Source: Isoetes taiwanensis
Lineage: Eukaryota; Streptophyta; Lycopodiopsida; Isoetales; Isoetaceae
Assembly: GCA_021234155.1 (NCBI GenBank)
Contig: JAJEKV010000420.1
Span: 62,001 to 126,000, forward strand
Direction: 5' to 3'
Length of the DNA: 64,000 nucleotides
In this document: piece after piece, positions 1-64,000 of the stretch
Layout of the letters: each line of letters begins with the position of its first letter
How positions within the stretch are numbered: the stretch's first letter is position 1
The notes under the pieces: generated by a model
What the model saw: only the letters and a program-made list of their open reading frames with translations
Database searches by the model: none
Told to the model about the DNA's origin: nothing
Translations under genes and position numbers: made by a program

Positions 1-570
1 AAAATTACTAAACTCATATCTTAGATTAGCTAGAACAATTTTGGCTAATCTAACCCAAAATACATAGGAAATCTCTCGAATGTTTGGCTAAAGTTGAATA
101 ATTTTCCTTTAATAGTTTTGAATGTTTGGCTATTTGTTGTTTGAACCTTTATATAAACTTTAGCCAAGCATTTATGCTATGCCAAATTTTTTACCGTACG
201 AACATGTTAATAATAGAAATCTAATAGTTGGAGAACAAAAACTGTCCATCTAATATAGTATTAGCAACCTCTATTCCATGATCTCATGAATAATCTCATA
301 TTTTACATTAGCTATTAAAAAATATGACGAATCTATCCCTAAATGCATAGGAAAACGTTCAATCATTTGGCTAAAGTGGAAGAAGTTTTCCTCTCCTATT
401 TTCTTATGTTTGGCTAAATCTTGGTGTAAGGGAGGTCAACTTTGAGATTTTTTGGCGATTTTTTTCTTTTTTCCAAAAACTTCCTCCTTTTGTAGTTTAG
501 TCGTACTTTTTTCAAAAATGTCCAAAAAATCGCCATTTGGCTAATATTAGCCGCTATTTTTTTTCCATGA
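1..570. repeat. AT-rich region with degenerate internal duplication
   Basis: The segment is A/T-rich and contains no convincing gene. A stretch near 45-110 (CATAGGAAA, then TTTGGCTAAAGT, then TTTTCC) recurs in diverged form near 340-400. TTTGGCTAA-type words recur through the block. This looks like an old tandem or dispersed duplication. I cannot assign it to a repeat family. Confidence 0.4.
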
Positions 571-574
571 TTGG

Positions 575-1639
575 CTACTCTGATCGGCACCATGGTCTAC
601 TGCCCTGATCGCTCCCATGGTCTAACGTTTTATTTTGCTCCAGATCATATATCATGATATATCTTCGCTTGCTTCCTCTCAGAGCTTTGCATAGGATCAT
701 CGCTCCCACAGGCTTAGATGTATTCCATCTAAGGAAGTTCTTAGTTCTAATATTAAAATTGGACGGGGTCTTGACATTTGACCGCATCACAACCTGGATA
801 TGTAGATGGTCAAGGGATGAGCCCCTCTCTAATGCCACCACTCCTGTCTTGCAGTTCTCCCTCGGAAACAAAATCATTCTATCGTATAACGCATGCAGGA
901 CATTGCATCCTCCAAATACTATAGTTACAGATGCATCCAAGAGGAAAGGTAAATCTATAGCTTCATTGGTTCCACCGCCGATGCCTATCCCAACATGCTC
1001 CCCTATGAAACTTGGAATTCTCCTATCTCTCCTCTGTCCGCATTTTCTAGTTCCACCTCTACTAGCCTTCACATTCACACAAATGTCCTTCTCTTCTACC
1101 GCCTCATTCCCCAGAGATTCAGTAATAGAGACACCGAATTTTACTTGCTTAGCACTTGAGCAACCACTACCCCCTCCTCGACTTCCAGCCCTACCCTTTC
1201 CCCTCCTCCCATGCTGCTTCCTAGCTCCAGCCAAGAATATATCTGGAATCACTGCGGCTATCCGGTCCCTAAAAATAATGGGAACTCCAGTTCCAGCCTG
1301 CTTTTGATTGTCACATCGCTGTGCTGAACTACTCTTTTTCATGTTCAATTGTCTAATCTTTGCATCTAGGCTTCCATGCCCATCGGCCACGAGGTTTCTA
1401 AACGGCTCATCAGACCTGGCCCATATGACTGGTGAGGCCCATGCACTGCAACTCACTGTCCTAACCTTCCTAACCTTGCTGCACTCTGGTGGATTCCCAA
1501 TGGCATCCAAGCAATGAAGTACAAGCCTGCCATGTCCGTGTCTGCAACACCTGCGAGCACAATTCTCTAGCAAAGCCCTCTGCTTTACCATCTTATACAC
1601 CTTCACTTTCAAATGAGCCTTCCTTCTCATATGCATCAT
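575..1639 (-). CDS. Basic CCHC-containing ORF, LINE ORF1/gag-like (tentative)
   Basis: This is an uninterrupted 354-codon frame, unusually long for this window. The product is very basic. Near its N terminus (about residues 27-43) is a Cys/His cluster, C-x3-C-C-x3-H-x6-C with a GHG core, that resembles the zinc knuckle of plant LINE ORF1 proteins. After it come a Gly/Arg/Ser-rich stretch (about 150-170) and a mixed region with no recognisable domain. There is no endonuclease or reverse transcriptase, and the frame lies beyond the poly(T) end of the neighbouring minus-strand LINE, so it is not simply that element's ORF1. No spliced host-gene pattern is evident. It could also be a gag-like gene of another retroelement or a chance open frame. 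The family call rests only on the Cys/His pattern and basic composition. Confidence 0.38.
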   Translation of the reverse strand: MMHMRRKAHLKVKVYKMVKQRALLENCARRCCRHGHGRLVLHCLDAIGNPPECSKVRKVRTVSCSAWASPVIWARSDEPFRNLVADGHGSLDAKIRQLNMKKSSSAQRCDNQKQAGTGVPIIFRDRIAAVIPDIFLAGARKQHGRRGKGRAGSRGGGSGCSSAKQVKFGVSITESLGNEAVEEKDICVNVKASRGGTRKCGQRRDRRIPSFIGEHVGIGIGGGTNEAIDLPFLLDASVTIVFGGCNVLHALYDRMILFPRENCKTGVVALERGSSLDHLHIQVVMRSNVKTPSNFNIRTKNFLRWNTSKPVGAMILCKALRGSKRRYIMIYDLEQNKTLDHGSDQGSRPWCRSE

Positions 1640-2106
1640 GTTGTAGCCTTCTCAACCGTCCTCTACTGGGATCAACAAATGCCTACACATGCACACAAAC
1701 TAGATTAAAGGCAGGCATGCTTACCAACATGTTGCATGCCGAATTCCCTCTGCCACTGACCACTTTGCAAGAAATACTGGCTGATCACGCTCTGCCCGAT
1801 GCAAATACTGGTAAGTTGATCCCCTGAAGCTTATGTAGCCGGTTGCATCAAACTTGCATGAATCGGACTGAGCATGAATCCGAGGGTCGTGATATGGCAT
1901 GTGCCTCTTCCGGGCATCTCGCCCATGCACATCCGATTCCTTCACGGTATCTGCCGCACAAAACTTGCCCACAAAAAGTGTGATGGGCTTCCAAATCTGG
2001 ACCTTTAAGAAATTTGCCATGCACATGCCATACAAAAACCACAAACAACATCCAGAATGTGAACAATTGATTAAGCTCCCCTCACATGGCAAAAACTATT
2101 GTTTTG
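1640..2106. other. No recognisable gene
   Basis: A minus-strand frame of about 120 codons (1721-2092) lies upstream of the basic ORF and could be its degraded N-terminal side. It has no motif I recognise. Confidence 0.3.
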
Positions 2107-2211
2107 AATACAATACAATACAATACAATACAATACAATACAATACAATACAATACAATACAATACAATACAATACAATACAATACAATACAATACAATA
2201 CAATGCAATAC
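2107..2211. repeat. (CAATA)n microsatellite
   Basis: About 20 uninterrupted copies of the pentamer CAATA, with one CAATG variant at the right end. Open frames crossing it (repeating IQYNT) are artefacts of the repeat. Confidence 0.97.
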
Positions 2212-2471
2212 GCCAATTATAGCAAAAATACCCTCCCTCTATACGAAACGATTTGGACAAAGTATATGTCCATTGCCAAATGGGTCCTTATCAGCCAGAT
2301 ACCTTTAAGAAATTTAATATTTGGCTCAAATAGAAGTAACTTTTTTTGTGATTTGTGAGTGATCAAATAAATAGTAGAATTATCCGAATCAGAGTTGGAA
2401 TGTTGAAGTTATAGTGTTTTAAAAAAGCGTTAGAAAGAAGAACTAAAACGAGCATAACTTGTGAATTTCAC

Positions 2472-2502
<31 letters not shown>

Positions 2503-2707
2503 TAAGAATATGGTATATTAAATTATAAAATAGAAATACAAAACTTTACCCAATGGGCCAGCCTTTGCAAGCCGACACTCGAATCATCCCTAGATACCCA
2601 ATCATCCCTAGATACCCAATGACATTTGAAGAACATGTAAAATCCTTGGATCTGACCAATCCTGTCGAAATCTATGTTATAATTTCGCCCAAACTTTTTA
2701 TGGTGGG

Positions 2708-3903
2708 CTAGAGCCATGAGAGCCACCTCGACATGGTGTTCTTCAACCTATCCAGAGAAAAGTGTTGTCCTCCAATCGCAATGCCACACCTATGTTTCCA
2801 TAAAGACCACAGTGCTATGTTCACCAACGAAGCTGAGACTAAGTCCCCATCTGTTACCCCAATTATCTCTGGCCATAGACATTGCTGAATACGAATCCCA
2901 ATGAGAGGGCATACCCATACCCAAAACTCCCGTATCTTGGGGCAGACAAATAAATGTGATATGGTTTCTATGGTATTACATCCTATAGGACAGGTATCAG
3001 TAGGGCAAATACCATTTTGATGGAGTCTCTCCATAGTGCTTAGACCTCTCCCCCGTAATGCCAACCATCGAAAAAACTGTAGTTTCCTAGAGCAAAGAGT
3101 CGCCCATGAACTGGTTAACAGTTGCGCAATTTGAGAAGCGCCAATGGCTAACCTTCCAGCTGCTTTTAGAGGGGAGCCTGGACAGAGAAGACGGTAAATA
3201 GTATTGACAATATAACTCACCTTCCCTTGACAAGCCCACTAATCACTAGGACCATCTCTACCAGACAAAGTATCCAAGGTACCACGTAATTCTTTAAAAA
3301 TCTTCCTATCTCCCTCCCCTACTCCGGGGACCTTTCCTTTAAAACGGGACCAGGAAAGCCACCGCATGCCATCCCAAACGTGCCCAACCTTGGTGATACC
3401 TGCTTGTCTCCATTTAGTAAAAATGCGAGGGTGTATGAGTGCAAGGGAAAGGTTATTTTGCGACCATATCCGTGTATTCCAAAATATGCTCAACCTCCCA
3501 GCCTCCCTTGGTGCAGCCAACGGAGCAAAACGAGGTTGAACTTTCAGCCAAGCCTCTAGAAGCTTTCTCATCACTGGGGATGTGCCTAGAGCGATTTTAT
3601 ACTATAGAAGAAGGAGCCAAGTTCAAGACGGGTTATGGATGGCTTACCTTTAAGCTTGCATTTTTGAAGCCAATGCTTAACAAAGTGCAGAGCAGGGGAA
3701 GAGGTATCGTGTAGTGCCCTCCATACATATTTTCCATCCAATGCTTGAGCTTGAACAGCCAGATCCTTGCAACCCAAACCACCATCTCTCCTATCAATAC
3801 ACATCTCAGACCAAGCCACTTTATGCATTCCTCCCCCCCATATAAATTTCCTGATGATGGTTTGGATTTGATTGTAAACACCTTTCTGAGCCACAATAGC
3901 CAA
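2708..3903 (-). pseudogene. LINE ORF2 C-terminal region with zf-RVT domain
   Basis: Two overlapping frames carry the part of a plant L1 ORF2 downstream of the reverse transcriptase. One (3239-3903) has the RRDGGLGCKDL and FWNTRIW motifs typical of the connection region. The other (2708-3220) has the zinc-binding module (ICPTDTCP, then SHLFVCP). The zf-RVT domain is thought to bind RNA or DNA during target-primed reverse transcription. At least one frameshift separates the two frames. The same region is repeated with many changes at 62.04-63.02 kb. Confidence 0.85.
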
Positions 3904-5293
3904 TGAGTAGTAGACATGAGATCTTTGCCAAAATGGCCTTTGCCATTGCTATCCCCGCCGTGGGTGGAGAGACCTTTGGATGACCATAGCTGGACCTTTT
4001 CCCGAGGGTGTCCGGGATAGGAGTCCACATCCCTTTCGGGGTTATCGAAAGGACCAAGGGTAGCCCTAGCAATTTAGTGGCCTCATTTTTAAGAGCTCGG
4101 AAACCAAGGCCATTAACCCTCGGATCAATATCCTCATCAAAGGGCCATAGAACAGCACACTTTGCCACATTGAGGTGTATCCCAGATATCAATCCAAATG
4201 CACCCAAAACCTCATAAAAGACACAAAACTAGAGTCATCAAACCTACTGAAAAGAAGAAGGTATAGATCCACATATTGCATGATTGTGAGCTTGTTTGGA
4301 GAGTCCAGGTAAATTTTAACTTCAAGAAGAGTGCCTGGATACTTTGAATGCTATCATTTTGGTAAGCAGGTTGGCTATGATTAAAAACAGATAGGGAGCG
4401 AGGGGACAACCTTGTCTTATTCCCTTTCTCAAATGAAAGACCCCTGAAGGTTGGCCATTGATAAGGACTGATGCCGACGCGAATTTGTTCAGGCCTAAGG
4501 AGAGCTTAATAGATGAAGCATCAAATCCTATGTGTAGCATGATATCCTCAAGTCCCTTCCAGCGAAGGGTATCATAAGCCTTACGAAAGTCTAATTTGAC
4601 GAACACACAATTTTGCTTAGAGACCTTACACCAATGTAGGCCCTCTCTGGCTGCCACAAAGTTATTCAGAATATATCTACCTAGCAAGAAGGCTGTTTGC
4701 TCACATCCAATAACTTTAGCAAGGATAGGCTTTAGGCGATTCGCAATTATCTTCATGATAACCTTGTAGAGCGCATTGGTCAGTGCTATAGGCCTCCACT
4801 CATTCAACATTTGGGGTAGGGCTGACTTTTTAGGAATCAAGGAGATGAAGCTGGCAGACAATTTTGGATGCAAATATTTGGCTTCCCAAGCTCCCCTAAC
4901 TGCTCTAGTAAAGGCAGGACCAAGGAGATCCCAAAATTCAACATAGAACTCCGGAGGAAAACCATCTGGACCAGGGGACTTACCTGAGGCGAGGGAGGAG
5001 AGAGTCCCAAAAATTTCGTTCTCCTCCAAATCACACATCAAGCTCCTATTGTCATTTTGTGAGATTTTCGTACCCCACTTGCACCTTTGCTAACCAATCT
5101 GAATTGTGGTGTTATAAGTATGGGGGAGAGGGTCTTCCTTGAACATGTCGTGGAAAGCACCCTTCACATATGTTGCAATCCCAACCTCTGTATCAATCCT
5201 GTTCTGTTGCTCATCCATAATGGATGTAATGCTATTCTCAGCCAGCCGAGCACCTGCAAGTCGGAAGAAGTCTTTGGAATTCTCATGGTCCAC
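3821..5293 (-). pseudogene. LINE ORF2 reverse transcriptase domain
   Basis: The frame at 4322-5041 contains the standard plant L1 reverse transcriptase blocks in order: SGKSPGPDGFPPEF, FISLIPKK, EWRPIALTNALYKV, FVKLDFRKAYD (first catalytic Asp) and RQGCPLAPYLF. A frame upstream (5090-5293) has the KDFFRLAGARLAENSI linker. The active-site box that should read YADD or FADD appears as YVDL after a frame change near 4.27 kb, so the second catalytic Asp is lost. The enzyme would be inactive. The downstream part continues in another frame (3821-4207). Confidence 0.88.
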
Positions 5294-5699
5294 CTCAGTG
5301 TACCATTTGGTTTTAGACCTGACTGCCGCTCCTCTAGCCTCCTCCTCCTCAACCGCCTTAGCTCTGCCCTCAAGGTTAGCTTCAGGCGTTGTAAGGTCGT
5401 GTTATGAGGATCTCATTAAAGGTCTTGCTTGATGGATCTAAGTTGATCATATATGTTATTCTTGACCCTTTCGAACTTCAAGGCCCTCTCCCGCCCCCAT
5501 TTTTTAATCGGACCTCAATCATCCCCATCCCTCGAGTCCATGCCTTCATACTTGGCAACCCATCCTCCTGGTGAAAGGAAGCAAGAAAGGCCGAAGAGAG
5601 TCACAAAAGCTGGTTTCCCAAAGCATGCGGTATTGAATTTGAAGGGAATATTTCCGGTTCTCTGGCCGACGGAAAGCATCCTCAAAAGTTAGCTTTTGA

Positions 5700-6174
5700 G
5701 GAACATGAATTTCACTTCCAATGATATTGATTTTGTTGGAAAGATCCTATCCTAATCTATAATCTATAATGTTCATGAAGGCAACTTTTAAAATTGAGGA
5801 GCCCCAAAAACTATATTACTACTTTTACAAGAATGCTCTTCATTTGGAGGGTATTTTTGGAACATATGCAAAGTTGAAGGGTAAATTTGAATTTTTTCTT
5901 AATTTTTTGCTTTGAGGTTATAGCATTGAAGGCGACATTTGCTAAGACCATAGGCACTGCGTTGAACCGGTTCGAGTTACACCGTAATGTATTCAAAGCG
6001 TGAGATACCGAGAATGGCCGCAATAGAATTGTGAAGCTACTGAAAAGGCGAAATAACTCTTTTCCCCATCACTAAGGCTCTCGATGAGCAAAAAAATCTT
6101 TTCCCTATCTCATTAAGAGCCGTAGCTCCATTAAGCTCTATGATCCGGATCGGATAAGATTTGAGAAAAATGAA
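5700..6174. other. No recognisable gene
   Basis: This is the spacer between the LINE and the left end of composite transposon copy 1. Nothing identifiable was seen on either strand. Confidence 0.4.
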
Positions 6175-6205
6175 AACGACCATTCATTTAAATTAGATTT
6201 ATGTC
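6175..6205 (+). repeat. Left terminal inverted repeat of composite copy 1
   Basis: It matches the perfect 31-bp repeat of copy 2 (which begins AACCATCATTCATTTAAATT) with three substitutions. It is followed inward by sequence similar to the right end of copy 2. Confidence 0.85.
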
Positions 6206-6845
6206 GGGATTTTGGACCATTTTGGCCTTTGCAACTTTTTCGGGTTAGTAAATTTGCATCGAAAATTCGACTTTTTTTTATAACAAAGACAACATGATTG
6301 CATTAAAAATCGAAAATATTTTACATATGTATGTCGAGTGACATAATGCCAATTACTTCTCAGAAGTGACCCCTAGAGATATCATAGCTTTCTTCCTCAC
6401 TTCCATATGTACTGTAACCCTAACAGTCTTGCCTAGGATGACCTTTGTATCTAACTCAACCCAATCATCCCCTTCAATAGGGTTTTTTTCCATTTCTTTG
6501 TCCAACAGTCTCTATATCTTTCTTCCTCTGCCACTGCATTTAACTGGTGCACTGAACACCACCACTCCACAAGAACTTTGTTCACATTGCGGTCACCCTT
6601 GCAAACATCTGAGATGGTATAACCCATCCACACAAGGTATATCTCTTTGCGCTCTGGTACTATAAGTGCAAGTTGATGGCAAAGCAAGTCATCTTTGGGA
6701 TCATAATCCTCCAACCCGAGATATTTAGGCCTTCCTTTCCTAAGACCAACATAATGTTTTTCAGCAACTAGAGGAGCCATCGACTTGCGAATACTACTAA
6801 CCATATCATCAACTTCCTTAGGTGTTATCAAGTCTCTCTACCTAG

Positions 6846-7501
6846 CAGGGATAGGTTCAATACGCTGTACGTTTTATACGGAATACGTATGAATTGTATG
6901 ATACGGCACAAATTTGCCGTATAAAACGCAAAAAATACGGCAAAAAACAATTCCGGCGTCGGAAGATTTTCGCGTACGCGAAAACAACTATATCGCGTAC
7001 GCGAAAAATTTTTCGCGTACGCGAAACCTTCAGAACCGCGTACGCGAAACCAAAATTTACCGGCGTGAAAAACAGCGCTCCGGCGTCGCAGCGGACTTTT
7101 CAGCGTGCAGCGATTTAGTTGTTCACCGGCGTCGCAAAAATCTTCCGACGCCGGGGCCGTATTTTTTGCCGTATTTTTTTTTTTGAACACATTTTGCTTT
7201 CAGCGTCTGTGAAATGAGGCTGGATAAGCGTCTGCGAAAAAATTTTCGCGTCGCTATCCAAGCTTTTCAGCGTCTGCAGCGAATGTCGAACTGTCCTTCG
7301 GCGCCAGCGATTCTTTCTATTCGGCGACGCGAAAAAATTTTCGCGTCGACGCTTTCCACGAAGGTTTCAAGCAGACGTGCGAAGATTTTTTTTCGGCCGG
7401 GCGAGGTATTTATCGTTAAATACGTATTTTATTAAAAAATACGTATTTTTTAACTTTATACGTCAGAAATTTTAATTTTGTACGTATAGAACCTATCCCT
7501 G
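6846..7501. mobile_element. hAT-type MITE inserted in the DUF7869 gene
   Basis: The element starts CAGGGATAGGTTC and ends GAACCTATCCCTG, a perfect 13-bp inverted repeat with the CAGGG start common in hAT elements. It is flanked by an exact 8-bp duplication CTACCTAG (6838-6845 and 7502-7509), the size hAT transposases make. The uninterrupted homologous site is visible in copy 2 at about 52892-52899. It has no coding capacity. The interior is strikingly CpG-rich and full of palindromes, unlike its A/T-rich surroundings. Confidence 0.95.
6969..7048. repeat. Four CGCGTACGCG palindromes inside the hAT MITE
   Basis: The 10-bp palindrome CGCGTACGCG occurs at 6971-6980, 6994-7003, 7014-7023 and 7037-7046, mostly in the wider context TTCGCGTACGCGAAA. 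The surrounding sequence also repeats GGCGTCG and TTTTCGCGTCG words out to about 7400. They may be subterminal binding sites for a hAT transposase. That role is inferred. Confidence 0.85.
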
Positions 7502-9002
7502 CTACCTAGACTTAGGTAGCCATCCATCTTTCAGTTCATCAGAGGATGTGTCTACTTGTCCCAATAATCCATGTACCTGTGTCCAATAATCTATCAATGC
7601 AAGGTTGGTGTCATCATGGTTATTTTTCTAATACTTGATGTATTGAAGTCTTAGATCCAATGTGCTTTGCAATGAATCCACCCTTGCAAAAGGCTTAAGA
7701 GCTTTTGGTTGACCCCGTGGAATCTTAGGTTTACCATTTTCATTTTCGTGCTATATAGGTACTCCCTCATCTGGCCTCCATTTATCATCTGAAGGTCTCA
7801 TTTTCCATTGCATTATTGGCTTATTTTCCATGATCCAGAAAGTGTATTGAAGAGGTCTAGATTGACCTTCCATATCAAAAGCATAACCTTCGATAAAATT
7901 CTTCCAATCAGGCACCTCTTGTATGATCAACGCTATAGGAGAAGGTGAAATGCAAACACTAAGAACTTCCATTAGTCTAGGAAGATTGGTCACAGTTTGA
8001 GATTTCAACTGCGCACTATACTTCCCAAACAATGCATCCTCATGAGTATGTCCAGGTAATAAGAACCCTAAATTCACTCTTTCAAAGGCACCCACAGTTG
8101 TTAAATAAGATAGGAATGAGAACATGTTTGTCTTTCCAGCATAATTGTCAAGTTGGAGGAGGAACTTTGGTGGTAGATCTCGAGGTTGGGGACGTGAACT
8201 TGAGGATCCAACATGTTCAGAAACACCTGACTTTCTAAACCTTGTCTTAGTAAACTTCTCTAAATTATTAGGCTTTCTATCCAACGATGCACTGAAGAGT
8301 GGTTGGCTACCACCTCCAGGGTTGTGGAGGTCACCAGAATAACCACTCTCATAATTCCTCAAGCACCTCATCACACTTCCAATATGAAAATCAGGACCAT
8401 CACTCCACAATTGCAAACTAAAATGGCCATAATAAATTGGCACCGAGCTATACACTATTGCACCTGTCAGAGAGACTTGAATGGATAAGCTCTATTGATT
8501 TGCTTGGGTATGTAACTATACTGTGGCAAACAAGCCGTCGATTGATCCATCTTGTCATGCATAATACAAATATAGTTATTGAGTTCCAAACATGATAACG
8601 TTCTCCACATCCAATAAGTGGATCTACATGATAGTTGGCATGTCATGTGATCTTTCATTTTCTCCCTTATCTTAGCCTTTGGTTTGGTTGCTTGGTCTTA
8701 TGCAGAATCTATTTCAACTTAGCACACAAGTTGTACTTTGCAAAGTTGTTCGAAGTGTCTATAGTGACATGTTTGAAGTGCTTGCTCCGTAGTCTACTGA
8801 AGCTGGGTTGAGATATTGCAGGTACCATTAGTTCTCGAAGCAAAGCATTCACTTCCTCCATTATGCTCTTCTGTGTACAATGGGATGGCAATATCTTCTC
8901 GACAATTATTTTTCCTTGTTGATCTTTCCTACTTTTATGTGGCATATTCTCAGCATTGAATTCAACATATTTATCAAAAACCTCCTAGTTGGACAAGAGG
9001 AA

Positions 9003-10050
9003 AGCAGATGCAATTGGTGGGCCCTGGTCCATGTTTAAGAGAAAGGATAGAAGTGATAAGCTCTCTTTTAAAGATCGAGAGAAGATATATAGTTACTGGG
9101 TTTGTAAACATAAGAGTATCTCCCAACAAGAAACAAGTTGTGAAGCTTAGGAGAACCAATGAAGGAATCAAGAATTTCAAGCCATATATGTTGCATCCCA
9201 TCCACTTTTTGGAATAATCTCAGGTTAGTGAACCTTGATATTAGTTTTGAAGTTCCTAGTATTGTCAATTTACTGCTACATTTGAAGATCAGACATATTT
9301 ATTGAAGTGTAAATGTCATAAAAGTTTTTTTTTTTGTTGGCTTGACGTGCAGGTTGTCTTCTACAAAAAGTTTCAGAAACAGAATCCTGACATCAAATAG
9401 GTTTGAGAAGGTTTGAGTGCTTGAAACCTTTGTTTGTTAGGAGACTAAAAGATCGTGAAATTTGCATGTGCATTTATCACATGAAGATGGAATTTGTGAG
9501 ACAGACATTGAATAGAATTAGAAGAGACATAAACACACATGGAACAAATTGTAAGTGCAAGTGTTCAATTTGTGGTGCTGGAGATGCTTGTGAAGCAAAG
9601 GAGAAGACTTTCAATAGTGTTAGTGAATTATGGAGGTATGTTCTAAGGCAGATGAGGATCTTTGGCACAAAGCAAATTGTCTACAACTTGATTGCAGCTC
9701 ATGTGGAATAAGAAAATTCAAAAGATGTCCAAGGGAAAAGAGCGCTATTCGGACAATCGATTGGAAGAACTTGGAGAAGGTATGTACATGTTTAATTCAT
9801 TGTTTTTGCATTTGTATTCAATATTTGAAATAACATGTAACTTATTTAAACTAAATCTGAAACTATGAATCTGAGACTGCTGCAGGTTAAAGAGAAAATA
9901 AAAAGGAATGTGGGATAAAGGATGGCTCCATCAAAGAGAAGACCGAGGATATCATGAGGCTAGTCTACAAAACAACAACATTGAAAGAATTCATGTCTCA
10001 TGCTGAATCTGTCATGGAGCAGTTCATTTCGTGTTTCAAGTATTCCATTG
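9003..10050 (+). pseudogene. DUF7869-type transposon protein, N-terminal half, separate fragment
   Basis: Plus-strand fragments carry the N-terminal features of DUF7869-type proteins. A first exon (9006-9217) ends KPYMLHPIHF. A segment then reads FYKKFQKQNPDIK, followed by KPLFVRRLKDREICMC and a Cys/His-rich stretch (C-x-C-x2-H, then CKCKCSICGAGDAC). A frame change near 9.65 kb leads to LWHKANCLQLDCSSCGIRKF. A further exon after a tgctgcag acceptor (about 9885) has VKEKIKRNV and KEFMSHAESVMEQF. The Cys/His clusters look zinc-binding. The fragment lies head-to-head with the C-terminal part at 6353-8990 and probably comes from a different member of the family. Stops and a frameshift make it non-functional. 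Confidence 0.6.
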
Positions 10051-10500
10051 TAAACAAGTATTGAAGTATTCAAGTATTGCTAACCCTCTAAGTTTCAGTA
10101 CATTTAACCTGTTGCAAACCACATATTCATGAAAAAAACTGCTCACAAATTTGACAACCATAAATATTTCATTCATTTGGAAGGCATTTACATTGTGAGA
10201 GGTTCAATCTTTTACGCCTTTCTGAATTAGGGCAAAAGTACAAAATCATTGACACAAGTGTCAATGGATTGACACTCATCCGCACAAAACAAACATTGTA
10301 GTTCATGTCATTTGAAAAGGGATCTTCACTGCATAATAGAAACATGGCCGAAACTAAACATACACATAGATGTAGTTGCAAGATCAATAAGTTACAAAAC
10401 CGGCAAGTGTAAAGAGATCTTCTGCTTTAACAAAGCTCCAAAGTGTCATGGCTTCTTCATTCTTTGTCATCATCACGAGCATCAGGCAATAGAATTAATG
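10050..10500. other. No recognisable gene
   Basis: A/T-rich spacer. Nothing identifiable was seen on either strand. Confidence 0.4.
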
Positions 10501-10698
10501 ATAGCTAATTCATATACGGTATAATTCGTATATGATGTGATGGAATCATAATTACAACTGCGCCTACTAAGCTATACGAAATCTTGCATGCAACTACTAT
10601 ATCTTGCATGAAACTCTTCATTCCTTCAAGCGCCCATCCTTTCTTCCTTCCAGCGCCCATCCCTTCTTCCTTTCTTCCTTCCTTCATTCCTTCCTTAC

Positions 10699-11225
10699 CA
10701 TCGTGAGCCATGCCGCCCGGCCCGCTCCATCCCGCCGGACTCGCCTCAGAGAGGCGAAGAAGGAGATCAATAAATTGATCTCGAAATCCCTTCCCCCCTC
10801 CCGCAGATGCCGCTGTGGCTGCCTTCCGCACCACGGTCCAGAGGAATGCAAGGACCTCTTTCTTGAGGGCAAGCTTCGCCCAGAAAATCAAAATCTCAGT
10901 AGCAACACTAGCAGCCCGGAGTCCCCCCCATACACCAGCAGATTCTGATGAAGAGCTGGAGAAGGATGTCAAAAAAGCAGAAAAAATGGAGGAAGCAGAT
11001 GAGGAGTGGCGCGAAGAATTGGAAGAAGAGAAGAAGAAGATTATCATGAATGCCCTCTCCTCCTCTGATGATGAAGATGTTGCAGAAGCCACCCTTGAAG
11101 AGTTGGCAGAAGAAAGCAAAGAGGAAGAAGAGGAGGACGAGGGCTCTTTTTTTTTTTTGTTATTTACTTTTTTGTTCATGAAAGTTTTCCATTTGGCAGG
11201 ACTTCTTGGGTGTGGTAGATGGTGA
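10699..11225 (+). pseudogene. Small acidic protein of the composite element (copy 1)
   Basis: This is homologous to the intact frame at 49472-49915 in copy 2. The N-terminal half is basic and Pro/Ser-rich (VSHAARPAP, then SRRCRCGC). The C-terminal half is extremely Glu/Asp-rich, with EEADEEWREELEEEKK and a SSSDDEDVAE core. Here the start codon reads ATC GTG, and a frameshift near 10.93 kb separates the two halves. The conserved alternation of basic and acidic blocks suggests a nucleic-acid or chromatin-interacting protein, but no domain is recognisable. The long Ser-rich frame on the opposite strand is a shadow. Confidence 0.5.
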
Positions 11226-11485
11226 TGGTCAGTTTGTACAGCAGTAGAGTTGCAGTTGTTGTGGAGTGTCGAGGTATCACTGTCTCTTTGGGGCAGTTCT
11301 CCTTCCTCCTCACTTGCTTTGTAACATTACCATTCTTTTAATATATTGCTGACACAGTTCTTCAAAAAAAAAAGGCCTCACCTTAAGATTTTGAATGGAG
11401 CTAGGCATTTCCTTAAACTGCCTTGAACTTTTTTTATTTTGAATGAAAGAGCTGGGCAACTCTAATAAAAGGCCCTCCTTATGTG

Positions 11486-11670
11486 TTATATTTTTCTGAT
11501 AATATAAAGACTTAATTTCTGTAATTTATTTCTCGTCTCACTTAAATGTTGTACTTTAATTTCTTCAACTTGCCTTAACTATAATATATTTTTTTGATAA
11601 TATAAAGGCTTAATTTTTGTAATTTGTTTCTACTCTCACTTTAATGTTGTACTTTAATTTCTTCAGAAAC
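11486..11670. repeat. Tandem duplication in composite copy 1
   Basis: Two adjacent, similar segments contain GATAATATAAAG, CTTAATTT and TTGTACTTTAATTTCTTC (about 11500-11571 and 11596-11665). Copy 2 has a different duplication at the corresponding place (49128-49371). Confidence 0.65.
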
Positions 11671-11730
11671 TGTTTTGAATTCTCGCTCTTTCAATCTTAG
11701 TTTTGAGAGAGCTCAACCTTAGTTTTGAAA

Positions 11731-11810
11731 TCACGCCAGGCGCGAATTACGTTTGTGTGCAAAATGTTTAAATTACAAATTAGTCCAATTCACACTTGAC
11801 GTGAATTGCA
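11731..11810. promoter_or_regulatory. Palindromic CACGCC/GGCGTG sites, first cluster (copy 1)
   Basis: TCACGCCAGGCGCGAATT lies at 11731-11748, and a decayed TTCACACTTGACGTGAATTG at 11789-11808. These belong to the element-wide family of sites whose best example is 12010-12032. Confidence 0.6.
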
Positions 11811-12009
11811 TACAATAACTAGCTTTCTTATCTTAATATTAATGTCTTACAACAAAGACTTCTGCTAATTTTATTAATGCATTCAAAGAGTTTAAACTTG
11901 CATGAATTGGGTACAATGGTAAGTCTTTTTAATATTAATCTCCTACATGCCTCGCGAATTAGCAAATGGGCATAAAGTGCATTTAAAGAGTTTAAATTAT
12001 AAATTAAGG

Positions 12010-12032
12010 GAATTCACGCCTGGCGTGAATTC
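12010..12032. promoter_or_regulatory. Perfect 23-bp palindromic site (copy 1)
   Basis: Two 11-bp half-sites, GAATTCACGCC and its exact reverse complement, flank a single central T. This is the best example of a motif repeated many times in both copies of the composite element and not noticed elsewhere in the window. Its symmetry suggests a site bound by a dimeric protein. Function unknown. Confidence 0.8.
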
Positions 12033-12149
12033 ACTAATGTACAGTTACTACTATTAATCTCTTAATCTCTAGTTTTCTTCCAGTTCAAATCTGATTTTGT
12101 TGTCTTTTTTTCTTTTCTGTAGATCATTAATTATCTCTTTCGCTCAGTA

Positions 12150-12581
12150 ATGTCAGGACTCATGATCGAGGGGGTGGAGGAGGTGCCCCCACCTCCCACG
12201 CCTAGCGTCAACTCTAATGACGCTGAGGTTGAGCAGTTTAAACACACACCTGGCGTGTATTCAACTGAAGTTCCTCCTGTGCCAGAAGAACATTTCGTGC
12301 CAGGGCCCATACCAATCTTATAGTTTCGTGAAGGTCTTGATATTTATCGCCATAATATGACCGTTCTTGGTGAGATGTGTTCGAGGATGGCTACAAGCAT
12401 AGGCATATTCAATGGGGAGTTATGCCATGCTCTGGAGGGGCTTGAAATAGAGAATGCGCAGCTGAGAATGAGAATTGTAGAGCTCGAAGCCATTTTGGAT
12501 AATAGCCCAATAGCTGCACTATCTAATTTGCCAGATTCTTGTGTGCCAGCTTCTCTTATTACAACATGTGCCAGCATTTGA
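12150..12581 (+). pseudogene. Small coiled-coil protein of the composite element (copy 1)
   Basis: A 144-codon frame starts at ATG 12150 (MSGLMIEGVEEVPPPP) and has a single in-frame TAG at 12321. An N-terminal acidic/proline-rich segment ends at VPGPIPIL. The C-terminal half is a predicted heptad-rich helix (LEGLEIENAQLRMRIVELEA) ending in LPDSC. The counterpart in copy 2 keeps MEGLEMENAKL and LPESC. A diverged relative at 32006-32236 keeps the helical character, with a PGPI motif just upstream. No known family is recognised. It may be an accessory or regulatory protein of the transposon. Confidence 0.5.
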
Positions 12582-12788
12582 TACTACTGTGCCAACATTT
12601 GATACTACTGAGGAATAACACACAGATCTAATTAAAAAAATGTAAAGAGTGTCTAGTGTTTTGTAAATTCCTGAATGGTCTGGTCTGCATGCTTTATAGT
12701 TTTGAAATTTTGAATGAATAGTCTGGTCTGCAAGCATATTAATTTCATACATATGACAGAATCAGCTTGAGCATCTTAGTATATGTAC

Positions 12789-13076
12789 TCAATCTACTTC
12801 TTCTGATGCATCTTCCTCTATTTCTTTCGAAAAAATGAAACTCGCCTTTTTTAAGCGAATTACTGGCCATGCAACAAATGTTTCGATGCTTTCTCCGACT
12901 ATGTCTCCATCAGGATGCCTTCTGGATAATGCTTTGTCGTTGAAATGGCAATTGGTAACTAGGATCTTCACATGATCATTTCTCAGAGGAACTCCATGGC
13001 ATATGTTTCTGGATCGACTGATTCTATCTTGTAATTTCCCACCCTCCTCTTCAAATTCGTCGTCTGCATGTAACAT
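12789..13076 (-). CDS. DUF8039-like protein, C-terminal exon (copy 1)
   Basis: A 95-codon frame contains HGVPLRNDHVKILVTNCHF, then RRHPDGDIVGES and TFVAWPVIRLKK. The pattern of a beta-strand ending in VKILV and a TFVAWP-type terminus resembles the DUF8039 domain found in plant transposon-associated proteins. It faces the ParB-like gene from a shared upstream region and is conserved, also in the opposite orientation, in copy 2 (47740-48018). The tail is acidic. Upstream exons probably lie at 13.15-13.5 kb but are low-complexity and uncertain. Confidence 0.55.
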   Translation of the reverse strand: MLHADDEFEEEGGKLQDRISRSRNICHGVPLRNDHVKILVTNCHFNDKALSRRHPDGDIVGESIETFVAWPVIRLKKASFIFSKEIEEDASEEVD

Positions 13077-13384
13077 TCCTCTCCAACGCTGTTCAATCTC
13101 GTAAGATTATGGGATTAAATTGTAGCTTGCGATCCAAAAGAGTAGATGAACTTATATGAAGGCGCTCGACATCGCCCAGGCGCATGCTTCTTCCCTGTTC
13201 TTCCGAGTTCTTCCCAGTTCTTTCGAGTTCTTCGAATGGCAAGAAAGGCTGACAGCAAGATTAGGTGGCAGTTTCAAATTATCTGTTAACTGTACTGCTT
13301 TTTTAGCAGCTGAGTGAAATCTAATTTTGACTTTCATAATATGGCGGTCGTTGAACCATTGACTGCTGGTACAATCGCATGCCG

Positions 13385-13564
13385 TCCATTAGGCGTAATC
13401 GTAAGATTTCTGACCGTTGATTTGAAGTCGATCCGTTAAATCTAAATAACCGCTTGCATCTATCAGATCGTCGATCTAAAGTCGATCCGAATGACACCCG
13501 TCGATCCAAAGTCAAATCGGCTAATCAAATCCGACCATCAATTGCTTATGGAAATCTATATAAG
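13385..13564. promoter_or_regulatory. Divergent promoter with GTCGATCC-type repeats and TATA box (copy 1)
   Basis: Repeated GTCGATCCG/CGTCGATC words (about 13425-13515) precede a CTATATAAG TATA-like box (13556-13564) on the plus strand. The ParB-like gene starts about 120 bases downstream of it, and the DUF8039-like gene lies on the other side. The arrangement is conserved in copy 2 (47204-47395), which supports a real promoter. Confidence 0.6.
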
Positions 13565-13601
13565 TTTTTGAATTTTATTTCTTGTTTTTTGATTGCAGAC
13601 T

Positions 13602-13680
13602 TGCTCCGAGACGCTCAAGAACTCAAGAAACTCCGAGGCGCTCAAGAACTCAAGAACTCCGAGGCGCTCAAGATCGTCCC
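13602..13680 (+). repeat. Leader repeats upstream of the ParB-like gene (copy 1)
   Basis: Three imperfect copies of a CTCCGAGGCGCTCAAGAACT-type unit lie between the TATA box and the start codon. Copy 2 has the same leader with fewer units. This is probably transcribed 5' UTR. Confidence 0.75.
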
Positions 13681-13684
13681 AAAA

Positions 13685-15750
13685 ATGCCGTCCAAAGGTC
13701 GTGCTGCACCGAACTCTGGCCGAGCCACGAGAGAAGCTGCTCAGGTCAGTATTCTTCATCATTCTGTGTGTGATTCGTTCATTGTTCGATTCTTTGTTCA
13801 GTGTTTAGGGTTATGTTCATTGGTCTGTGTATTGTACAGTGTTTGTTCTTTATTTTCTGTCAATAAATCTTCTGCCCCGGCTGCTCATACTCCTGTCTGT
13901 CATTTCTCTGGCAATGATTTTAATCTGCCTTTGCATAATTGTCCTTCCTGTATTTAATTGTCTTGCCCGTGGGATTAACTGTTATATCTATAATTTGTCT
14001 GGCAGTCAGTAAATTAATCTCCCCGTGTTTAATTAGCCTGCCTGTGAGTGATTGTTCGGTCTTTCCTTTTTTGTCCTATCTATGATTAATCTGTCTGTAA
14101 TTGGCGATTGTATGCCATTCTTTATAGTTTAGTCTGGCTGGAATGGTTGACCACTCGAAATTGCGCTAAGCGTGTATTGCACTCTCGTTTGCAGGGAAGA
14201 AAAGGCAAATCCGATTGATAATTGCTACACCTCCTCCTAAAAAAGCAAGAGGCTCGGAAGATACTCTAGCGACCTCAAGCTCACAGAAGAAGGGAAAGCC
14301 TAACGAGGATGCAATATCCTATGCATTGTCAATGGATGATAGCGGATTCATTATCAGAGCAGACACAGATCCTCGATGCCCCGAGGAGAAGATGGATGAC
14401 AGTGCGGAGTGGTATGTTGACGTAGGCAAAAAAAGTGGTAAGGTGGATCTTGTGTTACACTCCAGGAAGAAAGAGACCGATCTTATAAAGAAACAAGATA
14501 TTCTTATCATTTGTGAGGAGCAGGATGACATATATTGTCAACTCCTAGTGGAGGTTGTGAAGAACCACAAGAAATATCTCGTCAGATTTACACATGCCAG
14601 GGCAACGGCTTTCAAAGATGGTCTGATGAAGAAGGATGTGAGTGTTGAGTCATGTTTCAAGTATGGATGGCCTCAAAATACTGCTCTCACTCTAGTGTCT
14701 ATAAGTGAAGGGGTGTCTGAAGTGAGGAGGGCATTGCGAGGACCTTTTCCAAGTTACTGCCTGAAAGACTTGAAGCATCAAAATGATATCAGGGAAGATT
14801 GCTAGACTTAGGAAAGGACATCCAAGCTACAACAGTTGATGGCATGCTGGCAGAAAATGAGTCCAAAAAAAAATTGCAGCTGGAGGCAATGAGTAGGTTA
14901 GTCAAGTATACAGACAACTACCCACTTGGCCAATCTTTTACATATCCTATCCATGTTGACCGTTTGGTGAGATCATATAAGTCAACATTTGTTAGCAGGA
15001 GGTATGACCCTGAGCATGCAAGAGAAATCTTGAGGCGATAGTGAGGAATCCAGGCAAGTCTCTATGCCAGCAGACGTGCTTCCTTGGGATAGGAAAAAGG
15101 ATGCTCCACTCCAGTGGACAACGCTGGAGGAGCTTACAGTGGAGAACCTAAATGTATACTTCCTTATTATTGACGGACAACATTCTATTGAAGCACAACG
15201 ATCCCTATCCAACTAGGCTAAGCAAACCGGACAAACCATGTATCTGCTTCATTACAACCACAGGAGGTGTCAGTTTCTAAGCCCTCGTACCCCTGCAGAG
15301 GACCTCGCAGAGATTAGTGCAACATTAAACAAAATGGGCGATGTCAAACGGTTAGTATATTAGGTGGCATTTAGATATATCAAGTAGGAATAACAATAGT
15401 AGACTAGGTCAGGCGTGTATTGAGGCTGTCAGTTCGCGCCTGGTGCGAATTGTTAGCATGAGTACACGCCAGAAGCAAATTGGGCACGCAATAGATTGCC
15501 AATTCGCGCCTGTTGGCAAACTTCTGCGTGCCCAAATCATTTCTGGCATGTACTTGTGCACGAACTTCATGTTGGAGGGTACATTGGTAGAGAAGCCCTG
15601 AAGACATCAAAAAGATGTCTTTCATCAACGATGACCAGCCCAGGGATCGTTTCCTTGAAGTGTTCTTCGAAAAGCCGTGGCTGTCAAAGATAAAAATCCG
15701 TTTGCTTTGATACCTTACAAAGGGAAGAAGCAGTTGTTTCTTACTATGTG
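13685..15750 (+). pseudogene. ParB-like / methyltransferase-like gene of the composite element (copy 1, internally deleted)
   Basis: Exon 1 (13685-13744) encodes MPSKGRAAPNSGRATREAAQ and ends at a GTCAGT donor. Exon 2 starts after GTTTGCAG at 14195. A one-base loss at the donor breaks phase relative to copy 2. Exon 2 has a Lys-rich segment (PPPKKARGSED) and a conserved N-terminal domain (SAEWYVDVGKKSGKVDLVL; FTHARATAFKDGL). After frameshifts near 14.8 and 15.04 kb comes a ParB-like region: PIHVDRLVRSYKS, RRYDPEHAREIL, PADVLPWD and FLIIDGQHSIEA (15164-15195). The sequence then jumps to the methyltransferase-like tail VGGYIGREALKTSKK (about 15568-15612) and FLEVFFEKP. The part present in copy 2 between these two regions is missing. 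The frame ends with a TGA at about 15748. Confidence 0.65.
15411..15520. promoter_or_regulatory. Palindromic site cluster in ParB-like gene (copy 1)
   Basis: Four half or full sites occur: GGCGTGTATTG (15412-15422), TTCGCGCCTGGTGCGAATTG (15433-15452), GTACACGCCAGAAGC (about 15462-15476) and AATTCGCGCCTGTTGG (15501-15516). A GTTAGT donor-like sequence lies just upstream near 15352, so the cluster may be intronic, as in copy 2 (44.96-45.35 kb). Confidence 0.65.
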
Positions 15751-15869
15751 AAACTGATGGTGAAGCTAATGATTTGCCACCCTACCTGATTTTAGCCATC
15801 TATGTTAAATTGAGTTGATTCATGAGTGTTGATATAACATGATGTTGTAAACGTCCACAAAGCAGAATT

Positions 15870-16545
15870 TTCGTATTTTTTCACCTTTTGTTCAAAGCAT
15901 AAACCATCTTGGTCGAGAGATTAGGGGTGCCACCAGAGCTCAGCCAAGAAACCTCCAAAAGATTTTTTTTATTTCCATTCGCTGTTCCGTTCCAGTTTGT
16001 TCCACTTTGCAAAGCTCTGGCTATGGAGGTCAGTTTGTGTTCAAGCCTCTGCACTTTATATTTTCTATAGCTCCGCCATACTGGTTCTTCCCACAGAAGA
16101 TAGAAAATTTGCCATAACCAGGTCTTGCACCAAAACACGGTCATATCTGAGGTTTCATGACCCAGGTGGCGAAATCTGTGAGTGATATTTTTCCTTTCTT
16201 GGTCTGCAGGGTGAAGACAATATGATTTGCTCAACCGATGGTGCTCAGAAGGAAAAAAAGAAAAGGGCAACACAATAGCCAATCAGCAAGACCTTCTGGG
16301 CAGGGTGTAAATCCAGCAATTTTTTGTGGGTATGAAGCCCCTTGATCATTCTGGGCAGGTTCGGCAATTTGGCACCCATTAGCTCTCTCATTGGTGCCAA
16401 ACAATCTAATGCAGGTCCGACGATGTAGCAGAAAAGAACCGGCAATGCAGCAGAAAAGAACCGTAGAAAAGAACCAAATATTTTTGCCACGTAGCAAAAA
16501 ATTTCCGCCTTGTGGACTTCCGGCTCGGGGGCTTCCTCCATAAAA
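15870..16545. other. No recognisable gene
   Basis: Short GCAGAAAAGAACCG repeats occur at about 16425-16480. No gene was recognised. Confidence 0.4.
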
Positions 16546-16549
16546 AATA

Positions 16550-16600
16550 CTATCTACCTACCTACCTACCTATCTATCTATCCATCTATCTTTCTTTCTT
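16550..16600. repeat. (CTAC/CTAT)n microsatellite
   Basis: A run of CTAC units grades into CTAT and then CTTT units. Confidence 0.9.
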
Positions 16601-16847
16601 TTTTTATTTTAAGATTGTGTGTTGTTCTTATAATAATCTATTTTAATAGGATTAGAGCGTGAAAGGATCGATTAAGGGACCGAAGCATTGGGATTGATTG
16701 TAAATTAGGCAAGCTTAGGTGCATGTGAAGTTAACACACGTGGTGTATGGCTTATAAAAGATCCAATATGTGATGTACTAATGCATTCATGAGGCCTTGC
16801 AAGATGAACCATCATTCAATTAAATTGGGATTATATCTTAACTAGAA

Positions 16848-16962
16848 AAAGTGCCCAGCGTTGCTGGGCTTTTCGTTGGAATTAAATTTCAGAATTAGTA
16901 AAGTTATAGTTGAAATCGTTCTTATAAAACTAGTCACGGTGCCCAGCGTTGCTGGGCATAAT
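16848..16962 (+). repeat. Helitron-like 5'-end motif, two copies
   Basis: GTGCCCAGCGTTGCTGGGC occurs at about 16851-16869 and again at about 16940-16958, each preceded by an ACTAG-containing word. Plant Helitrons often have, just inside the 5' end, an ACTAG-AAAA-TGCCC-GTTGC-GGGC type sequence. A matching 3' end could not be paired with confidence. Confidence 0.45.
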
Positions 16963-17654
16963 TTGGAAGCATGTAAATGATAAGGCAGCAATATTATCGA
17001 GGTGTCGCTCCAGCTATTGCGATCCCCCCTCTTTCCCTTTGTGTTGGTGTTAGTGGATGTTGTGCCATTCATAAAGTGCCCATGATAATATGGTTGGGTT
17101 TGTTCCAAGAAACCATTGAAGATTATTGGTGGAATCCATAGAGTAATTTGGTGCACAAAAATATTCTCTATTATAATACACTTCTAAAAAATTTCTAAAC
17201 CACTAAGCCTCAGTGAGGACTCTAAATATGTATAAATGTGTTGATTATTAGTGAGAACTCTCAACATGTATAAGTCGGGTTATATTTGACAATGCCAAGT
17301 TGTGTCTATGCATTCATAGTCCAAATTCCCATTAGTCCCTTAACAAATTCCTAGTTGATGAACATCATCAACACTAATTTGTAAGAGAAGAATTATTAAC
17401 CAAATGCACATATCCCTCTGTCCCAAATGCACACTTAATTTGTCTATATACTAAATCCCGACCAATCTGCTATGTGACATCATTTTATGACACACATCTT
17501 GCTTCATGTTACCACTTAAATGCTTTATTATATGCGATAGTACTTTTGATCTAACATCAACTTCTAGCTCGTTCTCAAGGAGAAGATATAAGGTTGCCTT
17601 TACTTTGTAATTTGGTAGCTTAAAATTTGCTAGAAAGTGCAAAATGCGTAACAT

Positions 17655-17900
17655 GGCCAAGGATTTAGCTAATGATTTGTAATAATTTACATCCATGGCC
17701 AAGGATTTAGCTAATGATTTGTAATAATTTACATCCTTTGTGGGCAAAGCGTTGGACACATGGGACACCTCAATAGGACGTATTGAATTTTTTCTTAGAA
17801 AAATCTGAAGCCTTATACATTGTTGAGAACATGACCAAGGTTTTAGTAAAGGTTTTAGCAAATGAGTTAATTTACATCTTTTGTGGGCAAATCATTGGAC
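17655..17900. repeat. 42-bp tandem duplication plus a diverged third copy
   Basis: A 42-bp unit (GGCCAAGGATTTAGCTAATG...) is exactly duplicated end to end near 17655-17738. The second unit with its flank (TTTGTGGGCAAA, GACACATGGGACACCT) recurs diverged at about 17835-17912. The minus-strand open frame across it is a consequence of the duplication. Confidence 0.8.
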
Positions 17901-18248
17901 ACATGGGACACCTGATGACATAAAGAGGGAATAAGCAAGCATAGGGCACACATGGGAGACACATCTATGGCCATACATTTACACATGGATTATCTATGAC
18001 CTTAAAGGCTAAGTTGTTAAATTTGTGAGCACCAGGCATCATAAATTAATTGGCCTTTACAAAAAGGTGTTCCATGATGCAAGACGTAGCAAATGTCAAA
18101 ACCTTTGCAATTTTTATAGATTAATAGACTTGAATCATAGGTCATAACAATTCAAGTCATTTAGTTTTAAAATTAGAATAACATAGTACGCTTTCTGCCT
18201 CATGTCTTAATACTGAAGGAGCAAAACTCATTGTTGATTTCTATAAAC

Positions 18249-18286
18249 ACAAGGGGCCAGCTTAAGTTATTAAGCTGGCCCCTTGT
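18249..18286. repeat. Perfect 17-bp hairpin beside the SMO fragment
   Basis: ACAAGGGGCCAGCTTAA (18249-18265) is followed by loop GTTA and the exact reverse complement (18270-18286). It lies about 33 bp beyond the point where the SMO reading frame is cut off. Confidence 0.9.
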
Positions 18287-18318
18287 CCATAGAGTTAAGA
18301 AGTCACTCAAATGACATA

Positions 18319-18844
18319 TTAATAATTTCCTGACTTCGTATATAAAATTCTATGGTGATAATCATGGAAATCGGCTCTACATGCAATTAAAAGCAGAAAA
18401 AATTATTCTTGTTAAGAAACCACATATATACACAGACAAAGGCAAATACATACCCGCCATATATCGGTAAAAATCTGGAGAGGCTCCATGGGAAATCATA
18501 TCCAGAGTGTGCCTCCACAGTCTCCAGCACTCTAAGACTCATCCAAAGCCATAATGTAAACAAAAGAGGGCCTGTAATAGCTGGACCAAAAATGGTTGCA
18601 AAACCAAGAAAAAGGATCTCTGCTGGATAAGCATATTCTGCTGTCAAACCGAATGGTGTTGCATATTTGAATGATACATTTTGTCAATGAATGATGCGTA
18701 AAGAAGCAATGCGTGAAAACATACTCATGATGGACACCATGAACATGCTTGTAAAGCCATTTCGCGTGAAGTCGTCTATGCTCCCAATAAAATATGAAGT
18801 CTTCAAGAATGAAGTACGAAATTATTTGAAATATAATAGTCTTC
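18319..18844 (-). pseudogene. SMO2: Sterol 4-alpha-methyl oxidase (SMO2-type) gene fragment
   Basis: Three minus-strand segments encode the central part of a plant methylsterol monooxygenase, a membrane-bound di-iron enzyme that removes C4 methyl groups of sterols. The first segment (18844-18721) follows a CCTGCAG acceptor and has the histidine boxes HRRLHAKWLYKHVH and HHEY. The second (18662-18454) has FGLTAEYAYPAEILFLGF and VETVEAHSGYDFPWSL, and ends at a GTATGT donor after IYGG. A 77-bp intron follows. The third segment (18376-18319) has ADFHDYHHRILYTKSGNY and then a stop. The HHEY-ATPF junction is interrupted by 58 bp (18663-18720) without an AG acceptor. The N-terminal and C-terminal exons are absent, so this is a captured or truncated copy, not a working gene. 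Family assignment is strong. The subtype is inferred from resemblance to Arabidopsis SMO2. Confidence 0.9.
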
Positions 18845-19020
18845 CTGCAGGAAAAAATGAACGTGCAGTATCCCAAACATCCCAAACAGTAAAAGCTTTC
18901 ATTATAACCAAAATCTGAATCTGCCCTAAATAGTATCAGAAATTCTTAGTAATAGATTCGTCCTGCTTATGTACCTCAAAAATCTACATCATTGGCGACT
19001 TCACAAAGCACAAGCAACTT

Positions 19021-20334
19021 AATATGTAGCACAATAACAGGGGGTTACTTTTAGAATTTTATACGCTTTTTCACATGGTTTTTCTATGATTTCGTTGTTG
19101 TATTCGTTGAGGTGTACTAAATAGTATTTCTAGAGTGCACCATTTATGGGCCGTTGATTTTCGTTGGTGGGAACAATCCGAGGGTTGTTGTCTTTCTCTG
19201 CATGTGTTTGTGCATGAACACTGCGCATGTGTATGCATGTGCATGTGCACATGCATGTGCATGTGTGTGCATGTGCATGTGTATTGTGCAAGTGCAAGTC
19301 CAAGTGCAAGTGCAAGTGCAAGTGCAAGTGTGTGCATGTGTGCATATGCATGTGTACTTGCCCTCTTGGATTCTTATTGCCGGAGTGGATTTTACAACCA
19401 CGAGATGGATTTTTTGCTCACACTTACAAAGGTATTTGTTCTTTAATGTTTCTTCAGTTAGCATAATGTTTTTTTTTACAAGGTATTGGTTTCCTGATTC
19501 TACAATGTAGTGCTGCAAAACCCCCTTTTGTTTCCTTCCTAAGATTTGCTGCAGATTCAAGTTTAGGCCCTCTGTTTGCTTCCAACTCTTGGATATTCCT
19601 GGCTGCCGGATTGTTCATAGTAGCCAGCCTTTAGCTTCAATCAACAAATGGATTCTTATGCACACAACAGGCGGATTATTCCACGCCCTTTTCCATGTCA
19701 CGTAGATCAGTCAAACAGTGGCCACAAGAATGCATTTATATTGTAGGTTTGGAACTTTAATCAAATCGTAAGGTGAATCATGCATTACCTTTAAGCTAGA
19801 GATGGAGCATCCAAAATCATATGGATTGATAAACAATGGTGTCATTGTGAAAGAGAAATAGTTGTAGCGGAAGTAACAATATGTAGCATAATAACAGGGG
19901 GTTTTTGTTGTGTTGCAAACTTTATGACTTTTAGAATAAGGGATCAATCTGCTCTATCTTTATGGTAAATTTTACTTATGTTCTATTTGTTTTATTGTGA
20001 TCAAATTCAAAAGCTACAGGTGATGAAAGCCTCAAATGAATTCTAGTTTTTTTCTGGTTTGAATTCTAAAGTTTTTGTCACACCGAGGGGGACGTCCCTA
20101 AGGCCCCGAAGGGGCCAAATTTTTTTTTTTGCAACACAAACCATTAACATCCAACATATAAAAATTAAATCCCCCAACACATAACAACCATCGACATTAA
20201 CAATCAACACATAACTACCATTGACATTAATTAACACAACCATTGGGTCCAACACATTTAAATTAAAATCCCCCTTAAACCCCCTTTGGTTTAGGTGCAT
20301 ATTCACACGGGGGGTGACGTAGGGCAGCGAGAGC
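19021..20334 (+). repeat. 1.3-kb dispersed repeat, copy A
   Basis: It begins AATATGTAGCACAATAACAG and closely matches copy B (22352-23671) to the end at GGGCAGCGAGAGC. The same start motif recurs internally at 19877, and a diverged start lies at about 31229. The right third is the foldback element also found at 60.5 and 63.6 kb. It has no coding capacity, and its family is unknown. Confidence 0.88.
19198..19352. repeat. (GCATGT)n/(CAAGTG)n microsatellite in copy A
   Basis: Alternating GCATGT words, then a run of about seven CAAGTG-type units with one CAAGTC variant, then GCATGT words again. The long His/Thr- or Cys/Met-rich open frames here are repeat artefacts. Confidence 0.9.
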
Positions 20335-20515
20335 CTTCATAATTGTATTTTGCACGTACGAAATCAACACCATATAGTATTCTGCTTGAAATCTTATAGT
20401 ATTTTGCGAATCTTGTTATACAGTATAGCAAATTTTGTACTTGCATACCCCACAAACGAGGAACTTTATGTACGGTATAGATTAAGGAATAAGAGGCCTT
20501 GAATGTTTTGACCAG
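20072..20515 (+). repeat. Foldback element, partial copy
   Basis: It starts at the GGCCCCGAAGGGGCC hairpin, continues through a T-tract and the CCCCTTTGG arm (about 20284-20323), and runs into the conserved core ending GTACGGTATAGATTAAGG. The right arm is missing. Confidence 0.75.
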
Positions 20516-20519
20516 CCAC

Positions 20520-22350
20520 TAAAGCTTTTTAATGTTGTTAAGACTGCAACACTGCAAAACTCTGAGACCTAAAATCTGCACAAATAAAGTACATCAACCT
20601 TTGCATCAACTTCATGAACAAATGCCCATACTTAAGATATTGTTGAACTACAAAACTTATCTATAAATTTGCTTTGAGTAATGAATATCTTGTTGTAAGC
20701 ACTATGGCAAGAAATCAAGAAAATAAGCCAAAATCATATCTTCCTGCAGGAACCGATTGTGCAACAACATACTAACTTGTTCAATTTCATGGTGCTTAAT
20801 TCTTCCTAGTCTGTTTATTCCTCAATCCAAAGCTATGTTCCACAAGATTGATATCATCGTATGCGAAGGCAAGACCATGTCGAACTGGAGCGGGGATTTC
20901 AATACTACGGAACAATCATTTACCTCGAGTTTTTTCTCGCTTTCCGAGCTTGAGCTATAATGGTAAGAAACCCGGTTAAAGAGGCCGGAATCACCATTAA
21001 AGGGCTAATGACCACCTCTTCAATTTCGTTTTTCAAAGACATGAAAATCAAAAGCATCTTTTTCGACTATGGGCCAAGCGCTTACGCCTTTGTCGGATCC
21101 GAACATGCAAAATCGTAACGTTTTTATCCCTGTATTTTCGGATTAGCTTTGCCGGAATAGTCGTTTTGGTGCCAAGGCCTTTGGCGAGGCCCGACCAAAT
21201 ATCGTACTTAGGGCAACCACTATGAAATGGGCGTCTATTTGTGGCTTCTGTGAAATTATAAAACATTAGCTTCTTGCAAGAAACAAACTGGAACAAACTA
21301 CAAAACCTCGGTTTACCGCGCAAGCCCGATTCGTCATTCCTAAAAGATAAACCACGATGTAAAAGACTTAAGTTTTAAAACCGAAGTGAAAATCCCATTG
21401 AAATGAAGCTGAAATCCATTTTTCTCGATACTCAACCCCAAGACCAACATCTTTACCATCATTCGGCTCATTCAAGCGACCTACACCGTGAGTAAAAGGG
21501 GATACGAAAATGATCAAAGAGCTCACTCAGCTCAAAAAAGAATTCTCAGCTCCAGTCTGCCATACCAAGTAAATGAAGAAAACAATCAGAAAGAAATGAA
21601 AACCTGCATCAAATCGTTGCCTTGCCATGTTGATAGCCGAATGCAATCTCGGCTATGGCGTCTTTCAGCTCCATCGGCACTTTTCACGACCTCATATCAC
21701 ATTCTTTGGTCTCCACTCACAGATTCAGGTTAAACCCGTAGTAATCAAAGCCTACAGAGATCAGCCTAAGTTTCTGCAACTTACTGTGGCTCCAACACAG
21801 GAATGCCCCTCGTTAATCCGAAAAGCATGATAAGGATGAACTCGAAATGAATGCATCCCCTCCTTTCGTTCAACAAAATTGGCCCATCGGATCTACTCGT
21901 TGAATTCTAGCCATTGGATTTAGGGCTGGATTCAACACCGCATAACATTATAATATAGGATGTTTTACTTAATTGAGCTTAGAGTATAAATACAACTTAT
22001 GAAGTTTTGAAATGTTCATAGCAATTGTCTTCCATTTGTCATGCATGTGAATCCATGTGTCCACTTTGGATATTGCCTTGCGAGAATCATACCTATTTAG
22101 TTCCGATTGGAACTCTTGCACTTTGTCCAAATTGACTTCCACTTGTAGAGCTATCATGGGACATCTTTATTGTATATGGCATATTTTTAATTGCGATCAA
22201 TGAAGATCGACATTTGTCAATTATGTATGGCAGCAATCTAGGCATTTGTTGAGCGCCCTACATAAATTGGCAAACTCTATTTAGTTGTCTATCTATGATA
22301 ACTGTGAATGTTTTGTTCTACATCTAATCTAATGTTTATGACTTATTCAT
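20520..22350. other. No recognisable gene
   Basis: Unique-looking, moderately A/T-rich sequence with only short frames on either strand (such as 21048-21323 - and 21488-21830 +). None resembles a family I know. Confidence 0.35.
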
Positions 22351-22351
22351 G

Positions 22352-23671
22352 AATATGTAGCATAATAACAGGGGGTTACTTTTAGATTTTTATACGCTTT
22401 TTTCACATGGTTTTTCTATGATTTCGTTGTTGTATTCGTTGAGGTGTACTAAATAGTATTTCTAGAGTGCACCTTTTATGGGCCGTTGATTTTCGTTGGT
22501 TGGAACAATCCGAGGGTTGTTGTCTTTCTCTGCATGTGTTTGTGCATGAACACTACGCATGTGTATGCATGTGCATGTGCACATGCATGTGCATGTGTGT
22601 GCATGTGTATTGTGCATGTGCAAGTGCAAGTGCATGTGCATGTGTGCATGTGTGTGCATGTGTGCATATGCATGTGTACTTGCCCTCTTGGATTCTTATT
22701 GCCGGAGTGGATTTTACTACCACGAGATGGATTTTTTGCTCACACTTACAAAGGTATTTATTTTTTAATGTTTCTTCAGTTAGCATAATGTGTTTTTTTT
22801 ACGAGGTATTGGTTTCCTGATTCTACAATGTAGTGCTGCAAAACCCCCTTTTGTTTCCTTCCTAAGATTTGCTGCAGATTCAAGTTTAGGCCCTCTGTTT
22901 GCTTCCAACTCTTGGATATTCCTGGCTGCCGGATTGTTCATAGCAGCCAGCCTTTAGCTTCAATCAACAAACGGATTCTTATGCACACAACAAAGTGGAT
23001 TATTCCCCTTTTCCATATCCGCAGATCAGTCAAATAGTGGCCACAAGAATGCATTTATATTGTAGGTTTGGAACTTTAATCGAACCATAAGGTGAATCAT
23101 GCATTACCTTTAAGCTAGAGATGGAGCATTCAAAATCATATGGATTGATAAACAATGGTGTCATTGTGAAAGAGAAATAGTTGTAGCAGAAGTAACAATA
23201 TGTAGAATAATAACAGGGGTTTTTTTTTTGTGTTGCAAATTTTATGACTTTCAGAATAATGGGATCAATCTGCTCTATTTTTATGGTAACTTTTACTTAT
23301 GTTCTATTTGTTTTATTGTCATCAAATTCAAAAGCTGCAGGTGATGAAAGCCTCAAATGAATTCTAGTTTTTTTCTGGTTTGAATTCTAAAATTTTTGTC
23401 ACACGGGGGGGGGGACGTCTCTAAGGCCCCGAAGGGGCAAAAAAAAAATTTTGCAACCCAAACCATTAACATCCAACATGTAAAAATTAAATCCCCCAAC
23501 ACATAACAACCAACACATAACAACCATTGACATTAACAACCAACACATAACTACCATTGACATTAATTAACACAACCATTGGGTCCAACACATTTAAATT
23601 AAAATCCCCCTTAAACCCCCTTTTGGTTTGGGTGCATATTCACACGGGGGGTGACGTAGGGCAGCGAGAGC
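22352..23671 (+). repeat. 1.3-kb dispersed repeat, copy B
   Basis: A direct repeat of 19021-20334 with scattered substitutions. The microsatellite part (about 22530-22676) has far fewer CAAGTG units. The foldback portion (from about 23405) keeps only its left arm before sequence identity ends at GCGAGAGC. Confidence 0.88.
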
Positions 23672-23959
23672 TGTTGGATCAAACCCTAGGGATGTAAAAT
23701 ACAACTTTTGGTAACAGAAGAAATAAATTCTTGAGCATTCATTATTATAAAATAGAGACATGTTGAGAGCAAATGTACAGAAACAATTGGTATGCGCATC
23801 TATATCCTTCACTATGCATAATATATTCCATTTGGGTTCTCATATGGAGGCCTATAGTTGGATCATAAACAAGTACTTTTGCTTTTCTCATCTTCCTTTT
23901 TTTTTTAGTTGAAGGAAACAAATATTTTATATCATAAGGGCTGTAAGATTAGGTGGAAC

Positions 23960-24665
23960 ATTGTAGAATTTTATGCAATATTAGTGATGAGCAACTTGTC
24001 TAAATGGAATGGCTATGTTGTAATTTGACATAATTTTGCATCAGTTAAGTTGTTACTAATAGCAAGGATTGATATTCTCAAGTTGAGGGGAAGAGGCTAG
24101 AACTCATAAGGCTCTGAAGATACCCCAACAACCATTCTACTTATTTTCTTCTCAACTGGTACTTTGACATGTAAAAATATCTAGAAGTTGATAATGTCAT
24201 ACACAAAGTTTCTAAGCACATTTTATGTGTAGATGTACTGTGCTCAAACATTAGAGTTTCCAAAATTTTTGGCATTTTGGCAGAGTTTACAACAATGTGT
24301 CCATGAAGTGTACAACAATTGTTGTCCAAATGCACAAGTTCTGCAAACTGGTGAAGTAACATGAATTTGATTCGTGAAGAAGTCCAAGAACTTCAAGTTG
24401 AGGGCATCAAAATCATCTTCATTGCTGCCATTTAAATTGTTACTAATAAGCTCAAGCATTCTGATGACTTGAAAACTGTGGAGCTCTTTGGGTAAGTTGT
24501 AAATAGTGCCTCAAGCTTTAGTAGATCCCCAAATTGTCACAAATAGAACCAGTGAGCTGGTTGCCATGATAAGATGAGGACTTGCAAATTTTCTCCCAAT
24601 GCCTAAAACACATCTGCAAGTGACATGCATTGTAGAAAATCTAAATTAACCAACAAATACTTTTT
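23960..24665 (-). pseudogene. Leucine-rich-repeat receptor fragment
   Basis: Reading the minus strand across several frames gives consecutive degenerate plant-type LRR units. They include LGENLQVLILSW (24.53-24.58 kb), GDLLKLEAL and MLELISNNLNGSNEDDF (about 24.4 kb). LNLKFLDFFTNQIH, ELVHLDNN and KMPKILETL follow. The L-x2-L-x-L-x2-N spacing is typical of LRR receptor-like proteins, which perceive ligands at the plasma membrane. Stops and frameshifts occur in nearly every repeat and no kinase domain follows. The exact receptor subfamily cannot be told. Confidence 0.6.
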
Positions 24666-24669
24666 CAGG

Positions 24670-26210
24670 AACATATGATCTTTGAAAATTTGATGAAATA
24701 GCTCTCGGCTCCTTCCTGCATGCAGAAAATGAATTTGATATTCCATATAGGGAAAAAGAAAAATAGATCGCACCCGGTCTTATTTGCTGTTGATGCACGA
24801 AAAGAAAAAATAGAAAAAGATACAACCCTGTGCCTTATGCCTTGCAAAAAGAAATCTGTATTCTTAAATCTGGCAGTTATGGTGGAGAAAAGGGTGCTAT
24901 GTGGCAGTGAAGTTTGCAAGAAAAGGGCGCCACAATGTTTAATATGAGATGCCCAATCCTCACACATTTTAGGAAGTAATGTCTGAAACATAATTAGAGC
25001 CACAATGTTTAAAATGAGATGCCCGTCCTAAACCGAAGTTCAATCCAATGGAATTATAACGGAAAAAATATCAAATAAGCAGATACAATGCATTCCATAA
25101 GTGATGTAACTCCATTTAATAATCTCTAGCAACTATGGACGTTGCAAATCCAACATGACAAACTTGAACAAATAATTCAAGCAACAATAAGATTCTCTGA
25201 GCAAGAATAAGTCACAATTTTTTACTCACTATTGTGTGGGGGTACACCCGGAGTTAGAAATCATGATAACCATGACCCAAAATGGCATACCAGCATTTAC
25301 ATTTTCTTTATCGTCATAGTCTTTTCCAAGGCCCTTAATATATTTCGACAAGCATTTGACAGATACTTCAACTTTTCCATAAGCTACCATCTCAAGAAAG
25401 CCTTCACCAATTTTTTGAACAAGATATTTGGCCTTTTTCTAAAAAAACCACTAACACGTCCAATGGAGGCTCAGAGCTCTTTCAAAACAACACAGAAATT
25501 ACCAGAATATGCCTTCATTACATAGATACATAATAATTATAACCACACTAAACTTTTTGGAATAATAATACTTACTGGACCAAGGCCATGAAGTCACGGG
25601 AAGTAGTCACGCCCAAAAGAAGAGCTAAAGAAATCTGCAAACATTATTCAAAGGCCGGAGGTTAAATAAAAGCATCACTTCTAATGTCAACTCTAAGAGC
25701 ATTTCGCACATAAATGACATTTTTTAAATTGCAACACAAACTTAAGCCATATCAAACTTAGCACCATTCCTCAATCATCATAGTAATATAGAAATATGGC
25801 CATTCTAGATTAAATTATTTCTTTATTCCGATAGTTAGTTCTGAACCTGAATGAACTTCAAGAAATAAGAAATGCAACCAAATACCAAGGAGTTTCGGCC
25901 ATATCCAAGCTCCCATGTTATTCTCTCCATTATATACATGATGACATGGCCATCACATATTAACCCAAATAATAATGTAACTTTCTTCATTAACAATGCA
26001 TTTCAAATAAATGCAAGCGCATAAACCGGATAGGAACGCCATATGTTGATGTCCTAAGCTAATATCATAAAAGGGGAACATCTACGAAACATTTACCATC
26101 TGTTCCACAATAATCAGGAATTTAAAAGATGTATTTTACACATTTGAAGCGTTTAAGTGTTATTCACTCTATAACAAGATTTCATCTTACAGCAAGTTAA
26201 AAAATATGCA
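24670..26210. other. No recognisable gene
   Basis: A/T-rich sequence with short frames (24665-25003 - and 25232-25525 +) that match no family I recognise. It may contain decayed exons or repeats. Confidence 0.35.
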
Positions 26211-26216
26211 TTTTAG

Positions 26217-28295
26217 GAAGGAAGGAAGGAAGGAAGTTTATTTTAACGTCCACGGAGGCCAGAGGCCTATGAGACGGCACAGAACAGGCAAAAAAGCCAA
26301 AAACCCCAACACCAAAAACAAACAATGTAACTGTACAGTAGAACCCTACTACCGGGATGAAAAAACCCCCACTTGGGAGGAAAAACCCTAACAGTAGGCT
26401 CTCAAATACCATGCCCCAGAAGAGCAAGTCTGACGGCCGAAATCTGCAGGATGTAAGCTCCCAGTCGCGCTACCATAGGTGATGCGAGTAACAGATGTAG
26501 CGGTGTGTCGGGTCTGTTTTTACTAGTGATACACACTTTAGCATGTCGTGACACAGGTGCTGATTTAGTGCTGATTGCCCTTCAAGCTGCCCTTCATTGC
26601 CCTTCCCTTGCCCTTTATTGCCCTTCAAAAAATATTGGAATGTTCTTTATTTATGTATAATATAATGAGCATATTGGCAATGTGATTGCTGATCACACAT
26701 GTTACTTATGAAGCTGCTGATTTAGTGCTTGAATTTCGTTTTTTTGTATACCACTACTAAAAAAACACCCTGTCAGAGCATCTAAGATCAATGTGCACTG
26801 CTCGGACATGGGCATATGCTGGGCACCGCTGGAGGGCATGATGCTCATCCTCTATCACGTGCATCTCACAACACTGACATATCCTCTCCTCCCTGGGGAT
26901 CACGTGCCCGCCATTCACCCCCCAGCGACCTGTCTCAATTCTGAGGTAATGGGAACCCGTCCTTATGGCGGCAATAGCTCTCTGTTTCTTCACAGAGATG
27001 TGTGCTTTCAAGTACCGATGGGGTCCATGCTCAAGGCCGGGATTAATCTAAGCGTGATAGTGCTCTGTCTTGGGCTTTGCAAGAGTAGAGGCATCCCACA
27101 GAGTGGCAGCATAGCCCGCATCCAATTGCCCATTCTCGCCGAGAATGCGACCGGTGCCACCATCATGTTGGTAATCCATAAACCACCTCCTAAACCATCC
27201 CCTTACGATTGCTCGTGCCATACCCTCTTTTCATTTGGGGGCCTGCGTTAACAACACGGCTGTGGGGCAAGCGATGCTCATCCATCCCATCCACCTTATG
27301 GAAGCAAGTAAGATGCCTTCGATAGCGAATCTTTGTAAAGGCCGAACCCCGTCTCATACAACAAAATCGTCTGACACGGTGCGGTGTCCTTCACTCCCAA
27401 GCTATATGTCAAGAAAGCTTTCTCGCACCCTTTCCAACCTATCCCACGTATTTTTGCTAACTTCTTTGGGCCCCAAACCTCCACCCCATATAGCAAAGCA
27501 CCGGCTCAACCAAAGCCCTAAGCGGGGTGTGCTCTCCTCGCCCGATCCACAGAGATCTATCCTAAGCAACACGCGTTTTTGCCGCGCATATAAAGCCTTC
27601 CACCTGACAGCGGCTCTCCTCTCCACACACTCATCCCACGGCATGTTAGTAGTGAAATCAATTCCCGGATACTTGAAGCTCGCGACCGTCTCCACTTCCT
27701 CGCCCCTCGTAATAGAACTCGGGATAGGGTGTTGCGAGGACGAGGATCGCGAGAAGCTTAGTTTTGTGCAAGTTCACCGTCATTTCCGTTGCCCCACAAA
27801 ACCCCCGAGGGCATCCAAATCTTTGTTGCATCTCGCTGGCGTGTGAGCTAGCAAAGCTACATCATCCGCGATATAGTAAGCGGCTCACGAGGTCGCGATC
27901 GGATAATTGCACCCGGCTCCCCCCATGGTGCCGCATCCACGTCTCCAAGCTATCAATGTACAACCCAAAAGCGTTGGAGACAACGGGCAGCCCTCGCTTA
28001 ACTCCCATAGTGCTAGCTACCCGCCCGATCTTCATAAGGCAAAGGCGGCATAAATCCCATCATAAAAGCTGGTGCACCACATTACGCAACTCCCCGTGGA
28101 ACTCGCAATTCTTGCAACCTACGCCACGGTATGTCTCGGGGCGGTATCATATGCAGTCTTAAAATCTACAAAGCGACAATACAAGTCACTGTCGCTCATT
28201 CGCTTGCCTCCATCAATACTCTCAAAGTGAAGATATGGTCGGCCGTGGAGTGAGCTGGGCGAAAGCCTGCCTGGCCAATTGCCCGCACCCCATAG
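26217..28295 (-). mobile_element. Microsatellite-tailed LINE, 5'-truncated, minus strand
   Basis: Read right to left, this encodes part of a non-LTR reverse transcriptase. Around 28.1-28.3 kb it has AGFRPAHSTADHIFTLR and FVDFKTAYDT. GLYIDSLETW lies near 27.95 kb. Thumb/connection motifs such as VASFKYPGIDF and MLYGVEVWG lie at 27.3-27.7 kb. It ends in GGCCTCCGTGGACGTTAAAAT followed by a (CTTC)n tail, seen on the plus strand as GGAAGGAAGGAAGG at 26217-26234, instead of poly(A). Frames are broken throughout. A 261-bp MITE (26510-26770) is inserted near the 3' end. It is the same family as 32.74-33.72 kb and 55.48-58.63 kb. Confidence 0.85.
26510..26770. mobile_element. Small TIR element (MITE) nested in the LINE
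   Basis: The left end GGGTCTGTTTTTACTAGTG and the reverse complement of the right end (GGGTGTTTTTTTAGTAGTGG) are similar over about 25 bp, and both are bordered by TGTC (26506-26509 and 26771-26774). The other LINE copy near 33.02 kb lacks this block between the same flanks. The interior repeats TGATTTAGTGCT and ATTGCCCTT. The superfamily is uncertain; a 4-bp duplication is not diagnostic. Confidence 0.65.
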
Positions 28296-29570
28296 TTTAT
28301 AGCATTAGCACAACTCCACGAAATAAAACCATGCCTGAGTTTCCAAGTATAATTTCTTTATAAACCGTGTTTGCACCAAACAGAAATGCATCCGAGTCCA
28401 TGAGTTAGGCACCCATCCCGAAAACACATACATAAATGTCACTAAATTTAATCGTAAAACATCATAAATTATGTTGGTGCAGAGTAAAGCTCTTGAATAG
28501 GGCACAATTCTTTAAAGCTCAACATGATGGCAAGTTAACTCAATTTGGAGAAGAAGGCCAGAAAGGGACTTGAATTTGCAATGTAGAAAGAAGCACGCCA
28601 TTAATTTATACGTTGAGTTGACTCTCAATAGTTGTTATGAACATTTACCGCAGGCTAATGTCCTCAAACTGTTTAGCTCCTTACCATGCAATATACAAAC
28701 CTATACAATCATGCAGTGTAACTTACACTGATCCCATGGCATTGAAAGTTGCGCATTGTGCTTCGCTTCTTCCAAGCTGGTGTACAATAATAAGGAAGGT
28801 TAACTAAAAGGGAAGGAAAAAGAAAAATAAGAGGAGGAGGAGCTGCTGCAAAGCATACACATAGATGTTACCTTGTCACACAAAGGGATTCCCATTGCAA
28901 GTCCAAGGGCCTTACTTCCTCAATCATTCTACCAAATTCAGATCCTCGGTTCCTCTTCTGGGACCTAGCAGAATTAGACCGATGGCCAGCCTATATCGGT
29001 GGTAGATTTCAAAAGTATAGCTACATGGCTCTTGTTGTATTGGAGTTCCTAATAGAAGAATTGGCATTCTTTGGCATCTGCAGAGATGGGCTATGGCAAT
29101 ACCCAAATTGGTTTAACTCTACTCGCTTTGTTAGTTTAACTCTCCAAGACAAACAACCATATTAACTACCTAAAATTGAAGAGAATATGTATAAATAAAA
29201 GACTTACATGAAAAGCGAGTGGTCAATCTTGGAGAATTCCACCGACCACCTAGGGATCAGCCTGAAAGGCGGATCGTTGGGCAAGCTTCATGAGGGGCAA
29301 TTAGTAATACATTCCGCTCTAAAAACTTGGCCGATCATTCATTCTTCAAGGAAAAAAAATCTAGCCCCGCTTCCGCGGTGTATATAAGCGCCTTAAATAT
29401 GAAGCCTCAAACGTCAAGCGGGAAGCAGATGAACTATGTGGTCGGGCTTTGCGGATGCCCAACAAAAACCCTATTTATTTATTAAGGAGAATGAACTTAC
29501 CTCAAGAAGGGGAATAGGAGCGGGCAGAACTCCTCGCCATTGAGATGTTTTCCACATACCGCTCGACTCT
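28296..29570. other. No recognisable gene
   Basis: Mixed-composition sequence without a recognisable gene. A minus-strand frame at 28924-29106 has no identifiable motif. Confidence 0.35.
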
Positions 29571-29576
29571 CCCGGT

Positions 29577-29975
29577 AGCATTTCTCCATCCGCTTAGAAT
29601 TCAACCTTCAAAATAAACCGCAAAAATGTTGACGGATTGCATGAATACAGGCTGCTCCATACTCAAATCCACAAAAAGTGCCACAAAGTGCCATGACAAA
29701 AAAAAAGGGAGCCACAAAATGCTTTGGAGAACGCATTACTGAAAGCTGCCGCTATATATGATTTGAAAGGAAAACCGCCCTACATTTCTCCATCCGCTTA
29801 GAATTCACACATCCGGATGCCTTCAAAATAAACTACAAAAATGTTGACGGATTGCATGAATACAGGTTGCTCCATACTCAAATCCTCAAATCCACAAAAA
29901 GCGCCACAAAGTGCCATGACAAAAAAAAGGAGCCACAAAATGCACTGGAGAACTGCCGTTTGAAGGAAAACCGCC
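29577..29975. repeat. Tandem duplication, about 200-bp unit
   Basis: ATTTCTCCATCCGCTTAGAA, AAAATGTTGACGGATTGCAT and AAAGTGCCATGACAAAA appear in the same order twice (starting about 29578 and 29783), with small insertions in the second copy. Confidence 0.88.
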
Positions 29976-30098
29976 TCTACAACCTCTTCATTGAAATTTT
30001 CCTATCAACCGGACCAAAATGAAAGCAACAAAATCAACAATCAAGATGGTGCAAAATGGCTTATTGCTTCGTGATCCAGGCCATTTCGTCATTCATGA

Positions 30099-30150
30099 CG
30101 CGGCAAGGAAAGACAGGAAAGACGCCGGCAAGGAAAGACAGGAAAGACGC
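30099..30150. repeat. 25-bp tandem duplication
   Basis: GCAAGGAAAGACAGGAAAGA occurs twice back to back, separated by CGCCG. Confidence 0.85.
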
Positions 30151-30299
30151 TCCCATTTGCCTAGACACAAATCTTTCTAACTGATTTTAAATCTGACGCT
30201 CTAAAATGGAAGTTCTGAAATGCAAAAAATCAAGGGTTAAGATTGCGCACAGACTATCACAAAACTCCTTTATTATTATATATAGATTTTGGGACAAAT

Positions 30300-30760
30300 T
30301 TCATATTGCATGTTTTTAGTAGCATGTTCAAATTCACATATTTCATGTTGAAATTATGAAGAAGTAATGTCATATTACTTGGAGAACAGACAATATTTTG
30401 TAAAATAGCACGATATCATATATAAATCTAATGAAGAAAGTATATCCACCTTGCAAAAATCATTCTAGCATTTATATAGTAACACCGAGTCATTTCCACA
30501 AAGCTAGAGCTATCACACGGCGAATATATATATCGTATATATCACATTTAAATTGCATCCATGCCAAACATAATTTTATATACCAAACCAAAAGCCAATC
30601 AAAAGAGTAGTATCTAAATTAGAAATATGTAAAAGAGCTGAATAAAGAACTGTATCAAATTTATATATTATTTTCATCTCAATGCTCCAGGATTATAATG
30701 TCATAAATTTGAAAAACTTGCCAATTTTTTTTACATATTTCAAGTTCTATGTAAATGACA
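30300..30760. other. No recognisable gene
   Basis: Very A/T-rich sequence with no feature seen. Confidence 0.4.
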
Positions 30761-30762
30761 CA

Positions 30763-30916
30763 TGATTTTTTGGTGAAGTTTATGTCTATTATGAATAATT
30801 TGGCTATGGGGATGACAGTGCATGAAGTGTTAAATTCACACCCAGAACTAGATAGAACGGCTGACATGGAACCACACCTTGTTAAATACGTGGAAAAACA
30901 TGGATTGATTCTTTAA
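30763..30916 (+). pseudogene. C-terminal fragment of a diverged composite-element protein
   Basis: The frame encodes DFLVKFMSIMNNLAMGMTV, then HPELDRTADMEPHLVKYVEK and a stop. It aligns with the C terminus of the methyltransferase-like gene of copy 2 (EFLVLFMSIMSGLASGKTV, HPELDQTKEMDPYLESYLTK) with many substitutions. It therefore represents a third, more distant family member. A small coiled-coil frame about 1 kb downstream (32006-32236) may belong to it. Confidence 0.7.
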
Positions 30917-31228
30917 TGTTTTATTGGAATATATGATATTTTTATATGATATTTGTGTCATGTATCCATAATTTCGGGTCTCCAATGGCCTCACAAATAA
31001 TATAATCTGCTATTATCTAACCTATTATTTTCTTCTTAATACTCTTCAATTTTGGTGTCATCTATCTTAGCAACTTGCCCTTCATTTTTGTATATTTCAA
31101 TTTGCATCTGAAATGACACATGGGAATTGCAACTTTATGTTATTTATCAAGTCCAAACAAAAGATTAAAAAAAAAACAAAAACCCCCTAGAAGACACCAG
31201 CAGGTTGGCGTGATTTTGGAGTTGAATA

Positions 31229-31352
31229 TCTAGCATTATAACAGGGGATTTTTTTTGTGATTTTATACGCTTTTTGACATGGTTTTCTTATGATTTTAGT
31301 GCTGTATTCATTGGGCCATACTAAATAGTATTTCTAGAGTGCGGCTTTTTTG
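31229..31352 (+). repeat. Diverged start of the 1.3-kb repeat family
   Basis: TCTAGCATTATAACAGGGG, TTTTATACGCTTTTT and ACTAAATAGTATTTCTAGAG match the first about 120 bases of 19021-20334 in order. Similarity then fades. Confidence 0.75.
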
Positions 31353-32005
31353 GAGCATTGATCTGGATTAGCTTCAACAATCTAACGGTTGTTATTTTGA
31401 GCTCCTTATTCATATGCATGAAACCAGAAAAGTTCTCTTCTCTCAAAAGTTCTTGTGGTGGTATTATCGATCCGCCCTGTTGATCCGTCTTCCTCTGTCC
31501 TCATTCAATAGTTGTGGTATGCAAGATTTTGCTTTTTTGTTTGCTAACAATGTTTTCTGTTTTAATCTTATTTGGAATATAGCATGAACATGGCGAAAAA
31601 GCATTCATAAGAAGATCCGTTCTTGATTCTGTTCACAGATAATATTTCATGGCAGATATTAAAATAATTCATGATCTATTCTATTCTATTCATGATCTTA
31701 TCTATTCTTTCATGCCAGATATTAGAAAAAACCGTTGTTATTCTGTTTTTCTTCTTCATTCATCTTCTTAAAACAGTTCAGATAAAGTGTTGTGTTATTT
31801 GGTCTTGCTTTTCAGAATTCGAAACCTGCAGGCAAATATTTAGCATGGAAAAGTGGAGATGGAGACAGATGTTGCAGTTTTTCTTTATGTTTATCTTCCT
31901 CAACTTTTCCTCTGTTTAGCATTCGCCCCTTAGTTCGAAACTGGAGCCCTGTATATGTAGCCAGAATCTGCATGCCAGGGCCAATCTGGAACTTCAATTG
32001 ACGTT

Positions 32006-32236
32006 ATGTCACTGTGGATAGTTGGATACATCAATGACATGCGATCGTCTATGCAACAAATCCGTAATGCACTGAACTCAATTAAGAACTTCATACTTGA
32101 TGCACACATTCGTTTGGACATAGATCAACGGAGGCAATTATGTGCGCAAGTAAATAGGCTAACTGCCCTCTGCAGACTGTTTGATAGGCAAATCAACGAA
32201 GATGTGTATCATATCTTAAGCCGTTATCCATTTTGA
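32006..32236 (+). CDS. Small helical ORF related to the composite-element coiled-coil protein
   Basis: A 76-codon frame starts at ATG 32006 and is rich in heptad-like hydrophobics (MQQIRNALNSIKNFI; LCAQVNRLTALCRLF). A PGPI motif lies just upstream in another frame, as in the coiled-coil ORF of copy 1 (12150-12581), where VPGPIPIL precedes the helix. Similarity is weak, and the link rests on length, helix and the PGPI context. It may be a fragment of the third element copy. Confidence 0.35.
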   Translation: MSLWIVGYINDMRSSMQQIRNALNSIKNFILDAHIRLDIDQRRQLCAQVNRLTALCRLFDRQINEDVYHILSRYPF

Positions 32237-32372
32237 ATGCTTCAAAATTGCTATACTACTTTTACTATCTTCAATGACTTAATAAATTTATAAATAATAT
32301 GCTGTTAAAGCGTATGTAATTAAATTACATTATGCTATAATATTATAGTTACTCAGGCTTCATATTAGTTAT

Positions 32373-32401
32373 TTTTGGGTTGCCCCTAGGGGGGCAAGCC
32401 C
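32373..32401. repeat. Small hairpin GGGTTGCCCC/GGGGCAAGCCC
   Basis: Imperfect inverted repeat around CTAGGG. It resembles in layout, not sequence, the GGCCCCGAAGGGGCC hairpins of the foldback family. Confidence 0.6.
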
Positions 32402-32740
32402 TTGTTTATGTGGGCTTTTGGCATATCCTAGGTATATGCTAGAATATCCCTAGGATATGCTGCTGACTGCTCCAAACTTACGATTGGCTGTAAACTCTCG
32501 GTCACTTTTGTTGGTGGGCAGCCGCTCACGAAACCGGCTAATCGGAGAGGTCTTTTTGTTTCGTGCACTCTCGACGCTCAGATGAGCAGATGCACATGCA
32601 CGCCATCGCCACCAGAAACAACCAAGGATCATTGAGATCTGAAACCCTACCTTCCTCATAATAATACTCAGGGGCAGCTGCAAATGCAGAATGGGTATGG
32701 GAAGGCGGAGGTCTGTATTGCTCTCGACTTGGAGGAAGGA

Positions 32741-33720
32741 AGGAAGGAAGGAAGTATATTTTAACGTCCGCGGAGGCCAAACTTGACCTATGAGACGGTA
32801 CATGCAGTACACAAAGCAGACAAAACCACACCAAAAAGACAAATGCTACTATACAATGTGTCCCTACTACTGGGATGAAAAAACCCCCACATGGGAGGAA
32901 AAACCCTGGTAGTAGGCTCTCAGATCCCTTGTCCTGTAAGGGATTCTCTAACGGTAGAGACTTGCAAAATGTAGGATGCGAGGCGTGCAACCATTGGCGA
33001 TGCCGGCAAAGAATTGATGCGGTGGTGCCTCAGAGCATCTAAGATCGGCATGTGTTGCTCGGATATGCGATATGTCGGACACTCTTTGCAGAGCATGGTG
33101 CTCATCCTCTCATCGTCCGCGATGTGGCAACACGGCATATTCTCTCATGCCAGGGGATTCTGTCCTCCATCCGTAGTCCAACGACTGTTTCACCTCGAGA
33201 TGATGGGGGACCCGTCCTCACCGGAGGCAATAGCTCTCCGTTTCTTCATAGATATATGCGCTTTCAAATGCGGGTGTGGGCCATGTTCCGGTGTTGGATT
33301 AACTTGGCGTGTGGTAGTGCTCGTTTTAGGCTTTGCACAGTGGTTGCATCCCACGTAGTGGTGGCAAAGCGCTCATTCAGGTGTGCAACCGTCCACGGGC
33401 ATCAAGCATAGCCACAATCTGCTGGTAGTCTATAGACCACGTTAACCACCCACGACGGTGCTGCCGCCATACCCTCTTCGGTCGTTGTGGCTCTTGTGCC
33501 AATAACAAAGCCCTCGGGGGAAGGCGTTGTGCATCCATCTTTGGTGACCTTGTGGAAATATGCAAGATGTCTCGCGCAAGATAGGAATGTTGCAGGGGCG
33601 AGAACCCGATCTCTCATATAGCAAAATCTGATAAGGCACTGTGTCTTTGATACCTAGACTGTATGTTAAGAAGGCCTTTTGCACCCTCTCTAGCTTATCC
33701 CAGGTGTTCTTGCTAATTGC
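32741..33720 (-). mobile_element. Microsatellite-tailed LINE, short 5'-truncated copy
   Basis: It has a (CTTC)n tail (GGAAGGAAGGAAGGAAG on the plus strand at 32741-32757), followed by the same GGCCTCCGCGGACGTTAAAAT 3' end. Degraded C-terminal coding sequence follows, including KAFLTYSLGIKDTVPYQILL (about 33.63-33.68 kb), which parallels KAFLTYSLGVKDTAPCQ at 27.4 kb. Only the last about 1 kb of the element is present. Confidence 0.85.
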
Positions 33721-33819
33721 TGGAATGAGGTTATAATGGAAGGCTCCAACTGGCCGAGATACACCAGGGTTTTGGGTTTCGATGCCTTTATGGCATCCAA
33801 AACAGGTCTGCGCCAGGGT

Positions 33820-34165
33820 ATTGAGGGTTTCGATGCCTCTGATCTTCTCATTCTCAAATGTGTCTATGTGGTTTACAAACTGTGCATGTCGCTGCTGATG
33901 TCTTGACCTGCAGCATGATCCATATTAGAAAGTCATTTCGATGTGACAGGTATAGTCTAAACTATAATGGAAAAGGGCAGAGCTGAGGTTGACACTGTGC
34001 AACAATGCTGAGGGTTTCGATGCCTCTGATCTTCTCATTCTCAGTGTCGTGTGGTTTACAAACTCTGCATGTCGTTGCTGATGTCTTGACCTGCAACATG
34101 ATGCATATTAAGAAGTCGTTTCAAATGTGACAGGTAGGCCTATAGTCTAAGCTATAATATGCAGG
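33820..34165. repeat. Tandem repeat, about 188-bp period, upstream of the L1 LINE
   Basis: GGGTTTCGATGCCTCTGATC, then TGTGGTTTACAAACT, GATGTCTTGACCTGCA and GTGACAGGTA recur in order at about 33825 and about 34013. A shorter copy of GGGTTTCGATGCC lies at 33774. This may be the 5' UTR monomer array of the LINE that follows. Confidence 0.75.
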
Positions 34166-34743
34166 GTAACTCGATTGTTTAGCCCATTTGTTTCCAGTCT
34201 ATCATGCTTATTCAAATGCAATATGATCTTCTGTGTTTATGGCATGTGTGTAGAATTTACTTAGTAAACCCAATGCATTTTTTTCTCATGTGCAGCAGTA
34301 GATCTGTGTTTGATTATTTTTAAGATTTTCTTATGACTTGGATATAAAATTACCTATTCCCTGTGATGCAAGAGAGATGCAGCACAAACAGCCATGGACA
34401 AGGCATTAAGGTGATCTTCACATCTACAATTATGGTCCACATGTCTATGGGACAACAAATTAAAATTATCCCTTGACTCTATAATCCAGGAAAGGTCATG
34501 TGATTCTTGATGCAGAATAGGATGTTGGCATGTGCAAGTTCACCATCTTCTAGAATAGCTCATTTCTAAGTTACAGCCTTTTTATGCATTCATTGGACCG
34601 CTCGAGTTAATATATACCCTTCCTATTTGATTCTGCAACCTGTAACATGCTCTCTGTCTCAGTTAATTCCAAAAGCTGGAAAATAAAAACAGGAGAGTAG
34701 AGATTGGAAGCTGATCTTGAAACTGGAAGAGAAGAAAGATCTG

Positions 34744-36591
34744 GCATGGAAAAAGATGAGGGAACTTACAGGACATTTGATATCATCCGAGATCAGCAAA
34801 ATGCAGCCATTGAATGTATGGGTATCAAGAAAGAGGGTCAGATTCTCGCCTGTCAGCAAGAAATCACCAGACTGGAGAGACAATACGCCGAGGGGAAAGC
34901 CAATGACAGGGATCTGGTCTGGAATATGATAAATAGACTCCAAGACCTTGACTTATTGCTCTATCAGATGATTCGAGTCAAGTCCGGGCACTCCAAAGAA
35001 GACTGCTGCAGCCTCAAGAACCAAGTCTTCAAAAAATCGATGACCGACCTTCTCCAGACAACCAAGGACCTGGCAGAGGACTTAGAGCTCATGGAATGGA
35101 AATCTAAGGCTACTTTCCGACTGGTTCGGGTATGGGAGAGTGCAGATGACCACAAGATAATTGAATTCAAGGAAAAATTCAAAGAAGATCTGTCCTTGAT
35201 AGCTGCAGAGGAATTAAAGAATGTGAAAGTAGATTATGACACCTTCATGCACAAACTTGAACCAACCAAGGAGTGCATGATCAGTGATAGCAATGGCTAC
35301 TTCAACCCCCGAGATGCAGGAGAATGCCCTTGTCCCAATCAGTAAAAAGTAGTCAGCCTCCACTTGGACAAACGGGTCAACCAAGATCTCGATTCCAAGC
35401 TTAGGTCAAAGATTCCAACTATGGGCAAGTATGACAAACTAAATGGTACGTCCCCTTCATTCAAAAATGTTCTTTTAAATTCTGATAGGGGAGAAAAGAG
35501 TAATAAAAAACAGGAAAATGACACTTATACTAAGGGGTCTCAGGTTGATCTTTTTGCTATTAAGGATAATGAGGCTAAAGTAAAATACTCTGCTAATGGG
35601 ATTATGATTCATTTTCCTGCTAAGTGTCCTAACATAAGTGAGGTTAAGCATTGGTTTAACAGAGCCATAAATATCCCCATTCTTTCCATCCTTAGAATGG
35701 ACTCCAAAACCTACCAAATCTTATGCGAGACAAAGAATCACGTAAAAATTATGCTCACAAGGAAAATTTCTTCCATAGCTAATTGCCGGTCTACATTATG
35801 GACCTGGAATCCCTCTATATCCCCGGCAATTTTTCTGGTGTTGCCACTACTACTTGGGTTTCCTGCCCAAACCTTCCCCCAAATTTCTGGACTCATAATC
35901 ACCTTACTGCTATAGGAAGCTGTCTGGGGGAAGTTGTCGATATTTCTATCCCACAAACCGACTTCCCCTCTATCTGCATTTTGAAAGAAATTGAATCTGA
36001 CTGGGAGAAATTCATTGGTACCAGGATTGATGAAGACATCTTTCTAGATGTTGTAATCAAGTATTCCAAAATTCCTGTCAAAAAGGAATATAAGGAAGAT
36101 AAAGCCCCCCCTGATAAAGGAAAGGCTCCAATGTACCCCCCCAGCCTAAAAAGGTTTGGGTTCAGAAAAAGCCTAACAGTAGCAAGCAAGAGGGAGATCT
36201 CTGCAGTAGAGGGGAAACCAGCAAACAAAGGAATGATAATCCTATAAACATCATTCCTCTTATGATCTGCTGTGCTAATAAGGTGAATAACATTGAAAAT
36301 ATCAAGGCAAATAATGTGATTATCGAGGAGATTGAAGAGATGAAGGATGACAAAGCTTTAGTTATAACAGAAGAAGTTTTGGAAGAAATTCACTATGTTT
36401 ATGATAGTGACCATTCTGAACAGCACTTCCTAGAGCAGGGGATTGAAAGGGACCTAGATAAAGAAGATGAAAAAGGCTCTTGGGAACTGGTCACATCAAA
36501 CAGAAAAAAGAGAAATAAAAAACAAACCTTTGAAGTCTCAAGGAGAAGTTCAAGGGTCCAGAAAAAAAAAACCGATTTTTATGGATATTAA
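34744..36591 (+). pseudogene. LINE ORF1 (DUF4283-type), frameshifted
   Basis: ORF1 proteins bind the LINE RNA. The first frame (34744-35345) is an acidic, heptad-rich helical segment. A second frame (35364-35915) leads by frameshift near 35.79 kb into WVSCPNLPPNFW and IGSCLGEVVDI, the typical end of a DUF4283 domain. A third frame (36262-36591) is acidic, then Lys/Arg-rich, and ends FYGY at a TAA. The stop overlaps the ORF2 start (ATG at 36581), the usual L1 arrangement. No CCHC knuckle is seen. Two or more frameshifts make it non-functional here. Confidence 0.75.
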
Positions 36592-39500
36592 CTTTAGATG
36601 TGTATCTTGGAATCTCCAAGGTATTAATTCAAATGTCAAACGAGATAGGCTAAAAGTTTGCATTTCATCCATTAATCTTGACATGATTTTCTTTTCAGAA
36701 CATAAGCTTCATGATGATGATTTTGAGAGGCTTATAGCTAACACCCTTCCTCCTAATTTTAGACTTTGGGCTATTAGGGCAAATAATAACTCTGCAGGTA
36801 CTTCTATAGCTTGGAAAAACAGTTTAAATATATCCAACATTCAGATGATGCATGGCAACTGTGGGAGATGGCAAATTCTCCATGGAGATCTCGGAACCAA
36901 AAGGTTTGCCTTTGTCAATATCTATGCTCATAATCAGCCTGGTGAGAGAAGTCCCATGTGGAATATAATCAGAAATAGCTTAGCTAATATCCCTTATGAT
37001 AACTGCATTCTTGCTGGTGATTTTAACATGGTTACTCATGATTTTATGAGGAGTACTAACTTTAGACCTCTCCTCAACCAAGAGCAGAATTCTTGGGGGC
37101 ACCTTATCTCCATGCATGATCTTAAACTGGCTAGAACTCAACCAAATACTTTTAGCTGGTTTAATCAGAGAATTGATGACCCTATCCACTGCCTTCATGA
37201 CCGTTTCTATGTCAGTGAGAACCTTTGGAACCAATGTGATAGGGTTTCCAATCTAAATGGCTTTACTATCTCTGATCACTTTCCCCAGTTGCTGGAAATA
37301 AGAGGAGACACCTCAAATGCCAAGAGAAAATCCTACTTCAAATTAAATGTCTCTCTTCTTGATCAGAATACCTTTCTTCCTGAATTTGAACAGGTTTATA
37401 GGAAGACCCCTAAACCTAGAGATCAGTTCGGATGGATGGAATGGTGGGTGAAAACTGCCAAAAATATAAAAAACTGGCTCAAAATCTGGGGTAAGCAGAT
37501 TTATAATCAAGAAAAGCAGTACCTGGTGGACTTGAGAACTCAACTCCAGCAAACTCCCTTGGATCAGCAAGAGAATATAAAAATTCAAGTTGAGAGAGAA
37601 GAACTCAAAATTGCTAAAGGTTGGAAGCTAAAAGCAAAAATCAGGGAACTTAAGGATGATGAGAGGAGTAATTCCAAGTATTTCTTTATCAAAGCTAAAG
37701 GGAGGGCTAAGAGAAATCAGATCTATAGTGTAAAGGTCAATGGCAATCCCATCTCTGAGGACAATGATCTTAAACAAGCCGCTTTCTGCATCACTTTTAA
37801 GAGAATAATGGGAACCTCTCCTACTACTAGGGAGGAGAATATTGACAATTTCATTCAGATTCAGAGATCCATCCAAGATGAGCAGAATGATAGCATGAAT
37901 GCTCCTTTTACCAATGAAGAACTGTGGGCAAATGTTTCAGGTATGGAAAATGGTAAGACTCCGGGTCCTGATGGCCTCCCAGTGGAATTTTTTAAAAAAA
38001 CTTGGAATATTATTGGAAATGAGGTTACTAATGTGTGTAATGAGTTTTTAATTCTCAGGAATCTAGACTGCAGAATCAATACCAGCTTCATCTCCTTGAT
38101 CCCTAAAATAGATGAACCTGAAACTTTCTCTGATTTCAGACCCATATCCCTCACCAATGTTATTTATAAAATCATCTCTGCTACCATAGCCTCTAGACTG
38201 AAACCTATTCTGGATCTCACCATCTCCAATACCCAAAGTGCTTACCTAAAGGATAGGTCCATTCTAGATAATGTTGCCACAGCTATCATTGGCATGCATT
38301 GGGCTAAAGAAACTAAACAGGACATTGCCCTGCTCAAACTGGATATTACTAAGGCTTTTGACACGGTCAGCTGGAGTTTCCTTTTCAAATGTTGTCAAAA
38401 GATGGGGTTCTCCCAGGAAGTGATAAGTATTTTTCAAGCCATCCTCTACAACTCAAGATCCTCGGTTCTGATCAATGGAGAATGCAGCCCTTTCTTTGAG
38501 ATAAAGAGAGGCGTCAAGCAAGGTTGCCCTCTCGCCCCTTTTCTTTTTCTTATAATCATGGAAGCCTTGAATTGTGCTTTCAAAAAAGCTGACCAGGAGA
38601 AGAGAATTGTGGGACTCAAACTTCCTGATAATCAAGAGGCATGTTTTTTCCTTAATGCTCACTTTGCAGATGACACTTTTCTCTTTGTCACTATGGAAGA
38701 AAGATCCATCACAAACACCCAAATTGTTCTCCAAGACTTTGGAAATTGCTCGGGATGTAAGATCAACCCTCTCAAATCCAAGCTCATTGCAAGAAATCAG
38801 GTAAAAGGGCAGCAAACTGCCCAAACCCTTGGCTGTGAGTATCTCTCCCCAATTATTAAATCTAAAATCTTGGGTATTCCTTTTGCTTTAAGGACTAATG
38901 CTAGTAATCTTTGGGGGGATATTATTGAGAAATTCCACAGAAAGGCTGATCTCTTAAACAGTAAATATCTGTCCAAAAATGGAAGAGCTATCTTAGCCAA
39001 CTCGGTTATTTCTTCTTCTCATGTTTACCAGTCTTCTATCCTCTTAGCTCCTAAAAAGGTCACTTCTAAACTCCAGGGCATTTTAGGTAGATTTATTGCT
39101 AGTGGGGGTAGCAATGTAACCACGGGTTCCGTTTCCATGAAAGAATGTATGAAGAAAAGGAAGCATGGTGGTCTTGGAGTTCGATATTGAGAAACAAGGG
39201 CTGGCCCCGGGTACCAAATACATTTACAGAGCTGGCCATGATGAGATTAATCACCCTGTGTCAAAGCTTATTAATCATTACCTTGCTAAGTGTAAACCCT
39301 TCGGGTGGAGAAATGTGAACATGCACCTCCCTGAAAGCTTATTCTTTGATTTCAAGGTTCCTAATAATACTCCTCGAATCATTAAAAGTGGATTAGAGCA
39401 TGGAAAGCGATTAGCGAGGATGTATTCTTGGAAGGAGGGCCTTTCTAAGGATCAAACAATTTTTTGGAACCCCTCTCTAATTCTAAATAACCCTGACATC

Positions 39501-40076
39501 TGCTTGGCTATGCATTTTCCTATTCAGTGCAAAAAATGGTCAGATAGAGGCATCACTCACATTTCTCATTTGTTTAATGATGTGGGCTTTATAGAATTTC
39601 AAAATTCAGTTCTTGCAGACATGGGTGAAGATCAGGAGAGACTCTATCAAGCCATAAGGAGTTGCCTTAATGAAGGAGTGTGGCATAACCAAGAAACCCA
39701 ATGGCATGTTCATGGTAACACGGGTTATAGGGTTAAAAAATGCTTACAAATTTCGACAAGGAGCTACACCATCTCCATTCATACCAAATGGGAGATCACT
39801 GAGGAGAGATGTATGGCAAATTTAAAATTCATGTGGAACTCTCCTATCAACCCCAAAATCAAAGCCTTTATGTGGCAACTCTGGCATAAGGCTTTAGCCA
39901 CCAATGTAAAAAGATTTAGATTGAACATGGCTGCTTCTAACTTATGTGAGAGATGTTTACAGGAAGCTGAAGATGAAAGTCATTTGTTCAAGAACTGTTT
40001 ATGGGCTGAGTGGGTACTTGAGCTAGTCGGGCCGAGGAATTCCAAATCCCCAACCTGTCCTCTACCCCCCAGTTGA
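36581..40076 (+). pseudogene. LINE ORF2: endonuclease, reverse transcriptase, zf-RVT
   Basis: ATG 36581 (MDINFRCVSWNLQGINS) is chosen because it begins the endonuclease fold and overlaps the ORF1 stop. The APE-type endonuclease shows SWNLQG, LAGDFNMV (about 37.01 kb) and SDHFP. The reverse transcriptase follows with KTPGPDGLPVEF, FRPISLTNVIYK, LDITKAFD, KQGCPLAPFLF and HFADD at about 38.67 kb, so both catalytic aspartates are present. The frame stops at 39190. A single-base insertion at about 39182 explains this, since the downstream frame (39165-40076) resumes directly with DIEKQG and carries WNSPINPKIKAFMWQLWH and CERCLQEAEDESHLF, the zf-RVT domain. A further disruption after 40.06 kb cuts the zinc domain. 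Confidence 0.92.
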
Positions 40077-40818
40077 AATCCTTTTTCCTAATGATCCTCG
40101 GACCGAGAATCTACATTCTACTCGGAGGATCCGAAAGCAAGGAACTCAATCATTTTTGACCAAGAGATTATCCGCCGATTTGCAGTTGATCAAGCAAACC
40201 AAATATGATATCTCTTGGATAAGAGAGATTTTCTCAATTCACTAACCGCTCTTCGTTTTCTGACCAGAGGTAATATTCTCATTGCACAAAAGAAGCTGAA
40301 GTGGAATCGGATTAATCTCGGGGTAAATTCCATGTGGCTGGACCAATTCGGAGCCACACCAACAGATTACCATGGTGATCATTGTCGTTGTGACTGTTCG
40401 TGCATTCAAAGTCTGGATGCCAGGAGAGGACTCATTTGTGAAGCAAAGAGACCACTCGTGTCGTTTTAACCCTTCTAAATGTCAGTCATGTAGCTGCCCG
40501 TTCTGCTCATTCATTTCTGCTACCAGAGGCATGGGCAGAAAGGATAAAAGAAAAGTTGGAGAAGCATCTGGATCTGCTAAACCAGAAATCTGAAATCAGA
40601 CTTATCATAGAACTATATATTAGATCATCTCAGTTTTAAGTTTTTGTTAAGTCTTATATGACTATGGATGTAGTATCTAAGTTTTAGATTTTTCCCAGAA
40701 TCTAAAAGATAGATCGAATGGGTTAATCACTTCCCAAGATAAAAAAGTTGACTTTTTGTACTCATATATACATATGTATTTCTATGTATAACTTATTAAT
40801 ACAAATATAGCCTTCAAT

Positions 40819-40833
40819 CAAAAAAAAAAAAAA
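40819..40833 (+). other. Poly(A) tail of the L1 LINE
   Basis: An uninterrupted A run after ATACAAATATAGCCTTCAATC marks the 3' end of the plus-strand LINE. The next gene remnant (ARP3) starts about 200 bp later. Confidence 0.9.
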
Positions 40834-41872
40834 GTAGAATGCTTGCTTCGGTTATGCTAGATTGCATTTTCGCATGCTTCTTTTATGGACAAATAGAGGT
40901 GTTAAGTTAATAGGCTGCATTTTCTCTTAAGGTAGTTAATGCTTTTTCTCCTTTGTAGGAAGCTGCAAACAAGGATGGCGAAGAACCTTGATGCAATCTT
41001 TATTTCTGATTGTATGTAGGCCATCTCTGGCAGTGTGAAATGACTGAGGTGGTTGTAGATGCTGGAGAGAAGATAGAGTAACACATGTCGTACCAGTTGC
41101 AGATGGCTATGTAATGGGGAGCAGCATCAAATCTATGCATGTTGATCTTTGGCAGACATGTTTAGGAACGAGGTGAGCCCGTACCACCTGAGGATTCATT
41201 TGAAGTGGCATGGAAAGTCAAGGAAACGTATGGTTACACTTGTGCTGACATTGTCAAGGTAGGCTATTTCTTTGTCCTTATTTGGCTATTTACAGTCCTA
41301 CCCAAGGTCCATTCAAATTCATCAGGATGAATGCGTTAATTTTTGAGCAACATTTTTCCTTTTGGGCCCTGTAAATTTCAATTTGTGTGCACAAATGCAG
41401 GAGTTTAACAAGCATGATAAGGAGCCTGCAAAGTATATAAAATGCAAAGGGTCGGGCGTAAATTCCAAAAAACAGGCGGATATATGTTTGTGAGATCGGA
41501 TATGAGCGTTTTCTTGCACCAGAGGTTTGAGTGTGGACCTTTCTTATGTTTGAATGAAAGGCAGGCCGTTTTATACTGCTCCAATGGCTGCAATCTGTTG
41601 TAACATAGCTGTGAAACTTTGAACAGAATCAACAATTGTTGGCAGTCAAATTTTCACTTTCTTTTTTTTTTTTTTTTTTTCTCTTTTCATAGGTGTTCTT
41701 CTCTCCAGAGATTTATAGCGGTGACTTATACTGTCCCTCTCCCAGACGCTGTATATAAATGCATACAAGCATCACCAATAGACACAACACATGCTTTATA
41801 CAAGGTTGATTCATTTTTTATAAGCCCCATATCTGGGATATAGTAGCAGTGAAAACTTGAAGCTTTTCTTAT

Positions 41873-41903
41873 AACCATCATTCATTTAAATTGGATTTAT
41901 GTC
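41873..41903 (+). repeat. Left 31-bp terminal inverted repeat, copy 2
   Basis: Begins AACCATCATTCATTTAAATT. It is identical to the reverse complement of 53563-53593. Confidence 0.97.
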
Positions 41904-42130
41904 TGTTCCAAAAGCACGCCACTTTTGCATACCCTTTTCTCAATATAGTGTTTTGTTGTGTGACATGCTGTTTTGCATTGTTGCAAATTTTTGCATTGTA
42001 GTACTGGGTGGTTTAACATTTTCTTATTTTAGTGAGAAGAATGTGGTGTTTGATTAGCATTTGTAGATAACAACACATCAATATACAGAGAACACTTTTT
42101 ACATTGTATTCACTTGATATGAAGATTACA

Positions 42131-44950
42131 TCATGTAGGGACTAGTCCTTTCTTTGTCAAATAACTCTCAAGATAGGGATCCATCTCCTTAGTCTGATCT
42201 AGTTCTGGATGCGTTTTGACAACATCTGATACTGTTTTACCAGAAGCCAAGCCACTCATGATGGACATGAATAGTACTAGAAACTCAACTGTTGAGTAAT
42301 CTTGTGGAGTATAAGTTGGTGGATTTAGAGACTGACCTTGATTATAAAAGCACTTAAGAGCATCATCATCTACTATTATGATGTCCTCTTTCTTTTGAAT
42401 GCCAAGCTGATCCATCATAGTACCAAGATGTTTCACCTAAGACCGGTTTGCCATCCGGATCTCTTGGATGTGGAAACTTTATACACTTACTTTGGTCCCA
42501 AATCGTCACAAAGTCTCAATTCATGCCCGGTAACACCCTAAGTACTTCATCAACATTTTGCGTTCCATTGAGGACCGGATGGCAACTCAAACAATCTGAA
42601 CGCCTCATTCATCATATCTTCTAAGTGTGGACGAGGATAGATCCACTTAGTATTCGATTCTAGAGGGACTTGCTCAAGTCATCACTGTTAATAAGCTTCT
42701 TAGGAAACATTTTACACAAAGACACCATTCGATCGAAGACAATGATTTTGTCACAAGCGGTGGAGCCCCGAACCATGGAAAACAAAGAGTTAGCCATGCA
42801 AAAGTGTTCTCAATACACGCCAAGCGCATTTTATCCTTCATAACAAAGCTACATATCGGCCGGGCGTGAATTACCTTTCATCGCCGCCGCCATCCCAGCA
42901 GATCTTTAGCGTCTACTTCACTCCCCCGGATGCTTATCGAAGCATGAACGCCACCGTTAAGTTCGGGATAACGTTCTCTTCTATGAAAGCTACCACGGGG
43001 GTTTGATTCCTAACCTCGGTGGTTGCATCCGAGCTTGCATGATCATCCTGGCTGGTATCAGGAACTGCCGCACTCGTACCCCCAACCTAAACATTACGAC
43101 CTCCTGGAATGTTATCAAGCATGGACGCCAAATTTTTCTCCATGCTCTCACGTTCCCGCTCTAGCATTTCGGCCTTCTCCTCGGGGTTGCATTGCTTTTT
43201 GAACATTCTCGAGTTGCACTCGGAGGCTTTTGTGAACTAGTATTCCTTACGCCCCTTCGTAGAAGGTACCAAAGCCAACACTTTTTATCTTTCACGGGAC
43301 CCCAATCAGCCGTGGCTAGTACCTTTTCGAAAAACACTTCAAGGAAATCCCCGGACTGGTCATCGTTGGATCTAAACTTAAACATCTTCTTGATGTCTTG
43401 TGGCCTCTCTACCAATATACCCTCCAACATGCAATTCACAGCAAGTGGTATCAAGTGGTGCAAATGCCTCAACAAGATAGCTTGCCAGATTGATTGCAAA
43501 CCCATGTTTATTCAAGGGTCCCTTTTCTTTTGTCAGCAATTCCAGAGTGATGTCTTTGCGGTAGAGGTTAGGAACATCAAATTCCTCGCATTCATTTTCT
43601 TCATCCTCATCATCCGCTTTGTAGAAGACATTTTTCAAGTTGGGTTCATCGAAGAAAACACCGCCATGCACCTTTTATCCGATGCCCCTTTGCTCTTAGC
43701 TACCTCATAGTCGCTATCCGCACAAGGGATATCATTATGAAGATTATACAAGCGCTTTTATCTTTGATCCTCAAATCAGTATCCTTTGTCTCAAAGAGAA
43801 GAGAGCCTTCCCTAACGACCTTTAGGCATTCCAAGTCGTATGAAGCCATCAAAGCATGCATATGAGGCTCTCCTGGGGGGCATATGATGACAATAGTAAA
43901 GAGTTTCTGAGTTGTTAAGCCTATGTAGCTACTAAAAAAACTGTTGTACTCCTGTTGAGCCATCCCCTTCTCTCCTTTTGCAGTCCTGCTATCCAATACA
44001 AATAGAGAAATATTACGAGGGCCTATTGTTGTATCGGGTAGAAGACCTTTATAGCCAGTAGAGACCAGGTATTGGAGTGCAGGTAAGTCACCACCAACAT
44101 CTTCTAGGACGGCAACCTTTCTTTTGAGCTCAGCCATCACCTTAATTTGATAGCTTTGAGGTGTGCTGTTGGTTCTTTGATTTCCTGTTTTACAGAAATT
44201 CCTTCGACCAAAAGACGTATTTCTTGATGTCATCAGCAGACACGCCATACTTGTCTAGCAGGCCGACTTCAGACAATGTTACATCACCGGATAGCTTCAA
44301 GTTCTTCACCAACCGCTACCTTCATAACTCGCATGTTCTTTATATGAGTGCAACAATCAATGAAGGACATTTTGTCCTTAACTGAAGAAGCCTTCTTGTA
44401 CAGAACTTCTTTGTTTATGCATTGATTTAACAACCAAATGATTTCATCATCTTGGAGGCCCTGTACTTTCCTCATCTCGGTAGTCTTGAGATCAAATATT
44501 GAAGTATCTTGAGGAGGCACTTTCGTCCCATTGGGTCCGGTAGCTGTTTTCGAGCATAAGCATCCGAACTTCGTTCCACTTCGCCCCGACTTCGTCCTTA
44601 AGCTAAGACGCATCTTGTAGGCATCTGAGGGACCTCGAAGCCGCCGCACGCCTCACCGCTTCCTCCCCCTTTTTTTTTTCTGCTTTTTGGCTCTTGGTTT
44701 CCTATCTTGGATGATAGTCCGAGACAAGGTCTTTTCCAATGCCTTAAACTCCTCGGACTTTGTTCCTCCCTGTTTTGTTTGCGTGGGTCTTCCATATTCT
44801 ATCCATTCTTTGGCGGGGCATGACGGAGTTGTTCCACGAAGGGTCGCGACGTGTAAGGAAAGCATGTCACCCAATATGAGCAGGGGCATACAAAAGTTAA
44901 CCGCTTTTAGATCAAGCAAACGGGATAATCAGGAAACGCCAAAGTGATGC
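42131..44950 (-). pseudogene. Methyltransferase-like C-terminal half of the ParB-like gene (copy 2)
   Basis: Frames run right to left and are broken by indels. A Lys-rich linker (44.65-44.92 kb) and a helical region (44284-44460) come first. Next is KGLLPDTTIG and FTIVIICPPGEPHMHALM (about 43.86-43.92 kb), which resembles motif IV ((D/N/S)PP(Y/W)) of beta-class amino-methyltransferases. Then come an acidic insert (YKADDEDEENECEEF), NKHGFAINLASYLVEAFAP and LHVGGYIGREA (about 43.40-43.44 kb), and NDDQSGDFLEVFFEK. The last block resembles motifs X and I, where the cofactor-binding glycine-rich loop sits. The order IV before I is that of the beta class. The C terminus (42131-42436) ends TKKGLVPT. 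The motif residues are not canonical, so the call is tentative. The target would be adenine or cytosine N in DNA or RNA; this cannot be decided. Confidence 0.5.
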
Positions 44951-44954
44951 GTTG

Positions 44955-45350
44955 CCAATCCTACCGGGCGTGTATTCATCCCGACATTTGGCGGACGAAT
45001 ACACGCCAGCGGAACCGGCAAAAAGATGAATACACGCCAGTCGCGGTCGCTACTGGGGTGTATTCGTCATGAACAGCAAAGATGAATACACGCCAGCGCC
45101 AATTGGCAAGCCATCGCATTCGCTACCGGGCGTGTATTCGTCCGCTGATGAAAATGCGTTCATTGGCAATTCGCTACCGGGCGTGTATTCATGCTATTAA
45201 AATTGTAAATTGTTGTTCATGTGCTCCATGGCCTCGAGGCCCAAGTGAGCATTAGACATTATATAATAATAATAATAATAATAATACCGCGGACGAATAC
45301 ACCCGGTGCGAATTGGCAAAGATGAATTCACGCCAGGCGCGAATTGGCAC
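44955..45350. promoter_or_regulatory. Array of palindromic GAATACACGCC/GGCGTGTATTC sites (copy 2)
   Basis: At least nine half or full sites occur in about 390 bp: GGGCGTGTATTC at about 44967, GAATACACGCCAG at 44997 and 45028, GGGGTGTATTCG at about 45056, and GAATACACGCCAGCGCC at about 45084. Then GGGCGTGTATTCG lies at about 45128, GGGCGTGTATTCATG at about 45179, GAATACACCCGGTGCGAATT at 45294 and GAATTCACGCCAGGCGCG at 45324. Orientations alternate and spacing is irregular. The array lies between the ParB-like and methyltransferase-like coding parts, possibly in an intron. Confidence 0.75.
45261..45286. repeat. (TAA)n microsatellite
   Basis: ATAATAATAATAATAATA run inside the palindrome array. 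Confidence 0.9.
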
Positions 45351-45454
45351 GCCTTGACAAACGCTGGACCTACTCTACTACTGTTATTGCTACTTGATAT
45401 ATCTGACTCTATTCCACCAAATATACTAACCTTTTATAAAGAAAGACTTCGCCC

Positions 45455-47093
45455 ATTTCGTTCAATGTTGCACTAATCTACGCGTGTCCTCTGGGGTAGG
45501 GTATGGGGGCTTAGAAACCGACACCTCCCGTGGTTGTAATGCAGCCAGATACATTGTTTGCCGGTTTTGCTTAGCCTTGGTTGGATAGGGATCAAGCAGC
45601 CTCAATAGAATGTTGTCCGTCAATAATAAGGAAGCATACATTAGGGTTCTCCACGGTTAGCTCTTCTAGTGTTGTCCACTGGAGTGGAGCATCCTTTTTC
45701 TTATCCCAAGGAAGCACGTCTGCTGGCATAGGAACTTGGCCTGGATTCCTCACCATCGCCCTCAATATTTCTCTTGCATGCTCAGGGTCATACCTCCTGC
45801 TAACAAGACTTGACTTATGTGATCTCACCGCACGGTCAACATGGATGGGATGTGTAAAAGATTGGCCAAGTGGGTAGTTAATCCGTGATACTTGACTAGC
45901 CTACTCATTGCCTCCACCGCAATTTCTTTTCGAGTCATTTTACGCCAAAATGCCATCAATCAAGTTGGTAGCGTGGGGATGTCCTTTCCTAAGTCCAGCA
46001 ATCTTCGTACATCCCTGATATCATTTTGATGCTTCATCTCCTCCAGGTAGTAACTTGGAGAAGGTCCTTGCAAAGCTCTCCTCACTGCGGACACCCCTTC
46101 ACTAATAGAAACTGGATTGAGGACAGTATTTTGAGGCCATCCGTACTTGAAACATGACTCAGCACTCACGTCCTTCTTCATCAGACCATCTTTGAAAGCA
46201 GTTGCCCTGGCATGTGTAAATCTGACGAGATCTTTCTTGTGGTTCTTCACAACCTCCACTAGGAGTTGACAACAGATGTCATCCTGCTCCTCACAAGTGA
46301 TAAGAATACCTTGTTTCTTCATAAGATCGGTCTCTTTCTTTCTGGAGTGTAACACAAGATCCACCTTACCATTTGTTTTGCCTACATCAACATACCACTC
46401 GGCACTGTCATCCATCTTCTCCTCGAGGCATGGAGGATCTGTGTCTGCTCTGATAATGGATCCGCTATCATCCATCGACAATGCATAGGATACTGCGTCC
46501 TCATTGGGCTTTCCCTTCTTCTGTGAGCTGGAGCTCGCTGGAGTATCTTCCGAGCCTCTTGCTTTCTTAGGAGGAGGTGTAGGAACAGTCATTCGGTTTT
46601 GTCTCTTCTTCCCTGCAAACGACGGTGCAATACACGCTTAGCGCGATTTCGGGTGGTCATCAATTCCGGCCAGGCTAAAGCACCGAATGGCATACAGTCC
46701 CCAGTTACAGACATGCACTCATAAGGCGTGCCAATTACAGCATGCCGACCACACAGTCGAAGGCAGGCCAACTAAACACGGTCATACTACTTTACAAATT
46801 ATAGACATAACAGTTAATCACGAGCAGGACAATTTAACACAGGAAGGACATTTATTATGCAGATGCAAATACAAGTCACAGCAGAAATGAAACGACTAAA
46901 AGAAATGATAGGCGAGTGTATGCCTATAGAAATTTAAGTCACTGCTACAGAAATAATAGACAGGAGCATAGGCAGAAGATACAGAGCAATGAACAATAAA
47001 TGAATAACACACAGAATGATGACAATACTGACCTTGAGCATCTTCTCTCACGGCCCGGCCTGAGTTTGGAGCAACACGACCATTGGGCGGCAT
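45455..47093 (-). pseudogene. ParB-like N-terminal half of the composite-element gene (copy 2)
   Basis: Exon 1 (47093-47033) encodes MPPNGRVAPNSGRAVREDAQ and ends at a GTCAGT donor. A 420-bp intron ends GTTTGCAG. Exon 2 (from 46612) continues in phase with KKRQNRMTVPTPPPKKARG, which looks like a nuclear localisation signal, then a conserved domain (SAEWYVDVGKTNGKVDLVL; FTHARATAFKDGL; FKYGWPQNT) to a frameshift near 45.96 kb. The next part (45592-45900) has PLGQSFTHPIHVDR, RRYDPEHAREIL, PADVLPWDKKKDAP and FLIIDGQHSIEAA. In ParB/sulfiredoxin-fold proteins an IDG(E/Q)HR motif is followed by Ala-Ala; here the Arg is Ser. ParB-type domains bind nucleotide and partner with DNA sites in bacteria; that role is inference here. 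After EAA the frame has a TGA and further indels. Confidence 0.62.
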
Positions 47094-47203
47094 CTTCGCG
47101 ATGATCTTGAGCGCCTCGGAGTTCTTGAGTTCCTGAGCGCCTAGGAGTTCTTGAGCGTCTCGGAGCAAGTCGACAATCAAAAAGCAAGAAATGGAATTCA
47201 AAA

Positions 47204-47395
47204 ACTTATATAGATTTGCATAAGGCGATTAGGTCGGCTTTAGATCGACGGGTTTCATTCGGATCGACTTTTCATCGACGGTCCGATAAAAGCGAGCGGT
47301 TATTAAAATATCGCGGATCGACTTCTAATCGACGGTCCGATAGAAGGGAGCGGATATTTAAATTTTGCGGATCGACTTTTAATCGACGGTTAGCA
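47204..47395. promoter_or_regulatory. Divergent promoter with 54-bp tandem repeats and TATA box (copy 2)
   Basis: GGATCGACTT...ATCGACGGTCCGATA units begin at 47261, 47315 and 47369 (period 54 bp). A TATA-like box CTATATAAGT on the minus strand (47204-47213) lies about 110 bases upstream of the ParB-like start codon. The DUF8039-like gene diverges to the right. The corresponding region in copy 1 keeps the TATA box and related GTCGATCC words but less regular repeats. Confidence 0.65.
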
Positions 47396-47448
47396 ATCTT
47401 ACGATTGGGCCTAATGGGACGGACGCGATCGATCGACGAAAGCGATAA

Positions 47449-48018
47449 ATGGCTCTCCTAACCACCGTATTGTCAAATCCCATAATTAGATTTCACTCAG
47501 CGGCTAGAAAAGCAGTACAATTAACGGATAATTTGAAACTACCACCTAATCTTGCCGCCAGCCTTTCTTGTCATTCGAACTCGAAAGAACTTGGAAGAAC
47601 AGGAAGAACTCGAAAGAACTCGGAAGAACTGGGAAGAAGCCGACGCCTGAGCGATGTCGAGCGCTTTCATGTAAGTTCATCTACTCTTCCAGAACCCAAG
47701 CTCCAAATTAATCCCATGATCTTGCGACATTGAACAGCGTTGCGGAAGAATGCTACATCTTCGAATTTTAATTTGAAGAGGAGGGTGGGAAATTGCAAGA
47801 TAGAATCGGTCGATCGGAAGCACCGCCATGGAGTTCCTCTTGGAAATGATCATGTGAAGATTCTAGTAACCAGTTGCCATTTCAACGACGAAGCATTACC
47901 CAGAAGGCATCCTGATGGAGACACAGTGGGTGAAAGCATCGGAACCTTTGTTGCATGGCCAGTAATTCGCTTAAAGAAGGTGAGTTTCATTTTCTTGGAA
48001 GACATAGAGGAAGATTGA
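47449..48018 (+). CDS. DUF8039-like protein (copy 2)
   Basis: The well-conserved part (47740-48018) reads HRHGVPLGNDHVKILVTSCHF, DEALPRRHPDGDTVGESIG, TFVAWPVIRLKK and an acidic end. This resembles the C-terminal half of the DUF8039 domain seen in plant transposon proteins. An upstream frame (47449-47733), rich in Arg/Ser/Glu from GAAAGAACTCGG-type repeats, may be its first exon; the joint is not certain. It is transcribed opposite to the ParB-like gene from the same spacer. Conservation of the frame in both element copies, although in opposite genomic orientation, supports a real gene. Confidence 0.52.
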
Positions 48019-48217
48019 GTGCTCATACTAAAATGCACAAACTGATTCCGTCATATGTATGAAATCATTCATTCAATATTGCAAAAATATAAGGCCTGCA
48101 GACCAGAGCATTCATGAATTCAAAAAACACTGTTTTCTTTACATGGATGGGATATTCTTTACATGGCATTCTTTACATTGTTTTAATTGCATCTGTGTGT
48201 TATTTATCTAGGTGTTA

Positions 48218-48598
48218 TTAATCTGTGTGTTGTTCCTCAGTAGTCTCAAATGCTGGCACAATAGTCTCAAATGCTGTTGAAAAAAGATAAACTGACATAC
48301 AAGATTCTGGCAAATAAAATAGTGCAGCTTTGAGGTCTGCAACTCTAATTATCAGCTTAGCATTTTCCATTTCAAGCCCCTCCATAGCACGGCCATGAGC
48401 TAATACCAAGCACCATGAGCTAATACCATTCAGTTGTAATTTAAATGCCATGCTAATTACTGTGTGTAATTCACGCCAGGCGTGTATTGGACTGCTTGAC
48501 AATTTAAACATTTTGTACACAAACATATTTCGCGCCTGGCATGATCTCACTTCAGCTCTCTCAAAATTAAGAATGAAAGATCGAATTAGATAGATCAA
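48218..48598 (-). CDS. Small coiled-coil protein of the composite element (copy 2)
   Basis: The segment RAMEGLEMENAKLIIRVADL followed by LPESC matches the heptad-rich helix of the copy 1 protein (12150-12581). The N-terminal half of this frame differs and overlaps palindromic sites at 48467-48545, so the true start is unclear and the gene is probably broken upstream. Confidence 0.42.
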   Translation of the reverse strand: MIYLIRSFILNFERAEVRSCQARNMFVYKMFKLSSSPIHAWRELHTVISMAFKLQLNGISSWCLVLAHGRAMEGLEMENAKLIIRVADLKAALFYLPESCMSVYLFSTAFETIVPAFETTEEQHTD

Positions 48599-49066
48599 AG
48601 CGAGAACTTCGAAAAGGGAGTAAGTCGGGCATGAAACAAGATCCGGTGGCTTAGTCTCTTTTGCTTCTCTGTTTTGTGTATCTAAAGTGCCCCCAGGATG
48701 AGATAAATTTCGCTCATTTTAGGGGACACTTTAAATATATAAAAGCAAGGGAACAACGTAAAGAGAGTAAAAAGGTCCGGAGCTTATTTAAAAAAGCAAA
48801 GCATAGTTACAATCAATTGTGATTCATTTCGGGTTTAGAGCATGGTGCCGTTTACTAATTCAGGTCTAAGCTCGTTCAAAGAAGTGAAATCCGCGCCAGC
48901 GCCGAAATAGGTTTGTGTGCAAAATGTTTACATTGTGCGAGGTCCAATACGCTGGCGTGGAACCGCATAAAGCTAATTGCGTGTGTAATTCACGCCCAGC
49001 GTGTATTGGACCGCTTGACAATTTAAACATTTTGTACATAAACATATTTGGCGCTGGCGTGATCTC
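48467..49066. promoter_or_regulatory. Palindromic sites between coiled-coil and acidic ORFs (copy 2)
   Basis: AATTCACGCCAGGCGTGTATT at about 48469-48488 is nearly perfect. TTTCGCGCCTGGCATGATC lies at about 48528. GAAATCCGCGCCAGCGCC lies near 48886 and CCAATACGCTGGCGTGG near 48944. AATTCACGCCCAGCGTG lies near 48988 and TTTGGCGCTGGCGTGATC near 49047. A segment of about 110 bp bearing two sites is duplicated (about 48440-48560 and 48960-49080). Confidence 0.7.
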
Positions 49067-49127
49067 ACTTCTCTCTCTCAAAATTAAGAATGAAAGAGCG
49101 AATTCAAAACAGTTTCTGAAGAAATTA

Positions 49128-49371
49128 CAGTTATGCTTTCAAGTTAGAGTTGACACTAAAGAAATATATTGCAGTCATTAATCCTTGTATTGCCATTGAA
49201 AATTTTTACATAAGGCCTTTTATTAGAGTTGCCAGAATTCAAAGCGACCTGCCGAGAAATTAGAGTTACGCTTTCAAGTTAGAGTAGAAACTAAAGAAAC
49301 ATATTGCAGTCAGTAAATCCTTGTATTGCCATTGAAAAATTTTACATAAGGCCTTTTATTAGAGTTGCCCA
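49128..49371. repeat. Tandem duplication, about 130-bp period (copy 2)
   Basis: GCTTTCAAGTTAGAGT, ATATTGCAGTCA, TCCTTGTATTGCCATTG and ACATAAGGCCTTTTATTAG occur in the same order twice. Confidence 0.9.
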
Positions 49372-49471
49372 GCTCTGTGTTACAAAATTACAGAAGTTCT
49401 AGGCAGTTTAAGGAGATGCCTAGCTCGCTCTTCTGAACCAAAAACTAAATAACAAAAACAAAACAAAAAAA

Positions 49472-49915
49472 TCAGCCCTCTACCTCCTCCTCTTCTTCCT
49501 CTGAGCTTTCATCTGCCATCCTCGTCAGGATGTCTTCGGCAACATCTTCATCATCGGAGGAGGAGAGGGCGTCCACAATCAGCTGCTTTTTTTCTTCTTC
49601 TAATTCTTCCTGCCATTCTTCATCTGCTTTCTCCATTTCTTCTTCTTTCTCAATCTCGTTCTCCATCTCCTCACCTGAATCAAGGGGAGTATGGGGACTT
49701 CGGGGCGGCCAGGTTGGTGCTCGGATAATCTTTTCGAAGCTTGCCCCAAAAAATAACTCCTCGCAATTATCCGGTTGTGGTGCGGAGAGCAGCCACAAGC
49801 GGCATCTGCGGGGGGGAATGGATTTCTTTATCAATTTTTTACTGCCTCTTAAGCCTCTCGGAGGCGAAGTCCGTGAGGATGGAGCGGGGACGAGGCGGGC
49901 AGCATGGCTCACCAT
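49472..49915 (-). CDS. Small acidic protein of the composite element (copy 2)
   Basis: An intact 147-codon frame starts at MVSHAARLVPAPSSR. The first 60 residues are basic and Pro/Ser-rich (RGSKKLIKKSIPPRRCR). The last 70 are Glu/Asp-rich with coiled-coil potential (EEEMEKADEEWQEELEEEKK) and a SSSDDEDVAE block. The start is the first ATG and matches the (damaged) start of copy 1. The gene is divergent from the DUF7869 gene. No domain is recognised; a chromatin- or protein-binding accessory role is a guess. A Ser-rich open frame on the plus strand is its shadow. Confidence 0.6.
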   Translation of the reverse strand: MVSHAARLVPAPSSRTSPPRGLRGSKKLIKKSIPPRRCRLWLLSAPQPDNCEELFFGASFEKIIRAPTWPPRSPHTPLDSGEEMENEIEKEEEMEKADEEWQEELEEEKKQLIVDALSSSDDEDVAEDILTRMADESSEEEEEEVEG

Positions 49916-50084
49916 GGTAGAAGGAAGAAAGGAAGAAAGGATTGGCACTAGAAGGAAGAAAGGATTGGCGGTTGAAAGAATGGAGGGTTTCTTATAAAGC
50001 GGTTGTAATTATGATTCCATCACATCATACAAGATTTATATCATATCTGAATTACCTATCATTACTTCTATTGAATTAATTCGC

Positions 50085-50320
50085 CCTAGGTTATCATAAT
50101 TCTCTATAGAATTACCCACATGTCGACTATACTTAAAACCTATGTTTTCATTAATTTTGTATAATTACCTAGACCCCAGCTATACTTACAACCAACTTTG
50201 GCCCATCTAGATTCACGACCTATACTTACCTCATTAGTACTACTAGCATACACCCTATGTTACCATTAATTTTGTAATAATTACCTACGCCTGAGCTATA
50301 CTTACAACCTATTTTTGGCT
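50085..50320. repeat. Subterminal tandem repeats, about 120-bp period
   Basis: ATTAATTTTGTA, AATTACCTA and GAGCTATACTTACAACC-type words recur at about 50150 and 50268, with a weaker copy at about 50085. They lie in the divergent spacer between the acidic ORF and the DUF7869 gene. Confidence 0.65.
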
Positions 50321-50568
50321 GCACTTACAACATATATTTGTCCATTTAATGGTTTTCTTGGTATTTCTTAAAGTTCCCTTTAATCGGTTCTCAAAATTAC
50401 TTTGTCCTTTTTTCTGACTAATATTAAGACATTTCACTTTATATAGGTGAAGCGTGTGGATCCTAAAAAGGGTAAAAATGTAATGCCTATCCCTCCAACA
50501 TGTTTCAAGATTGTTACCACATGTTCTTATCATATTGTTACCCCATTGTAAACATTGTTCTTGTAGGT

Positions 50569-53415
50569 CAATGTTGTGGACCTCCCAAAGGGTGTTGAAT
50601 TTGAGACTACTAAGCAAATTGTCCTCTACGGTAGGTTGGATTGGAAGAATAAGAAGGTGAAAGTGAAGCACCAATGCAATAAAGAGCTAGTAGGTGAAGG
50701 GACTATCATACTAGCTGATCCTATCCAGGCTGTCAATGATGAAAGGTTAGGAGAGGATAAAGTGGGTGTGGCCATAACAAGTTTAGAGGAAAAATGGAAG
50801 GAAAAAGGATCAAATCACCAGGATTGCACTGCTTGTATTAAACAATTGGAGGTTCCATCGTCATGCCATGGCCTATAGCCTGCATTGAGTTTATAGGAGA
50901 ATTCCTTTTACCCGAGCGAGAGGTTGTGGATGACATTGATTTTCTTAATGCACCTCCAATAGCTGCCAGGACCACATTTTTGAGAGAAGAGGGCACACTT
51001 TCGGTGGTGAAACAGTATCCTAGCAAGAGGTCCAAGTCAAGTAGTGACCATTCACGTGAAGCTTCGACTAAGGTAAGGGGAATGGAATGTTGTTGGGCTA
51101 ATTGTGTTGAAGTTTGAAATTGATGAATTGGTGGAAGCAAGAGCCACCTTCCAAGAGTATACTTGTGATGAGAGGAGGACTTACATGTACTCCATTCATG
51201 AGCTTGCACTTCAAGATGAAAATTTCCAAAAAAAAAAATACCAATTGCTAGGGATATGGATATGTAAAGTTGCATGGATACATATTCATGGCATTCCAAT
51301 TTCATCTTGGCAAAATTGGCAAGCAAGTCATGCAAAGGGGAGTAAAATTGCATTACATGGAAATAATGGCATGTTGAGGCCAACTTCTAGGATCCTGGCT
51401 GCTAGGGAGGTTTTTGAAAAATATGTTGAATTCAATACTGAGAATATGCCACATAAAAGTAGGAAAGATCAACGGGGAAAAATAGTTGTCGAGAAGAGAT
51501 TGCCATCCCATTGTACCCGAAGAGCATATTGGAGGAAGTGAATGCTTTGCTTCGAGAACTCTGTGTACTGCAATATCTCAACCCAGCTTCAGTAGACTAT
51601 GGAGCAAGCACTTCAAGCATGTCACTATAGACACTTCGAACAACTTTGCAAAGTGCAACTTGTGTGCTAAGTTGAAAGAGTTTCTTGATAAGACCAAGCA
51701 ACCAAGCCAAAGGGCTAAGATAAGGGAGCAAATGAAAGATCACATGACAGACCAACTATCATGTAGATCTACTTATTGGATGTGGAGAACATTATCATGT
51801 TTGGAACCCAATAACTATGTTTGTATTATACATGACAAGATGGATCAATCGAAGACTTGTTTGCCACAGTATAGTTACATACCCAAGCAAATCAATAGAG
51901 CTTATCCTTTGCAAGTCTCTCTGACAGGTGCAATAGTGCATGGCAGGGTGCCAATTTATTATGGCCATTTTAGTTTGCAATTGTGGAGTGATGGTCCTGA
52001 TTTTCATATTGGAAGTGTGATGAGGTGCTTGAGGAATGAGAGTGGTTATTCCGGTGACCTCTACAACCCTGGAGGTGGTAGCCAACCACTCTTCAGTGCA
52101 TTGTTGGATAGAAAGCCTAATAATTTAGAGAAGTTTACTAAGGCAAGGTTTAGGAAGTCAGGTGCTTCTGAACATGTTGGAGCCTCAAGTTCACGTCCCC
52201 AACCTCGAGATCTACCACCAAGGTTCCTCCTCCAACTTGACAATTGTGCTGGACAGAATAAAAACAGGTATATGTTCTCATTCCTATCTTATTTAACAGT
52301 AGTGGGTGTCTTTGAAAAGAGTGAATTTAGGGTTCTTAATGCTGGACATACTCATGAGGATGTGGATGCATTGTTTGGGAAGTATAGTCTTGTGATTAAA
52401 ATCCCAAAGCGTGACCAATCTTCCTAGACTAATGGAAGTTCTTAGTGAATGCATTTCACCTTCTCCTATAGGGTTGATCATACAAGAGGTGCTGATTGGA
52501 AGAATTTTATCGAAGGTTATGCTCTTGATATGGAAGGTCAATCTAGACCTCTTCATTACACTTTACGGGTCATGGGAAATAAGCCAATCATGCAATGGAA
52601 GATGAGACCTTGAGGATGATAAATGGAGGCGGATGAGGGAGTACCTATATGGCACGAAGATGAAAATGGTAAACCTAAGATTCCAAGGGGTCAACCAAAA
52701 GCTCTTAGGCCTTTTCCAGAGGTGGATTCATTGCAAAGCACATTGGGCGGCATTTACGAATACATCAAGTATTGGAAAAATAACCCGATCATACCAACCT
52801 TGCATTGATAGATTATTGGACACGGTACATGGATTATTGGGACAAGTAGACACATCCTCCGATGAACTCAAAGATGGATGGCTACCTAAGACTAGGTGGA
52901 GAGACTTGATATTACCCGAGGAAGGCTGATGATGTGGTTAGTAGTATTCGCAAGTCCATGGCTCCTCCAATTTCTTTGAAAAACACTATGTTGGTCCTAG
53001 GAAAGGAAGGCCTAAATATCTTGGGCTGGAGGATTATGATCCGAAAAGATGACTTGCTTTGCCATCAATTTGCACTTATAGTACCAGGAAAAAAAGAGAT
53101 ATACCTGTGTGGATGGGTTACACCATCTCGAGAGGTTTGCAAAAAGTAGGTGACATAATGTGAACAAAGTTAGGTGTGGAGTGGTGGTGTCGTGCACCCA
53201 GTTAAATGCTGATGTGAGAGGAAGAAAGGTATAGAGACTGTTGGACAAAGAAATGGAAGAGAAACCCTATTGAAGGGGATGATTGGGTTGAGTTAGATAC
53301 TATTTTGTTTTCATGGACCCCAAAGGTCATCCCAGGCAAGACTGCTAGGGTTACAATACCCGTGGAAGTGAGGAAGAAAGCTATGATATTTCTAGGGGTC
53401 AATTCTGAGAAGTAA
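50569..53415 (+). pseudogene. DUF7869-type putative transposase (copy 2)
   Basis: This is the best copy of the likely mobilisation gene. After a CTTGTAG acceptor (50568), an N-terminal exon (VVDLPKGVEFETTKQIVLYG ... DKVGVAITSLEE) and MPWPIACIEFIGEF resemble a DUF8039-like fold. The next part (from about 51117) has ALQDENFQKKKYQLLG, KIALHGNNGMLRPTSR and MPHKSRKDQ. The main frame (51486-52427) carries SKHFKHVTIDTSNNFAKCN, HDKMDQSKTC (51.83 kb), YYGHFSLQLWSDGP, LLQLDNCAGQNKN (52.23-52.27 kb) and GHTHEDVDALFG (52.34-52.38 kb). The spaced Asp/Asp/Glu-Asp residues look like an RNase H-type active site; this is inference. Frameshifts near 51.53, 52.43 and later break it. The C-terminal part ends at a TAA at 53413-53415, 150 bp before the right TIR. 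Confidence 0.82.
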
Positions 53416-53562
53416 TTGGCAATATGTAACTCGACATGCATATGTGAAATATTTTTAATTTTTAATGCAATCATGTTGTGCTGTTATAAAAAAAAGTCAC
53501 ATTCTCGATGCAAATTTACTAACCCAGGAAAAAGTTGCAGTGCCAAAATGGTCCAAAATCCT

Positions 53563-53593
53563 GACATAAATCCAATTTAAATGAATGATGGTT
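53563..53593 (-). repeat. Right 31-bp terminal inverted repeat, copy 2
   Basis: Exact reverse complement of 41873-41903. It is followed by TTAT and, 38 bp later, by the next ARP3 exon. Confidence 0.97.
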
Positions 53594-53931
53594 TTATTTA
53601 GTGAGAAGTTATATGGTTTTTTGGTCACTTGCAGAATATTGTCCTCTCAGGTGGCTCAACAATGTTCGACTTTCAAAGGAGGCTTCAACGTGATATAAAA
53701 AAACTGTTGATGCTCGTCTTGCAGCTTCAACAGCTCGGTATGTTGAGGAGATCAAGGTAAGGGGTTATTATATGTGTGGTCTGATTTAGATTATTTACGT
53801 GCGGGACAGGAATTTTAATTTTTGGCTTTTCAAAATGTGGAGTTTTGTTTATTCACCGAAATGCATAGACTGCATATTGTTGGATATTGCTTCTACGGTG
53901 TAGTTATATTTTTTTCCCTTGTGTGTTTCAG

Positions 53932-54293
53932 TTGATGGACTAGCAAAATGCCAAACTTGGATACAAAATGATGATGATACATTAGAGGATCTAAATCAGT
54001 GGTGGAACAAGTTCATTGGACATTCTGCAAAATCAAGTGCCGAGTGGAGCTATCCGTTTGTGGAAGAGCTATTGTTTATCAGGGCAGGATGGGAAGGCCA
54101 TCTCATTCAGGCTGATGGAAAGCATGTTGCTTCGTTTCCATATGGAACAGTGAGTAATTGTTAGTCACTATTTCTGAAGACATTGATATACACTCTAGTG
54201 TGGCCACATTATTGTTGTACTCTCATCCAAAGTTCACAATAGAGCAGCTTATAGAGGAATGTGAAACTCTGATATCACTTCCATTGTCAAATT
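53932..54293 (+). pseudogene. Hydroxyproline O-galactosyltransferase (GALT-type) fragment
   Basis: After a GTGTTTCAG acceptor the frame reads VDGLAKCQTWIQNDDDTLED, WWNKFIGHSAKSS, WSYPFVEELLFI and GWEGHLIQADGKHVASFPYG, to a GTGAGT donor at 54150. Further on, EDIDIHSSVATLLLYSHPKF continues the match. This corresponds to the region around the galectin-domain end of plant beta-1,3-galactosyltransferases (GALT2-6), Golgi enzymes that start arabinogalactan chains on hydroxyproline. The LTLSAG portion is shortened and the catalytic GT31 domain is absent. The frame breaks in between. It lies on the same strand directly after the ARP3 piece. Confidence 0.75.
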
Positions 54294-54424
54294 AGTCTTG
54301 CCTTGAGAAGGAACTTGTGTGAATTTGGGACTCGCGTGGAAAATTAGTAAAAGTGGGGCTATTCGTGTGCTCTTGTTTTTTGTTTTGAATGCTCTCGTTC
54401 TTTGTTTTAAAGATTAGAATGCTC

Positions 54425-55260
54425 TCACTCTGCATCACCGCAATTTGGTTTAGCTTATAGGAATATGCACAGAAGGTCGCACCCTTTGCTTGGCGTATGA
54501 ATTGATTCATAATGGAAGCGTGGATTCACACGCCCATGGTAATTTGGTATTGTTGAAACTAGAGTGGTTTACCCTTCTAATTTAAAGATTTTGCCACTTC
54601 AATACCTCAGGTTCCCTTGATTGGGAAGCTCGTTAAAAAATTGCACTAGGTGCTGCGAGAGGTATTGCTGACATGGCCAAGACCATTACTGACAAGTAAA
54701 GAAGGCTTAGAAAGCTGGGTAGATCCTGCTCTTGGAAATGAGTTTTATTTCAACTATTTGGCAACACCACCTGCAAAACCTGCAATTGCTTCCATGTATG
54801 TGCAACCAGAAGTTTCTCCCGGGCCTTTTATCGGTGAGGTGGTGCAAGCACTGAAGCTGGTCTATAATGATTCAGATGCAAATGATGGAATCATATCTGG
54901 AAATGCCAGCATGGCAAGAGGAATCATATATGGAAATGCCAGCATGGCAAGGGAGTCACTTGCTGACTATAATGGGAATGCCACTCAACAAACATGGAAT
55001 AATAGGTCCAGATTCACACCAGATAGTGCATCCTTTATAAGCATTGATTATGATTCTGGCACTTTTAAATTTCATGGCAGGAAGACCCACATCTAATTTC
55101 AACATCATTTATAAGCAGCAATCAGGGTCTTTTCAGAGGGAGAATGCCTTTGAAGCTTTGAGGACAAAAAATTGTATGCTACTGAGGTTTATATCCAGGC
55201 ATCGAGCTGAAGATTCAATAAGCGATAGAGTCAGAGTTAAAGGAAGCTTAAACCTTCTTC
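54425..55260 (+). pseudogene. ALE2/PERK-like receptor kinase fragment lacking the catalytic core
   Basis: Two exon-like parts are separated by a small intron (about 54538-54610). The first has LHHRNLV, a stop, then IGICTEGRTLCLAYELIHNG and SVDSHAHG. The second has SLDWEAR, KIALGAARGIA and then jumps directly to LLTWPRPLLTSKEGLESWVD and AIASMYVQPEVS, GPFIGEVVQALKLVY. The motifs match plasma-membrane receptor-like kinases of the ALE2/PERK group. The stretch with the HRD loop, DFG and APE is deleted. The C-terminal tail (SARPTSNF-like, ENAFEALRTK) continues in other frames to about 55.26 kb. It is non-functional. Confidence 0.85.
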
Positions 55261-55403
55261 CACCAGCTTGTAAACAAAAGTATAATATTCTCACAGAGAA
55301 GCCCTTTAGGATGGCCTTTTTGTAACTATCGAGTCTCCCTTGAATTCTTTAGCAATTGTAAGGGCTCTCACGGTGGTCTTTGTTGTTGTATGCTTAACCT
55401 AAC

Positions 55404-55460
55404 TTTTTTTTTGAAGGCAAGATATTTTAATTTATAATAAATATGGTATACAACCTTATT
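55404..55460 (-). mobile_element. Short 3'-end fragment of the minus-strand L1 LINE family
   Basis: A T-run followed by GAAGGCAAGATATTTTAAT and AATATGGTATAC matches the poly(T)-GAGGGTAAGAATATGGTATA end at 2472-2520. Only the last tens of bases are present. Confidence 0.6.
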
Positions 55461-55489
55461 TATAAGCCTCCTCATAGCAGCATGCTACT

Positions 55490-58080
55490 TTCCACATGCC
55501 GAGAGCAACTTCTATAACACTCATTCGGATGTGGATCGATTGGAGCCCTATGTCGATCTATATGATGACATACAGCAGCACAAACAATTGGGCAAGGTTA
55601 TGTTGCTTGGCGACTTTAATGCACGCACAGGAGCCGAGCAGGTTCCGAAATTTGACCCCTTGGCAGAGGACGTCTTGCAGCTGAACCCCGCAGAGGTGGC
55701 TTGGTCAAGGATATCAGATGACAGCCATATTTCACGCTATGGCAGGCAGTTGCTGTTGCTGGGTAGTATCTTTGACCTGGTTATTTGTAATGGATTGGCA
55801 CAATGGCCGTCTTCCAGTTGCTGCACTTGTAGACAGGAGAACCAAGGGGGCGGCTCCAGTGTGGTCGATTATCTGGCGGTTGAGCGGGCTCGCGCACGGT
55901 TACTCATTTTTCCATCGGACGGACACGGGGACGAAGAAATAGATTCGGACCACCGCCCCTATTCATGCATCTCCATTGGGAGGCTCCCCGCACCTAACGC
56001 CCCGGGCCGCAGGGGTGCCAGCTGCGCTGGACTACGACCGTCGCAGGGACCTATGCCCGGTGCTTGAGCATGATCCGCAGAACTGGCGCAACTCCCCACA
56101 CTTCAAGAGCAATCTGCCGGCTGACTCACACCGCTTCTTCTTTGGCGAAGATGCTTTGGGAGAGGCCGCTCCACGGTAGACCACGAGGCATTACCACCTT
56201 TCCCCGCAACAAATGGTTTGATGATGAGTGTCGGGAGCTTAAACGCACACTCCGGCAAGTCACTGATCCCATCTCTCGCCCACAGGCCATCGGTCAATAC
56301 CGCTCCTTTCTCAAGAACAAGAAGGCGGATACCTGAGAGCATCAAAGCGGATGTTTGGTCTCCGGACGGCACCCCAAGACATTACGGAGAAGGGTCTTGA
56401 GCAAGCCTGCACGCCCCCACGAGGGAACATCACCCGGAGCAATGGGTACAAGTACTTTTGCAATAATTTGTATGACCGGCTCGGGGCCGAACACCAGTCC
56501 CTCCACAGATAGGCATGGCTCCAGTTTATCACGAAGGGGATGTTATCATGGGCCTACAAACGTCTAGCTAATGGGAAGGCGGCCAGATCTAGATGGCATG
56601 CGGTGAGAACCACGAAATGGGTCGGGCCTCCAGCGGGTGCACATCCTCCACAAAGATTGTTCAATAAAGCATTGCGAGAAGGCTTCCCTCATTTAATGGA
56701 CCACGAAAGCGTAGTCGTGCCCATATACAAAGCGGGGACCCTCAATGCCCGCCAACTACCGTACTATTATGGTCAGCTCTCTCTTTTGCAAAACTGTTGC
56801 TATCGGCATCCTTGAGCGGCGGACCGACAATATGGGCAGAGGAAAGCGGAGGTGCGAGCTCTTACACAGGCGGTTTCCGACCCGGACATTCCACCATTGA
56901 TCATATCTTCACTCTGCGCACATTGATTGAGGATAGCAGGAATCGCCCGTGAGAACACATCTTTGTTGTTTCGTTGATTTTGCAAAAGCATTCGACCGCG
57001 GTACCCCGCAAAGAAGCTCGGGGACGATTGCGGCGGCCGGGACCCCCGACTTGCGAGAACGCGGTATATAGGTCATGCGAGGCATGCTCGGGCCGTATCA
57101 CACCGGCGGCACAACCCGATGTCGGTAGTATTGGAGTGCGTGAGGGTTGCCCCTCTCCCCACACTCTTTGGCTCGTACATTGATGGGTTGGAAGATTGGC
57201 TCACGAGCATGGAGGCGCTGGCACATCTCATGCATCACACAATCCGGCAACTCATATATCGACGATGTCAACCTCATGGCCTATACTCCGGAGGACATGC
57301 GGCACACGGATGCTCTTGACACTTTTGCCAATTTCGGCATGCGAGATAACTTGGCCAAAACTAGGGTCTTTGCTAGTTGCGTCGTCCCGTCGGCCGAGCT
57401 TCCCACCTTCACTTACGGGGGCAAGAGGTAGAGGTGGCTCCGACCTACAAGTACTTGGGGATTGAGTTCTCAACTACCACCCATTGGGATGCGGCTATCG
57501 AGGTTGCGGGTCCGCGGCGGGTTGGAAAGCACTATATGCCATGCGAGAACAACGACCACAAGGCAGAGTTATGCGCTGGGGCCTGATCACATTTGTTTGG
57601 GCTTTGGTTGAGCGGTCCTTTTGTATGGGGCAGAAGTGTGGGGTCGGTGATATCCCTCAACACCGGAATGACCTCGAAAGCAGTGCGAAGGCCTTCTTGG
57701 CACGGGCCCGGGGTGAAGTCCACGTTCCCGCACCGGATCCTACTCGGGGAGACGGGCTTTCTACCCCTTCAGCGGGCTGCATTGGAACGCCATATCGTTT
57801 ACTTTCAAAAGGTGGTCGCTATGGCTGATACACGCTTGCCCCATCTTGCTTTGGCCACGGTGATGGGGCCCCAACGCCTGAAATCCTGGCTGAAAGATAA
57901 GCAAACTCGGTGGTTCTCCGCGGTTGGCAGTCAAAACGGCAAGGCCCGTCGAGGGACAAAGAAAGATCGCGAGGCACTTAAACCGCACCTAGATGCTACT
58001 TTCCCCATCGCAAGCTCGGGATCAGAGGCTCGACGCGACGTTAGGCTGGCACACTATCGCCAGACAAGTCAATCCTAGGC
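55490..58080 (+). pseudogene. LINE ORF: endonuclease, reverse transcriptase and C-terminal region
   Basis: The endonuclease frame shows DRLEPYVDLYDDI, GKVMLLGDFNARTG, a VVDYLAVE segment and DSDHRPYS, with the catalytic Asp-Asn and SDH boxes preserved. Reverse transcriptase pieces occur in different frames: KAGTLNARQLPYYYGQLSLL (palm start), GGFRPGHSTIDHIFTLRTLI, VREGCPSPHTL, then LYIDGLEDWL-like sequence and SYIDDVNLMAYT, where the YADD box reads YIDD (about 57.26 kb). The thumb follows with VAPTYKYLGIEFST (57.43 kb). Frames change at least six times, so it is a pseudogene. The GLYID and PTYKYLGI motifs distinguish it from the L1 elements of this window. Confidence 0.82.
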
Positions 58081-58593
58081 TCACAAAGAGGCCCACACCA
58101 AGTGCTTGTACACCCAAATTTTGCCCATGAAGAAGCCGCAGACTTATAGCTTCTATTCGCGCGGGGCACATCGCCTCCGCATTGAAGCAGGCGTTATGCC
58201 GGAAGCACGAGCAAAGGCTTTGCCGATGTTGCCATCGGTAGCGATTGAGGATGAATGTCATACCCTCCGGATCGCCCCGCATTTGCCCATATCCAGAGAG
58301 GTATGTTCGATTGCTTTGGTGCACGGCCAGCCGTTGCATCGATTATTGACTACGGCGTCAGTGGGCTTGTTGGGGTCATACCTCCAGGAGGTTATGGATG
58401 CACGGACTCATTTGTGTCCTACGGGACGGTCTTGAACTGTCCTATGCAATTGTACAGTGTGCCAGCATGCTTATTACTGCTAAGGTTTTTCCCTCGAAAA
58501 CCCGCCGGGTGGGGTTTTTAATCTGTCGATGTACGCTTTTGTTTTTCTTTGTTTGGGTCCCATAGGCCAATTGGTCTCCGTGGACGCTAAAAA

Positions 58594-58626
58594 CTTATTC
58601 TTATTCTTATTCTTATTCTTATTCTT
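58594..58626 (+). repeat. (CTTATT)n 3' tail of the LINE
   Basis: Five to six units of CTTATT close the element. Related copies at 26217 and 32741 have CTTC units instead. Confidence 0.93.
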
Positions 58627-59735
58627 AAAGACTAGATGGAAAAAATTTGCACCACACCCAAAAAACAGGTGAGAGTGAGGCACTAACTAACTTAGTACTA
58701 AAATTAGAGTAGCTCTACATCTTCTTTGCCGCATCTGATACTATTAGTGGACTCACGTCCAACCTTCTTCTCAACATGCAACAAATACTAAAGGAGCAAA
58801 GTCTACATTCTTTCCGCCCATTAGCTATGTCTCACGCCTCCCTGCAGTTCGGGTGTCAAAAATCCCTTAATGGATTGAATAGAATTAAGCCCTGAACAGC
58901 CTAGATTGGGAGCTAAACCAGATGCATGTTCTTCCAATTCAAATGAAAACCAAAGGACCGTGTAGGAGCTGAGGCCATCTGAAGCTCCTACTCCGAAAGA
59001 TGCAAGCACAAAAAGAGTTGAGGTTAGCAAACTTCACCCCGCATGCGAACTTGGACCTGGACTACGACCATCCTCCATAGAAGTACTAGAAGAGGCTACG
59101 CACTCTGTACTATGAAGGATTCTCACAGGGCCTGCCCTAAAGGGTGGTCTGCTTGCTCCTCTGCACCTCTCCTGTCCCAGCATAAGCCCCAAAATCCAGA
59201 TACCAAATCCTCTTTCTTCATTCCAACTGTGTAAACTTGAACCTGCTTGTAAAACCGTCTCTTCCCCTTACTGGGATAGGGGGCGGCTGACAGTAAGGAA
59301 GATCAACACCCTATATGGTTTCAGGTACAAAGGGCAGACTGTTATATCCGCCACATTTCCCTAAGATGCACAAGGATGCAGACCTCTAGCTGTGAAACGC
59401 CTACTGCTAGCATAGACTGTAACCTCAAAACACAGAAATGAAAGTGGAAGCTCGGTTTCTTCTTTTGTCATGATCCATCACAGAAGACCCAGCAATGAAG
59501 CAGCGGCCATACCCATCATCAATACCTCTTGCAATGGCTCTAGATAATACAAAAACAAAACAACTCTTCCTAACTTTGGAAATCAAGCTTGTGTTAAACC
59601 CTGCAGCTCTTTTTGATGTGCAGCAAAGAACTTTGTTTTAGTTTTGACATTGAATGTCATGAATTGTACAAGATGCAATGTGGAATAATATGGGTGGTGC
59701 AAAACAAAAGAAGAGAAGATTTTCTTTTTATCTTC
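58627..59735. other. No recognisable gene
   Basis: No gene was recognised on either strand. A minus-strand frame at 58821-59030 has no identifiable motif. Confidence 0.35.
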
Positions 59736-59781
59736 ATAACAGAGAAAGAGCTACCTTAAAAGCACATAACAAATTTTCAAG

Positions 59782-60290
59782 CAGAATGTTTGATGAACAT
59801 GATGAAGAAGTTGGGGGTAAAGGAGTGGCATGCATTAGGAACCAGCGGTGGGTTTGTAGTGTTCAGAATGCCTCATCTGTACCCTAAAATGGTGAAGAAA
59901 GTTATCATTGCAAGCTCGGGTGTGTGCACGGCACCTTCCAACAATGAGAATCTGTTGCAGGCCTTCAATGCATCACATATAAGTGAAATTCTGATCCCAA
60001 GAACACCTCAGATGGCCAAGAAGAGTCTCAACTTGGTATTGCATAAGCCCAACAACTTGATGCCAAAGTTCTTCTATGCTGACATGGTAGAGGTAAGTTG
60101 TGGAAGTTTTGAGTTTTGGTCTATTTGGTCTGTATGTTATAGCATGTTGGTTTCTCTTAAAAATGAGATAATGCTATTTTTATGGAGTTTTCTTCCCTTG
60201 GTCCTTGAAGGTAGCAAACCGAAACCACACCGAGAAAATAGAGCTTCTGGATGGTCTTGAGATTCCTGTAAACTGGCGGTCACCTGGTAA
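59782..60290 (+). pseudogene. Alpha/beta-hydrolase gene fragment
   Basis: The first exon-like part (to a GTAAGT donor at about 60093) has MMKKLGVKEWHALGTSGGF and FRMPHLYPKMVKKVIIASSG, then HISEILIPRTP and MPKFFYADMVE. A second part after CTTGAAG (about 60210) reads RNHTEKIELLDGLEI. This is the central part of plant alpha/beta-hydrolase-fold proteins. The nucleophile elbow should be G-x-S-x-G (GTSYGGF in relatives) but reads GTSGGF, so one residue next to the catalytic Ser is missing. The N-terminal exons and the catalytic His region are absent. Substrate unknown. Confidence 0.8.
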
Positions 60291-60451
60291 AGAACTCGAC
60301 TATAACTTAAGCCACTTCACTCTCTGGCCATGGAGGGCAACCCTCCATGCGCAGCACCTTGTTTTTATTTGTTATAATGCTACATATTAGATATTACATA
60401 TTGCTATGTGCTTTGCATGTTTTACATGTTTTTACCTATGTTTGCTTTTTT

Positions 60452-60866
60452 TAGGACCCGAAGGGCCCAAAATTTTTTTTAGTATAACAACCAACACATA
60501 ACTACCATTAACATTAATTAATACAACCATTGGGTCCAACACATTTAAATTAAAATTCCCCTTAAACCCCCTTTGGTTTGGGTGCATATTCAAACGGGGG
60601 GTGACGTAGAGCAGTCAAGAGCCCTTATAATTATATTTTGCACGTAGAAAATCAACACCATATAGTATTTTGCTTGAAATCTTATAGTATTTTGCAAATC
60701 TTGTTAGACAGTATAGCAAATTTTTTACTTGCATACCCCACAAACGAGGAACTTTACGTATGGTGTAGATTAAGGAATAAGGGGTGAATATGCCTATCCA
60801 ACAGCTCTAGTTTCCCGGAGTCAACCCCCATGTGAATATGCACCCAAACCCAATTTAATCCCAATT
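60452..60866 (+). repeat. Foldback element, complete but diverged copy
   Basis: It begins at the GACCCGAAGGGCCC hairpin and a T-tract. The left arm is at about 60566-60605 and an inverted right arm at about 60815-60850 (GTGAATATGCACCCAAACC), enclosing the core with TATAGTATTTTGC words. Confidence 0.8.
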
Positions 60867-61740
60867 TAATTAGATGATGGTTCATGTGCCTATTGGGGAA
60901 GAGCAGTGGGAGGTTCACCTTAATCCTGAGATGTATCTGGTGTAGGTAATTACTCGTGAAAAATCTCTCCTCATGTCATGAAGCACATTAACAAAGATGG
61001 AATTATTGTTGTGAGTCTACATAACTGTTGGTGCCATCCCCAGATATATAACGAGTTTATAACCCTATACCCTAAGTCAGATCTGATTAATCCAATCTGC
61101 AAATGACCGGAGATCGATGGGAGGTTTGACCATTGACATCTTGCGTCATCTAATGAGTGAGATATTCATGCCCTCTATCTTCGAGAAAAGATACGAGCCC
61201 AACCATTTCTCTCCTCCTCCTTCCTCAGTCCTAACCTGGTAGATGTGTACATTAGTTAGGGTTTATGGTGCATTGCATATTACAGATGTACTTAGATGCT
61301 CAATTTTATATCTCTTTGTGTATGTGTGTGTATGTGTGCGCATGTCCGCGTGCACGGGAGGTCCAAGTCTACGACAAAAAGATGTGGATAATGACTAGTG
61401 GACAACATGTAAAAGAAGAAAAAGAAAAACAAGATGTTGACGCATCACAAGGTTACCCTTTGGAAAAATGCGGTTCATATTTTTTTCATAATATTTTTTC
61501 ATATGGGGTATTTTGAAGCTAATACGAATGTAACAGATGACAAAAATTGAATGGATGTAATTGAAAAAGGGAGGCAAGTACCATATAAAAAATGGGAATA
61601 TATGTCTATGGAAAAGAACTTGGTTTTTCAGCTATGCTCTCCAATTAGTTGCTCCTGGGACAAGGAAATGTAATATGATCCGCACAAGAGTATTTGACTT
61701 CAGTGATACTTCTTAATTCCTAAGTACATTATTTTCTAGA
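60867..61740. other. No recognisable gene
   Basis: A TGTGTATG-rich stretch lies at about 61310-61345. No gene was recognised. Confidence 0.35.
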
Positions 61741-61744
61741 TAGG

Positions 61745-62040
61745 TTGTGATTAAATACGTACTTTATAGGTACGGTACGGGTACGTACTTTATAGGTACG
61801 GTACCCATATTTTATGATTTTTTTCACAAAAAAAAATGTTAAAGTACGTACCATACGTATTTTATGGTACCGTACGTACCGTACGCGTATTTTGAACAAC
61901 AACATTTTAACGTACTTTCGTACGTTAAATCGGCTGACGTATGTTACCCCGTACTGTACGTTGCGTACGTACCATACACGTACGGTACGGTAAGTACGGT
62001 ACTACACTGGAAGGTACCATACGCATACGTAACCTACACT
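61745..62040. repeat. GTACG/CGTAC-rich block, possible hAT-like remnant
   Basis: GTACGTAC, GGTACGG and CCGTACG words occur more than 20 times in about 300 bp, giving dense self-complementarity. The right edge (GTAACCTACACTG, 62029-62040) reads CAGTGTAGGTTAC on the other strand. The left edge has TAGATAGGTTGTG (about 61738). These resemble imperfect hAT-type ends, but no 8-bp duplication is visible. Confidence 0.45.
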
Positions 62041-63020
62041 GCCAGGAACCCACCAAGAGTAGCAGGAACACCTCATCTGTAACATCCATGCTGGCCAAAA
62101 CCCTGAAGGGGGAGAGGTTTCTTTTTAGCCTGTAAATCCCACTTACCGAGTATCCCTCTTTTCCCTCAATCCCCCAAACCTCCCCAAGGCCTACAATCCC
62201 TGACCAATCATGCATTTTAGCCAAAATGCATCTAAAAATACTCTTGTCCAACACACTGGCTTGTTTGAGCCGAGTTTGGAGTTCAGACCAAGACAACCAT
62301 TGACCGTCCAACCACACGTCAGCCAAGCAGTGGATCCCTTGTTATCTCCACCTCGAATATATGCGGGGGTGGACCAAAGCCAGGGGTAGCCCATGCTTTT
62401 CCCATACTGTTGTGTTCCAGAAGATGCTAAGGCCCCCCACTTCCTCCAGGGGCGGCTTTAGGTGGAAAACCTCTATAACCTCTTGCCCTGCACTGAGTAG
62501 ACCTCGCATAATAGGAGATACGCCGCGTGGCATAGAGAACAAGTAAAAGAAGGAGCTTACCTCCTCCATAAGAACTGACGGCCTGCATAAGGGTGCGCAT
62601 TTGTCTAGCTAGAATCGAACAAAGAGAACCACAGGTGATTGTTCCCCCATAAGAGATCTCCAAATTATTCTTGCTGCCAGGACCTGAGCTTGCAACAGTA
62701 GGTCCTTGCAGCTCAATCCCCCATCTCTTCTGTCCCTGCATACTTCAGACCATGCAAGTTCAGAGGGACCATTCTATATGAACATCCTGATCATCCTCTA
62801 GAGCTTCTCTTAGACTGCCTTAGGGCCCATGAGGACCGAGGAGTAGAACACATGTGAGGATCCAAGCACAGCATTGGCTACCGTCCCTCTACCCATCGTA
62901 GAGAGGCTTCTTAATGACTAGAGATTTATTTTCCTCCGAACCTTCTCCAGAATGGGGGTCCACAGCCCACAAGTGGAGACTTGAAGAGAGAGCGGAATGC
63001 CTAGAAGCTTCATTGTATCT
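62041..63020 (-). mobile_element. L1-type LINE fragment (connection and zf-RVT side)
   Basis: Minus-strand frames include KLLGIPLSL, CGLWTPILEKV, RRDGGLSCKDLLLQAQ and SIFWNTTVWEKHGLPLALVH (about 62.4 kb). These match the order in the LINE at 2.5-5.7 kb (KLLGLPLVL, RRDGGLGCKDLAVQAQ, SIFWNTRIWSQNNLSLALIH). Both ends are truncated, and the GTACG-rich block abuts the downstream side. Confidence 0.85.
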
Positions 63021-63590
63021 TGTTGTCTTAGGATTTGAAGCCCAAGGGCCAAAACAGTACTTGACTATAGTTGTCGGAGGTGCACCCTGGACTACCATAG
63101 TCGTCGGATTCGTCGATCTTACGACCCAGATCGTATGTTGGGGCCTGTGAGCACCTCTTGTTTCGCTTATAGTCATATATAATTGGATGCGCCTATGATT
63201 TTGAAATATGAAATATGATTTTGCCTATGGTTTTGAGGGAATATCGAACCTCTATATGTCTTTGCTAAGATTTAGAATATGAAATACCGGGGCTCGAAAC
63301 TCTACCAAAATAACTCAATGTCCTAATAAGACTAATTTAACCAATATACACGGTGAGCTAATGAGATTATTTTTCATCTTGAATCTATGTTTTTTTTTAT
63401 AACAACCCATTCAATTGTTTTAGGGATATATGTTCTATGGTTTCAAGAATTGTTATTTTTTACATCCATATCAAATCCCCCTGGAACCCCCTGTTATTTT
63501 TGCTACATTGCCTCATTTAATATAGTCTCTCTCATTGTTTCTAACATTTAGTATAGTTTGTGTGGTTGTTTCTAATATGTGAAATTTCTT
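63021..63590. other. No recognisable gene
   Basis: At about 63480-63518 the start motif of the 1.3-kb repeat (AATAACAGGGGG preceded by ATGTAGC) is present on the minus strand. Nothing else was recognised. Confidence 0.4.
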
Positions 63591-63591
63591 C

Positions 63592-64000
63592 CTAAGGGCC
63601 CGAAGGGCCCAAAATTTTTTTTAATGTAGTAATCGACACATAACTATCATTAACATTAATTAATATAGACCATTGCATCCAACACATTTAAATCAAAATC
63701 CCCCTGAAACCCCCTTTGGTTTGGGTGCATATTCACACGGGGGGTTACGTAGGGCGCGAGAGCCCCAACAAATTTACAATACATGTACAAAATTAACACC
63801 ATTAAGTACATTATCTCAAACCTTATAGTATTTTGCAAACCTTAATATACAGTATACAAAAACTTGTACATGCATACCCCACAAATGAGGATCGCTATGT
63901 ACGGTCCAGATCTTGGAATAAAGGGCAAATATGCCCATCCGACAGCTCTCGTTGCTCGGAGTAACCCCCCGTGTGAATATGCACCCAAACCAAAGGGGGT
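63592..64000 (+). repeat. Foldback element with perfect 40-bp inverted repeats
   Basis: The GGCCCGAAGGGCCC hairpin and T-tract are followed by the left arm (63709-63748, starting ACCCCCTTTGGTTTGGGTGC) and the exact reverse complement at 63961-64000. The 212-bp core keeps TATAGTATTTTGCAAAC and GCATACCCCACAAA words found in the 20.3- and 60.6-kb copies. The element may extend beyond the window. Confidence 0.93.

Follow-up and report, generated by a model that had tools for sequence, protein, structure and literature searches.

A high-copy DNA transposon family in Isoetes taiwanensis with a putative DUF7869 transposase and a second, conserved coding block

CACTA/EnSpm and MuDR elements are large plant transposons with terminal inverted repeats (TIRs) that encode a transposase together with an accessory protein. 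In two published accounts, Sola elements are described as having DDD transposases, 4-bp target duplications, and TIRs of 11–1124 bp, with sizes mostly of 2–9 kb and in some cases >15 kb (PMC10741241, PMC9033089), and Sola1 is listed for the moss Physcomitrella (PMC9033089). Chimeric Sola2-Fanzor elements, as outlined in a further account, combine AT-rich 4-bp duplications with an extra gene (PMC3627910).

The element studied here occupies exactly positions 41873–53593 (11.7 kb) of the window, i.e., the whole 64-kb stretch of DNA analysed. It is bounded by 31-bp TIRs that are perfect inversions of each other (41873–41903, plus strand; 53563–53593, minus strand) and have AACCATC termini; the inverted identity drops sharply past base 31, as the next 29 bp agree at 4 positions only. 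The 4-mer TTAT precedes the left arm (41869–41872) and is repeated immediately right of the element (53594–53597). Both the perfect TIRs and the TTAT duplication had been reported in a preliminary description of this locus, and both were confirmed. The same description placed ARP3 exons on either side of the element; the exon on the right (NIVLSGGSTMF...) reaches E = 0.00095 against Pfam Actin, a match below the family cut-off, while the one on the left (...CIQASPIDTTHALYK, then GT) has no Pfam match and is ARP3-like by eye only.

Sites lacking the insert are present in the same genome. The two ARP3 flanks, joined across a single TTAT, matched over their full length at C1028, C302, C1035, and C1037 and over positions 10–144 at C1041; C1027 matched in the right part only. 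The check suggested earlier was for an empty ARP3 intron in a relative; within this genome, five ARP3-like loci lack the insert, and three of these (C302, C1035, and C1028), aligned base by base, carry a single TTAT and no insert. C1028 also has a 13-bp tandem insert further to the right of the empty site. For another copy of the element (C35), the joined flank was without an insert in all 40 scored places (from 1858 candidates) over 145–150 bases, and two of these matches were confirmed base by base to be insert-free.

The genome searched comprises 1110 contigs with a total of 1,658,258,908 bases. In it, a degenerate pattern of 31 bp that covers the end variants of the family gave 2331 matches (1142 forward and 1189 reverse in 1.66 Gb), as compared to 0 matches genome-wide for the reversed control of the pattern. 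Searches with 200 bases from the left end and from the right end of the element each gave 40 scored places with 99–100% identity, the window included, from 780 and 606 first-look candidates, respectively. In the list of end matches, which covers 100 places, neighbouring ends less than 30 kb apart formed 23 inward-facing and 3 outward-facing pairs; 17 of the 23 inward pairs were spaced 8–17 kb, with 8 of these at 12.28–12.48 kb.

A perfect 4-bp direct repeat flanks 11 of the 12 copies in a first set, which consists of the window copy and 11 fetched copies with both ends (TTAT, ATTG, AGCG, TTTT, TTGG, ATCT, TACT, CTTG (twice), AGAG, and AAAT); copy C1090 has no 4-bp duplication, and a 5-bp duplication was found in none of the 12. 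When the flanks of 11 loci were paired at random, there were 0.09 matches on average and never more than 1. The two copies with CTTG, both on C19, have their flanks and their duplication in common, suggesting later duplication of a single insertion; the first set therefore contributes 10 duplications in 11 independent loci. Flanks read for 10 further pairs outside this set presented a perfect 4-bp duplication in 9 (ATAA, ATGA, GATT, AGTT, CAAA, TATA, CCTC, AACT, and CATT), the exception being C24, and a complete divergent copy (C1019) has TAGT on both flanks. In total, 21 of the 23 copies (12 + 10 + C1019) are flanked by perfect duplications of 4 bp and no copy by one of 5 bp, so that the check for further copies with both ends and such duplications, also suggested earlier, came out positive. 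The duplications have no evident common motif. The 31-bp inverted repeats are perfect in 10 of the 12 first-set copies and agree at 30 of 31 positions in the remaining two. The ends of these 12 copies are also more identical than the interior, a contrast that is biased because 11 of the 12 were chosen by their ends. Together, the 4-bp duplications and the sites without the insert identify a mobile family that integrates with a stagger of 4 bp and without an evident preference for a target sequence.

Several described superfamilies could be ruled out on these features. CACTA/EnSpm elements have CACTA/CACTG termini and a 2–3 bp duplication, and were ruled out by the AACCATC termini and the 4-bp duplication. 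hAT and P elements duplicate 8 bp of target. Mutator-like elements (MULEs) duplicate 7–12 bp (PMC10741241). All three groups were ruled out, as 0 of 12 first-set and 0 of 10 second-set copies match at 5–8 bp. PiggyBac, Kolobok, and Sola3 elements target TTAA sites. For Tc1/mariner, the target is TA (PMC10741241). The varied duplications observed here, e.g., AGCG, CCTC, TTGG, and GATT, ruled out these four groups. Helitrons lack TIRs. They also produce no target duplication (PMC9033089), and were ruled out by the 31-bp TIRs and the 4-bp duplications.

The order of left block, middle, and DUF7869 region is identical in the 12 copies by blastn, with identities mostly of 85–95% and segments of 78–99%. 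C157 and C35 contain large internal deletions, and C1040 and others contain inserts; the divergently oriented block on the left is much shortened in C157 and partly shortened in C35, with its place and orientation constant in all 12. Two divergent copies were also found. C1019 is a complete element of 12,166 bp with nearly identical ends, in which both coding parts match by blastn. C423 was aligned to the family by tblastx with amino acid identities of ~40–70% for the minus-strand block and ~50–75% for the DUF7869 region; its left end was not found. The transposases of C423 and C1019 are 65–74% identical at the protein level to copies of the window element's family. This layout is common to the 12 copies, C423, and C1019, which marks the divergent block as a long-standing component of the family, and the earlier description of the element as a composite transposon does not hold: a single layout recurs in 12 full-length-read copies (two with large deletions) and in both divergent copies. 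The window itself holds a second copy on the minus strand (6175–15674), as had been noted before, with its right end present and its left end missing. It also holds a short derivative of a C1019-type element (30286–31228, minus strand), which retains ~470 bp from the left end plus 135 bp from the right end and has unmatched outermost bases.

The plus strand of the element contains the putative transposase coding region (50567–53415), which is spread over several open reading frames in this copy; its homologues stay open over 807 aa in C423 and 719 aa in C1019. Its core, a 313-aa ORF (51486–52424), matches PF25273 (DUF7869) at E = 1.2e-23 and 84.1 bits (Pfam cut-off, 26 bits), in agreement with the DUF7869 gene reported earlier; the corresponding E value in C423 is 2.3e-36. 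In an alignment of six sequences from two clades that are 27% identical, the invariant columns include D117, M119, D120, Q121, K123, T124, D252, N253, N258, K259, N260, G287–H290, and D294. D117 (codon at 51834), D252 (52239, in LQLDN), and D294 (52365, in GHTHxxxD) are candidate catalytic residues, with D120 (codon at 51843) as an alternative to D117; since the distant relative L050, in which the LDN..NKN motif is altered, has Ala at D120 and Asp at D117, D117 is the likelier first acid. These invariant acids resemble a DDD active site, suggesting that the plus-strand DUF7869 protein is most likely the transposase. AlphaFold modelling of the DUF7869 core (two models from few alignment rows, mean pLDDT 40.8 and 36.6) lent no support to an RNase H-like fold, and the PDB contained no match for DUF7869 (best E = 0.026, chain 3lw8_E, IpgB2).

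DUF7869 sequences are abundant in this genome. The search with the DUF7869 protein, proposed in the preliminary description, returned 12,697 first-look candidates (127 scored), and the search with PF25273 returned 9904 (150 scored) and 0 in 14 control genomes. In the 12 copies, C423, and C1019, the DUF7869 gene adjoins the right end of the element; another DUF7869 clade has a different sequence to the right of its gene. Scans of viral contigs found no relatives, and a bacterial collection yielded 3 contigs from 114 pattern matches, including L049, filed under a cyanobacterial MAG, with PF25273 at E = 1.6e-42 in a 947-aa ORF; these contigs are taken for eukaryotic contamination. No open-access paper naming DUF7869 was found. 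The transposase gene probably has a 5′ exon at 47734–47978 on the plus strand (HGVPLG...GTFVAWP...RLKK, followed by a GT donor); this stretch is conserved in C423 and C1019 and may be spliced to the DUF7869 exons. This exon is TNP1/DUF8039-like, with Transposase_23 as its best Pfam match at E = 0.12–0.2 only. The DUF8039-like stretch that had been attributed to the divergent cargo (47.73–47.98 kb) is thus present, on the plus strand rather than the minus strand.

The divergent block on the minus strand, the existence of which had been described correctly, begins with a long exon (45592–46637) that encodes a charged N-terminus and a ParB/DGQH-like stretch and is open for 225 + 102 aa in the window; the homologous exon of C1049 is open for 406 aa and ends in a GT donor. 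Its DGQHS/DRQHS stretch is reminiscent of ParB/DGQHR proteins. The ParB-like cargo claimed for it previously is a weak lead, with sub-threshold matches only (PHROG ParB, E = 0.16; PADLOC PD-T4-4_A, E = 0.0086) and no match to a ParB domain in Pfam, NCBIfam, or PDB. The middle pieces (43161–44652), which comprise several open stretches, have 51–55% amino acid identity with C423 over the codons kept and no family match. The methyltransferase-like cargo claimed for these pieces was not borne out by Pfam, NCBIfam, PHROGs, or PDB, none of which gave a methyltransferase match. An acidic ORF (49475–50008) that had been counted as part of the same cargo matches C1019 as a low-complexity repeat only and has no match in C423.

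The 3′ part of the block (42134–42837) encodes a NIF (NLI-interacting-factor-like, HAD-type) phosphatase-like domain, which the preliminary description had missed. In the window copy this frame is disrupted, and the window's own ORF 42134–42436 alone gave no NIF match; the matching region gave PF03031 at E = 7.3e-16 in C1100 (58.7 bits, above the cut-off of 21.8 bits), 1.5e-8 in C1019, and 1.4e-13 in C423. The catalytic motif of NIF phosphatases is DxDx(T/V). Because the first motif here is DLNGV (C1100 and C1019) or NLNGV (C423), with DxD absent, catalysis by this domain is doubtful. The accessory block may represent one spliced gene or several.

A genome search with the first long exon gave 4295 first-look candidates, many of the 110 scored having stop-free frames of 380–408 aa. 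When these 110 were compared with the 127 listed of the 12,697 transposase candidates, seven accessory-transposase pairs within 20 kb were found among the matches listed, all divergent and ~6–10 kb apart. One accessory match was near one of the 150 Pfam-search matches (same direction, 14 kb away), and the remaining 102 of 110 had no partner among the matches listed, where most partners could not appear. Among 93 of 151 NIF matches checked, a set that leaves out the 49 strongest and some partial ones, none was within 20 kb of a listed transposase or accessory match.

Comparisons between subfamilies gave dN/dS values of 0.14–0.23 for the transposase over 290–696 codons; the DUF7869 protein is under strong purifying selection. 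It also has the lowest dN between subfamilies (0.11–0.26, as compared to 0.27–0.44 for accessory pieces in comparisons of at least 55 codons). For the accessory pieces dS is saturated and undefined, so that we infer constraint on this block. These estimates kept only codons in 21-codon windows with at least 35% identity, by which frame-shifted parts were dropped, and ignored a NIF comparison of C1019 with the window that spans 13 codons. Within the family, dN/dS was 0.42–1.27 (undefined for NIF in C1100 versus the window), and most frames escaped detection by the weak 3-periodicity of substitutions across the 12 copies. The coding regions of the window copy are spread over several frames, and frame-breaking indels are found in the transposase of each of the 12 aligned copies; many of these are of 1 bp and some may be assembly errors, a caveat that also applies to our conclusion that the window copy is decayed. 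Shared frame-breaking indels were considered as proof of trans-mobilisation and dropped, since the 1-bp indels are scattered and possibly assembly errors.

The ends, 4-bp duplications, empty sites, copy number, gene order across subfamilies, and purifying selection on DUF7869 were observed directly, and the element belongs to a genuine DNA transposon family of many copies in which a second coding block is conserved. We interpret the window element, with a probability of about 0.86, as a decayed copy of a large cut-and-paste family that encodes a DUF7869 DDD-type transposase and a conserved accessory protein. The DUF7869 protein, which we propose as the catalytic enzyme from its sequence, would bind the shared 31-bp ends, excise the element from the donor site, and insert it at a target cut on the two strands 4 bases apart; fill-in of this stagger by the cell would produce the 4-bp duplication. 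The divergent block would encode an accessory protein with a charged N-terminus, a ParB/DGQH-like stretch, a middle part, and a NIF-like C-terminus; this protein may help or regulate transposition in the nucleus, e.g., by bridging the two ends of the element, or by using its phosphatase-like domain against silencing or transcriptional control by the host.

Other readings differ in what they make of the same observations. The C19 pair fits a rival in which the copies arose by segmental duplication or as artefacts of assembly, and not by transposition; the existence of insert-free sites, along with duplications that are perfect in 21 of 23 copies and locus-specific everywhere else, leaves this a negligible chance. 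That the element is a composite transposon with a recently captured multi-gene cargo, as read initially, would fit the fact that about half of it lies outside the DUF7869 core and that a NIF domain also occurs in C1032, where the surroundings have no tblastx match (1e-6) to the element. We consider this very improbable, as neither the location nor the direction of the block changes across the 12 copies or in C423 and C1019, which have transposases 65–74% identical to those of the family; the block is not recent cargo and has been kept in divergent subfamilies.

It is slightly less improbable, but still a minor prospect, that the DUF7869 gene is a passenger in an element mobilised in trans by another transposase. 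DUF7869 is a domain of unknown function, and the transposase frame is broken in all 12 aligned copies, yet their ends are intact; against this stand its dN, lower than that of the accessory pieces, its transposase-like invariant acids, its position next to the right end in every copy compared, and the thousands of PF25273 candidates (9904 at first look, 150 of them scored). The strongest competitor, to which we give even odds, places the family within the described Sola superfamily, as a Sola1-like member comparable to those of moss, with the accessory block as the only novelty. Sola elements are described with DDD transposases, 4-bp duplications, and TIRs, and occur in Physcomitrella (PMC10741241, PMC9033089), and AT-rich duplications of 4 bp are reported for Sola2 elements that carry Fanzor as an additional gene (PMC3627910). 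Against this reading, the duplications of the window family are without an evident common motif; the comparison with Sola is by description only.

With a DUF7869 cut-and-paste transposase as the preferred reading, a domain with thousands of first-look candidates in this genome gains a testable identity, one that comes with exact ends, a duplication length, and insert-free sites. The family also provides a lineage of plant DNA transposons that keeps a phosphatase-like second block across divergent subfamilies, which raises the question of why a cut-and-paste element needs such a block.

Among described systems, the window family is most like Sola, in particular Sola1 of Physcomitrella, with which it shares a 4-bp duplication (21 of 23 copies), TIRs within the described range (31 bp), a size that can be large, and occurrence in early land plants (PMC10741241, PMC9033089). 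It also resembles Sola in its putative DDD-type transposase, a likeness by description that draws on the DUF7869 acids. Because 4-bp duplications also mark Sola, known in moss, an undescribed superfamily is unproven. The NIF/ParB-like second gene sets the window family apart, as no such Sola element, nor any transposon with a NIF gene, was found in the open-access literature searched. Sola2-Fanzor elements are similar in belonging to a 4-bp-duplication group with an additional non-transposase gene, and differ in that Fanzor was captured by some elements only (PMC3627910); the window family has another second block, kept in 12 copies and two divergent ones. KolobokP composite-like transposons likewise pair a DDD/E transposase with a second enzyme gene, which is a homing endonuclease, in animal hosts (PMC9587614). 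The likeness to CACTA/EnSpm and MuDR lies in a large plant TIR element with transposase and accessory protein, and in the exon at 47734–47978, which weakly resembles TNP1; unlike CACTA/EnSpm and MuDR, the window family has termini that are not CACTA and a duplication of 4 bp, not 2–3 or 7–12 bp. We regard as unlikely, yet worth stating, that DUF7869 elements with AACCATC ends form an early-land-plant superfamily of their own, separate from Sola, and that their transposition depends on a dedicated ParB-like/NIF-type (possibly catalytically dead) protein; if so, this protein would join an end-binding ParB-like module to a NIF module acting on host transcription or chromatin. The window family is best filed as a variant of a known cut-and-paste kind, unusual for its conserved phosphatase-like second block.

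Several ARP3-like copies were found in the I. taiwanensis genome (contigs C302, C1028, C1035, C1037, and C1041). Three bases of the C302 and C1035 copies are missing from the window's copy, as well as from the C1028 copy, and the right ARP3-like exon of the window passes into a different frame, suggesting that the window's copy, between whose exons the DUF7869-carrying element (41873–53593) is inserted, may not be the functional gene. A 910-aa open frame (36458–39187, plus strand) is located near the left ARP3-like exon; judged by eye, its sequence reads like a LINE endonuclease/reverse transcriptase.

Aligned copies of the element presented dense one-base indels. These reflect either decay of the copies or assembly errors left unpolished in repeats, and would bear on any pseudogene count in the I. 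taiwanensis genome. The window also contains an additional element terminus, AACCATCATTCAATTAAATTGGGATTATATC (16807–16837), for which no partner was found within the window at the mismatch limits applied, as well as a weaker terminus at 60863–60882.

A distinct open NIF phosphatase-like ORF (349 aa; motif DVNGVL), represented by L052/L053, was identified on contig C1032 (10397436–10398482) and matched PF03031 at 1.7e-20; its surroundings showed no match to the window element. Many similar NIF matches among those listed suggest a separate repeat family carrying this domain.

Among other DUF7869 proteins, an open 947-aa protein (L049:595–3435) is encoded by a contig of 4.3 kb that is assigned to a cyanobacterial MAG and is probably eukaryotic contamination. 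Sequences L043–L048 represent a second DUF7869 clade, with 27% identity to the window's DUF7869; the 3′ flank of this clade, which in L043 includes the repeated motif TTTGCTCCCGTTTCAA, differs from that of the window element.
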